The notes under the pieces were generated by a model, which saw nothing but the letters and a program-made list of their open reading frames with translations, made no database searches and had not been told where the DNA came from. From assembly GCA_963556145.1 (NCBI GenBank), contig OY744470.1, positions 4,154,001 through 4,218,000 on the forward strand: 64,000 nt of DNA. The letters are read 5' to 3'. Positions 1 to 64,000 of this stretch are shown piece by piece. This stretch comes from Hygrocybe punicea (taxonomy: Eukaryota > Basidiomycota > Agaricomycetes > Agaricales > Hygrophoraceae). Every line of letters starts with the position of its first letter. Position 1 is the first letter of the stretch. A program made the position numbers and the translations under genes.

Positions 1-95
1 CTCCCACTTTTCAAGTAGTGCATATTTGTACTTCAACTCATTTACGTTCATCGAATAATCCTTGTCGTGAAGCAATTTTTTGATTTCCCACTTCA

Positions 96-3000
96 ATGAT
101 GTTGCCTCGTAAAACCTTCCAGCCGGCTATCTTTGTGTGCCCGATCGAGACATGTCGGAAGGCGTGCAAGACGACTGGTGGACTTACACAGCATATGGAC
201 GCCGTGCACCCCAGATACCATGCTCGTCATCAACGTCTTAATAAGCCTATACCACCCGCCAGTGGGCTATCACCGTTGAGAAGTTCAAGCCAATCCCCAA
301 CACCTGGACCTTCACAGTTGCAAGACGTCGAAATGTCAGACCATCCAGAATCTAGTAATTCCCCCAGCCCAACTTCTGCAACATCTACTGGTAGTGCTTC
401 GAGATCATCACAGGCACTGCCGGATGCTGCCAGTGAGCCTGAGAATATGCATCCCATCCTCAATGGTACTCCTTGTGATGTGAATGGGTTTGATTGCCCA
501 CCTGGTGCTCCCCCTCCCCCTCCTGAGGAACGAGCTTTCGATGATTATTCTCCATACAACTCCCGGGCAGAATTTGAGTTTGCAAACTTTATTTTTGCAG
601 AAGAACAAATGTCTGGCGGTAATATCGATAAACTTCTCAACAACCTTGCTGCCCTTGACCCCGAACAGCCACCTCCGTTTGCAAATCATCGAGAGATGTA
701 TTCTGTCATCGATTCGACTGCTGTCGGTGATATTCCCTGGCAGACTTTCTCAGTGGAGTATAACGGAGTTCTCCCAGAGGGTGGTGAAGCGCCACCTTGG
801 ATGACAGCAAAATATGACGTATGGTTTCGGGATCCACTTCTCACAATGGAGCAGCAGATTGGAAATCCAGATTTTGCTGATGAGTTTGACTATTCCCCGA
901 AGCAAGTTTTTGACAAGAATAAAATGCGCCAATATACGGATCTTATGTCAGGTAATTGGGCATGGGCACAAGCAGTAAGTGAACTTATTTTTATGGTTGC
1001 TTCTTGACTGACATAAAATATAGGACAGGATTGCTGAAGATGAAGAGACCCATGGAGCGATGTTTGTGCCAGTAGTTCTAGGAAGTGACAAGACCACTGT
1101 CTCAGTTGCCACTGGCCATACTGAGTATCATCCTCTATATGCCTCGGTTGGAAATGTTCACAATGGTGTTCAACGAGCTCATTGAAATGCTCTTTCGCTT
1201 ATTGGCTTTTTAGCTTTTCCAAAAAGTATGCTGCCTTTATTGTCTTTGTGTTTAATTGTTTTAAAAAAATATTTAGCCACAAAGGAATATGCTGAGGATG
1301 CTGACTTTTGGAGGTTTCGTCGCCAGCTTTATCATTCATCTCTTCACCAAATCCTTTTACCCTTGCACCCCCACATGACAGTTCCTCAAGTTACATGGTG
1401 TGCTGATGGGCATTTCCATCGTGCTATCTATGGATTAGGCCCGTATATTGCAGACTACCAAGAACAGGTAATACTTGCTGGTATTGTACAAGGATGGTGT
1501 CCACGGTATGTAAAGGGCCAAATATTTTGAGGTCTCTTCACTGATTGTGTTATAGCTGCACATCTTTACGTGAAGATCTTGATGAACCAGCAGGCCGTCG
1601 CTCACATGAGCACACCGACCTCTTACTTCAAGCTGGGAGTATGCATGAGCTGTGGGACAACTATGGAATTGTTGGAGATATCATTGTAAGCATTATGCGT
1701 TAACCTGATATTCATCATGGTAAACTTGAATATAAAATTGTAGCCATTTACAACTGGATTTCCTCGAGCAGATATACATGAGCTTTTATCACCAGATATC
1801 CTCCATCAAGTCATCAAATGGTGTTTCAAGGATCACCTGGTTGATTGGGTTGTAGAATACATCCAGCTGGCTCATCCACCACAAGAAGCAAAAAGAATAC
1901 TTGCAGATATTGACAGGAGGTGAGTAATTGGTAATAAAATATAAATAATACTGATAAAATTCTAGAGTGGCAGCTGCACCATCATTTCCTGGTTTACGTC
2001 GCTTTTATGATGGTAGAGATTTCAAACAGTAGACAGGTGATGACTCCAAAGCTCTAATGAAGGTAATTTTTAACTTTGTATATAAAAAGATGCACTTTTA
2101 ATAATATCACAGGTTTTCATCCCTGCTATTACTGGCCATGTTCCAAAGGAAATGGTTCAAGCTCTTAGCGCCTTCACTGAGCTTTGCTACATTATACGCC
2201 GTTCAGTGATTACTGAAGATTCCCTTGTTTCATTGGAAAATGCCCTTAATTCTTTTCACCATTACCGAGAAATATTCCGTGATGTTGGCGTGTGACCTAC
2301 TGGATTCTCATTGCCTTGCCAGCACTCCCTTCTTCACTACCTCTACCTTATCCAGATGTATGGTGCTCCTAATGGTCTCTGCTCATCAATCACAGAATCC
2401 AAACATATCAAAGCTGTCAAGAAACCATGGCGCCGCTCCAGCCATTATGAAGCTCTTGGTCAGATGCTTATCACCAATCAACGCTGTAGAGGGTCGATGT
2501 CCCTCTGAGTCCGTATCCTCGATATATCACGAATCCAGACGAACCCGATGCCTCTATTCAACTTGCAATCGAACCCGATGTAACCCGACGCAACCCGACG
2601 TGACGTGACGTGATGTGACCCGACGTGACCGATGTAACCCGACACATGCCGCCTTTGTCACAGCCGCTTTCGGACCAAATCCAGCAGCCTCAAACGCCTC
2701 AGAGTTCCAATTGTAGAAGATGAATCTCATCAGAGTCAATCCCCGACTTCGGACTTACCATATTTATGCATCCCATCATCCTTTCGGAGATATGTAGGAC
2801 TTTCTAGATCTTTTCCTTGCATATTCGTTTTCCCCTCCATTTTCTTGTCTTCGTCGCATTGCAACCCCCCTTTCCACATCTCCATTTCATCTTTTCTTTG
2901 TAGTTTCTATCGGCCGAAGTAGACATGTCCGAAAGTAGCTACACACACATGTACTATAAAAACGGTCCCTGACAACCGTACAAAAAAGAGATACCATTAG

Positions 3001-4312
3001 TCCCCGTTTCCCTTTAGTCAGAATCGCCTTTTAATCACTTCAAATGCTCGTCCACGTAGACCCTTAGCTTTTTATAGTCCTCTTCGTCGTCTTTATCGTT
3101 GTTCCTGTATATTTGTTCATCGTTTCCGACCTGACCCGACCCGACCCGCCATACCCGACATCGTCGGCATCGTCGGGTTCTTTATTATTTGTCCGTTTTC
3201 ACTCCGTTCATCGCCGGATTCGTCGTTATTAGTCCAGTTTTATGCGGCGGCTTTACTTTACTAACATTCCCTTCCTTTTACTACTATTCCCGACACTGAC
3301 TTATCCAGTCACTTCTACGCTGACACCCACAGGTTAGGATCTTTATTTATCATTATAGTTCCGAAGCCACCAAGAACCCGCATCTACAACGCCTTGACAA
3401 GCTTGCTGCTGCTAAAGTTGACTTTACTTCATGTGGTATGATGGAGGGCCATGGCTTTGTGGGGCCACAATACCAGTTGCCAGTGGCTCTTGGATTAGAG
3501 TTGGATGATGAAGAAGCTGAAGATGAGGATGAGGATGGGGATGCTGATGCTGATGAAGGGCTTAAGTATCTTGGAGAGGTTAAACTTGCAAAAACTCGAG
3601 GTGAGTGCAATTTCACCCAATTGGATGCTGTCTTAAAAATATTGCAGCACGGGGGTATCCTAGAGATGTCCATGAACTGGGCTATCACATTGGTCAATTG
3701 GATCTTCAGGAGCTTATTCGGCGCTTCCTTTTTGATCAACTACACCCACATGCAGAGGTTTCTGGACAGGATGTTAATCTGCAGGACTGTCCTCAATTTG
3801 ATGGCCATGGAGTCTATGTCTACCCATCTGCTATTGCAATATTCTACACTCCAAGTGACTTATCTGGGATTCATGGCATGCACCGTGAACGAATTCGTGC
3901 AACTTCATCATGGTGCCAAGATCCTAGCCGCTATGATTGTATATTTGTTGAAAAAGACCCAAACTTGGAAGGCTTTCAGGGACTGCATGCTGCACGTGTT
4001 TTCCTTTTATTTTCATTTACTTATGATGATGTTACTTATCCTTGTGCCTTGGTTCATTGGTTTTCACCTATTGGGAATGAACCTTGTGAGGATACTGGTA
4101 TATGGACTGTTGAGCCTGATTTTCTTCCAGATGGGTCATATTCGAAGGCAGTCATTCATTTAGACTGTATTCTTCGTCGTGCTCACCTTATTGGAAAGGC
4201 TGATAAAACCTTTCTCCCTCAGGATTTTTCACATCATGATTCTCTTGATGCATTTGAAGCTTTTTATGTAAATAAATATGCTGATCATCAATCTCATGAG
4301 ATTGCTTTTTAA
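96..4312 (+). pseudogene. Plavaka-type DNA transposase, inactivated and split by a solo LTR
   Basis: Transposase of a Plavaka (CACTA-related) DNA transposon of basidiomycetes. The N-terminus has a C2H2 finger (CPIETC...H...H). Further on are the family hallmarks YIADYQEQVILAG, a cysteine pair after it, and ADIHELLSPDILHQVIKWC. I place GT-AG introns at 975-1023, 1226-1276, 1506-1555, 1686-1743, 1920-1965, 2063-2112 and 3601-3647. Three in-frame stops lie where family knowledge expects other residues: TGA at 1183, TAG at 2030 and TGA at 2293. All fit C-to-T or G-to-A changes. A solo LTR at 2485-3388 interrupts the gene between ITNQR and LDKLAAAKVD, and removing it restores the frame exactly. 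The acidic stretch after 3500 and the C-terminal part to 4312 are well preserved. TIRs were not identified. Family call is confident; the copy is dead. Confidence 0.88.
2485..3388 (+). mobile_element. Solo LTR (904 bp) inside the Plavaka copy
   Basis: The segment begins TGTAGA and ends TCTACA, a perfect 6-bp inverted terminus of the TG...CA type. It is flanked by the 4-bp duplication ACGC (2481-2484 and 3389-3392). Excision of one ACGC plus the 904 bp rejoins the transposase frame without a stop. A TATAAAAA motif lies near 2955. The left half is a degenerate array of ACCCGAC/ACGTGAC-like short repeats (about 2570-2645 and 3130-3175). No coding region is present, so it is the product of LTR-LTR recombination of a retrotransposon. 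Strand is assigned only from the TATA motif. Confidence 0.85.
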
Positions 4313-4999
4313 TTTGTAATGATTCTTTCTATGTAATTATCTCCCTTATTTATAACTATAATATCTTCAAATACACTGCCAATTGATTAGATGGGGCTCA
4401 TCTTGTGTGTGCTTAGTGAGTGTAATAGTATTATTCCATGCAAGCACAAGTCCCCTTTTATTGCCATCTTCATTTGCTGGGTGGTGTTGTGCAGTCCTCC
4501 CCCCAGGGTTTTAACTTTATATTTGGTCTTAATTAAAAGATGCACCAGATTTTTTATCTATCTGCTATCTATTGTTTTAATGAAAATACATTTAAAAGTT
4601 GTTTCTACAAATCTCCTTTTTATTGCCGTTTTCAGAAAGGTTGTCACATCACACGTAACACACGACTTTTGTCACTCTGGCACATGAAACATCGGTGAGC
4701 CGTTTCTCATCCAATTCTCAACATTTCCATCTAATTCTTTCTGTTCTGTCATCCCCTCATCCCTCTCCAGGTGCACAACCAACTTTCAGGCCCCATTTCT
4801 CAAGTATGGGCACGATCAAAATTTGGGCCTTGTCATCCTCTCAGAGAACATTTCTGGTGCATCACGGGGAGATACCAAGCTGGAATTGGGCTGAAATAAC
4901 CCAGGTATGTCCTCCCCAGATGCCCATGTAGTTTTTGTGCTGAATCACTTGAATTTTCATCTTAGGAAAACCCAGATGTCACCCAATGCCGCCCTGATG
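4313..4999. other. Gene-free spacer downstream of the Plavaka copy
   Basis: AT-rich sequence just after the transposase stop, then mixed sequence. No domain-bearing reading frame and no clear inverted terminus of the Plavaka element were found. The 8 bases at 4992-4999 (CCCTGATG) flank the next element. Confidence 0.5.
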
Positions 5000-6231
5000 T
5001 AAGGCATGTCACGAGTGTACTCGTGGGTGAACCGGATCCAAACTCGCAAGTTTTTTTCATCAAAATTTACATACCCAGATCCGTGTGGGTTTTTCAATCC
5101 ACTGGACTCGGATCCACGGGTCGGCTACCTGTGGATCCATGGGTACTCACAGGTGACCTGAGGCTCGACGTGCTTTGGACCGCGAACCATCCTCCTCCAC
5201 CCTCAAATTTCCTCGCAAGCCACAGTGCCACATCAACTGACGTGGGCCTGGGGTTGTGAGAAGTTGGGAGGAGTGGGGAGGGGGGGGACCTTTCAGCGGC
5301 ACCATGCCACCGCCACAGCTGTTGCTGTTGCATTGCTGCCGGCACTGTTGCTGCTGCGTTGCTGCTGGTGCCGTTGTTGCTGCCATTGTTGCTGCCGCTA
5401 TTGCTGCTGTCGCTGTTCCCACTGTCACCGTTCCCGCTGCTGCCGTTCCCGCTGCTGCCATTGCTGCTGCATTGCTGCTGTTCCCGCTGTTGCCATTCCC
5501 GCTGTTGCCATTTCTACTACTGCCATTCCTGCTGCTGTCGTTGCTGCTGCGTTGCTGCTGTTCCTGCTGCTGCTGTCATTGCTGCTGCCGCTGCAGCGGT
5601 TGTTGCTGCCACAGCTGCTGTGGTTGCCGTGGGCATCATGGAACTGTGGGGGGTAAGTATAGATAAATAAAATAGATGACAACGAAAACTTATCTTAGCA
5701 GCGGGGGTGGATGCACCACTCCCTGCTGTGTCCTTGTGTTGCTACCATCCCCGGTTCCCGTCGTGAGTGTGGTATTGGTGTGGGCATGGTGTTGGCATGG
5801 GTGTTGGCAGGTATTGGTGTGGGCGTTGGTGGTGCTGCCACTGCCACTGCTGTTGCCGGCTGTCCTCATCATGATTCTCTGCGTAATAAAATGTCAGTAA
5901 AGTGAAGCTTCTGTGAAAGCTGACCATTTTGTCTTGTGAGTGTTGCTGTTATTGTTGAGTCGACGTTTCGCGTCATTGTTTAAGATCACATGATCTAAGT
6001 GCCCACGATTTCACACACACAAAAATTAAACATTTGAGTATCTACAGAGAATGAGTTTTGGCTGTGACCCGCAAGTACTCACACAGGTACCTGAGAGATA
6101 ATACGTGACACCCAGATCTGTGAGTATTTCAGAAAACGGGTAAATGGTACTCACGAGTAAGATACCCACAAGTTTTCCCATGGGTAAACCCATTGTGACC
6201 CACGGGTTACCCAGAGTCGTGACATGCCTTA
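5000..6231. mobile_element. Non-autonomous TIR element with CTG/CCG-rich core
   Basis: The ends are inverted: TAAGGCATGTCACGA at 5000 and TCGTGACATGCCTTA ending at 6231. Further in, subterminal ACCCGTGGGT/ACTCGTGGGT-like motifs are repeated on both sides. The flanks CCCTGATG (4992-4999) and TCCTGACG (6232-6239) match at 6 of 8 positions, both mismatches being C/T. That suggests an 8-bp hAT-style duplication, although the terminal TA pairs would also allow a TA duplication. The interior, about 5290-5640, is a degenerate CTG/CCG repeat that creates spurious leucine- or alanine-rich frames. No transposase is present. Confidence 0.65.
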
Positions 6232-6239
6232 TCCTGACG

Positions 6240-6575
6240 CTGTGAGCGTATCTGCATTACCTAGTGGAGAGATGTTGTCCAGGAACTATATGGAACCTTT
6301 CATGGTATGTCTACCCCAGGTGCATGTGTCACCATAAGCTGACCACACTCAGTACTTGGCTTTACAGGCGGCTTGGAACCTCTGTACTATACTATCTACC
6401 TCCAGCCATTTTTCTCGACATCTATCTGTTCTGTTTGTGCACGGCTGGTCTATCCTTCATATATGAAACATGTACTGTACATACATAAACCCATTTGTTG
6501 CTTGAGAGTCAAATTAAATCGTGTGTTACCACGGAAACGGCCAAAGATCATTGATCATCCTTCATCGCGACTTGC
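6240..6575. other. Short spacer before the orphan gene
   Basis: No supported gene. The sequence runs into the first coding exon of the orphan gene at 6576; a promoter could not be pinned down. Confidence 0.4.
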
Positions 6576-8224
6576 ATGGGGAACACTCGACAAAAACAAA
6601 GCCGAGGTCCCAAAGCACACTGGGCAGCTCCTGTCCCTAAGGACCTGCCGGTTGAGGCTGGCAAAAGCCCTACGCCCCCTCATCCTCGAACATGTCCCAA
6701 ACCAACGCCAGCCTACAAAGTGCACGACAACAACAGACTAGATGACTCAGAGCCAGATGTCAAAGTGCTAGATCGCGACGAGGTATACAATCCACCTCCT
6801 GGCTCCAACAACGAGCGAGATGCCAACAATGTCAACATCCTTGTCAAGGAGCTTCTTGGGCCAGCTGGGGCTGTGGACGCAAAATGCAATGAAGAATTTG
6901 ACGTCATCAAAGGCTTCAGTTTGGATTCTGATGCTGATTCCGAACCCGAAGGTTTTCTGGTTTTTTATTCACATATTTCCTATGCTTACGCTAATTTACA
7001 AAAGTTCTCTGCCTCAAATTCAATATCCCTATCGGGACCGCATCCGACATACAAAAATTTTCATCCGACATCACTTGAGTATGTTTTGTAGTGAGGTTGC
7101 CGATGTGATGGATATTCAGTGTTCCGAACTCGAGGTGGCCTATAAGTTCAGCACATGGACTGCCAAGGTGCGACCTCTCCTACTCACCAAAGTAACTCAC
7201 CTTGCTGCGTTATTCGATGCCGCACAGACAGAGTTGAATCAGATGGCTAAGGCTAAAGGTAAAAAGAAGGCATTTCAGATTATTCCCATTGATCAACGTG
7301 AAATGTCTTGCAAGGGTGGAAAGAGATGGGCAGATGATAAGAAGGACAAGGTAATCTTTCAATTGATAATACTATGTACTGGACTGACTACATGCTTGGA
7401 CAAGGTGAAGGCCAAGAGGAAGAAACGAGTGGACACAGATGAGGAGAGTGGGAACAACACTGAATCAGGGAAGAAAATGTTGAAGACATCCACCGATTAC
7501 ATTGCTGAGATTACAGAGAACCTCAAATGTCCTCTTCACGATGGCAAACCCTGTGTCAAATATCCGGAGGGCCATCACTACACCTTACAAATAACTGATC
7601 TAAGTCTCTGGGGCATGCTTCTCGTGAGTCTCTCGTTTATTTATTGCTTAATGAGACTCATTGTAGTCCACGTCAGGAAAATGATTTGACCATCTCGCCA
7701 CCTGGTGATGCTTCCTCTCGCTGGCACGTAAATGCAAAACCTGCTCAAGTTGCTGCTACAAGCAGTGCGGCTCAACCGATCATCATTCAGATGCCACCTC
7801 CATATGGTGGATCGAGGCACCACTATTCCCCGTACACCACTCCATCGGCCATACCCAAAAAATCATCTCGGTCTGATGTGATGGGCTGCACATCCCCAGC
7901 TCAGACAGCGTAGATTTCGATGACATCCCCAATGTCTTCCCAGCCATCCCCAATGTCTTCCCAGCCATCCCCACTTGGCTTGCTGCACTCAACTCCAGTG
8001 CTCGGGGTGTCGATGGAGATAATTTTTCCCAGTATACTGATGCCATCTGGGTGAATGGGTTCAGGCACATCCATGAGCTTGCCGGTGAAGGCCTTGCTAA
8101 TGAGACTATCACCCATTTCTCGACCATTTGCAATATCCCAATTGGAATTGCGAAATGAATTCTCAAGTTTGCACAGAAGGACATGGATCGTATCAAGAAG
8201 GCTGAGAGGGCCAACAGGGAATAA
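6576..8224 (+). pseudogene. Agaricomycete orphan protein with CPLHDG/GHH motif and SAM-like tail, degenerate
   Basis: Multi-exon gene of a dispersed Agaricomycete family without known function. The N-terminal exon begins MGNTRQKQSR. The central part reads VADVMDIQCSELEVAYKFST. Then follows a characteristic segment CPLHDGKPCVKYPEGHHYTL with TDLSLWGMLL, a proline-rich linker, and a C-terminal segment (TWLAALNSSARGVDGDNFSQ onwards) that resembles a SAM-like helical domain. Introns at 7351-7404 and 7624-7666 are clear; the junction near 6950-7060 is not. A 21-bp unit is tandemly duplicated at about 7928-7969, giving repeated NVFPAIP. A TGA at 8156-8158 interrupts the tail where a tryptophan is plausible. 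The frame changes near 7890-7915, by frameshift or an unseen intron. Function unknown; possibly carried by mobile DNA. Confidence 0.6.
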
Positions 8225-9376
8225 TGGGCAGTAGTGAAACATTTTCTTTCTAGTATGTGTGTAGATAGTCCTACAATGTCTTCAACAGACTTGTAGTTAT
8301 CAATATAGTGTTGCTGTTTGGTTTCTCAGAATGCAGAAAGTTGGGATCATTAAAAATTAAATATATCTAATCATGGGGCAGCTTGCCTTATGTATGGTGA
8401 GGATGGAATGGATGGAGTGTTCATAGAGCATCAATATGTTAAGACCTATGGATTATTGGACAAACAATTTGAATACAACTACGGTGTTGATGTCACTGAC
8501 CTGGGTGGGGAATTCTTACCTGGAGCCTTACAAGTTGGCATCAATGATGGGTCCCTTGAATTACAAAGTACCTGGAATAATACATCCAGCTCTAGTATTA
8601 CCACAGCTAAGGCAAGTAGCCAGTAGCCTAGCCTGTTTTGGCTTAGCCCAGGTCTGGCTAAGCTAAGGTTGATGACCAGCTACCAGCCACAGCTACCTCA
8701 AGTTATTGGCTGTTGGCCATTTGTGTTTGTGATGTGATGAGGGGTCCATGTGTGAGATGATGGGCCATGATCACCCACAACCTCACTGTAACTGAATGGT
8801 GATCTTAGTCAAGTCTGGCTGACTGAGTAGAGGGAAAGCAGGTATTACAACAAAAACCAATTGAGGAACATTCACACCACTGCAGGTGCATTGCTAGTGG
8901 TGTAGATCTTGCCATCCTGGCAATAAGTGATACAGGAAGTAAACAGGTTTGGAGGGGTGAACCACCATCTCGATCAAGGTCAGCAGCAGGATTGGGTGTT
9001 CCTCTGTCATTTTTGTGCCTAGCACCTCATCTCAATTCCTTTATTTAAGAGCAGGATTAAAATAGGATATGAATGAAGGACACATAGAAATGGACCAAGG
9101 GGCTAGGGTTTCATGATTGGTGACTACAGCAGCAGGGGGTGGTGCAACATGAATGATGAGAGACTGTGTTGCACTGAGATGAGCAGGGTTGATGAAATGT
9201 CAATGTAGATGGGACAGTGTGCATCGGTTGAATATGAAAATTGGTAAGGGCCACAAGTCATAAGCAGAGGCAATTAGCTGACTGCGAAGTGAAGAGAGGA
9301 AGACCAGGCAAAACATGAAATAATGCAAGGTGGAAAAGTAGCCAGGCCAATGGAAGAGACCAAAGATATCATCATG
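8225..9376. other. Gene-free region with decayed short repeats
   Basis: No supported coding sequence. Around 8600-8700 there are partly inverted CTAAGCTAAG / CTTAGCC-like words. GGGGTG(A)ACCACC-type palindromic motifs near 8955 and GGGGGTGGTGCAAC near 9132 resemble a motif shared with the TIR elements at 5.0, 12.2 and 18 kb. This may be an old non-autonomous transposon, but I could not define ends. Confidence 0.35.
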
Positions 9377-10040
9377 GACCATTACTTGACTCAACGCAAA
9401 CCCCCATTGACAAGCTGGTTGTTGTATTGTTAGTAGGCCTTGATGCCAACTCCTTTTATCGGAGTGGCAGTGATGCCCATTGACCATCCTGTGCTGCCAT
9501 TGTAGACCATTACTTCACTCAAAGCAGGCAATACTGACTCCTATTGATGAGCTGGTTGTTGTACTGTTGGTAGGCCTTGTTGCCAACTCCTTTTATCTGA
9601 ACGGCAATGATGCCCATTGACCATCCTGTGCGCCATCGTAGACCATTACTTCACTCAAACCAGGCAATACTGACTCCTATTGATGAGCTGGTTGTTGTAC
9701 TGTTGGTAGGCCTTGTTGCCAACTCCTTTCCTATGACTGGCAGTGATGCCCTTTGACGATCCTGTGCTGCCATCGTAGACCATTACTTCACTCAAACCAG
9801 GCAATACTGACTCCTATTGATGAGCTGGTTGTTGTACTGTTGGTAGGCCTTGATGCCAACTCCTTTCATCTCAACGGCAATGATGCCCATTGACCATCCT
9901 GTGTTGCCATTGTAGACCATTACTTGACTCAAAGCAGGCAATACTAACTCCCATTGATCAACTGGTTGTTGTATTGCTGGTAGACCTTGGTGCCAACTCA
10001 TTTTCCCTGAAAATGAAAGGCAGTGATGCCTTTTGATACT
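9377..10040. repeat. Tandem array, about five copies of a ~137-bp unit
   Basis: The anchor GACCATTACTTSACTCAA recurs at 9377, 9505, 9641, 9778 and 9915, giving spacings of 128, 136, 137 and 137 bp. Each unit also contains GAGCTGGTTGTTGTA, GGTAGGCCTTGNTGCCAAC and GCCCATTGACCATCCTGTG. Copies differ by scattered substitutions. Reading frames across it are repeat artefacts. Confidence 0.9.
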
Positions 10041-10285
10041 TGTGCCTGGCTCCTCCCCTCAACAAGCAAAATAGGGTCCAGCTCCACAGGCAGCCATATT
10101 CAACAATCCTCATCAATGTACAATTTTACCCAAACAAAATAAGGATTTGCTGATAAAGGTCTCAACCCCTCCACACAGGTTACCAAGCAATGAAGTCCAT
10201 CAACAGATGTCAAAGAAAAGACATTGATAATTGCACAATTACAAATTACAACAAAATATTCCTACATCAGTCTTGCCAGATGTAG

Positions 10286-11208
10286 CTACAAATATCCACA
10301 GTGATGATAGAAAGCCTCCGCATCATCTGCTGTCACTGTGTGCACCGATTCCCACAGTTGGCAAAAGACCTCAGCCTGCTGGTCAGGTGTTTCCATCACT
10401 GCACGCACTATGTTGCCCTTCCGCCTGATGTTGGACTTGATTGCCAAGAATGCCAGTTCAATTGGGTTGAAATCCGGTGAGTATGGGGGGAGAAATTCAA
10501 TTCGCATACCCCTATAATCCAATGAGTACCTGCAAGGAAGCAGGATCAATGACATACCTTTCCTCAATCATTTTGGCAATTAGACTGCACTTGTGGATGT
10601 GGCAGTTATCCATTACAATGACGGAGTTGACCTTGGGAAAAGGATTCATCTGCTCCAGCAGCTCTTCGATGAATTCGGCGAAGCAAGACATGTTGAATGA
10701 CCCTTCAACAATCTTCACGGTCAATATCCCATCGAGGGAAATGGCAGGAAGTATGGAATATCTTGAATCACTGGTATCAGTTACTGATCTTGAATAGATA
10801 AAGAAACAAAATACTGTTTGCCCCGAATGAAAAAGGCTTTTCTGACAGCACGCTGGCCCTGAATCGCCCAAGCGCAGCCCTGGTATGTTGTGTGCTGATC
10901 ACAGGCACTCTTGTCTACAAATACTAGCTGCTCGGCTTGATACTGAAGGCCAACCCTTTGTATATATTCGGCATGCAGCAGAGCGCTCCTCTTAATAGCT
11001 ACCTTCGTCAGCTGTGTAGAATTATCAAAATCGTCAGTTAGAATAGCTAAAAACAAAGGAAACCAACCTTTTTCATAGTATGCCAACTATGGTGCAAGGC
11101 TCTCCATATCGTGCATAAGGATACTGATTTCTGGGTGCTCAGCTGGAGCTGGTCGTGAAGTTCTTCGAGGTACACGTCACAGTTATCATCAATACAACCT
11201 TGGAGAAA
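10286..11208 (-). pseudogene. Tc1/mariner (IS630-like) DD34E transposase, N-terminus lost or unresolved
   Basis: Spliced minus-strand transposase. The exon 11208-11068 encodes a winged-helix segment (CIDDNCDVYLEELHDQLQ ... TIWRALHHSWHTMKK). After an intron at 11012-11067 comes IKRSALLHAEYIQRVG and the first catalytic block FVDKSACD. Introns at 10762-10814 and 10512-10557 lead to VIVMDNCHIHK (second Asp) and LPPYSPDFNPIELAF (Glu). Thirty-four residues separate the second Asp from the Glu, so it is DD34E. The protein ends EAFYHHCGYL. All three joins restore frame (for example RGKQ-YSILPAISLDG). The region upstream of 11209 (possible intron 11209-11271, then degenerate sequence to about 11400) does not give a convincing start. 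TIRs were not found. The enzyme would act in the nucleus on TIR ends at TA sites. Confidence 0.82.
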
Positions 11209-12191
11209 CTGATGGGAATTTTGGTCAATACATCAACAATCTCAAGTGATGAATCTTTTGAATCTTAATACCTGCAGACACCACCAGTTGGGTTCTTGCA
11301 TCGGCATGCAGCACAGACAAAGAAATGGCAGAGTTGTCCATTTTGATGTTGGATTGGAACTTCCAGTTTAAAAAACCTGTAAATTGGCAATCGCCAAGTC
11401 ATCTGGAGACACTCTGCTGAGGAATTAAGCTACTGTCAGAAAGCTTAAGGTACAGATGGAATTAAGCCTTACTCAACTGCTTATGCGGATCCACCTCATC
11501 ATCAGAGCCTCACTGAATGACCTCGGTTGCTGTTTCAAGTTGTGTATCAGCTTTTGAAGATTGATCATCCACATCAATATCCATCACAGATGACTCATTG
11601 TCTGCGACAACAGAACTGTTTGCTGATGTTGCAGCACAAGACTTCTTGGCCATGGTTGCCTTGTTCTGGTTGGTGCAAGAGCAGCTTAAGCAGCTTTGTA
11701 GTTGGTTTTCTTTGTGTCTTTTGGCATGGGGGAGATGCTGGGAAGTTCAAGAGAAGAACCTCTCCTTATACCCTCCAAGATCCAGACTTGACTCTGTGGT
11801 GTGACTAGGGATCTGACTTGAGTGGCATCACCATGATGAACAATAAGGCAGTGCACCATCAAATGACTAAGTCTAGTGTCATTCAGAGTCCTGTCCATAA
11901 CAATAGATAAGAGAGCCATGACTCAATTGACATACATAAGAGAGTCAAGATAATCCATCAGGCACCCATAACACCGTCCTGACAGGTGATGGTATGGGAG
12001 CAGGTTAATATTGCCAGACCCTTAACCCATACTCGTGGAACCCTTTTTAGGAAACCCATGGGTGATCACACACCATGGCCAACACTAACCACCATTCCAA
12101 TGAAAGTAGTAGAATTGCTTCAGTCAAGAACTTACAATGCAACAATGCAGTGAAACTCACACTAACTGGATGCATGCTGTTTGAACATAAC
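11209..12191. other. Spacer upstream of the Tc1-like transposase
   Basis: May contain a decayed 5' exon of the transposase up to about 11400. Beyond that I see no domain-bearing frame. A stretch near 11990-12070 carries CCCATACTCGTGG-type words similar to subterminal motifs of the neighbouring TIR element. Confidence 0.35.
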
Positions 12192-13188
12192 TAGGCAATG
12201 GTATGGGTCAACCCCCAGGTGTCTGAGGGCTGACCTGCACCCATACCAGCCATTGACCTGTACCCACATGCATAGGTATGGGTCATGCATGGGTTGTGTG
12301 CAGGTACCGGAGGGTCACTGCAGGTTTTTGATGGGTGGGAGAGTTGTCCAGGTCCTGGCACAGGATTCACCTTGCATGGGCTGCACACATGTCCAGTGAT
12401 GTGATACAGCACCAATGTGAGGGGTTTCCGGGCTTTGACATAGTCCAAACCCACCCAGGCAATCCGAACAATGTGAGACATGTCATAGATGCTGTCTTGA
12501 ACACATCCAGTCATCTCACCTGTGATTGAGATGCAATTCTGTGATGTCATGACAAGGGGATGTCATCCTCATGCTGTGGGACATGGAAATCAACCACACA
12601 CCTTGAGGGACACATCATGCACATCGACATCATTGGCGTTGCATGATGTTCAAGCCCTACAGCCCATTTTGTGAGCAGAGATGACATTCAATACTGAGGA
12701 CATGTACCACATGGCTGGGAGTGGGAGCACCACTCCTCCAGCCAATTCCCAGCTTCTCCCATTATTGTCACCCATGTCATCATTGTTGTCACCATCGTTT
12801 TCCTGTCAATGTTTGAGCTGGACCCAAGATGTCAGCTGTGGCCAATCAAAGTGGACAAAGATGTACCTTTAGGCTGGGAGGTGGTGGAACCACCTGCCCA
12901 GCCCATCCTGTCCCTCCTTGTGGTCACCATCACATGTTGTTGTGTTGTTGTCATTGTCAATGCGGTGACATTGTGACTCAATGTCACCGATGTCCTCCTT
13001 GCAAGCAACAGAGCTCATGAGTCATGGATTATAGCTGTAAGTTAGTGTAAAAGTAGAATAGAATGAAAGCTTACCTTGACTATGACCTGTGGGACTAGGC
13101 AGGGGTTACCTGTTACCCGCAAGTGCAGGTCAGGTTTTTGCACAGGTCCCAAAAAGGCAACCCAGACCCATACCCGTGCTATTGCCTA
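12192..13188. mobile_element. Non-autonomous TIR-like element (~1 kb)
   Basis: The ends are imperfectly inverted: TAGGCAATGGTATGGGT at 12192 and, on the other strand, TAGGCAATAGCACGGGTATG from 13188. Internally there are several ATGGGT / ACCCAT and GCAGGT words in both orientations, and a palindromic GAGTGGGAGCACCACTCC at about 12717-12734. No transposase is encoded. An 8-bp flanking duplication is not evident (AACATAAC versus AAGCCTCC), so the boundaries rest on the inverted termini and terminal TA pairs alone. Confidence 0.45.
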
Positions 13189-13611
13189 AAGCCTCCCCCT
13201 GTCATATCCCCAAAATCTAATCACCACTCACTGCCACTGCCACTGCTCTCCTTTGCATTCACCCACTTAAGCTCCATCCCCTATTATGCACCTCATGACA
13301 AAACAACAACCCCCACTGCAACCTCTCAAACCTGTTGAACACAAAATACAGGCCCCACCATGTCCCTCACCAGTCCCAGGTGCATCACACCTGCGCCAAT
13401 ACATCCAGTTGAGCATGATTTCCACCTCTCAAAGTGTTTACAAAGTACCTTTCAATGCCTAGCAAGATAGTGACAGTGAGGTGCTTGTTGAACACTGGCT
13501 GGATTATGCTGAAGAATGTGATGATCAAAATCTACAGATACTTAAATCAAAATTAGCTCTCTAAAAAAAGAGTTCAACAATTGTGAAATTACATTGAGAA
13601 TAAAAGCTATA
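13189..13611. other. Spacer, no gene seen
   Basis: Mixed low-information sequence between a TIR-like element and a short AT-rich tandem repeat; nothing supportable. Confidence 0.4.
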
Positions 13612-13945
13612 AAACATGTGAAAGATATCAAGTAGTATAATGGGTCAAAGTTGTTCAAGAGCTTTACAAGCAAATATAAAATTGCTGAAAAAAGTGTTAA
13701 TGTGTACAAGTTGATATAGAGAGCAAAACCAATAAAAGATGTGTAAGATGTCAAGTACAACAAAGTGCTTTAAGATCTTACAAGCAGATATAAAAGTGTT
13801 AAAAAAAGGCAATTAACAAGTGTAAGTTGACATGTGCATTAAAAGTTGTAAAAGATGTGTAAGATGTCAAGTAGAGCAACAGGTTAAAGTACTGCAAGAG
13901 CTTCACAAGCAGAAATACCGGTGTTGAAAACACATGATTGAGTAT
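13612..13945. repeat. Three diverged tandem units (~120 bp), AT-rich
   Basis: The word AARRATRTGTAAGATGTCAAGTA recurs near 13612, 13733 and 13851. Each copy is followed by (A)GAGCTTYACAAGCA and TAAAAGTGTT-type segments. Copies are diverged. There is no coding content. Confidence 0.7.
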
Positions 13946-14855
13946 TAATAATAATATACACTAGCTCTGTTAATAGATTGCTTCATATTAAGAAAGAAAG
14001 AAAAAAATCAAACCAAAAAAATTTAAAATTTTCTTCTCAAGTCAAAAGTTTCAAGTTGATAAAGATGAAAACCTGGTTTAAGTGAATAAAAAAGATGAAA
14101 AAAACATTGAAAAAAAGTCCAAGGGCTTCAAGGTGTAAAAAAAGGTCTTGTGAATTTACTGATGCGAATCAAAACTCATTTGGAAGAACACCCTGAGATA
14201 TCTGAAAACACACAATTTGCAGGCCTTTTCGCTACCTCAGGACGTCGCCACACTGGCCATTCCAATTCCGAGTCCATGCGACCTCTGGAGTCCAATGCTG
14301 GTCCATCATATTCTGTCAACTCAGGCGCTTTTGCAGCTGCCAGCGGATCTTTGTTGTCATCTTCTTCACACCTCTCAACCAATCTCCAATTGGCTCAAAT
14401 GGAACCTGGCCCATCATCCCATCCGAGTCCATTTTACAACGAAACACCTTACAATTTCTTTCATTTCATGTAGGGCAGCAATTTATGTACTTAGAAGAAT
14501 TCATTCCGAGTCGTTACTACGGTTTTTCAGTTATAAAAACTCCGAGCGGCGGAATCTGAATACCGCCGCTGTGACATGCTGTGACACGCCGAATAGAGGG
14601 GAGCGCCGAATCCCTGATGGGTCATAGTATGGGCATCAATTCAGACATTTTACTCGTTTTAGGCCCCTCACTTTGTTTTTGGATCTTGTCGACATCCCCA
14701 GGGTCGAATCAAATGTAAATCCGATGCCACTCAGTCGCACAATGCTGCAACACTTAGTTCCCGCCCTCCCGGCTAAATGTGGAAATGTTTCCAGGCAAAT
14801 GGACCACTCGTCCGCTACCGACCGCCACACCGTGGCTCAATGGCTGCAAGTTGTA
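13946..14855. other. AT-rich then mixed intergenic sequence
   Basis: Adenine-rich low complexity up to about 14140. A serine-rich frame of about 107 codons at 14150-14473 has no recognisable domain or intron structure and is not called a gene. The stretch 14480-14850 leads into the promoter of the next gene. Confidence 0.4.
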
Positions 14856-14863
14856 CTATAAAC
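14856..14863 (+). promoter_or_regulatory. TATA-like box of the seven-exon gene
   Basis: CTATAAAC lies about 73 bp upstream of the ATG at 14936 and is followed by a C-rich run and a pyrimidine-rich leader. This is a typical fungal core-promoter layout. Confidence 0.55.
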
Positions 14864-14935
14864 CCCCCCCTGACCAGACAACACAATCTACATTCTTTCC
14901 TTCATTTGACTTTACCCTAAAATTTATTATCCTCG

Positions 14936-16198
14936 ATGAACTTCGCAACGAAACACCATCATGACTCGGAAGACGTGTCCTCCTCCTCCCCTCGCAGATT
15001 TAGACGGACTCGTCGTGCAGTTCATGTATGTTTTAACTCTCATTTCGACCTAACCGTTACATTTGACTTATCTCTTCATCATTCTCGAAGAACCACTTGG
15101 AAGTCGTCATACCCTCACCCAGGATCAGACGTGCTGTAGCTCGAGTAAGTGCGTTTAATTCCTTTCGGTTGGGCCGTCAGTCACATTGTTTCAAAGAATA
15201 TCCGAATCATCCAGGATCCCCAAGGCACGACAACCCAGGTCATGTCCGGTCGCCATGCAGTTCCGGTGAGCATAATAGCTCGGAGTCTTGGACAGTCAGT
15301 CGCCAAACATATGACTTATCCGTTTCAATTTTCCTTCATAGAACTTCGCAATGAACCGTGATGCTGAGTGGGAAGAGGCGACACGTACTGCTCGGTCATC
15401 CGGACCCGGTCTCACTCCAGGTCGAGTAAGTTCCAAAGACTCCTTTCGGTTTATCCAACGATTCCTTGCCAGGCACTTTCTGATGCATGCTTGTTTGCAG
15501 TCTGACGCCAGAGTCTATCCACCTCTAGAAGAGGTATATGGATGCAAGATCCTCGAGCGCCTCCCAGACCATTTTCCGTATGACGATTGGCACTATGGCA
15601 AGAGGCAGATCACTATCAACCACAACCTAAACGGGTTCCCTAGAATCTTGTTCCTCCCAAAGCGATATGATATACTCGGGGTTTCACTGTGGATGGGCGA
15701 GCGGGGCCGAGGATTGGCTGAACCCGAGGCAATCGTGCAGCATGGACTCCTGTCAAAGTTCCCGTTCAACCATGTGTTCCCGTTCGACATTCGGGTTAGT
15801 GGGTTTCATTCGGTCTCATACAAGGTTGAATGAAAACTAGCTGTCTAAATGGTTTCCTTTTCTTCCAGTGGCCTGGTTATGAACATCTCCATATGCCATA
15901 CATGATAACCTTCGCTGATCTCCAATATCCTAAGCGTGTTCAAACGTATGGTTCATTCCTTGCGTTCATTTGTCACCATCTTCGCGATTTCTATAACGTG
16001 AGCTAGTGTTTCATTGTTCCGGCAACGTACCTAATTTTGCATCCTTTCCTTCAGCGGAGCGCTGGCAAATTCCGTGGAAATGGGGTTCGGCTTGGTGACG
16101 GTGGTGTCCCTATCATTAACATGCGTCTGACTCAGATTTTTACAAGAGATGATGGGAACACTTGGGAGCCGGAACTCACTTACATCGTGGAGGATTGA
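14936..16198 (+). CDS. Intact seven-exon Agaricomycete orphan gene (WPGY family)
   Basis: Uncharacterised protein of 287 residues. Exons are 14936-15025, 15091-15144, 15197-15265, 15342-15425, 15501-15794, 15869-15997 and 16055-16198. Every exon is a multiple of three, so all six introns are phase 0, and all have GT...AG ends. The protein starts MNFATKHHHDSED, has a middle segment KRQITINHNLNGFPRILFLP, then WPGYEHLHMPYMITFADLQ at the start of exon 6, and ends TWEPELTYIVED. The WPGY segment followed by a W-x-P near the C-terminus is a pattern I associate with a large lineage-specific Agaricomycete family of unknown function. No transmembrane or signal segment is seen. Exon 4 starts NFAMN, echoing MNFAT of exon 1. 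An alternative start at Met 15351 exists, but the upstream phase-0 exons and the TATA box favour 14936. Confidence 0.78.
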
Positions 16199-17152
16199 GT
16201 CCCAAAACAAGTTGTGGAACCTATTGTGTGTAGCCACACCGACACTAATTATGCACAATCACTATGTAGAGCCTCGGATATGCCCCAAACTGCTTGTATT
16301 GTTCCCAAGAATATGCCCTACATGTATAGTTAACAGCTATAATATGCATTGAGTCAACGCCATGTGATCGTCTTAACATTCCACAATGCTGACAACATCT
16401 TCATCTAGAAACAATATCCCCAAATACCAACGAGCCAATTTTCGGTGGTTGGGTTGTAGGGCGTCATGTCGTGCCTGTCGATATCGGTCAAAAATGATTC
16501 AGGACATGCACGGTCACCCTTGGCACCACTTCGTAGAACCTCCCAAGCTCTGTTAGGTGGGGTTTTTATGTAACGGGAAAGTGGCCTAATAGACCAGCTC
16601 CCCAGGGATGTTCCCCACTAAATCTTTATTCGGAACATCATTCTCAGAGCAGATCTGAGATTCTTTGAGCCCTCGCGCAACATCCACAAGATGTTGCACG
16701 GGATGTTAATTCTATGTTCCCTTGATGTTTGTGTTCTATATCTTTGTGGTGTGTGAGATGTTAATCATATGTTCCGGTCGGATTTCCGGTTGCTTGTGGA
16801 ACTGTCAGAGAGGCTCGGCACAAGATAAATGACCATTAAAATAGCTACTACATGGTCATTATAAACGATATCGGGGATGGGGAGATGGATAGGTGGGAAG
16901 CGTTCGTGTGGGAAGCGTTCGTGTGGGGGATAGACAGCATTGAAAAGAAACAAAAAAGCCCCAACCTTGGAGCAACTTCGTAGAATGCCCGCCCTAGAAA
17001 CCAATCCAGTTGTCCTACAGGCAGAGGTCGGATGAAAATGAGAATGATAGCGGGGAGGATGAGGTTGCGGATGTGGGAACAAGAATAACAAGATACGTGG
17101 GAACAAGAATAACAAGATACCGAGTCCACTGGCCCTATGATGGCTTATAGCG
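16199..17152. other. Intergenic, no gene seen
   Basis: Mixed sequence with a short direct duplication GGGAAGCGTTCGTGTGGG near 16895-16930 and another, GTGGGAACAAGAATAACAAG, near 17075-17120. Both lie downstream of the proline-rich reading frame on the opposite strand. No domain-bearing frame. Confidence 0.45.
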
Positions 17153-17932
17153 TTACGGGGGTCCGGGAGGCAATGATGCACCGCTGGGGCCCTGCTGTGG
17201 GTTGTCCGAGAGGTTAGCAGGAGGTGGGATTGGTGATCGTCGTGAAAGCATCTGGTAACCTCCTGCTAGCATTGGTGGATGTCGCACCTCTTGAGGATAT
17301 AGCCCACGCTCATCAGGGTAGTATCTATTTGGATACCATTGGTGGTAATCAGGGGGTGGGCCTCTGTAATCTTGGTTGCGCCAGTCCCCAGGCGGTAACC
17401 CTCGGTAGTCATGACTGTGCACATCACCGTAGGGGGGTTGCCGATACCGTTGAGCTACCTGAGGGGGTTGCTGATGTCGTTCATCGCGCAAACGCGGTGG
17501 TTCGAAATGGCCATATCCCTGAACAAACGGTGTTGGCATATACGGTCCATGGTGGTAACCATGATACATAGGGTTGTGATATTGTTCATAACGGCCAGGA
17601 TAAGTGGGGTCGGATGTGACACCGCTCCCGTCACGGCCAACCATAGATGTTTGGGCATCACGAACAATAGCGTCGCCGGCCACCAGTTGCTGTTCCTCTG
17701 ATTCTCCCATATTTGTTCCAGCAGACGGCACCTCCTTAGCACTAGTATCTGCTGACAAGGTATCACTGGGGTGGGTCTTGAAAACATTGGGTGGACTCGG
17801 AGCGGCAGGGGGTTGTATATTATGCTGGTTGCCAAGGTGGGTGGTATCTGCGCGAGCCCGGCCATAATGGTTCTCTGGACGACCGCTGGCAGTGGAAGGG
17901 TTAACTTGGGGGTCGTAACGGTGGTTCTCCAT
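17153..17932 (-). CDS. Proline/tyrosine-rich low-complexity protein, uncharacterised
   Basis: Single uninterrupted frame of 259 codons starting MENHRYDPQVNPSTASGRP. From about residue 100 the composition is dominated by P, Y, H, R, Q and G, with imperfect YRGPPPDYHQWYPNRYYPDE-like repeats. It is predicted disordered; no catalytic or DNA-binding motif is visible. The length of the open frame in compositionally varied sequence argues for a gene or a remnant of one, but there is no intron or homology evidence. Function not assigned. Confidence 0.45.
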   Translation of the reverse strand: MENHRYDPQVNPSTASGRPENHYGRARADTTHLGNQHNIQPPAAPSPPNVFKTHPSDTLSADTSAKEVPSAGTNMGESEEQQLVAGDAIVRDAQTSMVGRDGSGVTSDPTYPGRYEQYHNPMYHGYHHGPYMPTPFVQGYGHFEPPRLRDERHQQPPQVAQRYRQPPYGDVHSHDYRGLPPGDWRNQDYRGPPPDYHQWYPNRYYPDERGLYPQEVRHPPMLAGGYQMLSRRSPIPPPANLSDNPQQGPSGASLPPGPP

Positions 17933-19830
17933 CAGAAGATTTACTTATGCTTAAATAAGCTTTTACCTTTTTCGCTCGAACTTGCGCTTTTAGCCCAGAA
18001 CTTTTCAGTGCTTTTCAGTGCTTTCACCTTTTTCATTCCATCTTCTGCTTTTCTGACTAGGCTTTTTTTTTATTCCGGCAGCTTATTCTTATATATTATA
18101 TTTGCAAAACTACTGTGACGAGTGTGCATTAGAATCAGTACCATTGCTAATGACACAGATATTCCGGGCACAATCTGTACTCATACCCACGAGAAACCAT
18201 AGTTCGCGTGTCTGCCGATGCATACTTGTGGGCCTGCCCCTTCATACACACGCCCATACCCACCATTGACCTTGCGGCATGGGACATGCGTCAATTGAAG
18301 CAATGCCATGTGGATGCGAGGTGGCATTGGGGGTGGGTGTCTTCGCGCATGGGCGCGGGAGAGAACTCACCTGGCGACCGGGGTGGGTGCACCACTCCCC
18401 CAGTCTCACTTCACTTTGGCCTCTGCTGCCGTCGCCGTTACCATTGTTGGGTCGTCCTCTTCGCAGCCGTTCACGTTTGGTTGTGTCTTCATTTCAGCCC
18501 TTGTTTCGTTGCAGTAGTTACAAACAACCTGTATAATATCAAATAATAATGGTAGATAAAAATGATAATAACACTCACCTTTGTGCTATTCCATATTGGG
18601 TTGTTCGTGATGTCGTGGGTGAGTCAAGTGTGGGGATGTTGGCAAGTGTGGAGAGGGAGAGCATGAGAGGGAGGGATAGCATGAGAGGAAAAGGGAGACC
18701 ATGACGGCGGAGTTGGAGCAATGTCAAAAAAATCAGTGAAGTCCATACTTTACCTTTGTTTGGTCCATGTTCAACTTTGCCTTAGCACCAACATGAACAC
18801 CCGTTGAACCTTGGACCGACACTAGTAAGTAGCAGTGCAGTACAGTGCTAAATTTCATTTTCAGGGCAGGACAGTGGCAACGGCAAGGACAATGAAGATG
18901 GCGAGGGCAACGAAAACGACAGAACGACAACAGCGGGGATAAGGCAGTAAAAATGGCAGCGACCTCGATAAGGTAAGGACAAGTTTCAACTCTAGCACTA
19001 GCGTGTACACTGACACTAGGAGAATGGTGCCGGCAGCCACACCAGTACCAGCCCAACATCAACACAGACACCTGCGACAGCACCAACACCGGTGGCCAAA
19101 ACCAGCGTGACACCCGGAGCGAGTCCTCAGGCGAGCCCATGTCTGGCAATACCAGTGACAATGATGGATTTTTACTAGTCCAGTCAGATTCCGATGGCAA
19201 AGCAGGTGAGTGTTCCCGGGCTAAGTTCATACAGGTACTGACATATTTGTGCAGCCTAATCACGATTGGCAACTCCACCGTGCAAAATGCGCCGTCTTGT
19301 CTCCATCTGTCTGCCGTAGTTACATGCTTCGTATTCCTGTGCCTCCCTGTGCCCCCCTGCTGCAAATAATATAAGCTGTTTTGATACCCCCTACTGAAGT
19401 GACGAAAAGCCTACCTTGAAATTAAAAAGTACACGGTGCTTCCACAAAAGACACCTAGCTTATTGACCTATTCGTGCTTTTAGTGTCTTCAAATAAGCGG
19501 GCCCCAGCTTTTAATAGCGGATCGACCCCGCTAATATAAGCTGGCCCAGCTTATGGCTTTTCGTGCTTTTCGTGCTTAAAAAAGCTGAATAAGCACCCAA
19601 AAGCGGACATGTAACTCTTCTGATGTGAAACGACCCTTTACTTGCTCAATGAAATTGATCGACGACGCAAGAACCTCTACATCACCAACATCCAAGCTCT
19701 CATGTGGCATCTCCTGACCACCTTCAGCGTTGTCGTGGTCTTGCCACCTTTCGTTGACCATTTCCAAGGAGGTAATGTTACTGTACACATAATATATCAA
19801 TGGGCGCTAAGCCAGAATCACTGGGAGACC
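17933..19830. other. Transposon-derived spacer, ends not resolved
   Basis: Two stretches rich in GCTTTT/AAGCAC words (17945-18030 and 19480-19605) lie in roughly inverted arrangement and could be subterminal repeats of one decayed element of about 1.6 kb. A GGGTGGGTGCACCACTCCC palindrome at about 18380-18398 matches the motif seen at 5.7 and 12.7 kb. A short acidic exon-like segment (SGNTSDNDGFLLVQSDSDGK) near 19140-19205 is followed by GTGAGT, but no complete gene could be assembled. Confidence 0.4.
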
Positions 19831-21238
19831 TTACTGTATGTGTGCCTTAAAATGGCCAATCACTTTGTCATCATTTGCACGACATCGTTCCTGGAAAAAC
19901 TAAAATAGAATGAGCATATGGCTGTACACACAAGAGGAAGACTAACCTTGTTAGCGCCTTCAGTAACAAACACTTTGCCCAGAGAGCCATCCTGGTTGAC
20001 GACTTTACCCCCAAATACCGCCGCCATTTCAAAGCCATATCGTGTACTGTAGAACTTCCCCGATTGGATAACTTGAGCCGTGAACTTATTGAAAGTCCTC
20101 GTCCATTGAGCAAATGTTTGATCTGGCGCTGCCAAGACCCATACTTCTGCATATGTCTCCAGTAATGTAGACCAGGTATCGGGATAAGCTGCCTTGAATT
20201 CCTGGAAGCAGGCACTTCGAATTTTTGGAGTCACCGCAGACGCTGCAAAAGTGGTCAATGGGCAGCAGCAATTAGATATCTTGGATAACCTACGATGAAG
20301 GTGCTCAAGGCCAACACGGGCTAACTCCGTCTTATAGTTGGCAACCTCTTTAAAGTAGTTCTGATATTCGTTCCAGAGATTTTTTGTGTCTCGACCAGTA
20401 CTATTATCCCAAAGAGCTAAGATTTGCGGTGACGGAAGGTTGGTCTGCAAAGATATCTTCTTTACAAGTTGCCTGAGCTCTCGGAAACCACTCTCGAGCG
20501 CTTGGCGACATTCGTTTGACATTCGTCCAGTAACGGCCTGTTCGCTGGTGGGAACATAGGTATTGGGCAGCCGCGCACCTAGAGGCTCTGCAGAGCTCTG
20601 TTTAGGTTCCGACGAGCCAGGGTTGATGAGAATTTGGGGGTTAATAGATGGATCATAGTTAAAACGGTTGGTGGGTTCCTCGGTCCACAATTGGTCATCA
20701 ATGTTGTTAAACGAAGGGCCAGAATATGTGGTAGACCAGTTGCCGAGGCTTGAAGATAGTTCTGCGACCGGCTGGTGCGATTCCCAGCCGTAGTCATCCA
20801 AGATGTCATCCATACCATGCGGCTGTGGAATCAAACCTCCATGGGGGATCCATAGCTCATCGGTTTTATGAGAGGAAGTGGCAGATTAATTATGGTGCGG
20901 GAGAGGATCAGCAGCACGACCAATTTGATCTTCCGGTGGATCTTCTGGCAGGAGTTTGGCACGACGATCCTGTGCCTCAGAAATTAAGCCAGCGTCACGG
21001 TCTGTCTTGTGTATGACGGAGCGGAGGCATGTCGGAGTGAGAGGAGGGGGGTTGAATGGCAGCTTCGCTTGCTTGCAGACTGAGGAGTGCCTCCTCCAAT
21101 CTGGCTGCCGGGTTTGTCACCCAGGCCAGGGAGATACCCTGCACTGATTTCGGGGGGATCACCCACGGATGAAGACTGAGGAGGTGGGGCTGAGCGTCCA
21201 CGGTTGGTAACATGAGCAGAGGTGGGTTCGATTTGCAT
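19831..21238 (-). pseudogene. Agaricomycete orphan protein (LWDNSTGRDTKNLWNEYQ family), degenerate 5' end
   Basis: Minus-strand gene of a repeated Agaricomycete family with unknown function. The conserved core reads ALWDNSTGRDTKNLWNEYQ, then FQEFKAAYPDTWSTLLETYAE, FEMAAVFGGKVVNQDGSLG and, after splicing, FFQERCRANDDKVIGHFKAH, ending at 19831. Introns at 20243-20293 and 19900-19946 restore frame and family sequence. Upstream, an in-frame TAA (20886-20888) follows PLPHHN where a CAA codon is plausible. Further up, a coiled-coil-like segment (AARLEEALLSLQASEAAIQP) and the start near 21238 are separated by a frame change. The 324-codon frame from 20834 could in principle still be expressed. Possibly transposon-associated; no enzymatic motif is visible. 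Confidence 0.6.
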
Positions 21239-21705
21239 CCTGCAAAATGGAGCAAGATGTTCTAATAGTGGTACTCGTCAGCGCTTGGAAGGTTGAGATT
21301 GTTAAAAGCGTCACTTACCAAGATACAAAAAAAAATTATAGACGGAGACGGTGGTTACCGAGATGCAAGCAACTAGCACAGATGGAGTACTCTGAGGTCT
21401 CAAGTCAACCTTGAGATTACTGAAGTTTACAGCCATTTGTAGTGAGTGTGAAACTTTTGGAAATTTTTTGATCAATTAAAATAGCGTAATTCTATTTGGC
21501 ACCCCAGGGTGCACACTCAGGCACAGTGTGCCCCCCTTAAAACGATGCACCCCTACTAGTATACCCATATAATTTATCATTTTCCCACACATAAGCGACC
21601 GGCCGGAATCTTAGATCTATGGAGGTGGGCAAAAGGACTATCTTGCTGCATTGAATAGCAATGACATACATAAGACTTGCAAAGGAATAAAGTTGTATTC
21701 TACTA
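21239..21705. other. Spacer, no gene seen
   Basis: AT-rich sequence. A local imperfect inverted pair around GGTGCACACTCAGGCACAGTGTGCCCC (two parts, about 21509-21537) is the only structure noticed. Confidence 0.4.
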
Positions 21706-22409
21706 TGTGTAGTGAGAGTGGGAGAAGTGGGAGAGGCCTGAAGAGATCGGGTGAGGCCTCAAGTGAGTGAGCGAGAGCGGGAAGGGTGTAGGAGCAGGTG
21801 ACGTGTAGTGAGAGCGGGTGAGGCCTTAACAGGGCGGGTGAGAGCAGGAGAGGTGTGGTGAGAGCGAGAGTGGTGTAGTAAGAGTGAGAGTGGTGTGGTG
21901 AGAGCAGGCAAGGCCTTAAAGGAGCGGGGGAGATGTAGCGAGGGCAGGAGAGGTGTGGCAAGAGCGGGTGAGGTATGGTGAGAATAGGAGAGGCTTTAAG
22001 AGAGTGGGTGAGGCGTGTAAGGCGTGGTGAGAGCGGGCTTGGCCTGAGAAGAGTGGGTGAGGGTGGGAGTGGTGTGGTGAGTGCGAGAGTGGTGTGGTGA
22101 GAGTGGGTGAGGCCTTAAGGGAGCGGGGAAGAGTGGGGGAGGTATGGCGAGAGCAGGAGAGGTGTAGCGAGAGCAGGAGAGGTATAGCGAGAGCAGGAGA
22201 GGTGTAGCGAGAGCAGGAGAGGTATAGCGAGAGCAGGAGAGGTGTAGCGAGAGCAGGAGAGGTGTAGTGAGAGTGGGAGAGGTATGGTGAGAATAGGAGA
22301 GGTGTAGTGAGAGTGGGAGAGGTATGGTGAGAATAGGAGAGGCTTTTGGAGAGCGGGTGAGGCGTGAGGTGTGGTGAGAGCAGGCGTGGCCTGAGAAGAG
22401 TGGGTGAGG
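21706..22409. repeat. Purine-rich minisatellite, block 1 (21-bp core unit)
   Basis: A near-continuous array of GAGAG-containing words. Between about 22140 and 22280 the unit GGTGTAGCGAGAGCAGGAGAG (21 bp, two parts alternating GTGTA/GTATA) is repeated almost perfectly in tandem. Outside this the array is a higher-order mix with GGCCTTAAGAGAGCGGGTGAG units. The plus strand is almost pure G/A-rich, so long serine/proline/leucine frames on the minus strand are artefacts. Confidence 0.9.
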
Positions 22410-22413
22410 GCAG

Positions 22414-23229
22414 TGATACGCAGCGCATGTCCCTAAGCACGGAAACCCTCTATTGGACCTATTCTAGTCTCGACATGCTGCGATTCGCTGCGATTCATTG
22501 CGAAACATCCCGATTTATATGTATCTCCATTGCGATGCGACTGCGATATGCACGCGATACAGGCGATAATTCGACATTACGGCGATTTTCTTCGGAGCGC
22601 TTCGGCCCCCTTCAGAAACATATTTCGAGCCTCTCCGACATCACCCACGCTTATACCATTCACCCTATTCCATTCCGATTCCGTTCCGGTTCCAGGGAAG
22701 TCTTTATGTGACATGTTTCACTTATTTCAAACATTATAGCTCCTATCCTCTAGATATTTTGGAAATTGCTTCGCATGGTGTTATACCCTTTGTTTCAGTT
22801 CCATTTCATTCCTATTGCACCATAGTTCCGTTGTGCACCGTCTATTTGTCTTGCCTTCTTCACCCTTTATTGTCCTAACAACCAACTTTGCATAAATACC
22901 CCCTATAGTTTACATACTAGAGAGACGTCTTGTATACCCCCGATTCCAGTCTATCATATCACATCTTTACTGCGCTGTTCATGTGATAGCTCCGCTGTGC
23001 TCTATTAAACTTTGCGTTCCTTCTACAAAGTGCTACGTATATGCCGAAAACATCGCCGACTGTTTTGCACACACCGCACGCATCGCACACATCGCGCACA
23101 TCGGAAACATCATCGCCACTATCCAGAGCACCTCTGAGTATTTTTATTAACCTTTTGGATTGAGATTGAACCCCTCAGAATTCGTACAGCACTGTGGTAG
23201 AGTTGGTATTTGATTCCGTTCACATTACT
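22414..23229. mobile_element. Possible solo LTR (~816 bp) inserted in the minisatellite
   Basis: Unique non-repetitive DNA interrupts the minisatellite, which resumes with the same unit afterwards. The sequence GCAG(TG) occurs at both borders (22410-22415 and 23230-23235), compatible with a 4-bp duplication GCAG and an insert starting TGATACGC. The 3' terminus is not a clean CA, so the exact right border is uncertain. A CCCCTATAG motif near 22900 and a TATTAAA signal near 23003 are LTR-like. No coding region. Confidence 0.42.
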
Positions 23230-23247
23230 GCAGTGCACCCTTTTCAG

Positions 23248-23960
23248 CGGGAGTGGTGTGGTAAGAGCGAGAGTGGTGTGGTGAGAGTGGGTGAGGCCTT
23301 AAGGGAGCAGGGAAGAGCGGGGGAGGTGTGGCGAGAGCGGGAGAGGTGTAGTGAGAATGAGAGAAGCTGTAAGAGATCAGGTGAGGCCCCAAGAGAGCAG
23401 CCAGAGAGGGAGAGGTGCGGCGAGAGTGCGCGCGCGCGTGGGGTCTTAAGGGAGCGGGTGAGCATGGGTGAGGCCTTAAGAGATCGGGTGAGGCCTCAAG
23501 TGAGCGAGCGAGAGCGGGAACGGTGTAGCGAGAGCGAGAGCGGGAACGGTGTAGCGAGAGCGAGAGCGGGGGAGGTGTAGTGAGAGCGGGCGAGTACTTA
23601 ACAGGGCGGGTGAGAGCAGGAGGGGTGTGGTGAGAGCGAGAGCGGTGTGGTGAGAGTAGGCGAGGCCTCAAGGGAGCGGGCGAGAACAGGTGAGGTGTAG
23701 TGAGAGCGGGTGAGGCCTTAAGAGAGTGGGTGGGAGCAGGAAAGATGTAGTGAGAGTGGGAGAGGTGTAGTGAGAATGGGAGAGGCTGTAAGAGATCGGG
23801 TGAGGCCCCAAGAGAGCAGCCAGAGAGGGAGAGGTGTGGCGAGAGTAGGGGAGGCAGGTGCAGAGAGCGTGATGGGCATGGAGAAAGCAAGAGAAAGTGA
23901 GGGAGTCATTGAAAGGCGTGGAGAGAGCAGGAGGGGGAAGTGTTGAAAGATCGGAGATCT
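23248..23960. repeat. Purine-rich minisatellite, block 2
   Basis: Same GAGAGCGGGAGAGGTGTAGT-type units as block 1, with interspersed GGCCTTAAGAGAGCGGG units and a short (CG)n patch near 23428. Continuous with block 1 before the interruption at about 22.41-23.24 kb. Confidence 0.88.
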
Positions 23961-24238
23961 CGGAAAAGTGGAGCATCAAAGGTGAGTCATCACGCTAGGC
24001 TCACATGCCTCTCCCCATCTCTCCGCCACTCTGAAGCCGTAGTCCTTGCCATACCACATCAGGGTGCGCAAAGTAGATGTAATGATTGTCATTCGAGTTG
24101 GACGTGCTACTGACATGCCCGCTTGTCCTAGCAAAACTGTAACTAAGGAAAATTTTCTTCACTGTCGGAAGGCTGTAAAAACGGTAAGAAGGGAAAGGAA
24201 AGTGAGTAGATTGTTCAACAACTCTTTTCTGGAATTCA

Positions 24239-26008
24239 CTAGCGGCGATTACAGGTCTTTGTGTAGTGCCCCAATTCATGACAAACTGCACAGCGGCGGA
24301 GGTGATGAGCTTTGGAGGTTGGTGTTGGCTTTGATGTTGTATTGCTGGTGGATTGGTGGGGGCTATCGGGTTCAGCGATCAGTTTTCCATCATCCAGTCG
24401 GATGTGTTTATGCTTGGCAGGTCTGGTGTGCTTCTCTATTGCTGATGCGAGCCGCTTCTGGCGGGGCCGGCCTTTTGTTCTAACAACCCTTGGAGCAATA
24501 ATAGCTGGTTCACTGTTAACTTCTTGTTGTTCTCTAAACTAGATGAGTGAAGATAATCATGAGAATGGCACAAACTTACATAATGGCATTGAGGCCTGTT
24601 TCGAGAAAATTGAGTTCTTCTCGTATATGGACATGCGAAAGGGCAACTTGGAGCTTGCTCATCGCTTGATGGTGGATCATTTTGGGGTCAAGTGTTTCTG
24701 TGATTGGCTGGGGGTTTCGTGGCCACTGACAGATGGAAAGAGTGACACTAAGGGTTTGCAAAGCATAGTTGGAGCTGGGCTCTCTGCTCCTTTAATGAGG
24801 CTCGGGACTGTCGCTACATCCATGTCTGGCTGAAGGAGCCATCTAGGAAATGACATGAGCGCATAAGACACTTCAATGCAATATTCACTCACCGAGCGTT
24901 ATACATACTGAGGTGGAATGCTACGTCAGTGGCAAAGAAGAGCAAAAATATGTGACGGCAGGGAATCCCCAGGTTTGTCATCATCATGCAGTCGCATATT
25001 ATGTGTCCACTTTTCAGAATGGTAACATAATGGTGGGCCGTACTGTTGATCTTCGACACCTTGTATATGCAACGTACGCTCCAATTGCGTTGATAGATCA
25101 TGTCGAGTAGGTAATCCATGGAAACCACCATGTCCTCGTCAACAAATGAGTTGAGCATAGCCTTTAGAGAATATTTGACAGTGCTTCCAAGAATGTGCAA
25201 AAAGATCTCACCTTTGTCTGTCCGACCAGTTGTTCTGCCTCATCAATGGGTAATGGTTGATCGGGTAAGGAAGATTGCTCAATGGTGATCTATGTGATGT
25301 GAGGATACAATATTGGCGGCTACGATAAGATAGACTTACAGGTCTTGACGTATCGGAGGGTAATGCTTGGCGGTCGACACGATAAAACATCGCCCTACCC
25401 ATCTGCTCGTATGTCTTTTGCACAGAAAAGATCACGGTGTGATCACGAACTTGCTGTAAGTAGGGCTTGAAAAGCAATTCAACATCATTCTCGTGATGCA
25501 AACGCGATGACTGAAAGGATGACCGTAAAAGAGGGTTTGATGATGCTTTGAATTAACAACAAACCTTTATAGCAAAAAGTTGCTCGTTACATGTTTGATC
25601 CTCAGAACGCTCAATTAGAGCTTTGATCAAGTCAAAAAAACTCGTTTTTGTGTTGCCGAAGAGTTTGTTGATCCTGTGTTCACTCTCAACTCGACCTGAA
25701 GTTCTGACTCCACAGGTGAAACGAGACGATACCCATGGCCAGCCCCAGCGTTCTCTAGTTGGATAGAGTACCCTCTCGAGATAATCCTGACTGCAAGGGA
25801 AATCGTCTATTAGTTTGGTCCATTGACCTTCGAAGATTGATGGCGAATTGGAATAATAGACCTATGAGAATGCAGTAGGATAAGTCAAGAATACATGAGG
25901 CAAAGAAAAGGATAATACCTGCCAGAACATGGTCAAAAAGGTTTGGAATAAGGCGCCCAGGACTGGTGCGAGGTTCTTTGCGATATTGCCGCTGAGATGG
26001 TGGAAGCA
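24239..26008 (-). pseudogene. MULE transposase, C-terminal half (split from the N-terminal half by a 20-kb insertion)
   Basis: Minus-strand continuation of the transposase whose N-terminal half lies at 46077-48737. The half begins CFHHLSGNIAKNLAPVLGAL, the helical part after the second catalytic Asp in Mutator-like transposases. Then come FWQ-VYYSNSPSIFEGQWTKL, RFTCGVRTSGRVESEHRINK (the Glu-bearing region) and, after further introns, a SWIM zinc finger (CDCMMMTNLGIPCRH). Downstream there is an AT-hook-like TKGRPRQKRL segment and a final CCHC knuckle CAVCHELGHYTKTC, ending with a stop at 24239-24241. Exon boundaries in the 24.5-24.9 kb part are approximate. No stop was noticed in this half. 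It could not be expressed as one protein because of the insertion at TA 26009-26010. Confidence 0.8.
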
Positions 26009-26010
26009 TA

Positions 26011-26026
26011 CATCAGGAAAAACACT
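26011..26026 (+). repeat. Left terminal inverted repeat of the 20-kb element
   Basis: CATCAGGAAAAACACT, preceded by TA. Identical to the complement of 46059-46074. With three mismatches the match extends 8 bases further (TTGGCTCT versus AATGCTCT). Confidence 0.9.
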
Positions 26027-26071
26027 TTGGCTCTCACATTATCCTGGGAATATTCCATTTTCTCAGGGTGT

Positions 26072-26112
26072 CGGAGAGTGCCACAGAGTGTCACAGAGTG
26101 TCACAGAGCGTT
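26072..26112. repeat. Left subterminal repeats of the 20-kb element
   Basis: Tandem GTGTCRGAGA / GTGCCACAGA / GTGTCACAGA words at about 10-bp spacing, just inside the left terminus. Candidate transposase-binding sites by position; no direct evidence of binding. Confidence 0.55.
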
Positions 26113-26157
26113 GGAAAGAAACCTTAGAGTCACAGAAACTTGTAACCCGTATTATTA

Positions 26158-29100
26158 CTACCAAATAGTTTTGTATGAATACATATTCTGCCAGTTGTTC
26201 ACCAAGAAAGTCCCACATTCATCTAAAACATTATCAGTGGTCCATGTGATATCTGCAGACCTTCTGAACAGAGGTGTTAACATGCAACTCTGCCTAATGC
26301 TCGTTAAAGGAATGATAGAACCGGAACGTTGACCATCGGCACGGTACAGAGGCTTGAGAGTGTACATGTTGTGATACGGTTCTGCTGTTGGTTTCAGTCC
26401 AGTGTACCATTCAATATATGTCAAAGGGGTTTTCCGCCAGATTACTGGTGAAGGTCCCAGGCCGTAGTCTAGCGTTGATGGCAAGGTGAAAATCACCCTC
26501 ACACGTCCAATGCGTGTTCCTGACGTAAAAAATGTCAACATGAGACTGCAAGCTTACCAGGAAGCTTACCTTCAAGACCGGTGGATTCTGCAATGTCAGT
26601 GTGCAGAACTATGACATTGTCAAAGCGGCCTGCTCTTTTCTTGAAGGCAGGAGCAGCCTTTATAACATCACATTCCTCTTCACCATCTTCTAGACTTGGA
26701 GGGTGAAATTTCAAAGTGTGATAGACATCTAACCTTGCAAAAGGTAGCGTGTTCAAAGATGCAACGCGAAAGGTTGTTGGATTCCCCATGATGCGGTTTA
26801 AATAGTCCTTGAGGGCAGTTGAAAATCCTGGAGCATGATGGCGCTCTGCAATGACGTCGATCAATTGACGAGGTTGAGTAGGATATTTAGGAAGTGATAT
26901 CAGCTTACTGGCGGCGTTGTGAGATAGTGATTTGGAAGGAGGACTAGTGGGACGCTGTGAATCCATCCAGGAGACGTAGTGTTGGAATGTGAACATCTTC
27001 TCCTGGCGAGTAAGCCAGTTGATCATTTGTGGAAACTCGTCACGTTGGTTGGAGGCATGCCATCCATCCTTGGCTAAATCGATGTGAAGTCGTTCAAACA
27101 ATTCAGTGTTGTAATTGTCAGTGGTACCTAGAAACTTGATGGACTGGATGTAGTGGTGCAAGGAATGGAACTTAGGGATGTTAAGATCGTCACGTATGCC
27201 GGTTTCAATGAAATAAGTCTTGTGTAGGTTAAATATGTTCAGGGCATCCTGCATGTAACCCAGGGTGACGTCATCATGTGTGCTGTACTGGGCAAGGTAA
27301 ATGAAGTCCAGAAGCGCACGACATGCCACTATGGCCTTCTTGGGCAGAACACCCACGAGACAACCCAGGAGAATCTTAGCCATATTCTTCTGCTCCGTGC
27401 CAGATATTTGAGAGAGAGCAGAGATACCATTCTTAAAGTGACGCAGTCCGTATGCAGGTGGAAGGCAGCGAATACGGTGGTCTAGCTCGTCAGGACCGAC
27501 TGTGCGCTGACACCAGTTTGTTAGATGCTTGAAGACACCTTGGTAGATCTGATGAAGAACATCAAGTGTAACGGCCAGATTGATGTCTGTGTGAGGAAAT
27601 CCGTCCCAGAAAGGCCTGTAAACACTTCCAGATACCTCCCTGTCCATGCAGTACTTGTGGAACTCTGATGCCGTAGCTGACGTCCTCTTTGCCTCATCTA
27701 TTACTCCTAACGTCCACTTCTGAGTTCGATTCGGGTGTGCGATCATATCCTGCAGCTTGTCTGCTGGACACTGACATTTAGGGCATGTTCCGTACTTGGA
27801 ACAAGTAACAAGGCATTGTTCTGGGTAGTCCGCGACGTAGGACGCTAGGACAGGATGGACTTTACGAACCGAACCGTCACCACTGGTCATCTCGATACCT
27901 GACTCTCCTAAGTCTTTCAGGGGTGCCATGATCAATCGCATCGACTCGTGGAATAAACGTTGATTTCTTGCTCGATGTTCTTGTTTAGTCAACTTGTCAC
28001 GGCAAATTTTGTCCACCGAAAGATAACCCACTAGAACTGCAGCATGCTGAGAAGGCTTTCTCCGTACAGTTTTGGGTAGATTTCCCAAAGTGAGATAGAC
28101 AGGATATGCAGACTTGCCACCCGTGAACTGAGTAAGTTGTGTTTTGTCGGTTGCGAGTATCACAGGTGCTAGAGTTGCGCCGACAGGGAGACGTGTCTGA
28201 TAGTAAGTGTGAGACCTATTTCAGAGAGTGGAGAATGTATCGTTGCACACCTGGATTACATGCCACCAAGATCCCGTCCACATCTCAGAATAGACTCTGT
28301 TTGAGCGACTGACGTCGGAATATACCTTCTTTGGGACGTAGACCATACTCTGCGATAAGGCTGGATCACCCCATAGACAACGTATTGCCTCAATCACGTC
28401 TCTGAACCTTACTACGTGCTTCTCCGCAGGACGATCCTTGAAGGACAGATGCTTGGTTTGCCACTTTCCCGCTCTGTGGGGAATGTCGTCGATGATCTTA
28501 TGTAGAGCATGTGTATTCTGGAATGAAAGCCCTAACTTCTGCCTCACCTGAGGGATCCATGTCAGAACATCAGTGTCGACAGAGAATCCAGAAATCTTAC
28601 CCCAGGAATGGACAGAAATCGGTCAAATGCATTGTTTCCTGGACCGTCTTTAATAACCCAATCTGCAACACACCAGTCAAGCTCGGATGCGAAAGGATAG
28701 AACGTGTTTGGTGCAGGGGTGTCCACTCCCATAGTGATGTCACCCTCCCCATCTAGTCCGCTTCCAAACAGGTTTCTCCAGCGTTCGTGTAGATTTTCGT
28801 TCATCCGTATCACACACCCTGCTGCTTGGAATGGGTCTTCTACCCGACTATCGTCTTCGTCATCTAGAACCCTGTGTAGCACATGGCATGCAGTGGATGG
28901 TCCAGGCCCTGCTTCACCAATCTGGACTTTGGGTAACGTAGCAAGTGTGGCTGATGGCATAGGAATGAAGTCGAACAGATCATCGTCATCTGCCATATCA
29001 TCCATTGCGGCCACGACGTATTCATCCATGTGGCTCCTCTGATCTTCCATTTGGTCTGATTGTCCATCGCCATCGCAAAGATCTGAAATCAAGGCTTCTC

Positions 29101-29257
29101 CACCCTCTCCATCCAAATCTAAGGGGGAGAGCTGTGCCAACTTGCCACGTCGATACCAGCAGCATGAGCGTGCCGTTGTGAGGTGGGTGGTGCAGCCCTT
29201 CTTAGTCTTGAAGCTTTTCATGCAGACAGGGCAAGAGAGCTCATCTTGGAGATCCAT
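26158..29257 (-). CDS. Plavaka-type transposase of the 20-kb element, apparently intact
   Basis: Nuclear DDE-type transposase expected to act on the CATCAGG termini. Exon 29257-28601 starts MDLQDELSCPVCMKSFKTKK (C2H2-type finger) followed by an acidic region. Intron 28548-28600. Exon 2 to 28249 ends WWHVIQ. A short intron, 28216-28248 (33 bp, unusually small, so this join is the least certain), precedes the main exon, about 545 codons to 26570. That exon reads ATDKTQLTQFTGGKSAYPVY, RRKPSQHAAVLVGYL, VLASYVADYPEQCLVTCSKY, TCPKCQCP and INLAVTLDVLHQIYQGVFKH, all hallmarks of Plavaka transposases. Intron 26520-26569 joins a last exon (TRIGRVRVIF to stop at 26158). No internal stop or frameshift was seen. 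An upstream Met at 29290 is in frame; 29257 is preferred because it directly precedes the zinc finger. Confidence 0.85.
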
Positions 29258-29669
29258 GGTAGCGTTGTTGCAGCGTTCAGTCAAAAGCACAATATGAAGA
29301 TAACCAGGATAAGATTGCTATAAATGAATGATACTGTGTCACATGGGTCTCTGAGATAAGCCCAAGGAGGAACGGATTTGTGAGAGATCACTGCATGCGT
29401 TACGGAACCAGAATAAGTTTCACAAGTTGAGTCACTAGTCTCAGTATTGTCCTAGCCAGTGTTTAAAAGTAAGCTCCATGAGAGTAGGGCTGTCTGTAGC
29501 GCTGACTTCCCAAAAAGGACCTCATTTTATCGTCTTAAAAAGTACACCTTTTCAGGAAGTCAGCACTGGTCCAGCTGATCTCTCAAAAAGTTATCTTACG
29601 CAACATGCCTTATAATTCACATCGTACGAAACAAAAAGAAATATTAACTCCACCGCCGTCTTCTCGCAT
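29258..29669. other. Intergenic between transposase promoter and kinase 3' end
   Basis: Holds the presumed promoter of the minus-strand transposase and an imperfect hairpin (29499-29566). No coding sequence. Confidence 0.5.
29499..29566. promoter_or_regulatory. Imperfect hairpin H1, homologous to H2
   Basis: Arms GCTGACTTCCCAAAAAGG (29501-29518) and its near complement (29547-29564), 15 of 18 pairs. The 50-bp core 29508-29557 matches the core of H2 (31653-31702) at about 40 of 50 positions counted by eye, with no gap. It lies about 250 bp upstream of the transposase ATG. It could be a regulatory or transposase-binding site. Confidence 0.6.
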
Positions 29670-31501
29670 TCATGGGATCTGCAACGTCTGCCTCATATCC
29701 TGAAGCTCAGGACATTCACTAACACCAGGGCACCCATGGAGGGTGGCATGAGAGAAATCGAGAACTTGGACAACACCAGTTTGAGATAAAACTACGTTGT
29801 CTGGACGTAAGTCTAGGTGACTTACTCCAGCCTGATGGAGGGATAGTATAGCTGCCCACAGATCGTACCTAGGAACATAGCATAAATGAAATGGCTTGCA
29901 GAGGATGTGAACGACATACTGCTGGGCAGGTGAAAGCATAGAGAATGAGCTCAACGATTTACCTGCATCACGCATCAGGAGCACTTGAAAACCCCTCCCC
30001 ACGTACAGACCGTAGAAAGCCGGTATCACAGTGCCCTGAAGCGCTGCGAGCACTGCATATATTTTGGCTTCGTGACGCAGCCATGCTTGGGATTGGGTGT
30101 CAATGGCAACTTTTCCGACGACATTGTCAGCGCAGTGGTGATCAAACCGCCCTCGAAATACATTCCCCACTGATCCTCTGTCCAGAAACGTAGTCAGATG
30201 AAGTTCACGGTATGACGGGGGTGAAATCGCATCAGTCGGAGATTTGGAGCGTTTCAGGCGTGTTTGAATGGACTTGTGGAAGATCGCTAGTTGCATCAGC
30301 CCCTGAATCGCAACCGATGACAGGAGTGCTATTAAGGAGTGGAAAGTAAAGGACTGGCATTCTGGATCAACCACTTCCATGTGCCGCAACTCGTACGTGA
30401 CTACTTCGCAGTGATCGAGATCGAAAGTCAGACATAAAGTGTCCTCCTATAAACTGGAGTCTCTCATCTGAAAACTCAGAGACGCAACTGCAACTCACCT
30501 GTGAGGGTAAAGTCAGACCGGAAAAAAGGGTTGAAAGGGTGTCACCATTGGGAGCCGGGTTGACATTGGAACGTTGCGTTGCCTGACGAGTACGGCCTAA
30601 TGGCTTAACTAATTTAACCATGGGAAGATGAATATCTGGGGGGGTGTCCATGATCGTACCGCCAGTCCGTAAAAGGCAGAAAACGATTAACGGCATAAAG
30701 GGCGTCGTTGAGTCAAGGAGGTGAAGAATGTCTGAGCATAGGAGGCCATGCAGTGGCAAGCCAGGGACAGGGCAAAGTGAGAAGAGCATGTACCTATCTC
30801 CTCCGAAGAGGAGTGCGTAGGGGATGGTAGTGGGACCTGACAGCATAGCTATTCCCATCTATCAGAGGTGATGATGAGTGGGGGGATTACCACTAAGATT
30901 CAGTGCCCACCTTAAAGATTATGGATCTGTGCCCTGTCTTACTAGGGCTCAGCTCCAAAACCGCTCTATTTCTGCCCAGACGTAAGATACCCTCCGCGTG
31001 ATGTGTGAACACTGTCCAGCTCTTGAACTCCACATGTAGCTGTGGATCAGCGTCACGGTGTGGCCGGTATGTTCCATCCGGGATCTGATTGAAAGTGGCA
31101 ATTCTAGTAGTAGGCTCGGGCTGGGTGGGATTTGCGTCAACCTCCTCTACTGCACAACATATGGGGTTAAAGGCACGCTGGAAAAGGAGGCTAGACGACG
31201 ATTCGTGGTCTAGGAGGTAATTCCGGAGGGACCTCTCCAGGCCGGCAATTGCTTGAACCAGTACAGTGGAGGGGGCTAGATGTCGGCCTGGGGCACTTTG
31301 AAGGTAGGCACGCAATGAAGCCAGCATACGATTCGGTAAAGAATGATCATGGACCATGAAAGCCGGTCGTCCTTCCTGATTTGGGGGTGGTATGCTGATG
31401 TTGTATGGGGCGGTGGATGTCGACGTCGAGATCTTGGTGAATTGATGGTCTGAGGGTAGTGGAAAGATCATGCTAGGGACGTATGTCTCCAACGTAGCCA
31501 T
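29670..31501 (-). CDS. Cargo gene: nuclease-like motif fused to protein kinase, intact
   Basis: Four exons (31501-30911, 30858-30499, 30446-29920, 29868-29670) join in frame to about 558 residues. Introns are 52, 52 and 51 bp with GT...AG ends. The C-terminal ~200 residues are a eukaryotic-type protein kinase: glycine loop LDRGSVGNVFRG, the expected lysine in VVGKVAI, glutamate in LRHEAKIYAVL, catalytic loop GVSHLDLRPDNVV, and DFS in place of DFG (VLDFSHA). Key K, E, D, N and D residues are present. The N-terminal half includes HRDADPQLHVEFKSWTVF, whose D...ExK layout resembles a PD-(D/E)XK nuclease fold. Nuclease-plus-kinase architectures are known among Crinkler-like, transposon-derived proteins, but this assignment is inference. 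It lies in the transposon between hairpins H1 and H2, divergent from the TET/JBP gene. An in-frame Met at 31546 is possible. Confidence 0.72.
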
Positions 31502-31727
31502 CCCTCTTGCTATGGAGATACGTAGGTAAGTTTGCAATGCGCCCAATCTTTTTGCTTTGGTTCTTACCTACTGGCGTTCCCCTCCTTATACTTGCTTTGA
31601 TGAAGGGACATTCAGTTAGGTACCGGTAGCGTGGCCGAAGATTCACGTGGTGTCCCAAAAAGGTGCACATTTTTTCGCCGTAAAAGGTGCACCTTTTTGG
31701 GACACCTCGCTGCAGCGCGTACTTACT
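31502..31727. promoter_or_regulatory. Divergent promoter between kinase and TET/JBP cargo genes
   Basis: 226 bp separate the two opposed start codons. It contains hairpin H2. No clear TATA box in either direction. Confidence 0.5.
31649..31706. promoter_or_regulatory. Perfect 20-bp inverted repeat H2
   Basis: GGTGTCCCAAAAAGGTGCAC (31649-31668) and its exact complement (31687-31706) around an 18-bp loop. It ends 21 bp before the TET/JBP ATG (31728). Homologous to H1. In RNA it would form a strong hairpin in the 5' leader if transcription starts upstream. Confidence 0.75.
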
Positions 31728-32311
31728 ATGGACGTTTCTCCGACGGAACTCATGGACCTGCTTCATTTCTTCCGTGAACGCACTGACAGTCTTCCACCAG
31801 GAATATTTGCAATATACCAGAAACTGGAATCGTTATATTCACCAACGTTTCCGACGTACGCTACTCCTTTAGTCGCCCTTCAACCTGAAACCCTGCCACA
31901 CTTTTCTGTTGCTGCCGTGGCAGATAGGCCCTGTCTCAATATTAACCAGCAGGGATTTGGCCATGGCACTGCTCACATCATTGCAGATAAGGTGAGAATT
32001 TCCATCCCTGGGACATCTGACCATTCACATGTTCAGCTCCACTCCTTCTCACAGACTGCTAACCTCGATACGGATGCGGCTTATTCCGTTGTTGTGAGTG
32101 CTTTTGGGTGGAAGTCATTCCTTAGGCGTCTGATGCTTCCCACATCCAGGTCACCGGAGATGCTAACGCCGAAGCCGTATATGACGCACCGGAAGACTCA
32201 CCTGCACGGCTACCTGGCTGCTATATCAACGTAAACAGTTCGGAGCTACGCCGTTTGAACCGTATTGATGGGCGGAAAGACTCAAATCCTTACGGTGCCA
32301 CCGCAGCATCC
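31728..32311 (+). pseudogene. TET/JBP-family gene, 5' part (before gypsy insertion)
   Basis: First exons of the dioxygenase gene whose remainder lies at 41165-43694. It starts MDVSPTELMDLLHFFRERTD. Introns 31992-32054 and 32094-32149 lead to the exon VTGDANAEAVYDAPEDSPAR, ending NPYGATAAS at the gypsy border. This N-terminal region precedes the catalytic domain and has no recognisable domain. The last codon TCC lies in the target duplication CATCC, and after removal of the gypsy the frame continues S-AVNRNGECNRGG. Confidence 0.75.
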
Positions 32312-32867
32312 TGTTAGAGGCGTGCAACTCCGGAAGGATCGGAGTTCTTCGGAGGAGTGGAGATGTCAACTCTTGAAGTAGGTTCACTACTTCCTTAAGT
32401 CGTATTGAGAAGACGTGGATGGAGCGGAGTTAGTCCGGAGTTCCGGACTAAGTACTAAGATAATTAATGAGCTTAAGGGAAAGCCTTAAGTTTGAGAGTG
32501 GGTAAGAAATAAGGAACTCAAGTTGATTTTCTGAACGGAGTTACAGGACATTGTAGTTCTAGTTTATATACTTGGTAAACTAATTGTCATGTCCTTGGAG
32601 ACGTGAAGACAATATGAACTCCGGAAAGAGGACTGGAGTTCGGAAGAAAATAAAAGGGATAAAAGGTTGCTATGTATGGTGACAAGTAAACAAAGGGGAG
32701 GAAGAGAAAAGGAGGTCGGAGTAAACGGAGATGGGGAAGAATAGTAATTAACAAGAGAAGAACAATAATGTACGCGAGAAGATAAGATAAGATAAGATAA
32801 GATAAGTCGGCGGAAAAGTCCGGAGCGGAGTTCGTCGGAATCCGGCGGAGCTGCATGGGATATGACA
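32312..32867 (-). repeat. Gypsy LTR, left copy (3' LTR of the element)
   Basis: 556 bp beginning TGTTAGAGGCGTGC and ending GGGATATGACA. Contains a short tandem GATAA/GATAAGATAA run near 32781-32806. Nearly identical to 40604-41159. Confidence 0.95.
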
Positions 32868-32880
32868 GTATCTCCCCCTT
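32868..32880 (-). other. Polypurine tract of the gypsy element
   Basis: On the minus strand AAGGGGGAGATAC lies directly upstream of the 3' LTR start TGTCATATCC, the expected plus-strand priming site. Confidence 0.7.
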
Positions 32881-32950
32881 AGCGTCGAACCCTTGAGACG
32901 CCTGTGGAACAAAGGGAGAACCGCAGCGGAGTTCAAAGCGGAGGGCCTAC

Positions 32951-32958
32951 GGTATAAA
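32951..32958 (+). promoter_or_regulatory. TATA box of the antisense gypsy gene
   Basis: GGTATAAAAC about 38 bp upstream of the ATG at 32990, just inside the LTR boundary and directed opposite to gag-pol. Confidence 0.55.
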
Positions 32959-32989
32959 ACAAACTCCTGGCCAGGAGACAACCCAAAAA

Positions 32990-33844
32990 ATGTCGTCCTC
33001 GCAATTATCGTCCTCGCAAGAGATAGCCGCGTGCATCAAGGAGATGGAGCACGAATTCGCCGAAATGAGGGTGAAAGAGGAGGCAGAAGAACGGAGAAAA
33101 GCGGAGGATGAGAGGAAGAAAGTGGAAGAGGAGAGGAGACAGAAGATCCAGGCGGAGGCGATGAAAAGGGTGGAGGAGGAAATAAAGAAGAAAACGGCGG
33201 CGGAGGAGGGGGAAAAGAAAGTGGAGGCGGCGGAGGAGGGGCCCTCAAGTGCGGAGAAGGGGAAGAGAAAAAGAGACGGGTAAGCAAAGGCACATAAATG
33301 AAAGACCGGAGTTGACTACAGAAGCAGGGCCGTACAATGCAAGGCGTGCGCGGAACGCCGGGAAAACTGCGTGTGGCCCGTGTCCGGAAAGGCGCGGAGT
33401 TGCGATGCATGTAAGAAGAGGAAAGCGCGATGCGAGGTAGATGGTGAAGAGGGTGGAGTGAAGAAGAAAAAGAACAAGGAGGAAAAGGAGGAATCCGGAT
33501 CGGAGTACCGCGGAGTGGAGCCCGCGGTAAAGAAGCTGCTGACGAGGACGGAGCAGCTTCTTCACAAGCTGCTCCGGGCGACAGAAGACAACATGGCGAT
33601 GTTGGGACGGGTCGCGGAGGCATGCGAGGGGGTATGGGACACCGTGGAGGATCTCTGCGAACATGCGGCTCAATGGGCCGACCATCTGAGGAACTTAGAG
33701 TTCCTCAGAGATAACTCATACGAGCTCCGGAAGTACACTCCGGAGTCCGAGGACATCGCGCCGGAGGAGACGGAAACGGAGTGGGAAGAGGGGGATTTTT
33801 TGGGGAAAGGAGGAAACCTTGAAAAGAGTCCGCGAAAATCGTAA
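32990..33844 (+). CDS. Antisense accessory gene of the gypsy element (coiled coil plus cysteine cluster)
   Basis: Two exons, 32990-33279 and 33322-33844, joined over a 42-bp GT...AG intron give 270 residues in frame. The N-terminus MSSSQLSSSQEIAACIKEME is followed by a highly charged coiled coil (K/E/R heptads, residues ~20-90). After the intron comes a double cysteine set, CKACAERRENC and CDACKKRKARC, each C-x2-C-x6-C with basic residues, similar to half of a fungal Zn2Cys6 cluster. A further charged and helical region ends at 33844, 10 bp from the pol stop on the other strand. It is transcribed opposite to pol, from near the 3' LTR. I recall similar antisense genes in other Agaricomycete gypsy elements. 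Role unknown; zinc and nucleic-acid binding is inferred. Confidence 0.7.
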
Positions 33845-35082
33845 ATAGACAGAATTAATAGGATGGGCCCGGTTTCGAAGGATAAGCGGAGTGAAAGTCC
33901 GAAACGAGCTCAGTAGCATGTCCAAGTTCGGAGGCCAAGATCCAAGAAGTTTCTTCGTCAGTGCCTTCGTAGCCCTCCCAACGTACAAGGTACAGTAGCT
34001 TGCAAGCACGACGGCGGTTGTCGATCTTGGAATCGAGTATTTCGGAGATCTCAAACTCTGGTTCTCCGTTGACAACGACCGGAGGAGGCAGAGGTTGGAC
34101 ACGGTTAGGAATGGTATTCGGAGTCGCCGGTTCGAGCTGAGAGACATGATAGACCGGGTGAACAGAGCGGAGAGCCTCCGGAAGACGGAGGGTATATGAG
34201 TGAGTACCGGCCTTAGCAATAACTTCAAAAGGCCCCAAGTTCTTCTCAGAAAGTTTCTTGGAGGGTCTAGTAGTCCGGAAATGCTCAGCTTTGACGTAGA
34301 CGGAATCCGAAACCTTGAAGTCCAGAGGCGGAGCGCGCTTCAAGTCCGCGTAGTGTTGATAACGTTGTTGTGCCTCAGAGATGGTTTGTCGAAGTTGTTG
34401 ATGTAACTCATCGAGGTCCACAGCGAATTTTCGTGCGTGGGCGGAGGAGAGGTCGCGCTCCGGGTGAACGGAAAGGTTAGGGTGGTAACCTTTATTGGCA
34501 AAGAAAGGAGAAACTCCGGTAGTGGCGTTTGGAGCGTTGTTGTAAGCAAATTCCGCAAGAGGAAGGAGGGACGACCAATTATCTTGCTGATAATTGCAAT
34601 AAACGCGGAGATATTGCTCAAGGGTTTGATTGACGCGTTCCGTTTGGCCATCGCCTTCAGGATGATAACCGGAGGTAAAGTGGAGTTTCATGTTGAGGGC
34701 CTTTCCGAGAGACCGGAAAAAATGGGAAACAAATTCCGTGCCTCTATCGGAGGTGACGTGACTAGGAACTCCGTGCTTAGAAAAAACGTGAATAAGGAAA
34801 AGATGTGCGAGTTGGGGGGAAGTAATCGTATCGTAAGTTGGAATAAAGATCCCTTGCTTGGAAAGACGGTCAACCACAACTAGGATGGCCGTAAATCCTT
34901 CGGAGTCCGGAAGTTGTTCGATGAAATCCATGGAAATTGAATTCCATGGTTTCTCCGGAATAGGGAGCTGCTTAAGCAATCCGTAAGGACGATGCCAAGG
35001 GGTTTTGGATCTCGCGCAGGTTGTGCAAGACTTGCAGTAATCACGGACAAAAGTCCAAAGTCCGGGCCAGGTGTATTCCCGC

Positions 35083-35216
35083 TGGAGTAGGACTAGAGGT
35101 CCTACTCACTACGATGGCATGGTCATGGCATAGTCAATCTCTCCTAGTCTGACTAATCCTACTACAAACATCTATCTACGACTAGATCACGTGACTATCC
35201 CAATCCTCCTACTACA
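35083..35216 (-). repeat. TRIM terminal repeat, left
   Basis: 134 bp, TG...CA ends, contains AGGACTAGAGGTCCT, itself an inverted repeat. Confidence 0.9.
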
Positions 35217-36755
35217 TGTCCCCTCCTCCAATATGGCGACGTCCCCGTCGCCTCATCGCTGAGAAACAAAGCAGGAACAGAAAGAGAACTAACCAAAATC
35301 CAACATCTCCAAACTCCAAACCAAAAGAACTCCTACTCCGTCAAGGTCTTATGAAATGCTGCCTACACTAAGGGATACCTCACTCCAGTGGATGCCGCCG
35401 CAGGGATACCTCACCGTAAGTGGCTGCCGCTGTCCTGTAGACCAAATCGCCTATGTTCAAAGGTTGGTAACGCTCGTGGAATAAAGAAGTGGGGTGTGGT
35501 ATGGTGTGGTAGTGTCGATGTTTGATGGAACAAGTGCTGATGTCGAGGGAAAGTGGCCACGGGGGTCAGGGTGGTCTCTGGGATCAAAAACAAGGTTTTA
35601 TCAAGTATACGCGAGGGGGCAGTAACACTGTAGCAAGGGAACATGCAGGGTTGGTGCTTGAGGGCTCGAAAATGGCAAGTATGGGTTGACGGTGGCATAA
35701 ATAGCTTGTCGGATCGTCGAGCGTGGATGCTGGGGGGTATTTGTGGGGTCGCGAGGGGTCAGGAACGAAGCTGGGGGCCCTAACAAACATACGCGAGGGG
35801 GGTTGGAACCAGGGGAAGCGGGATCGCGAGGTGGTAACGCAAGACGGCGTTGGGGGTCCAAACATGGTGGGGACGGCTCGTTTGGAGCGTTGATGGGACG
35901 CAGGGTACTCTGGGGTGGCAAACGGGTGGGCCGCTGGGCTTGACGAGATGGTCTGGGCCAGTTGCGTTGGCAGAACGGGGCTGCGCGGTGATGACATGGC
36001 ATGTGGCCGGGGTGTCAGAAATGACGGCAGGGGCTCGTTTGGCGCGATGGAGGGGAACGGGGGGTCCTGGCCGGCGGAACGAGTGTGCGGGGAGTCGAAT
36101 GGGTCCGTGTAGGGGTGGGGGTGACGAGAAACGGGGGTCTAAGAGTGGTGACGTGGCAGATCCGTGGGGTGACCAAAAGGTGCGGGGCGGTTCGTTTGAG
36201 ACGACGAGGCGTGACGGGGGGTTCTGGCAGATGAGCCGAGGGTGCGGGGAGTCGAATACATGCATTTTGGGTTCGGGGTGCATGGAAACAACAGGGTCCG
36301 TACAGCGCTGATGCGATTTCCGTCGGGCTGTCCAAAACTCGCTGTAGCGGGGTATGTGGGATCCTGATGGGGAACGCAGGGCTCCGGAACGTCGAACGAA
36401 GTTGCGGGGGGTCGTCTGGACATGGCTGGGTCTGGGGATAGTGAAAATTCGGGGGGTTGAAAAAAGGTGACGTGGCCTGCCATTTGGGTGCTGAGAAGGG
36501 TCGCGGGCGCGTTTTTGGGTCAACTCGGGGCGACGCGGGGCCCTATTGGGCTGAACATGAGCGCCGGGGGGTAACTTGAGTGTCGTACGGCCGTGAATGA
36601 AGAGAGAATGCGCGGTTGCGCAGCAGTGGGTGGTGAGGCCGCGTGAAAAAAAATGTAGTCGCGAGAAAGCTAGCAAAAGGCTCAAAGAAGGCTCAAAAAC
36701 GCCAGAGAAAGAAGAGAAAGCAATGGTGAGACGAATCACACTCTCATCACCACGA

Positions 36756-36889
36756 TGGAGTAGGACTAGAGGTCCTACTCACTACGATGGCATGGTCATG
36801 GCATAGTCAATCTCTCCTAGTCTGACTAATCCTACTACAAACATCTATCTACGACTAGATCACGTGACTATCCCAATCCTCCTACTACA
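36756..36889 (-). repeat. TRIM terminal repeat, right
   Basis: Same length as the left repeat; I saw no differences on reading. Confidence 0.9.
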
Positions 36890-39384
36890 CCGCCGGATGA
36901 TTTCTCGAGTCTTGTTTTGCCCGAAGTGTCCTGCAGTAGGGTGATCATGTTTGGAACGCAAAATCCGGAGTCGTAGGTCATTGACATCAGGGACATAGAT
37001 ACGATTATCGAGGCGTAGAAAACCTAAATCGTCGATAGACCATCGAGGATCTGGGCCGGAGGTGGTACGGGAAACATGTCCGGAGGCAATAGGATCAACC
37101 TGTAGTCCGGAGATGATATCGGAGTGAAGGGAATCGACGTCTATGGTGAATCCGGCGCCAAGGACTACATCTTCGAGGGAAGTCGCTCGGAGGGACGAAG
37201 CCAATTGTTCCAGCCCAAAAACAGGGCGGAAATTGTGAGGATTGGCTTTGGCGTAGTCGCTATCTCCCCCTTTAGCGTAGACGTCCCAGCGTCGAGTAAG
37301 GGTATCGGGCTTAGTGCCAAGCTTGCCTGGGCGAAAGCGGATAACAAAGTTGAAGCGGGCAAGGAACTCCGACCAGCGGGCTTGATGGCGGGTAAGTAAG
37401 CGGACGGTGGAGAAGTACTCCAAATTCTTGTGGTCGGTGATAACGTCGACCGGAGTAGCAGTACCTTCCAAATAATGCCGCCAGGCAGTGAAAGTGTCGA
37501 AGATGGCAAGGAGTTCCTTGTCATGGGTATCGTAGTTCAACTCCGAGTCCGAAAGGGTACGAGACCGGAAAGCAACCGGATGAATTTCACCATCAGGATG
37601 GCGTACGGAGAGAATGGAAGCAACGGCGTAATCGGAAGCATCAGTCTCCACCAGAGTGTCAAACTTGGGTGACCAATGGGAAAGGATTGGAGCGGAAATG
37701 AAAGCGGACTTCAAGTCATTGAAGGCGGAACGACACTTACCATCGAAATTCCATTGTAACCCTTTACGAGTGAGCCGGGTAAGTGGAATAGTGATGGAGG
37801 AATAGTCCGGAATGAAATGCCGGTAAAAATTGGCGAATCCAAGGAAGGATTGAACATCTTTGATCTTCCGGGGTTCCGGCCAATCCTGGATGGTTTGGAC
37901 CTTGGCAGGATCCATAGAAAGGCCTTGGGGGGAAAGAATGTAACCCAAGTATTCCACCGTGTCAACGCCAAAAGAGCACTTCTCAGCGTTGGCATAGAGG
38001 CCGTGTTTCCGGAGTCGTCGGAGGACCTCGCGGACATGGTCTACATGATCAGCGGGGTCATCGGAATAGATAAGGATGTCGTCAAGGTAAACAATGACAG
38101 AGACGTCAAGGAGGTCGGAAAAAATATCGTTGACGAAGTGTTGGAAAGCCGCCGGGGCGTTAGTAAGACCTTCCGGAATTACCAACCATTCAAACGAGCC
38201 ATAGCGAGTGCGGAAAGCTGTTTTCCACTCATCACCTTCGGCAATCCGGACTAAATGGTAGGCGTGTTTAAGGTCAATTTTAGTGTAAATGCGCGCAGTC
38301 CGGGGAGCGTCGAGAAGGTCCGCCGTAAAAGGGATAGGATAGCGGTCCTTCTTCGTGATACGATTGAGTCCTCGGAAATCTACGCAAAGTCAAAGACTTC
38401 CATTTTTCTTCCGAGAGAAAAGAATGGGAGCTCCGCAGGGAGAACGGGAGGAGCGGACGAAACCCGCCCGGAGATTCTTGTCAAGGAATTCCCGAAGGGT
38501 CTCGAGCTCTAAGGGTGAAATAGAGTAAATCGGGCCAAAAGGAGGTTTTGCACCATCCTCTAAATTAATTTTGAGGTCGTAAGGATGGTGTTCAGGGAGG
38601 TTCCAAGCCTTCGTCTTGCTAAAGACGTCAGCGAATTCGTGATACTCTTCAGGGATATTGTGAAGGTCCACGGAGGGTTCGGAGGACTCCGGAGGGCCGT
38701 AGCTTGCAGAGCGACCGGTGGCGTCAGGTAATCGGACTTCCATACGGAAGACCTGAGTGCCGGGTACTTTGCAACCACGCAAAAAGGCTTGAGCGCTGAC
38801 AAAGGAGATGTCAGGCTTCGAAGCGGATGGTGAAGGAGGTTCGGGCGGAATAGATGGAGAGGACGGAGGGGACGGAGGTCGTACTGGAGGGTCCGGAAGT
38901 GGTGCCTCGCTAGGCACCGGAGTCGACAACGGAGGCGCGGAATCAGAAGAACGGAATTTAACGCTATGCTCGATCCAGTCAATCAACGGATTGTATTTGG
39001 CAAGCCAGCTATATCCAAGAACTGCGGAAACAGACGGATCCAACGGAGTGACCAAAAATTCTAAGATTAGAATTTCACCAGTAGAAAAACGGACAGAGAT
39101 AGATACACATTTGTCGATGATTCCACCGGAGGAACCATCAAACAAGCGGAGGCGTTTCGGAGCAGTAGGAAAAATAGGAAGATTGTGAAGGGAACAAAAT
39201 TCCGGGTCAATGAAACAATGCGTCGATCCACAATCCACAAGGGTAACGATAAGCGTAGAAGAATGATAAAGAGAAATCGTCAAGGAATCGTTAGAAAGAG
39301 CGGAAGCGTTGAGTTTTACTTCCGGTAGTGCACAGTCAGGTTCAACGCAGCCTACATCCTGTGCCGGAGTATGCAGACTGCTCT

Positions 39385-40563
39385 CTATTTTTCCGGTTCC
39401 TCTAGAGAATCGGAACTAGAGACCGGAGGTGTGGAGGAAGTGGAGGCAGCGCGGGCGGCAACGCGAGTGGACGAATACTTGGCCTTGGTGCAATCCTTGG
39501 CCATGTGTCCGGCTCCCCCGCATATAATGCAGAGTTTATTGTCGATGCGGCGTTGACATTCCGCGGGCTTGAGTTTACCATCCTTGCCTAGCTTATCGGC
39601 GTAGACAGGAGGGGTTTTCAGAGTGGTGGAGGAGGTACTACCGGAGTTGGTAGTTTTGGCAGGGGACTTCTTCTCAGAAGCTTTTTCGGTTGAAGACTTG
39701 GCCTCGGAAGTAGAGGCTTTAGCAGAAGAGGATCCCGAAGTGCGGGAAATCTCCGATTTCCGTTCCCAATACCGGGCGTCAAGGAGTTGAGCCTTATCCT
39801 TCAGTTCGTAGAGGTTCTTTGGTTTCTCGGATTGGGCAAGTTGATCTTTGAGGCGATCCGGAAGTCCTCGGTAAAAAGAATGCCGTAAGGCACCGATGTC
39901 CCAGCCAGTCTGCGTAGCGAGACGATTGAAGTTAACGATATACTTCGCAATTCGTTGGTTATCCTTCATTACAAGGTTTTCCAACTCGCTCTCGGCGCTA
40001 CCTTTAGGGTCCAGAGGTCCGAAATTATTCTGCAACTCCGTGCAGAAATCTCCGTAATCGGACATGAAGTCCGGCGGATAGGTATCGATATCCAGGTTCT
40101 CCAAAAGGTAAGGCTCGAACCACGCAAGTGCGATCCCTTTGAGGTAGGAGAGGGCGAAGTTGACTTTGGCGCCGTCCGTTTGGAAAGCGGTTGGTCGATC
40201 ATTGAAGTTCAGTTGACACTGAACCAGGAAAGGGCGGAGTTTTGTCGGATCGGAGGCGTCAAACGTGTCCGGTTCTCGGACTTTGGTGCGTTGCTTGTCG
40301 TCTCCTTTGTTTCGGAGAGTAGTGGCTAGAAGAGCGATGGCCTCAGCAAGGTTGGTATCATCGCGATTAGGATTGCCCGGTCCGAGAGGATTGTTCTCTT
40401 CGAAGACTGGGCGCTGAAAGGGTTCGTGTCTCGGAGTGTGAGTTTCTTCTAACGGAGAGACCGGGGTTATCGTTGGGCGTTGGGATGAGGTGTTTGCTGG
40501 TCGTGTAAGTCGATAACGTGTGGGGGTTCTTCGTTGGGAGAAGCCTTGGAAAGACATGATCAA
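39385..40563 (-). CDS. Gypsy gag (capsid/nucleocapsid)
   Basis: Open frame of 392 codons. It starts MIMSFQGFSQRRTPTRYRL about 40 bp from the 5' LTR. A retrotransposon gag segment reads KLRPFLVQCQLNFNDRPTAF, AWFEPYLLENL and LENLVMKDNQRIAKYIVNFN, followed by a Ser/Lys-rich linker and one CCHC knuckle CIICGGAGHMAKDC. The gene is undamaged. A second Met two codons downstream is an alternative start. Confidence 0.9.
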   Translation of the reverse strand: MIMSFQGFSQRRTPTRYRLTRPANTSSQRPTITPVSPLEETHTPRHEPFQRPVFEENNPLGPGNPNRDDTNLAEAIALLATTLRNKGDDKQRTKVREPDTFDASDPTKLRPFLVQCQLNFNDRPTAFQTDGAKVNFALSYLKGIALAWFEPYLLENLDIDTYPPDFMSDYGDFCTELQNNFGPLDPKGSAESELENLVMKDNQRIAKYIVNFNRLATQTGWDIGALRHSFYRGLPDRLKDQLAQSEKPKNLYELKDKAQLLDARYWERKSEISRTSGSSSAKASTSEAKSSTEKASEKKSPAKTTNSGSTSSTTLKTPPVYADKLGKDGKLKPAECQRRIDNKLCIICGGAGHMAKDCTKAKYSSTRVAARAASTSSTPPVSSSDSLEEPEK

Positions 40564-40603
40564 ATGTAAAGGGAATACGACTCAAGAGTTGTTCAGAAAA
40601 TAC

Positions 40604-41159
40604 TGTTAGAGGCGTGCAACTCCGGAAGGATCGGAGTTCTTCGGAGGAGCGGAGACGTCAACTCTTGAAGTAGGTTCACTACTTCCTTAAGTCGTATTGA
40701 GAAGACGTGGACGGAGCGGAGTTAGTCCAGAGTTCCGGACTAAGTACTAAGATAACTAATGAGCTTAAGGGAAAGCCTTAAGTTTGAGAGTGGGTAAGAA
40801 ATAAGGAACTCAAGTTGATTTTCTGAACGGAGTTACAGGACATTGTAGTTCTAGTTTATATACTTGGTAAACTAATTGTCATGTCCTTGGAGACGTGAAG
40901 ACAATATGAACTCCGGAAAGAGGACCGGAGTTCGGAAGAAAATAAAAGGGATAAAAGGTTGCTATGTACGGTGACAAGTAAACAAAGGGGAGGAAGAGAA
41001 AAGGAGGTCGGAGTAAACGGAGATGGGGAAGAATAGTAATTAACAAGAGAAGAACAATAATGTACGCGAGAAGATAAGATAAGATAAGATAAGATAAGTC
41101 GGAGGAAAAGTCCGGAGCGGAGTTCGTCGGAATCCGGCGGAGCTGCATGGGATATGACA
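40604..41159 (-). repeat. Gypsy LTR, right copy (5' LTR of the element)
   Basis: 556 bp, same ends as the left copy. The left copy shows T where this copy shows C at six of the transition differences. Confidence 0.95.
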
Positions 41160-41164
41160 CATCC

Positions 41165-43694
41165 GCAGTTAACCGGAACGGTGAGTGCAACCGAGGGGGT
41201 ACGAAGCACCGGAAAAAGACCAAGAGCAAAGGGAAGCAGCAAAAGGGTTGGGAGGTCACAGATCAGCCGGTTCACATTTTGGGAGCTCGTGCCTCCGAGA
41301 CCATCTCCAATCTATCACAAGGTGCGATCAGCAACTTGTCAAACGCATCCACACGGTCCTGGATCCAGTCCATGCAAGCTTTGGTGGCAGGTGGTGTTTG
41401 GGAGGGCGAGAACGTGGCTTTTGTCACGGATTCTCTGCAGTCGCTCGTCCTTCGATGCAAACGTAGCCTGGAAATGGCTGCGGGGCTCGAGTTTATTATG
41501 ATGATTAATATGGTACAGTTAGCTGCGAAAACAGACTAGTGAGTCGCCCTTACTATAGGTGCTTGCATATACTCACAAGCTTCCCAGCGTCATGCGGACG
41601 AAAGGGCTTAAGTCTACGGGTAACGTCTTCCATCATTACGTCTCAGGAATGGACGGAGGGCCATCTTTATCAACATTTCGCACGTGGGTAGGCAGTGGCA
41701 CAAAGTTCGCTTCGATTGCAGGCGCAGGTGAGTAGTTCCTCTGCCTATCATCAGACTCTGAAACCGCCACCTCGCAGGATCTGTCTATTGTCTAATGATT
41801 ATAGCCACCAAAAACCAAAGGGCTGCAATTTCCCAGATGAAGTTCGACGAAATTTACGCCATATCAAATGCGCTTCGCTGGCCTGACCCAGGTAAGTAGC
41901 GGTGGATCTGCTCCTCTTTCGACTCTTTTCAGGTCTTTCATCAGATAGTGATGCGGGGAAGGATATTTGCCAATGCCTTATTCCACTCATCGACTACCTG
42001 CGCCGTAACATCCCCTTAAGACTTTCCACAATGTTCCCTCATAGTCTGCTAAATGATACCAACATGATGGGAGACGTCGATTGTTCTGACTTGGATATGT
42101 CAGATAAATTTTTCGACAGCATCCAAAAGAAGTAAGTGATCAGTTTAACCCCTTGATCAAATAGTGACCTGACCGCGATAGCTCTTTCATGTCGCTCACG
42201 CGGAACCGTGAAATCTGGGCGCAATGCCTAGAGCCTCAGGTGGGGCCGTCGGCTGACCCAGCACCTCTCCATGTAATGAATCAGAATCTACTCTTGTCAT
42301 ACGTATCGCGGGGATCGGTTCCTTCCGAACGTCCACCGTCACACTTCTCTGATTCTGACAGTGACGACCCGAACCCTCAAAATCCACTCATCAGTGACTC
42401 TGACAACTTGCAGGCACCTCTGCTGATGGATGAGTTTCATTTTCCAGACGACAGGGCGCCCAACTACGCGGTCCTGAACACATGCTTCAATCAACAAGCT
42501 AGACAGAACTTAGCGGTTCCGTACCCCAGGGAAAAGGGTGCTAGGAAACTTTATATGGATGAGCAAAGAAGCTATGCCGCTGCAGCCCAGGTTCCCCAGG
42601 ATAGTGCTGATTTTGCACGTACGGTAAGGCTTTGAAGTCATCACAAAGTACTGGAATTGATCGTACCTTTAGATGTCTGAGCTATACGACGACAACGGGG
42701 TGAAGGGAGCCAATAATTATGTTTTGATGGATGAAAAGATATTTGAGGGGTCAGCTTAGCCTTTCTTTCCATGTTATCACTTGCTGATGTCTACCTGCTG
42801 ACAGTAAGGAAGTTCGTATCAACGGCTCAGACAGTTCACTTGGTGTGTTTGTCTGGGGTGATATGCCCCAGGACATGCGTACGTCGTTGGAACGTAACGT
42901 TCGGAATGCCTTGCTTGTCGAGAGTGGCCCTTCCCTGGTTCACGTGGATAGTTCGGCTGCTTCACTTGGGTTTAAGTTTCCCTCCATTCATCTAGACATG
43001 TACATTCGCAACGGCCCACGCGTAGGTGAACCATGTGTGGACAATTACTAATCTTACTGATGCCTTTGAATAGGGCGATGGTGCACCATCTGACATGCAC
43101 CCTTACCTGCTACGTCGCAAAGGGCCTCTAAGACGAATTACTATCAACTCATTCCTAGAGTCTCTAAGGAGCTCATGGAACATACTAGAGAATATACCAA
43201 CCTTTGCAATTCCTTCGAAGAGTTTTTTTGGTGGGTAGAAGAAAAGGTTAATTTCATTGTCACTTTATTTTCCTGCTCTGGGAGTACTCATGTGATCCTA
43301 TTAGCTGACTGGACGACTTCCTGAAATTTATGAAGATCTTTCCATGTTTGTGGACGTGCTTCCTGGCAAGGAAGCTTCTCCCTCTCATCCATTCAGCGGT
43401 TTCATCCTTAACATCAATGCCATCACACGCTGTCACAGGGACGTGAAGGATCGCCGTGTCTGTCTGGTTTTGGTTATAGGAGATCATGTAGGTGGTGAGC
43501 TTTGTTTACAGGAACTGGGTTTGGTGGTGCGCTTGCGTAATGGCGACGTTGTGGTCTTTCCCTCTGGTAAAATCACTCACTTAAATCTCCACTATCAGGG
43601 TGTCAGGGCATCTATAGTTCTACATTCAGACAATGCAGGGCCGAGTTGGGTAGAAAATCGTAATCATTGGATGGGACACGATTACATGTATTGA
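41165..43694 (+). pseudogene. TET/JBP-family 2-oxoglutarate/Fe(II) dioxygenase, catalytic part (after gypsy insertion)
   Basis: Continuation of the gene begun at 31728. It contains the conserved regions of fungal JBP1/TET-like proteins: a basic stretch (HRKKTKSKGKQQK), then GNVFHHYVSGMDGGPSLSTF, FASIAGAG-SVYCLMIIATKN, an acidic middle segment, and a C-terminal double-stranded beta-helix. Metal ligands are His (codon 43434) and Asp (43440) in TRCHRDVKDRR and distal His (43578) in GKITHLNLHY; the 2OG-binding Arg is at 43605 (GVRASIVLHSD). The family oxidises 5-methylcytosine or thymine in DNA. Introns are numerous (for example 41711-41764, 41892-41935, 42134-42180). Near 43133 the reading shifts by one base between LLRRKGPLRR and NYYQLIPRVSKEL, an apparent frameshift. 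With the gypsy this copy is inactive as it stands. Confidence 0.8.
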
Positions 43695-43784
43695 TAATTT
43701 TATTCACGCCAATTGACTTTTTATTTGTTTGTCCTTGGTGTGTTTAGGTTGACTTTCGGTTGACTTTCCAACTTTCATTACCTC

Positions 43785-45722
43785 ATGACAAGGTCGACAT
43801 CCAAACGCGGGAAGCTCTCAGCTTCTTCACATGGTGTGAAGGCAACGGAGCCTGTTTCGAAGCCCAAGCCCAAGCCTAAACCAAAACCCAAACCCAAACC
43901 AAAATCAAAGCCTCGTGCCAACGATGAATCTCAGGATGACTCTGCAATTGATTCTTCAAGTATCTCAATTGATAACCTGTCTACTGCTGACTTGAAGCTC
44001 TGGAAGCAGTTTCAGGCTAAGATGAAGTCACAATCAGCTGCTCAGTTGCAGGAGGAAGAAGATGCACGTACGTTCACATTTATCATGTTTTTACTTATAT
44101 TTATTAACAACTACACGGAGTGGTACGCAAGCGCAATGCGGAGATGATGGCTGAGGAGGATGATAGTGAGGATGAGGAAGGGGAGAGAGTTCCTACGGGC
44201 AAGAAGCAGAAGTTAAACGTAGTCCTGGACAGCGACGAGGAAGAGGAGAGAGTTCCTACAGGCAAGAAGCACAAGTTAAATCTAGTCCTGGACACTGATG
44301 AGGAAGACCTGCATGCCGTTCTGGGTGATGAGTTGCTGGGTGACGATGATGACTTCAACCGTCGGTCTCCTCCTTTTCAAATTACTGCATGTTAACCCTT
44401 CTTCCAGACGATGAGAATGCGAATATGAATGAGCAGAATGGATGCCTGGATGAGAATGTGATAGGAAACGGTGTAGGTAATCTCTTCATGATAGGGAGCA
44501 TAGTACTGCTAAAGGTCAATTATAGATCGCTGTTACCTTTGAAGATGAAGACCAGGGCCAGACATCCAGGAGGGGTACACGCTCCCAGCGGCACCTGGCA
44601 TCTCGTACCACTACATCTCAGCTGGGGCACTCTGAAAAGCTAACCAAGAACAATTTCACACCACGAGGAATGCATCTAGCAAATGCAGGCAAATCTATGG
44701 CAAGAGAGAAGATTGCTTTGACCCATGCATTCCCTAAGGACAAGGATGCCTTCATTTGGGAATCCATTCAACAAGCTGTGAAGGATAGTCAGTCGCTTCG
44801 TGAAGCTTTGGAAAAGGCGCGTGATGATCCAGATTATCAGGATAATTTGATGGAATACGTGGGTTTCCAGGTGAGGTTGTAGGCTGTTGAGCTAACATGG
44901 TGATCAGGTTGGTTACGCGATAACTGGTTTAAGGGGCGACCTCAAGGCAAAGGCCAAAGCCGGCATTGCTGGCCACTTTGGCATTCCAGGTAACATGTCA
45001 AAAAGTGAAATAGAGAATGCGATACGTTGGGTTTTGGATGGGTCGAAGTTCACACGTGGTGAAGTCAACATGGAGGCAAGTTTCAATATGCTTTCAATGA
45101 GAGAAGACTGATGGGCCATTCTCACAAAACAGAAACGAGAAGTGGTAAATCCAGAGCCATTTGGTCATCCTATAATTGGCGACATCATCAGAACTCAGTG
45201 GTGTGGAAAGGGTAAGGCTGATATCCAAGCATATATGGCCATGGTCGCTCAGAAGAAGATACCGGAGGCTGTAATCCTGGCAGTTGTTACTGCGGTACGT
45301 GTTTATGTCACTTTACATGATGTGTACAACTGGATAACCTTTACCCTAGGTTGAGAATGCATTGATGGAGTGGGCGAGCGGGGAGTATATCCACTTACAA
45401 TTCAGCCACGAAGTTGCTAGTTCAAGGTAAAGTGATGAAACTACTGATATGCTAAGTTATCTTAAAGTGTGATCTGAGTAGATATGCTCATCATCAAGCT
45501 ACATGGGGAACTTTGAAGAAGAAGTCTCCAACGTGGACGGAGAAGAAGATGAAGACCTTGTTTCAGACCGTCATGTAGGAAGTGTTTAACCAGGAGGATG
45601 TTTCTGATGCACATTTCCACAGGAAAAACTCCAAATATGCCGCAATTCATGCTCAAGACACAGAAAACAGGGATCTCGATGACGTTGATTTCGCGCAGCT
45701 GGAACAATCAGCATTGGTATAG
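43785..45722 (+). CDS. DUF6532-type cargo protein with KP repeat
   Basis: Multi-exon plus-strand gene just downstream of the TET/JBP gene. The N-terminus MTRSTSKRGKLSASSHGVK is followed by a (KP)n run (about eight units) and an acidic linker with a tandem duplication of about 23 residues (ERVPTGKKQKLNVVLDSDEE and a near copy). The C-terminal part reads KDAFIWESIQQAVKDS, YAITGLRGDLKAKAKAGIAG, NPEPFGHPIIGDIIRTQWC, PEAVILAVVTAVENALMEWA and FSHEVASSRYAHHQ, the pattern of the Agaricomycete domain of unknown function DUF6532. Introns include 44068-44120 and one at 45076-45132 that starts GC rather than GT. A TAG at 45576-45578 precedes another 47 open codons to the stop at 45720-45722; it may be a premature stop. 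A nuclear role linked to the dioxygenase is inferred from position only. Confidence 0.65.
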
Positions 45723-45859
45723 AAGTGCAGTGGCTGCTCAGAAGAGTTCTTTCTCCTTTGCTCTTTATTTAGAAGTCTCTTTCCACCAATGTTGCGTTTA
45801 CTATATTCAAATTTAGATGACTTATATCTGGGTGAATCAGAGTAAATCAGAGTAAATAA

Positions 45860-46056
45860 AAGCAGAAAAACCAGGCTTTCAGAGCACTCTGTACAGCTCA
45901 AACGCTGCTCAAACGCTGCTCTAAAGTGCTCTAAAGTGCTCTCAGAGCAGAGAGCCTCAAGCAGGTTGCTCTCAGAGCCACTCAGAGTGCTCTGGCGGCT
46001 TTGGTGCTTTCCTCACTCTGAGCGGCTCTGAGACTCTCTCAGAGTGCCTCAGAGCA
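45860..46056. repeat. Right subterminal repeats of the 20-kb element
   Basis: Dense CTCAGAGTGCTCT / GCTCTGAGAG / AAACGCTGCTCT words in both orientations, next to the right terminus. Different in sequence from the left subterminal repeats but likewise built on an AGAG core. Confidence 0.7.
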
Positions 46057-46058
46057 TT

Positions 46059-46074
46059 AGTGTTTTTCCTGATG
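46059..46074 (-). repeat. Right terminal inverted repeat of the 20-kb element
   Basis: AGTGTTTTTCCTGATG, followed by TA. Exact complement of the left terminus. Confidence 0.9.
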
Positions 46075-46076
46075 TA

Positions 46077-48737
46077 GGCCATGCCATACATTCTTCGAGC
46101 TCAGAACATGATCCAATGCGAGGTCCGCATCTGAGAAGTAAACACGAGAGGAATGGGGTGGAAGGGTTGAGAAAAGGTGGTCCAATACCCATTTGTGGTC
46201 TTCAATGGTCTCAGACGTGTGGAGAGCGTATGTGAAGTTCCGAGATTTGAATTGATGGTCAATCACCACCCATACATTGAGTGGGACGTTGTACTGGTTC
46301 CGCATCAGTGTAATGTCATTGATTATGACGTCTCCAAAGCGATTCACGAGGTCAAGCTGATCTGGTGCCATCCAGAAAATCCGAGAGAAGCGATTTGTGT
46401 CAGCGTCAACTTCTGTGTGCACAATCCACCGGCTGTCTTCTTCCTTTTTCCTCAAAAGGAAAGACACAGTGGCAACCATGTCGCCCCCAATATCTTGGAC
46501 ACGAAGGTGATTTGCTCGTTTTTCAGCGTCAAGAATGTTGGAGACTTGGGTGAGAGTTAGCGGGCGGTCAGGAAAGCGTGCTTTGAGAAGTGTGTGGATG
46601 TCACCACGCTTCAAGTTCCACAAAGACATAAGTTCTTGTATAAGGGTTCTTTGATCACCAGAGGGCGGAAAATAAGGTGGTAGCTCGTCATCGAGCAGCG
46701 CAGCATGATTGTGGCCCAGGCAAACAGATGTGTAGCAATATACAGGGCCATTGGAGCGGACAATGACACGAGCAGGGCAATTCTTGCGTATGGTTTTTGA
46801 TTTGCGGTGATCAGAAGGGTCCACATCTTTGCTATGTGTAGCAGTTCGTGTACGTGCACTGCTACACAGCAAACGTAAACGCTTGAGATGCTGACCTGTG
46901 TACAGTGCCTAAGCAGTAGTATACACTATAGAGAGCTGAGCGTACCTTTCCCCATCCTCTGGCTTTCCCCTCTTCGCCAGCGGTACCCACGGCGGCGCTC
47001 ATATTCCTGCACAAAGTGTATTGCATCTGTGAGGGATTGGAATACCATGCCAACCAGGGGTCGGGTAGGATCCAAAAGCGCATTTTTCTCTTTCCTTGGG
47101 GATCCACTCTCGGAGGATGGTACAGTCGGACTGAATCGAGGTGTTCTGGGCTTGCACAGTTCAGCACACAAGGCATTGGCACTGGGTAGGGAGCTGACCG
47201 ATGATGATGGTGACAAGGGTGTCGAAGGTGTTGGTGATGGTGGTGGTGGTGGTGGTGGTGGTGTCCCAGAACGCAAAGCTGGCGGCGTGATAACGATATC
47301 AAAGTCTGAGTCATTACCATGACTATCATCATCACCGTTCAGTGCAGACTGTTGGCATTTGATCGTTAGGAATAGTAATCTAATAGCGATGACCACATAC
47401 CGTTTCTGATTCAGGATTGCTGAGGTGGGTACGTAAAATTACTTGGATGCAATTATTGCGAACAGCATGCGATCTGGCATTTGTCCAATACGCAAATGAC
47501 AACTCAGCGGAAGGACAGTCTGCAACAACGCTCTCCATTTGTTTCGCAAGCTTGGCTATAGCACTAATAGCCGCAAGAGCACAACTACCACTCTCGGTGT
47601 CTTGAGGTTCCACAGAAAGTTCGCGGTCACCCCATTCACCATCCTCAGGAACTATGTCCTGTAACCACCATTGGATCATTCATCATAGGTTTTCAACCGG
47701 CGGAAATAAGAAAGAGTTGCCTTGCATTACAAGCCGAAGATCCAAGACTGTGGCCATAGGTGCCCAGTGACAGTTGACTTTGTTGACAGGGAAAGCAATG
47801 ATAATCGGGGGATCACGGAGAAAGTCCTCACGGAGACGGATGAGAAGTGGGGAAGCACGTCCTATCTGGTAGCAATTTCCTAATTCTTGATGGAAAGAAC
47901 AATCAAGAATGCGGATGAGATTGAGAGTTGGGCTGTTCAATTGACGTGAAATCTGGTCAAGTATACCATCAATCAGCTGTTCACCGAGCCACTCTTCACC
48001 TAGAAGCTCATGCAGGTCAAATAATGTAACGCTAGGGAGATCATGTTGAAAACCACGCAATGGCCGATCAAAGCGCTCATGCATAATACAATCACGTTCT
48101 TCAGGGGAGAGAAGTTGCTCGTTTTCAACAGTGTCCATCAGACGTCTGACATGCTCAACACGCCTGCGCAGATTGTGGATGTTTGACATTCGGCGGATAT
48201 CATGGAAATGCACGGGATATTCGATGCCTACATGAGGATTCAGTACAGGATTTCTACAAGGATCAATTTACTTGCACATACCTCGAAACCTGACATGGAT
48301 AGATCGCTTTCCATGGAATCGATATTGGATTGGAGCGTCAGCCAGGATTGGGCAGATTTCTTCGAGTCCAGGGATGTAGAAACACATTTCACAAATCTGT
48401 AACATATCCTCATCATGGAGAATATCGCTCCACTCGAGGAGTTCGAACTCACCAGGAGAGATTTGTGGCATGTCGAGATGTAGAGCATCCCAGACCGTTA
48501 ATTTCTTGATGTGAGCGGCTGAAAACATGAGAGACAGGTCGTTTGAGGTTTCAAAATCCATGTAAGTGCGGATGCCAAGACCAATGAGGGAAGGTGGAAC
48601 AGATAATCCAGGAGGTGGGGGTGGCGGCAACGAAACGGCAGTCAAAGAAGGTGCTAGTAAGATGTCAGGTAAATTGCCTGTCATACACAGACCAATAGTC
48701 AGTATCAAAAGGATGAGAAACGTTACCACTCACTCAT
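46077..48737 (-). pseudogene. Ulp1-MULE transposase, N-terminal half
   Basis: Minus-strand gene joining a Ulp1-type cysteine protease domain (C48) to a Mutator-like transposase. After a proline-rich start comes the Ulp1 part: LFDLHELLGEEWL, catalytic His in VNCHWAPMATVLDL, and the Gln/Cys block PQDTESGSCALAAISAI. Two adjacent TGA codons at 47680-47685 lie between PVENL and MIQWWL. An acidic/Ser-Pro linker follows, then a FAR1-like zinc domain (AIHFVQEYERRRGYRWRR ... RKNCPARVIVRSNG ... CLGHNHA) and the start of the DDE core: GDVIINDITLMRNQYNVPL and VYFSDADLALDHVL. The frame runs up to WHGL at 46077, where the 20-kb element cuts it. Ulp1 domains in MULEs are known; their role in transposition is not settled. 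The 5' end near 48737 is uncertain. Confidence 0.82.
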
Positions 48738-50702
48738 GATGAAACCAAAAAGTGATGTGAAATGGTGGAAAGAGTAAGAAGTCGAGTTGAGAGTATACTA
48801 AGAGTTCAAAAGCGCGAATGTGGCACGAGGTACTCAAAGTATGTCTTATACAAATGCCATTCCTGTAGGGAAGTATGCTGCGCCTGGAAATGACAACTGG
48901 ACTAACCCTGATAATGAATTTCCATATACCTTGGCAGGCGGTGGAAGAACCATACGACCGCTTGCAATTTTTGACAGCTCTCAAAAAAGTTTTTCTTTGT
49001 TCCTTGCGGTGGAAGAACCATATGACTGTTCACAATTTCGGCAACTCTTGTGGCGATCTGCCATTTCTGTAAGGAAATACGCTGCACCTGGAAGCGATGT
49101 CTAGACTAAGCTGAAACTTTCCATCTTCTTTACAAGGGACAAACCATACGATCGCTTGTAATTTTGAGGGTGAAGAATTTTCTATGTTCCTTGCAGTGGA
49201 AGAACCATTTTGATGACCCTCACAGCGATCTGAATGACATGAAACCCATCATCAACCACTTGTTTGTAGCATAACCTTGTAACTTACGTCAAAAAATACT
49301 ATAGAATGGTTTGGTACCACAGGCGGCCGGATAGGACAGTTGCCAGTAGAATATCCTTCTCTGCAATGTCGTAATCATCATGTGGGGCAGAGTAAAAGCA
49401 CATACACTCCACATACCCCACGCTCATCGTCATCTGGAAGTTCGGTTGACCACAACAGCAACAGCTTTAACTGGTACAGAAATCTGCGATTGAATGAATA
49501 GCTCTGACCACATTCGGTAAGGCGCTCATAACTTTGGTTGTGATTGGGTTACTCTCCATTCTAGAGCTAGGTTCGCCGGGTACGGTGCCATCATCCAAGT
49601 CTGGAAAATCCAGTGGTATTTGAAAAAGGCCCGACGATCGCCATCACCGGAACATTGGGGGAGGTAATGGCAACCATGTGACAGGTGCTAGACTAGCGGA
49701 GGAATAAAAAAACCGTCAATATCTTGCAAAACTCAGCTGTCGGCTGAGGCGGACCTCTATCTGTAGCCGTTGTCACATGCACTCACTCCAGAAATGTATA
49801 AGGGGGCTGGTCTTCGACGGTTTCATTGATTACGAGTTCTTTTAATTTATTAAAAGACTCGTTCTTTATCAGACCTGGTTCAGTGAGGATTTGTAATTAA
49901 TTAATTAATTGATAAAGTTGATCGCCTATAGACAAAAATTTTTTAGGCAACAGATATGATTCTGCTTCTAATCCTGGAAAATCAGATACAGGTGGGGCCA
50001 TGTCTGGACAAGCTTACATAAGCATCCAAATATGGGTTACTTCAGATAAGACAAATTACTTTCCAATTATATTCAAAATATTCATACTGACTTCAATTCT
50101 TAGCGGAAACAGTTGAAAATTGAACTGCTGACTAATATAACCATTTCGGGCAAGATGTGACAGTCACATGTGACCAATCTAACCATATAAGGTAATTTCA
50201 GATATTGTATACCAATTTTTTTTATGCTGATCGCAACAGTGATAGTCACATGTGACTTGTCTAACCATATAAGGTAATTTTACATAATATGGGCTAAATT
50301 TTATACTGATGATGATAGTGTTGATTTTATATGACAAATCTAATTATATAATGCACTAATACATATTTCATCATATGTTTTAGTTTATATAGTGTTATTT
50401 GAGCTTTAGTAAACATATACAAATAGATATAAACAAAGACAAATAATGTGCTCTTCTATAAATATTATCACTAGACATTTGTGAGTCATGTTTCAACTTG
50501 GCCATATGACAAACAAATACAAATAAACAAACCCAATATGGTTAGATTACTTTGTATTTCAATTTTGGTTTTGGTCAAGTTTCTTACATAATCATGATTA
50601 TGTAATCATTAGTCAGATCACCATTTGAACCGAGACTTTGAACCTTATTGCGCTTTTGCCTCTTGAACCTGAACCATCACCTTCCCCATTTGGTGTGTTA
50701 AG
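48738..50702. other. Gene-free region with direct repeats
   Basis: 48844-49215 holds two to three imperfect ~210-bp direct copies sharing CATTYCTGTARGGAARTAYGC and GGTGGAAGAACCATAYGA. From 49.8 kb the DNA becomes very AT-rich. At about 50158-50200 and 50238-50280 a duplicated block carries the palindrome AGTCACATGTGACT-like followed by CTAACCATATAAGGTAATTT. No gene or RNA gene recognised. Confidence 0.5.
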
Positions 50703-51304
50703 TCCATGTTTTTTGACCTTTTTGGCTCGTTTAAGCTCAGTTTTTCATATTTAGACTCCGAAAAATGTTTTCTGGATCAGGTGATGTGTCCGAACCATTC
50801 AGGGTCCAATGCTGACATAAGCTTTCCTTTTTTAGACATAAAGTCAAAAATTCTTCGGATTTTTGTGCTTTTTATTTCCTGTGGCTCTGTTTTATTTCCT
50901 GGACCATTGGTAATGTCTTCAATTTGTATATCTTGTTGTTTGTTAACATAATCTATCATTTTACAGCCCATCTCCCTTTCAATTTTCCAAGTATGTACAA
51001 ATTTCATGTTTTTTCATGTTTTTTGCTTGTTTAAGCTCAGTTTTCCATATTCAGACCCCGAAAAAATGTTTTCTGGATCAGGTGATGTGCCTGGACCATG
51101 CAGGGTCCAATGCTGACATAAGCTTTCCTTTTTCAGACATAAAAGTTGAAAATTCTTCGGATTTTCATGCTTTTTCTTCTATATGGCTCTATTTTCTTTC
51201 CTGGACCACTGGTAATGTCTTCAATTTGTAAATCTTATTGTTTATTAACATAATCTATCATTTTACAGCCCATCTCTCTCTCAATTTTCAAAGTATGTAT
51301 AAAT
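50703..51304. repeat. Tandem duplication of a ~300-bp unit
   Basis: Two copies (50703-51005 and 51006-51304) share TTTAAGCTCAGTTTTYCATA, AATGTTTTCTGGATCAGGTG, GGGTCCAATGCTGACATAAG and ATCTATCATTTTACAGCCCA in order. A third, eroded partial copy begins near 51305. Upstream of the Helitron. Confidence 0.88.
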
Positions 51305-51960
51305 TTCTTGTTTTTTCACCTTTTTAGATTGTATAAGCTCACATCTTAACCTACAGTTTTACAGTGGATATTTTCTGGCTCAGGTATGAATCTTTTACCA
51401 TCTATGATCAAATGTTTACATGTTATATTCATATATAGCTTTAAAATGCAAAGTTTTGTGGATTTATTCGATTTTTACTACTTCATGTGGTGGACTTTGT
51501 ATTGGTATGTTGTTTATTCATCTTCTCCAGATATATTTGACATATCCATATTATGATCCAGCATTTATTTTCAAAAAAATTATAAACCTGTTCATAAAAA
51601 TGTTAAAAATGTCATCATTGTCACAATGTCATATGATTTTTATCATTGCAATGTCTTGGGCACAATGTGCTGTCATTGGGATTGGCCTTGTGCCTCCTGC
51701 AAATGTCATACAAAATGTCCCTGTCACACCAACTGTCTCTGTCATACACAATGTCATTCTATGTCCAGTTACTCTGAATTTTTACAAAGACAATTTACCA
51801 AAGTATGAAAATCCCACTTATTTACCAAGTTTAGTCCCTGTTCATCAGTCCACCTCTTCTTTCACATCACAAATCCCTGAAATAATCACAAGTACCCACA
51901 ACAGTGCTGAATTTGTTCTGTCTAGTTGTCAATCAGCTCATCTGTCTTTTCTATTTGAGC
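51305..51960. other. AT-rich spacer
   Basis: Includes the partial third copy of the ~300-bp unit and an open stretch (51420-51968) of low complexity with no domain, not called as a gene. Confidence 0.4.
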
Positions 51961-52346
51961 TACAGTAATCAATGGCTCCTTGAAACACTTGACTTGAAAT
52001 CAAATTTTCTGGGCAAGTGCATCCATTGAACAAAATTCTGAATAGATAGAAATATTTAGTTGTATTTAGAGACTACAGATACCAATTTTCAAAGAAAACC
52101 ATTCAGATTTGATTATTTTATGATCAAAATACTGGTGTTTCAAGGAGTGGTCATGATATTCTCTCCTACTCAAAAAAGAATTTTCTAATTTTATTGGTGC
52201 ATTTACATGGACACAAATATCTAAACATATTCATTGGATGTACAGGACTGACAAGCATTATATTTGGCCTTAGGGAATGTGTGGAACAAATGATATGAAG
52301 GTGTTTCATGGAGTGGTAGTGTTTCAAGGAGCCATTGATTACTGTA
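51961..52346. mobile_element. Tc1/mariner-type MITE (386 bp)
   Basis: Perfect inverted termini of about 28 bp, starting TACAGTAATCAATGGCTCC and continuing TTGAAACACT, with the complement ending at 52346. The outer TA is a likely TA target duplication. Copies of TTTCAAGGAGTGG / TTTCATGGAGTGG repeat inside (near 52137 and 52302). Termini starting CAGT with TA flanks are typical of Tc1/mariner. No coding content. The element ends only 22 bp before the first usable Met of the Helitron frame. Confidence 0.85.
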
Positions 52347-52367
52347 TATGCCAGAATCTTCTTGAAC

Positions 52368-55300
52368 ATGTTTGATTTGCTTTCTGTGTATCATTGTACA
52401 ACTAGCACTGCTAATAAGTGCATGTACATTAAGTTGAAACTTCAACAGAATTTATTCAGAAAACATGACTTCAGAGCTCACTTGATATATGTAACAAAGC
52501 TACCTATATTGGCAAATGGAGCAATACTGCTATTTGTTCTAGTTCTGCATCATTTTCTAGCTTTTCAAATGGCTGGTCACTATATTTGTAATAAAACTTC
52601 GAAATTATATTACATTTTCAAGTCTGAAAATATATCCTTCAATCCTAACATTGATATTGAATGCATTGGTGGAGGCAAAGCAAATGTATTCTCATTTCAT
52701 GAACTAATGCCTGCTTCAACCAATAACAATGCAAGTATGGATGCAGCTAAATATAAATTCCGCTCTTACATGCCAAAAAGTGAAGCACTCTCATTGAAAT
52801 CATCATCTGAAAAATCACTTGTAATTGTAAATCACCCATTTGAATTGTTAATTCCAAAGTTGACCATTGCCAATTTGAAAGTAATTGCAGCTCATCATAG
52901 CATTCTTGTCCTCTCAAAAATGAATCAGGCATCAATTCAAACTGCAATACAGAATCATGTGTGCTCCAACTGTCCTGAATTTGTATCAATCTTTGCATTT
53001 ATTGATGAAGAAGCAATTGCAATTCACAAGAAAACCTCACACAACAGAGCAGTCAATAAGTTTAAAGCACAACATTCTGACAAATATGCACCACAAAATC
53101 TGGCAGCTGTACAAAAATTTCAGAGTAAAAATCCTGATAAGCATGCTAAACAACATCTAGCAGCTGTACAGAAATATCAGAGTGAAAATCCAGAGAAACA
53201 TGACAAACAAAATCTGGCAGCTGTACAAAAATTTCAGAGTGAAAACCCTGACAAGCATGCAAAGCAAAACCTGGCAGCTGTACAAAAATTTCAGAGTGAA
53301 AACCCTGACAAGCATGCAAAACAAAATCTGGCAGCTGTACAGAAATTTCAGAGTGAAAATTCTGACAAGCATGCCAAACAACATCTAGCAGCTGTACAGA
53401 AATTTCAGAGTGAAAATCCAGAGAAACATAGCAAACAAAATTTGGCTGCTGTTCAGAAATTTCACCAGAAACATCCTGACATGCATGCATCACAAAACCG
53501 TGCAGCTGTTGCAAAGTTCAAAGTTGATCATCATGACAAGCATCTGCAACATACATTAAATGCAGTTAGAAGACATACCACGAACCACCCTGAGCAGCAT
53601 ACACACACAAATCAGGCTGCTGTTCAGACATACAGAGATAATATTCAATTCCCTCCTGATCCACCTTCAGCAAAATTGCAACACACTATTATTTCAGGAT
53701 TTTGTGATGATACCTCTCCCAACAAATTCAGTGAATATGGTTGTGCTGTCTGTGGAAGATTGACTCCAGTCTCTCAATTGCAAAGCTACACAGACTTGAA
53801 TTTGAGTTGTTTGAAACAATCTGGTATAACTCAAACAGAGCGCTTCTTAATAAATGATCCAATTGAATCTTCAGGGAGCCCCATAATAATTGAAGATCTT
53901 TCTGGCATTTGCAAGAAGTGTTACAAGTCTTTGGTCAAGGGAAAATGCCCTGCTATGTCTCTGGCAAATGGTTTATGGCTTGGACAAATTCCTAATGAAT
54001 TGAGTAATTTGTCTTATGCAGAACAACTGTTAATTGCTAGAGTGAGACACAATAGATGTATTGTTAGGGTTGCTTCAGGAATGCATAAGATGAGAGCAAA
54101 TGCCATTACATTTGCCAATCCAACTCCAAAGATTTATGACATTTTACCCCCACCTGTTAATGAGTTGGATGAAGTACTTGCATTCATCTATACAGGACCA
54201 TGTAAGCCTACCAAGTCTGATTTTGAGAGAACACCATTGCTTGTTAGAAGAAACAAAGTTGCAAGTGCATTGAATTGGTTGAAACGGAATCATTGTGACT
54301 ACTTTGACTTGGAAATCTCAGAAGAAAATTTGAAGCAATATCCTGAGAATGACATACCAGTTGTGGTAGAGTACAGACAATCATTCATTAAAAAAAACCC
54401 AGAAGCTACTGCTGTGAATGACATGGAAGAGGAAGAAGGAACTGAGACTGGCATGTGTCCATTTGTAGTTCATGGTCTGACAGGTGAAGAGTACTCAACC
54501 AAAAGTATCAAGGCCATCAAAGCTATTGCATTAAAACATCTGATGGATAATAACAAGATTTTGGAAATTGGACATGAGAGTGATCCACAATCCATCTATA
54601 ATAATCCTCAGTTGTTCCCTCAAATGATGCCATGGTTATTTCCCTATGGACTTGGTGGAATTGGCAATTCTCTGATTCAAGGCAGGATTTCTGAAATTAA
54701 ACATAAGAGACATTTATTGATGTATTATGACAAGCGGTTTCAAAAATATCCACACTTTCCTTTGATTGCATTCAACCATGAGCAAATAAAAGAGTCTACA
54801 ACAGCTGGCTATTTATTAGCTGAGAAAAACAAAATTTGAACATATTTCACAAAGATTGATGGGTGTGGATCTTGGAGTTTTGAATAAGATTGCTAGAAAA
54901 ATGGAAGATGGTGAACATGTCATTCCAGAGACAGATGAAGAGAAACTTTGTTTCCAATTGATTAAAGATATTGATCATGTAGGCAGTCATGTCAAAGGAT
55001 CACTCACAAGCAAGAAATACATGAGAAATGAAGTGTGGTCCCTGATGTCATTTGTGGGTGCACCTTCATGGTTTATCACATTTTCACCAGCTGATAACAT
55101 GCATCCACTGTCCTTGTATTTTGCTGATACCAAAGAAACCTTTACACCTGACCTTAGAGGGTATGATGAGCGCTACAGACTTATTGCAGAAAATCCAGTG
55201 GCTGGTGCTAGATTCTTTCACTTTATGGTAGAACTATTTATCAAACATGTTCTTGGTGTTGGATCAAATCATTCTGGCTTTTATGGTGACACGAAGGCAT

Positions 55301-56241
55301 ACTATGGCACAGTGGAGCAACAAGGATGTCTCACACTTCACATGCACATGCTACTATGGCTCAAAGGATGTTTGTCACCCCAAGAAATCAGAGACAAAAT
55401 AATGGATCCCACCTCAAACTTTCAGCAAGCCTTTGTAGAGTATCTAGAAAGTGTGCATATTGGTGAATTCATGACTGGCACAATGGATGAAGTCAAAGCT
55501 AAAGTCAACCAGAAGTCTGAACAAGACTATAAGGATCCCACTCAGACTCTGCCTGAAGCACCCCCACCTATGTGTACAAATAAGCATGATGTGAACAGTG
55601 ACATCAATTGCAATGATTGCAAACAAATTAATTCATGGTGGAAGAGATTTGAAAACACTGTTGATCATTTGATCCTACGCTCAAATGTTCATAATTGTGG
55701 CAGAAATAGTTCAAACAATGAGAAAGTCCAGAGAAAAGACAGACCCAGTTGCATGAACAAACATGGTAAATGCAAAGCTAGATTTCCCAGACCTTTGTTT
55801 GAATCAACACAAGTAGATCCAAAAACTGGTGCATTGAATATGAAAAAGGGTGAAGCTTGGATCAATACATTGACACCACTTGTGACATTCCTACTTCGCT
55901 GCAATTCTGATATTACAAGTCTTCTTTCTGGTACTGCAATCAAAGCAATTGTAGCATATATTTCTGACTATATTACAAAACCTGGATTGAAAACATATAG
56001 CATATTTGATACCATTACAAGTGTGTTTGACAGAAACTCAGAAATGCTTGGAGGATCCATAAAAAGAAAAGACAAAGCTAGAAAACTCATCACCCAGATC
56101 ATAAATGCTTTAACTGCAAAACTTGAAATTGGTGGACCAATGGCTTCAATGTATCTGCTTGGAAACCCTGATCATTATACCAGTCACAAATTCATTCCTG
56201 TTTATTGGAGAAACTATGTGAGAGAAGTCCAAAAGGCTTAG
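52368..56241 (+). pseudogene. Helitron Rep/helicase-like protein, frameshifted and lacking the helicase domain
   Basis: Rolling-circle transposon protein. N-terminal frame to 54839: a conserved start GHYICNKTSKLYYIFKS, a 19-residue tandem repeat, zinc-binding CAVC...CKKC pairs, and the fungal Helitron segment NNPQLFPQMMPWLFPYGLGG. The next frame, 54856-56241, carries the helitron-like domain: VWSLMSFVGAPSWFITFSPA, the two-His motif GCLTLHMHMLLWL, a CMNKHGKCKARFP block, and the tyrosine motif VAYISDYITKPGL. The frames join as AEKNK-FEHISQRLMGVDL after one extra base in AAAATTT near 54830. After YWRNYVREVQKA the protein stops at 56241, and no Pif1-type helicase follows, so the element is truncated at its 3' end. 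The true start is uncertain, because the frame is open into the upstream MITE. Typical TC and CTRR ends were not found. Confidence 0.85.
53043..53643 (+). repeat. 57-bp in-frame tandem repeat in the Helitron gene (about 11 units)
   Basis: Encodes NLAAVQKFQSENPDKHAKQ (19 residues) repeated. The central units are almost identical and the outer ones (NRAVNKFKAQHSDKYAPQ, TLNAVRRHTTNHPEQHTHT) progressively diverged. The gradient suggests expansion by unequal exchange or slippage from the middle. Confidence 0.93.
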
Positions 56242-56520
56242 AATCCAGATGATAATGATAACATGCAAGTTGACTCTGAAAAAGTTGTACTTCACAATCA
56301 AAAGGGAAAATTCAGAGTCCTGACCAAACTAGTGGAAGTGGAAGTCAGTGGATGTGACCAAAGTAGTGGAACTCAAGTCAAACTAGTAGAAGTCAGGTTA
56401 ACCATTGTGCTCATCACCAATGTTCGACTGATCATTGTCCGTATATTTTATTGTTCATCACGACATTGTTCTATTCATTCTATCTAAACAAGTCTAAAAA
56501 AAGATGTGTGACAAAGTGGC
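56242..56520. other. Junction between Helitron remnant and next element
   Basis: Contains GTGGAAGT-type duplicates near 56330-56395 (GTAGTGGAACTCAAGTCAAACTAG-like, two approximate copies). No helicase coding found. Confidence 0.4.
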
Positions 56521-59500
56521 TCATTGATTCTTGTGCTGTTTCTTTTGTCGTTTCTGTGGGCACCTCTTTTTGGGCCGTTTCGGCGTGTCAATGTCACTAA
56601 ACTCCATTGTGGCAGCCTCGCCAAACGTCTTGGGCACCGTCCGTATCCTCTGTGACCGTCCCAACACTGCACCTTCAAGGGGTCCCTGCACGGAAAGGGT
56701 CGGGGGTGTTTGAGAGTCGGAAATGGTTGCGTCAGCAATCGAAAGGTTAGCGGCAGTGAGAGTCGGGTGATTGACAGGATCATCTGTGAGAGTCTCCTCA
56801 GTCTCGTTAGTATTGAAATCTGCAACTGGGAGATCGGTGGGATTGTCGCCCATGAGACCTGCATCAACATTTTCACTCTCATCTCCTGCCGTCTCCATGG
56901 CATCGTCCTCCGGATCAGGCTGATCAGTCTCCACAGGCTCTAATGGCATCGCACCCTTGCCCTTCGCAGCCTTCATTGGATTACGCCGCTTTTTGATGCC
57001 GGTGCTAGTCTGTAACAGTTTTTTCTTCTCGCGCAATTCCTTCGTATAGGCTTGCGACGCCTTCTGAGCTTCAAGTTCGCCTGCCAGCTCGTCCTCGATC
57101 TCCTCAAAAGTGGTGAGATTTGTTTGGTGTTCTTGTGCCTTGCGAATGCGGCCATCATGGCGCAACTGGTTAGTGTGATCATGATGAGCTATTGTGTTCC
57201 GTTTGTTGGGTAGGATGCAGCTTAGTTCCGTTTGGAGGATTTTGTCCTCTTGAAGTCAATCGTATTCATAAGCTCTAGTAATAAAGATAGCGATGAGAAA
57301 CAATGATAGACTTCAAGAAGACTCTGATATACACTTAGTTATTGACTCCAGAAGGGTCAAATTGATGCCAGTATGTTGATTGGCAGCCGGGTGTGAACTC
57401 TCATTTAGATTGTGTCACCCAGCGTAAGGTACCAATCTTCACAATCAATCTTGGAGTGAAATTCGTTTAATGATGGGAAAAACCAGGGGCAGGATTTCTT
57501 GTCGTGATACCAGTCGCGTAGTTTCTTGTGCTCTGAACCCTCGCAGAAATTCTTAAACACTTCAAGTTCCACCGTCGTCTCCAAGAACCGGAACTGCCAA
57601 AAACGATTTATGACATCTTGGGGACAGTGGTCGGCGAGGGAATTAGCAAAACTAGACCAGCGTGAGTCCAACCAAGGCAAGAAATCAAAGATGTCACAAA
57701 CCAATCAAGATGAACTGTACATGTCCGCACGATGTATTGGACAATAACCTGTGGGTCTGTCACATGGATCCCACTAATCTCTTGCTGATTCCGCTTCATG
57801 AGGTCATCTCCGCAAGTATCGACTTGAGGCTTGCAACCATCAACCAATATTGCTCGAAGTCCAGTTCCATGGATAAACTTGAATTTGACTGGCTGACCAG
57901 TCACACGCCCTATTGTGTCCCACAGCCCTGACCACATTCGCTGAAATGCCTGGTGTGTCTCGTGCGTACAATAAATGCGTGCAATGGTGATACCTGGGTT
58001 GTCATCAACGATGGCTCAAATAAAGAATGTAAGTACTCACGCATGTTGATCTGATCATTCCAGATCACGACCTCCCACTCCTTCCAGATTCCATGTGTTC
58101 GCTTGTAGGTGTTGTCGTGAAGTGAAGCCTTGGCTTTGTGGATGAGTTTGGCGAGATTGGGTAATATAGTGATGACGATGTCAATACTATCACAAGACGA
58201 TACTTCGTGAATGTAACATTTGTCAGGTGGAAGTGTCGTTGAATCCAATTTCATTCAGGCGAGAACCCCTTCAAGGCCGCTGCCATGGGGTGCCGCTTCA
58301 GTTTTGAGTCGGTGGATGATTTGCCGCTTTGTTCGTGCATTCGCGAGTGCTGGATCTAATCCTGAGACATGCAAGCTACCAGTGATTTGGAATGTTGATT
58401 GTGCTGAGATGATGTTGAGGACACATAATACACATCTAATATAGTTCAATCGTACCCAGGTCGACCTTCTTCACTGTGGCTCCTGTCACGCCAATTGCTT
58501 CCACCGCCTGCCTATAGACATCCTTCCTGGTGCGTGAGACTTTTTCGGAAGGCGGCGCTGGATGGTTGTGAGGACCGCTAAGTATAATAATGGCTTTGCG
58601 AATGGAACGATCCACTGGCGAGTAGACTTTGATGCGAGCCAAACATGTGCGCCGCACTAAGTTGCCCTGAACTATTTTCCTGGTTTCGTCAATGTGAGAA
58701 TATGCTATGGGAGATTAAGCAAAGATCCATGGATTCGACACAGGTACATACGGCAGAGTTTCCTACCCTTGCCCCCACTTCGAGGCATGACCACATGAGC
58801 ACATTTCCCGGCGTTGACATCTTTCAAGTTCTCCGGTATCGTCTTGAAAACCCCACCCTCCTGGAACAGTTCGACGATATGGCTTTCTTGAATACCAACT
58901 GGAATTGTCAGGAAGTGGTGCGAGAATGGGGGACTGGCTGGTTTCCAATTTCCGCATCCGATGAAATGAGACTTGCCATCGAAGTTTTTCTCTTTGAGGC
59001 GTCGTACCACAGGTGATCCAGGACATTGGCTGCCATCTTGCTGAACGTGCGGGCAGACCTTCTGTAGGCAGGAGTTATAAAACCTAAAGAATCGTCAGGG
59101 TGATAAATGGGAAATACAATTGACCCTGACTCACGAAATCGCACGTAACGCAGATGACAAGCTCTGTTGCTCATTGACGTCGAATTCTGCCTTGAAAAGT
59201 GTTTCTCTTCCATGCTCATCAGGTTCATAACGTTGGCAGTCCGCGAGTAAGGCCATGTCGAGTTGATTGCAGTGGTAGACTCCTTGGCAATGATGTTCTG
59301 AGACTTGGCACGGCAAGCTGCCAAGCGCAGCAATGCGAGGCATTTTTTCTTGGTCGAGCGACCTGCCACTCCCCCCACCCCACGAGTCTTGATCCTACAG
59401 CTGTTTATTTAGTGTCCAAAATCAGGAAATATGAATGTACCGGCATACCTGAGACTTGATGATGGCGGCCATGGACAATGGCTTGCCCTCACTGTCGTTC

Positions 59501-60156
59501 CACTGGCAGTCATCGTCGGAGAGGTCGAGGAGGTAGCCGATCTGTTCTTCTCGTGGCACTGTCCAACACAAAGGGATTGTCGTGAGGCGGATGATTTGGC
59601 GCAGGGTGAGTTGCCGGGTTATTTGCAGGGGTACGTTGGCTTGCAGAAGCGGGTCAGCTGGTATTTCAGTGGTCATGGGTTCTTTCTTTATATGTAGGCG
59701 CTTTGCAGTGAGGTGCTTTGTTGGGCTTGAGTCGGGATCAAGGTCGCTATCAGAGTCATCAATGATGATGACCTCTGATGGGACTAATCTGAAGTTGCCG
59801 TGCTTTTGTTTGGGTGTACGTGCCACTAAGATATTGACTGCATCATTTGAAAATAAGTTGTCGAGGGTGGGGGATACATGCTGTTTGGAGGCGATGGGTT
59901 TCAAGATGGGTGTTGATGAAGTGAGATGCATGCCAAGAGATTGCAAGGCGGGAGATACGTGGCGGTCGGAGGAGGTGGAGGTGGATGTCGAGATGGGCAT
60001 TGATGCGACCTGCGCATCGAGGGATTGCTGGGTGGGAGATACGCGGCCACTGGAGGAGAGGGGAGCCGAGATGGGCATTGATAAAGCAACCTGCATGTTG
60101 AGGGATTGTCGTTGGTAATACTGGGCGGTCCAAGTAAAAAACAGGTTGGGTTCCAT
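56521..60156 (-). pseudogene. Second MULE-like transposase (Agaricomycete family), degenerate
   Basis: Minus-strand gene of a common basidiomycete transposase-like family. The first exon (60156-59424) encodes a Ser/Pro- and acid-rich region with IIIDDSDSDLD. A zinc-binding block follows: GSQCPGSPVVRR, NFDGKSHFIGCGNWKP, KCAHVVMPR and KLC-PYSHIDETRKIVQ joined over an intron at about 58700-58745. Then come GNLVRRTCLARIKVYSP and IIILSGPHNHPAPPSEK. The catalytic core has ASLHDNTYKRTHGIWKEWEV (first Asp), LRAILVDGCKPQVDT (second Asp), WFFPSLNEFHSKIDC, and NESSHPAANQHTGINLTLLE (Glu region). A coiled coil and basic tail end at 56521 (KRPKKRCPQKRQKKQHKNQ). Defects: TGA at 58255-58257 between EGVLA and MKLDS, and a frame change near 57405. 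Exon borders are partly approximate. Confidence 0.72.
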
Positions 60157-60532
60157 CCATAGTTCGAGGTTGTTGGCATTGGGCAGTGTGAGCTCCTGGA
60201 GGAACGCTGGGATGGTCTGGATATGCCATCACGTCAGCTAATATCCTCAAAATTTGTTAGATATGTACCTCGACGATGTACTTGTTGAGTACATCACAGC
60301 CGATCTTTGCAATCAGTTGTCTCGCGATGGCAAACTTGGCATCATCTAAAAGGAAGGGGAGGAAGGGGGGTCTGTGGCGTGGGTACTCGGTTATGCTCGC
60401 GTTTTGCTTGCGTTTGCTCACGTTTTGTCGGCTGTCGCTTATTTTGCACCTCGCGTGCGTAAGCCACGTTTTGCCACGCGAGGCGCAGCCGAGCCACCGT
60501 TGTCCCCTTCTATAACCGCGAGGCACAGCCAA
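60157..60532. other. Spacer with GC-rich GAGGCGCAGCCGAGCC words
   Basis: No gene supported. Words such as CGTAAGCCACGTTTTGCC and CGCGAGGC(G/A)CAGCCGAGCC also occur at about 61200-61260, marking a shared repeat. Confidence 0.45.
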
Positions 60533-60856
60533 GCCCAGATAAGTACAAAATGTGCAAATAAATTCAAAATAATCTAAACAAGTGTGTTAAAATTCAAATA
60601 AAATTCAAGACAGCAACATGCGAGGCGAAGCCGAGCCCGGATAAGTACAAAATGTGCAAATAAATTCAAAACAATGTAAACAAGTGTGTTAAAATTCAAA
60701 TAAAATTCAAGACAGCAGCCACTGGAGAACAGGGTGCTACAGGTGTTTGTGAGCGAAGCGAACAAACATCAGTGGCACAAAAGCATGTAATACTGCAGGA
60801 CGGGTGCTACGGGTGCTTGTGAGCGAAACGAACAAACATCAGTGGCACAAAAAGCA
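60533..60856. repeat. Left copy of flanking repeat family (AT-rich block plus two ~80-bp units)
   Basis: A block AAGTACAAAATGTGCAAAT...AATAAAATTCAAGACAGC occurs twice (60539-60614, 60642-60717). It is followed by two units containing GGTGTTTGTGAGCGAAGCGA, ACAAACATCAGTGGCAC and AAAGCATGTAA at about 60738-60860. The same units recur at 63.8-64.0 kb in the same orientation. Confidence 0.85.
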
Positions 60857-61299
60857 TGTAACACTGTTATTAGTAGCCGCCATGGGTGTTTCTTCGCTTT
60901 GAACACAAAAATCGATGGAAAACAGAACGTAAATTGAAAATGAATAAAATAAAATAAAATAAAATAAATTCACCCTGTGGGAAATAAATTTACAATAAAA
61001 TAAGATACAATAAAATAAAAATCACAAACAAGAAATAAATTGACAATAAAATAAGATAAAATAAAATAACTAATACCGCAGCAACGCTCGGGTACCATCT
61101 ATCTAAAAGGAAGGGGAGGAGGGGGGGTCAGAGCCATGTGTTTGCCAGGTGGCGCGCACGTGGGAGCCATGTTTTCTCGCTTATTTCGCTTACCTCGCGT
61201 GCGTAAGCCACGTTTTGCCACGCGAGGCCTCTGTCTCCTTGCGAGGCGAAGCCGAGCCGTGTTGGGCGCAAGCCATTTTGGGTGCGACGCGAAGCGGAG
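60857..61299. other. AT-rich (AAAAT)n-like stretch then GC-rich lead into satellite
   Basis: Runs of AAATAAAATAAA near 60945-61070 and a G-run GGAGGGGGGGTC near 61118. No gene. Confidence 0.5.
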
Positions 61300-62830
61300 C
61301 CCAACATCCCCCATGCCAGATGTTCATCCCCGGACCCCGGACTGCCAATCCCCACCACAGACGACGAGAGGGGACCCATTGGGGTCAGTTGGGCCCAACA
61401 TGGTGAGTTCCCGTGGCCCCGTTTGCCCACGCTGACCCCACCTCTCCTCATGCCCCCCATGCCAAATCTCTACCCCGGGACCTCGGATCATCAACCCCCC
61501 CCCCACACAGTTGGATAGGACCAAATGGGGTTGACTGACAGCAAAATGGTGCGTGCCCGCGACTCCGTTTGCCTATGCTGACCCCACCTTTCCCCATACA
61601 CCCCATACCAGATCTCTCCCCCGGCACCTCGGACGGCCAATCCCCGCCACACACATGCAGAAGGCACCCACTGGAAGTGATTGAGCGCAAAATCGTGCGT
61701 TGGTTCATCGCCGTTGGCCCGCACTGACCCCCTCTTTCCCCATACCCCCCATACCAGATCTCTACCCCGGGACCTTGGACGGCCAATCCCCGCCCCACAC
61801 AGTTGGATAGGACCCAATGGGGTCGGACGAGCACGAAACCGCGCATTCGTTCGACCCCGTTGGCCCACGCTGGCCCCACCTCTCCCCATACCCCCCCCCT
61901 CCCAGATCTCTACCCCGGGCCCTCGGAACACCAAACCCCGCCGTACACACTTAGAAGGGATCCAGTAGGGTCGGTTGAGCACAAAATCGAGTGTACATTC
62001 GACCCCGTTGCCTCGCGCTGACCCCACCTTTCCCCATACCCCACCTACCAGATCTCTACCCCCGGGCCTTGGACGGCCAATCCCCGCCACACACAGACGG
62101 ATAGGACTAATTGGGGTCGGACGAGCACGAAACCGTGCATTCGTTCGACCCCGTTGACGCACGCTGGCCCCACCTCTCCCCATACCCCCCCCCCCTCCCA
62201 GATCTCTACCCCGGGCCCTCGGAATGCCAAACCCCGCTGCACACAGACGGTTAGGACCACATGGGGTCGTTTGAACATGCCATGGTGAGTTAGTTCCACC
62301 CCGTTGGCCTGCGCTTGCCCCACCTCTCCTCATAACCCCCCCCCCCTCCCAGATCTCTACCCCCGGTCCTCGGATCCCAAAACCCCGCCACATACACACG
62401 GATGGGACCCACTGGGGTCGTTTGAGCACGAGATCGTGCCTCCATTCGGTCCCATTGCCTCGCGCTGCCCCCACCTCTCATCATACCCCCCCCCTTCCAG
62501 ATCTCTACCCCGGGCTATCGGAACACCAAACCCCGCCGCACGCGGATGGTTAGGACCCTATGGGGCCCGTTGAGCACGAAATTGTCAGTACTTTTCACCC
62601 CGTTGGCCCGCGCTGACCCCCTCTTTCCTCATACCCCCCTCCCCAGATCTCTATCCCCGGACCTCGGACGGCCAAACCCTGCCGCAGACAGATGGATAGG
62701 ACCCAATGGGTTCGGACGAGTGCAAAACCGCCCTTTCATTCGACCCCGTTGACCCACGCTGGCCCCACCTACCCTCATACCCCCCCCCCTACCAGTTCTC
62801 TACCCCCGGACCTTGGATCACAAAACCCCC
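61300..62830. repeat. Satellite array, about 10-11 units with a period of ~147 bp
   Basis: The anchor ATCTCTACCCCGG-like sequence recurs at 61466, 61612, 61758, 61906, 62052, 62202, 62353, 62501, 62647 and 62796. Spacings are 146, 146, 148, 146, 150, 151, 148, 146 and 149 bp. Each unit has a C-run after CCCATACC, a GATCTCTACCCCGG core, GGACGGCCAATCCCCGCC-like sequence and GGTCGGACGAGCACGAAACC-like sequence. Copies are diverged by substitutions and C-run length. A minus-strand open stretch through several units (61491-62474) is a by-product of the repeat, not a supported gene. Confidence 0.92.
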
Positions 62831-63038
62831 TTTTGGTCATCTTACCTGATCATACATACCACAGCCTGCCCTACTCCCTACATATGTACAGTGTATTTCC
62901 ATAGAAAATAAATTTATTGAGAGTGTAATTGACTATTTAATTAATATTTAATTTATCTCCGTAACATTGCCAAAAGTCATGTGATCACGTGTCCGTTTGT
63001 TGATTGTCACGCGCAGAGTCTTGCACACGAGTTCTTCA
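62831..63038. other. Spacer upstream of the coiled-coil gene
   Basis: AT-rich with GTGATCACGTG near 62980. Likely contains the promoter; no clear TATA placement. Confidence 0.4.
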
Positions 63039-63687
63039 TGATGTCCCAAGATAATTGCCCAATTCCAATGTAAGCCTTCTTTACTGTGGTTCAGAATCTT
63101 CATCTCTGATATCATTCAGCCATACTGGGACACAGGACCCCCCTGCTCTCCAGCCTTTTGCCCCCTCTGCTTCACCTGCCTGCATTGACTGGAATGCAAG
63201 ATTTCAGCAGGGCTTTCAGGAACGACATGCTGCACGAGTGAAGAGGCGAGCTGAGTCCAACAAGAAAAATCTTGGTCTCAAATTATTCTCTCAGAACAAG
63301 AAGGATAATCAACATCATCATGAAGAAATCCAGCTACAACGTGAGGAGTTGAGGTTGCAGTGGAAGCTTCAAGCAGAGCATAGAATGGCTATGACCTCTG
63401 AAGAAGCCCAGTTGGATTTTGTGAGGGCACAGAGGAAGCTGAAGAAGAAGGTGGAGGACATCAGGGAGGAGGCAGACTGGCACAGGAGACATTTTCATCA
63501 GTTATGTGAGAAGACAGCAAGGTGGACAAAGGAGGAGCTTGAGGATGATCTGAGGAAGATGGTTATGAAGGGATGGAGGAAAGATATGTGGAAGACACAG
63601 TGGGGCCAACTTGAGCCAGAGAGGTTTAAACAGATGATGAAGGAAGGGCCCTTGCACAAGCCCTGGATTCTGAAAAGACATGGTTAA
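63039..63687 (+). CDS. Small coiled-coil protein, uncharacterised
   Basis: Two exons, 63039-63069 and 63120-63687, joined over a 50-bp GT...AG intron (phase 2: AT|C). The start is MMSQDNCPIP followed by HTGTQDPPALQPFAPSAS after the intron. It continues with a long charged helical region rich in E, K, Q and R (QLQREELRLQWKLQAEHR, RAQRKLKKKVEDIREEADWH), predicted coiled coil over roughly residues 60-150, and ends GPLHKPWILKRHG. No enzymatic motif. The intron-defined start is preferred over the in-intron Met at 63055. It sits between two copies of the 80-bp repeat family, so it may belong to a mobile unit. Function unknown. Confidence 0.6.
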
Positions 63688-63737
63688 ACCAGACCACTAT
63701 TTTGGTCCTTTTCAACAAGTTTGGAGAATTGATGTAT

Positions 63738-64000
63738 TCAAATAAAATTCAAGACAGCTGCCCTAGATGTGGAAAATGAAATTTCAAGCAGCACTGGAGC
63801 AATATATTGCAACTAAAGTTGAAATGATCAATGTAGCCACTGGAGAATGGGTGCCACAGGTGTTTGTGAGCGAAGCGAACAAACATCCATGGCACAAAAG
63901 CATGTAATGTTCTGGGAGTAGCCACTGGAGAACAGGTGCTACGGGTGTTTGTGAGTGAAGCGAACAAACATCAGTGGCACAAAAAGCATGTAACTTTGCT
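63738..64000. repeat. Right copy of flanking repeat family
   Basis: Begins AAATAAAATTCAAGACAGC and contains two units with GCCACTGGAGAA, GGTGTTTGTGAGYGAAGCGA, ACAAACATC and AAAGCATGTAA (63836-63916, 63917-64000). Same orientation as 60.53-60.86 kb. Runs off the end of the window. Confidence 0.85.

Follow-up and report, generated by a model that had tools for sequence, protein, structure and literature searches.

A PlavakaB-type transposon with kinase-like and TET/JBP-like genes, inserted in a MULE-type transposase gene of Hygrocybe punicea and enlarged by a nested Gypsy element

The 64-kb stretch of Hygrocybe punicea DNA analysed here (the window) contains an interval of 20,064 bp that begins and ends with exact inverted copies of the 16-mer CATCAGGAAAAACACT, located at 26011..26026 on the plus strand and at 46059..46074 on the minus strand. 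As the original prediction had claimed, these terminal inverted repeats are perfect, and no other place in the window matches the 16-mer with up to two mismatches (0.11 expected in shuffled sequences). The dinucleotide TA, likewise predicted, adjoins each end (26009..26010 and, in the right flank sequence, 46075..46076), and beyond it lie the two parts of an interrupted MULE-type gene on the minus strand, the 5′ part at 46077..48729 (upstream limit approximate) and the 3′ part at 24239..26008 (downstream limit approximate). The exon at 46057-46908 in the right flank is of MULE transposase type, matching PF21056 at 30.6 bits (above the cut-off of 27.2) and PF10551 at 25.9 bits (below the cut-off of 27.6). 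Read by hand, this exon ends in NVWHGL and the left flank resumes with CFHHLSGN across one TA. The proposal that these are halves of one gene, in frame across a single TA, agrees with a natural uninterrupted MULE copy (L010, contig C39), which holds one TA at the site, matches the window at 96.8% identity along 900 bp on the right and at 96.7% along 700 bp on the left, and has right- and left-flank matches that overlap by exactly this 2-bp TA. The check on other copies that the prediction had suggested gave the same result, because WHGLCLHHLSGN is read unbroken at the site in all five copies whose frame was examined (L010-L014, the nearest by identity among 46 matches listed besides the window's own). 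The label Ulp1 goes back to H-W and Q..C motifs spotted by eye and found no support in Pfam, where seven separate ORFs matched no Ulp1 family at E values up to 10. The word reversible found no support either, as neither excision nor an empty allele of the locus itself was seen.

Within the interval, the main exon of a Plavaka transposase (26535..28220, minus strand), open over 561 codons, lies some 0.5 kb inside the left terminus and matches PF18759 with an E value of 2.6e-85 (287 bits against a cut-off of 26.3) and PF20722 with an E value of 9.8e-6. An ORF upstream on the same strand (28562..29317), which has a C2H2-like motif read by eye and no Pfam match, is probably the N-terminal exon of this transposase. 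PlavakaB is characterised, among other features, by the termini 5′-CATCA..TGATG-3′ and a target duplication of 2 or 3 bp (PMC12730594), and the element has PF18759, the termini of the published description and a 2-bp duplication. Near the right end, a plus-strand gene with approximate limits at 43764..45720 contains pieces of DUF6532 (PF20149), scoring 31.4 bits at 45112-45354 (cut-off 24) and 23.3 bits, just below the cut-off, at 44896-45111; another ORF of this gene (44526-44882) has relatives elsewhere in the genome. The original prediction named neither the Plavaka transposase nor the kinase-like and TET/JBP-like genes described below.

The prediction of a 20-kb transposon holds for a repeat-bounded element in the MULE-type gene but not for its size. 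The mobile unit is 11.2 kb, because 32312..41159 is a nested Ty3/Gypsy LTR retrotransposon of 8.85 kb on the minus strand, with LTRs at 32312-32867 and 40604-41159 (548 of 556 positions identical) and its own 5-bp duplication, CATCC (32307..32311 and 41160..41164). The Gypsy element in turn contains a TRIM-like insert of 1.8 kb (35083..36889) with 137-bp direct repeats (136 of 137 identical) and a 4-bp CCGC duplication. A sister copy at C35:6212795-6223996 is contiguous over 11.2 kb, has these ends too but sits elsewhere, between two copies of a TC duplication, and is 98.7% identical to the window on either side of the Gypsy element; the ORF broken by the latter in the window is continuous there. 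The interval is thus very probably an 11.2-kb cut-and-paste transposon of the PlavakaB type (CMC/CACTA-like) that lies in a MULE transposase gene and later grew to 20,064 bp through insertion of the Gypsy element. Such nesting of jumping genes is in itself ordinary, and the order of events can be read cleanly from the layers: the MULE came first, followed by Plavaka, Gypsy and finally the TRIM-like insert.

Across the genome, 139 places carry the 16-mer and none its reversed control. Among 100 of these 139 places that were listed, 42 inverted pairs were found, and flanks were read for 24 hand-picked pairs in addition to the window's own. The 2-bp flanks are equal in 21 of these 25 pairs (chance 1/16 each; p 5e-22) and unequal in four. 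The TA flanks expected by the original prediction are confined to three of the 21 matched pairs, the remainder having TC, AA, GA, CT, CC, GG, TG or CA, which brings the duplicated dinucleotides to nine kinds. The element duplicates 2 bp of its target, whatever their sequence. The TA at both ends in the window could also have pointed to a TA-targeting element of the Tc1/mariner, PHISTA or ESTA type, the last two of which duplicate TA and are also TET-bearing (PMC12730594), but such an element is highly improbable, because 18 of the 21 matched pairs have non-TA duplications and the transposase is that of Plavaka. It is just as improbable that two short copies or rearranged ends bracket unrelated genes by chance. 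Short copies with these ends are indeed common (23 of the 42 pairs are below 3 kb, 22 of them measuring 1.5-2.4 kb, and one that was fully read has no Plavaka coding match), and 16 of the 100 places listed are unpaired ends; however, in the C35 copy these ends enclose the same 11.2 kb at another site, the transposase lies close to the left terminus, and the gene set is found with it repeatedly.

Near-full-length matches to the Plavaka transposase fall into at least 15 at 92-100% identity, including its own, and at least 10 at 69-77% identity, both numbers being lower bounds from 78 scored candidates of 573. CpG transitions account for 88 of 145 differences between Plavaka copies, 37 of 52 between MULE copies and six of eight between the LTRs, a pattern that fits methylated, deaminating DNA.

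Two further genes, on opposite strands, lie in the interior of the PlavakaB-type element. A protein-kinase-like exon (29670..30446, minus strand) matches Pkinase with an E value of 1.6e-6 and 28.1 bits, below the cut-off of 31.7, and has relatives in a sister Plavaka subfamily and beside a DDE_3 transposase; further minus-strand ORFs at 30367..31567, which have no convincing family match, may belong to, or adjoin, the kinase gene. The divergent TET-side gene, on the plus strand, is modelled as a first part at 31620..32311, which has homologues next to the DDE_3 family too, on the same strand as the TET there, and a remainder at 41165..43694, with the catalytic exon (HxD ... H ... R) within 43305-43694. 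This exon matches PF12851 (Tet_JBP) with an E value of 6.1e-7; PF12851 is matched by all seven aligned TET sequences at E values up to 0.1, and the scores of three of them, including 29.3 bits for the window's exon, 27.9 and 14.6, all lie below the curated cut-off of 34.9. Residues H94, D96, H142 and R151 (P0005 numbering) are invariant in 7/7 aligned sequences and correspond to a 2-His-1-carboxylate triad with a distal Arg, roles that were assigned from PMC12730594 and by eye. PDB sequence searches returned no solved TET and only chance-like matches, mostly to designed proteins (best E 0.00035), and the AlphaFold model of the domain has a mean pLDDT of 36.4, too low for the double-stranded beta-helix fold of TET/JBP dioxygenases to be read from it. 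Because the Gypsy element interrupts a TET-side exon, the TET gene of the window copy is probably inactive, whereas its main transposase exon is open.

The same arrangement recurs in the genome. Co-location was tabulated for 61 TET matches less eight short fragments, together with 45 of 87 Plavaka, 45 of 90 kinase and 16 of 150 DDE_3 matches. By raw counts, TET matches lie with both kinase and transposase in 16/17 and 9-11/15 cases in two Plavaka subfamilies, and a kinase match on the opposite strand is found within 15 kb of the TET in 16/17, 9/15 and 14/15 cases in three TET groups. In one group, 14 of the 15 TET matches have the kinase/TET arrangement beside an unrelated DDE_3 transposase, a family (C34) that matches PF13358 at 28.8 bits, barely above the cut-off of 28.6, and for which the match counts are lower bounds (150 of 456 candidates scored). 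We take the DDE_3 domain to indicate a Tc1/mariner-like transposase. The only C34 copy with both ends located has the flanks TAG and GTG, with no clear duplication. A repeat, GTGTTGCC, was considered as the ends of this element and rejected, since it is part of a small repeat family whose members often measure about 0.37 kb (83 places in forward and 81 in reverse orientation, allowing one mismatch), and two other copies begin instead at TTATTGTGTATTGCACG. KDZ was likewise rejected as the carrier of this cassette, as none lies within 60 kb among the KDZ matches listed (150 of 429 candidates scored).

The window's TET is closer to that of the DDE_3 family (79-85%) than to that of the sister Plavaka subfamily (67-74%), which suggests a transfer after the Plavaka subfamilies had split. 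Tentatively, and with slightly less than even confidence, we propose that transposons of unrelated superfamilies have exchanged a counter-silencing cassette within this genome. In this cassette, a kinase gene diverges from an HxD TET/JBP gene that fits neither the PE nor the AG hallmark as published, and its carriers are two Plavaka subfamilies and a DDE_3 (Tc1/mariner-like) family with multiple copies. Eleven lineages are given as TET-bearing in PMC12730594 and DDE_3/Tc1/mariner is not among them; the words mariner, Tc1 and DUF6532 are absent from its main text, and a literature search on TET and Tc1-mariner returned nothing judged related.

TET-carrying PlavakaB elements have already been published, and the element in the window is a variant of these. 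The TET-positive PlavakaB elements of Agaricus bisporus and Gymnopus confluens (Kojima, 2025; PMC12730594) have the same transposase, CATCA..TGATG termini, a 2-bp duplication and an internal TET/JBP gene. The published Plavaka TETs are of the PE type with the hallmark HxE, whereas the TET described here has HxD in 7/7 sequences; the TET type is not, however, part of what defines PlavakaB. The HxD metal site is shared with the AG-type TETs of Kyakuja/Zisupton, including CcTET, a type reported to show no transfer between superfamilies (PMC12730594); however, the position of CcTET Asp337, hand-counted as an ungapped offset from HxD, is Val or Ile here. The TET-positive IS3EU transposons of rust fungi (PMC12730594) likewise combine a TET gene with a neighbouring kinase gene, but there an alpha-kinase accompanies an IS3EU transposase, and here a weak Pkinase match accompanies that of Plavaka; both occurrences of the word kinase in the main text of that paper refer to the alpha-kinase of IS3EU, whereas the window has a kinase-like gene in Plavaka. 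In Marasmius oreades, autonomous Plavaka elements are defined by PF18759, which is matched here too, but the available text of that Plavaka/KDZ study (PMC8290104) mentions neither TET nor kinase cargo, and the window's Plavaka has both.

In the mechanism that we envisage, the Plavaka transposase would bind the 16-bp ends and the adjoining short repeats, excise the element and integrate it at target sites with a 2-bp stagger, and it may also mobilise the shorter copies with the same ends. The TET/JBP-like enzyme would oxidise 5-methylcytosine on the element and so relieve silencing, with the product of the divergently transcribed kinase gene as a possible accessory factor. Alternatively, the kinase and TET genes may be carried along passively and do nothing for the transposon, which we regard as unlikely, although by no means negligible. 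Both functions are putative and read from sequence, the TET side is interrupted in the window copy, and Kojima (PMC12730594) describes TET genes as moving passively from one transposon to another; the same author, however, takes intact TET frames to imply a role in the transposon, and both the retention of the metal-binding residues in all seven aligned sequences and the recurrence of an opposite-strand kinase near the TET argue against mere passengers.

The shared kinase-TET cassette, with its putative function, is the most interesting result of this analysis. Transposons that bear a demethylase offer a natural way to test whether mobile elements fight epigenetic silencing, and a cassette that accompanies two unrelated kinds of transposase within a single genome allows a comparison in which one enzyme is combined with different engines. 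If real, the kinase partner would add a second, unexplained arm to the counter-silencing strategy.

The element at 26011-46074 lies within a single minus-strand MULE-type gene, the two parts of which form its flanks. Its exact 16-bp ends occur only at these two places in the window, even when up to two mismatches are allowed, and TA adjoins both. The decisive check is comparison with L010, one of the nearest MULE copies (contig C39), which matches the right flank at 96.8% identity over 900 bp and the left flank at 96.7% over 700 bp; in this copy the two matches are contiguous and overlap by exactly one TA. WHGLCLHHLSGN is uninterrupted in all five nearest relatives (L010-L014), the copies in which the frame was read at the site. 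The empty-site check proposed in the original prediction thus bears out insertion into a MULE copy. Because L010 is a paralogue, its empty copy does not demonstrate excision at the window locus, and the description of the gene as "reversibly" split is not supported; the "Ulp1" label is likewise unsupported. Although genuine and sharply delimited, the insertion is an unexceptional case of one transposon nesting in another, by an element of a kind already known. To the left of the MULE gene, minus-strand ORFs of Ser/Pro/His-rich repeats occupy a repetitive low-complexity tract (21638-23905).

The mobile unit is smaller than the 20 kb originally proposed, because a contiguous copy of 11,202 bp (C35:6212795-6223996) matches both sides of the inner block of the window element, at 98.70% and 98.72% identity, and 32312-41159 is a Gypsy element flanked by a 5-bp CATCC duplication, with LTRs identical at 548/556 positions. 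The Gypsy element codes for gag, protease, reverse transcriptase, RNase H, integrase and a chromodomain. It splits an ORF of 186 codons, which is unbroken in the C35 copy. Its integrase region is in turn broken by a 1.8-kb TRIM-like insert (35083-36889) with 137-bp direct repeats (136/137 identical) and a 4-bp CCGC duplication. This nesting gives the order of arrival as MULE, Plavaka, Gypsy and TRIM-like insert. Divergence is similar between the Gypsy LTRs (8/556, 1.4%) and between the two Plavaka copies (145/11,200, 1.3%). Most changes between copies are transitions, mostly at CpG: 122 of 145 differences, 88 at CpG, for Plavaka; 47 of 52, 37 at CpG, for MULE; and seven of eight, six at CpG, for the LTRs. 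This pattern fits cytosine methylation followed by deamination, which may have produced it.

The transposase exon (26535-28220; PF18759, 287 bits) identifies the element as Plavaka, and the element fits PlavakaB as described by Kojima (2025; PMC12730594), whose ends read CATCA..TGATG and whose duplications are of 2 or 3 bp; the same paper describes TET-positive Plavaka from two Agaricales. Among 25 TIR pairs (24 picked by hand from the 42 listed, and the window's own), 21 have equal 2-bp flanks: CT 4, TA 3, TC 3, AA 3, TG 3, GA 2, CC 1, GG 1 and CA 1. For three of these matched pairs the flanks were read by hand (CT/CT, CA/CA and CT/CT). TA, originally taken as the duplication, is therefore not the rule, occurring in only 3/21 matched pairs. 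Flanks are unequal at C2:6165149, C2:6179962, C2:7411200 and C34:1799356; the last pair (C34:1799356-1819616, AA/TT) encloses 20.3 kb in which pieces of Plavaka, kinase and TET are found.

The 16-mer occurs at 139 places in the 92.2-Mb genome; of the 100 listed, 84 form the 42 inverted pairs (23 below 3 kb, 2 of 3-10 kb and 17 of at least 10 kb) and 16 are unpaired. A single short copy, of 2,078 bp, was read throughout: its similarity to the element is largely confined to the ends (124 bp at one, 49 bp at the other), and no transposase exon match was found in it. Near-full-length transposase exons number at least 15 at 92-100% identity, the element's own included, and at least 10 at 69-77%. 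Three adjacent inverted pairs within about 4 kb (C2:1157406-1161540), one just 323 bp, are short copies, clustered or nested. Matches to PF18758, the transposase domain of KDZ, number at least 186 genome-wide.

The element also carries a kinase-like exon (29670-30446; 28.1 bits, under the cut-off) on the strand opposite to the TET gene, and DUF6532 pieces (44896-45354). Of 61 TET matches in the genome, 53 were tabulated and grouped by identity to the window TET. In group a (90-100%, n=17), Plavaka transposase lies within 25 kb in 16 (within 15 kb in 14) and an opposite-strand kinase within 15 kb in 16; in group c (67-74%, n=15), the corresponding counts are 11 (9 within 15 kb) and 9. These two groups have a common Plavaka transposase, about 76% identical between them. 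In group b (79-85%, n=15), a same-strand DDE_3 transposase lies within 3 kb in 14 and an opposite-strand kinase is found in 14; none has Plavaka within 15 kb, and only one has it within 25 kb, at a distance of 19.8 kb and enclosed by a different TIR pair. Group d (44-46%, n=6) has no Plavaka, DDE_3 or kinase neighbour within the distances used for the other groups. All 13 full-length DDE_3 matches of at least 90% identity, among the matches listed, have a group-b TET no more than 1.2 kb away. One such element on C34, found through loci L112 (C34:203501-208900) and L111 (C34:213501-218000), spans about 9.9 kb (207049-216995); its inverted ends of about 418 bp, 98% identical, enclose the DDE_3 transposase together with a TET homologue and a kinase that diverges from it, and two further copies, read at their left ends, start at the same base of the inverted-end repeat. 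The C34 element seems to sit inside one member (C34:206996 and C34:217112) of a family of short repeats with ends GTGTTGCCACGGCTATAGCCGATG; these ends occur at 83 places in forward and 81 in reverse orientation, and many pairs of them are about 367 bp apart. The window ORF at 31620-32234 has 15 weak homologues near group-b TETs (35-47% over about 60-85 residues), all on the TET strand, so that the unit consists of a TET gene of several exons and a kinase gene transcribed away from it.

The segment 43305-43694 scores 29.3 bits against Tet_JBP, below the curated cut-off of 34.9. Six relatives were found, and in the seven-row alignment HxD, a distal His and one Arg are invariant, with a PF12851 match in 7/7 sequences (E up to 0.1). 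The hallmark given for Plavaka-borne TETs in PMC12730594 is HxE, whereas the window TET has HxD; by ungapped count, Asp337 of CcTET, which is placed with the AG-type TETs, is not kept either. Sequence searches of solved structures returned no TET among their matches, and the predicted structure of the domain was too poor for use.

Relative to the main text of PMC12730594, two features are new: a TET of the HxD kind, and a cassette of kinase and TET, documented by co-location and sequence, that Plavaka has in common with a DDE_3 family. By pairwise identity to one query, the window TET has its nearer relatives in group b (79-85%) and its more distant ones in group c (67-74%), even though groups a and c share a Plavaka transposase. 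This suggests exchange between the families, the direction of which is inferred. In these transposons the TET may counteract silencing, and the putative kinase would have a role in the same cassette.
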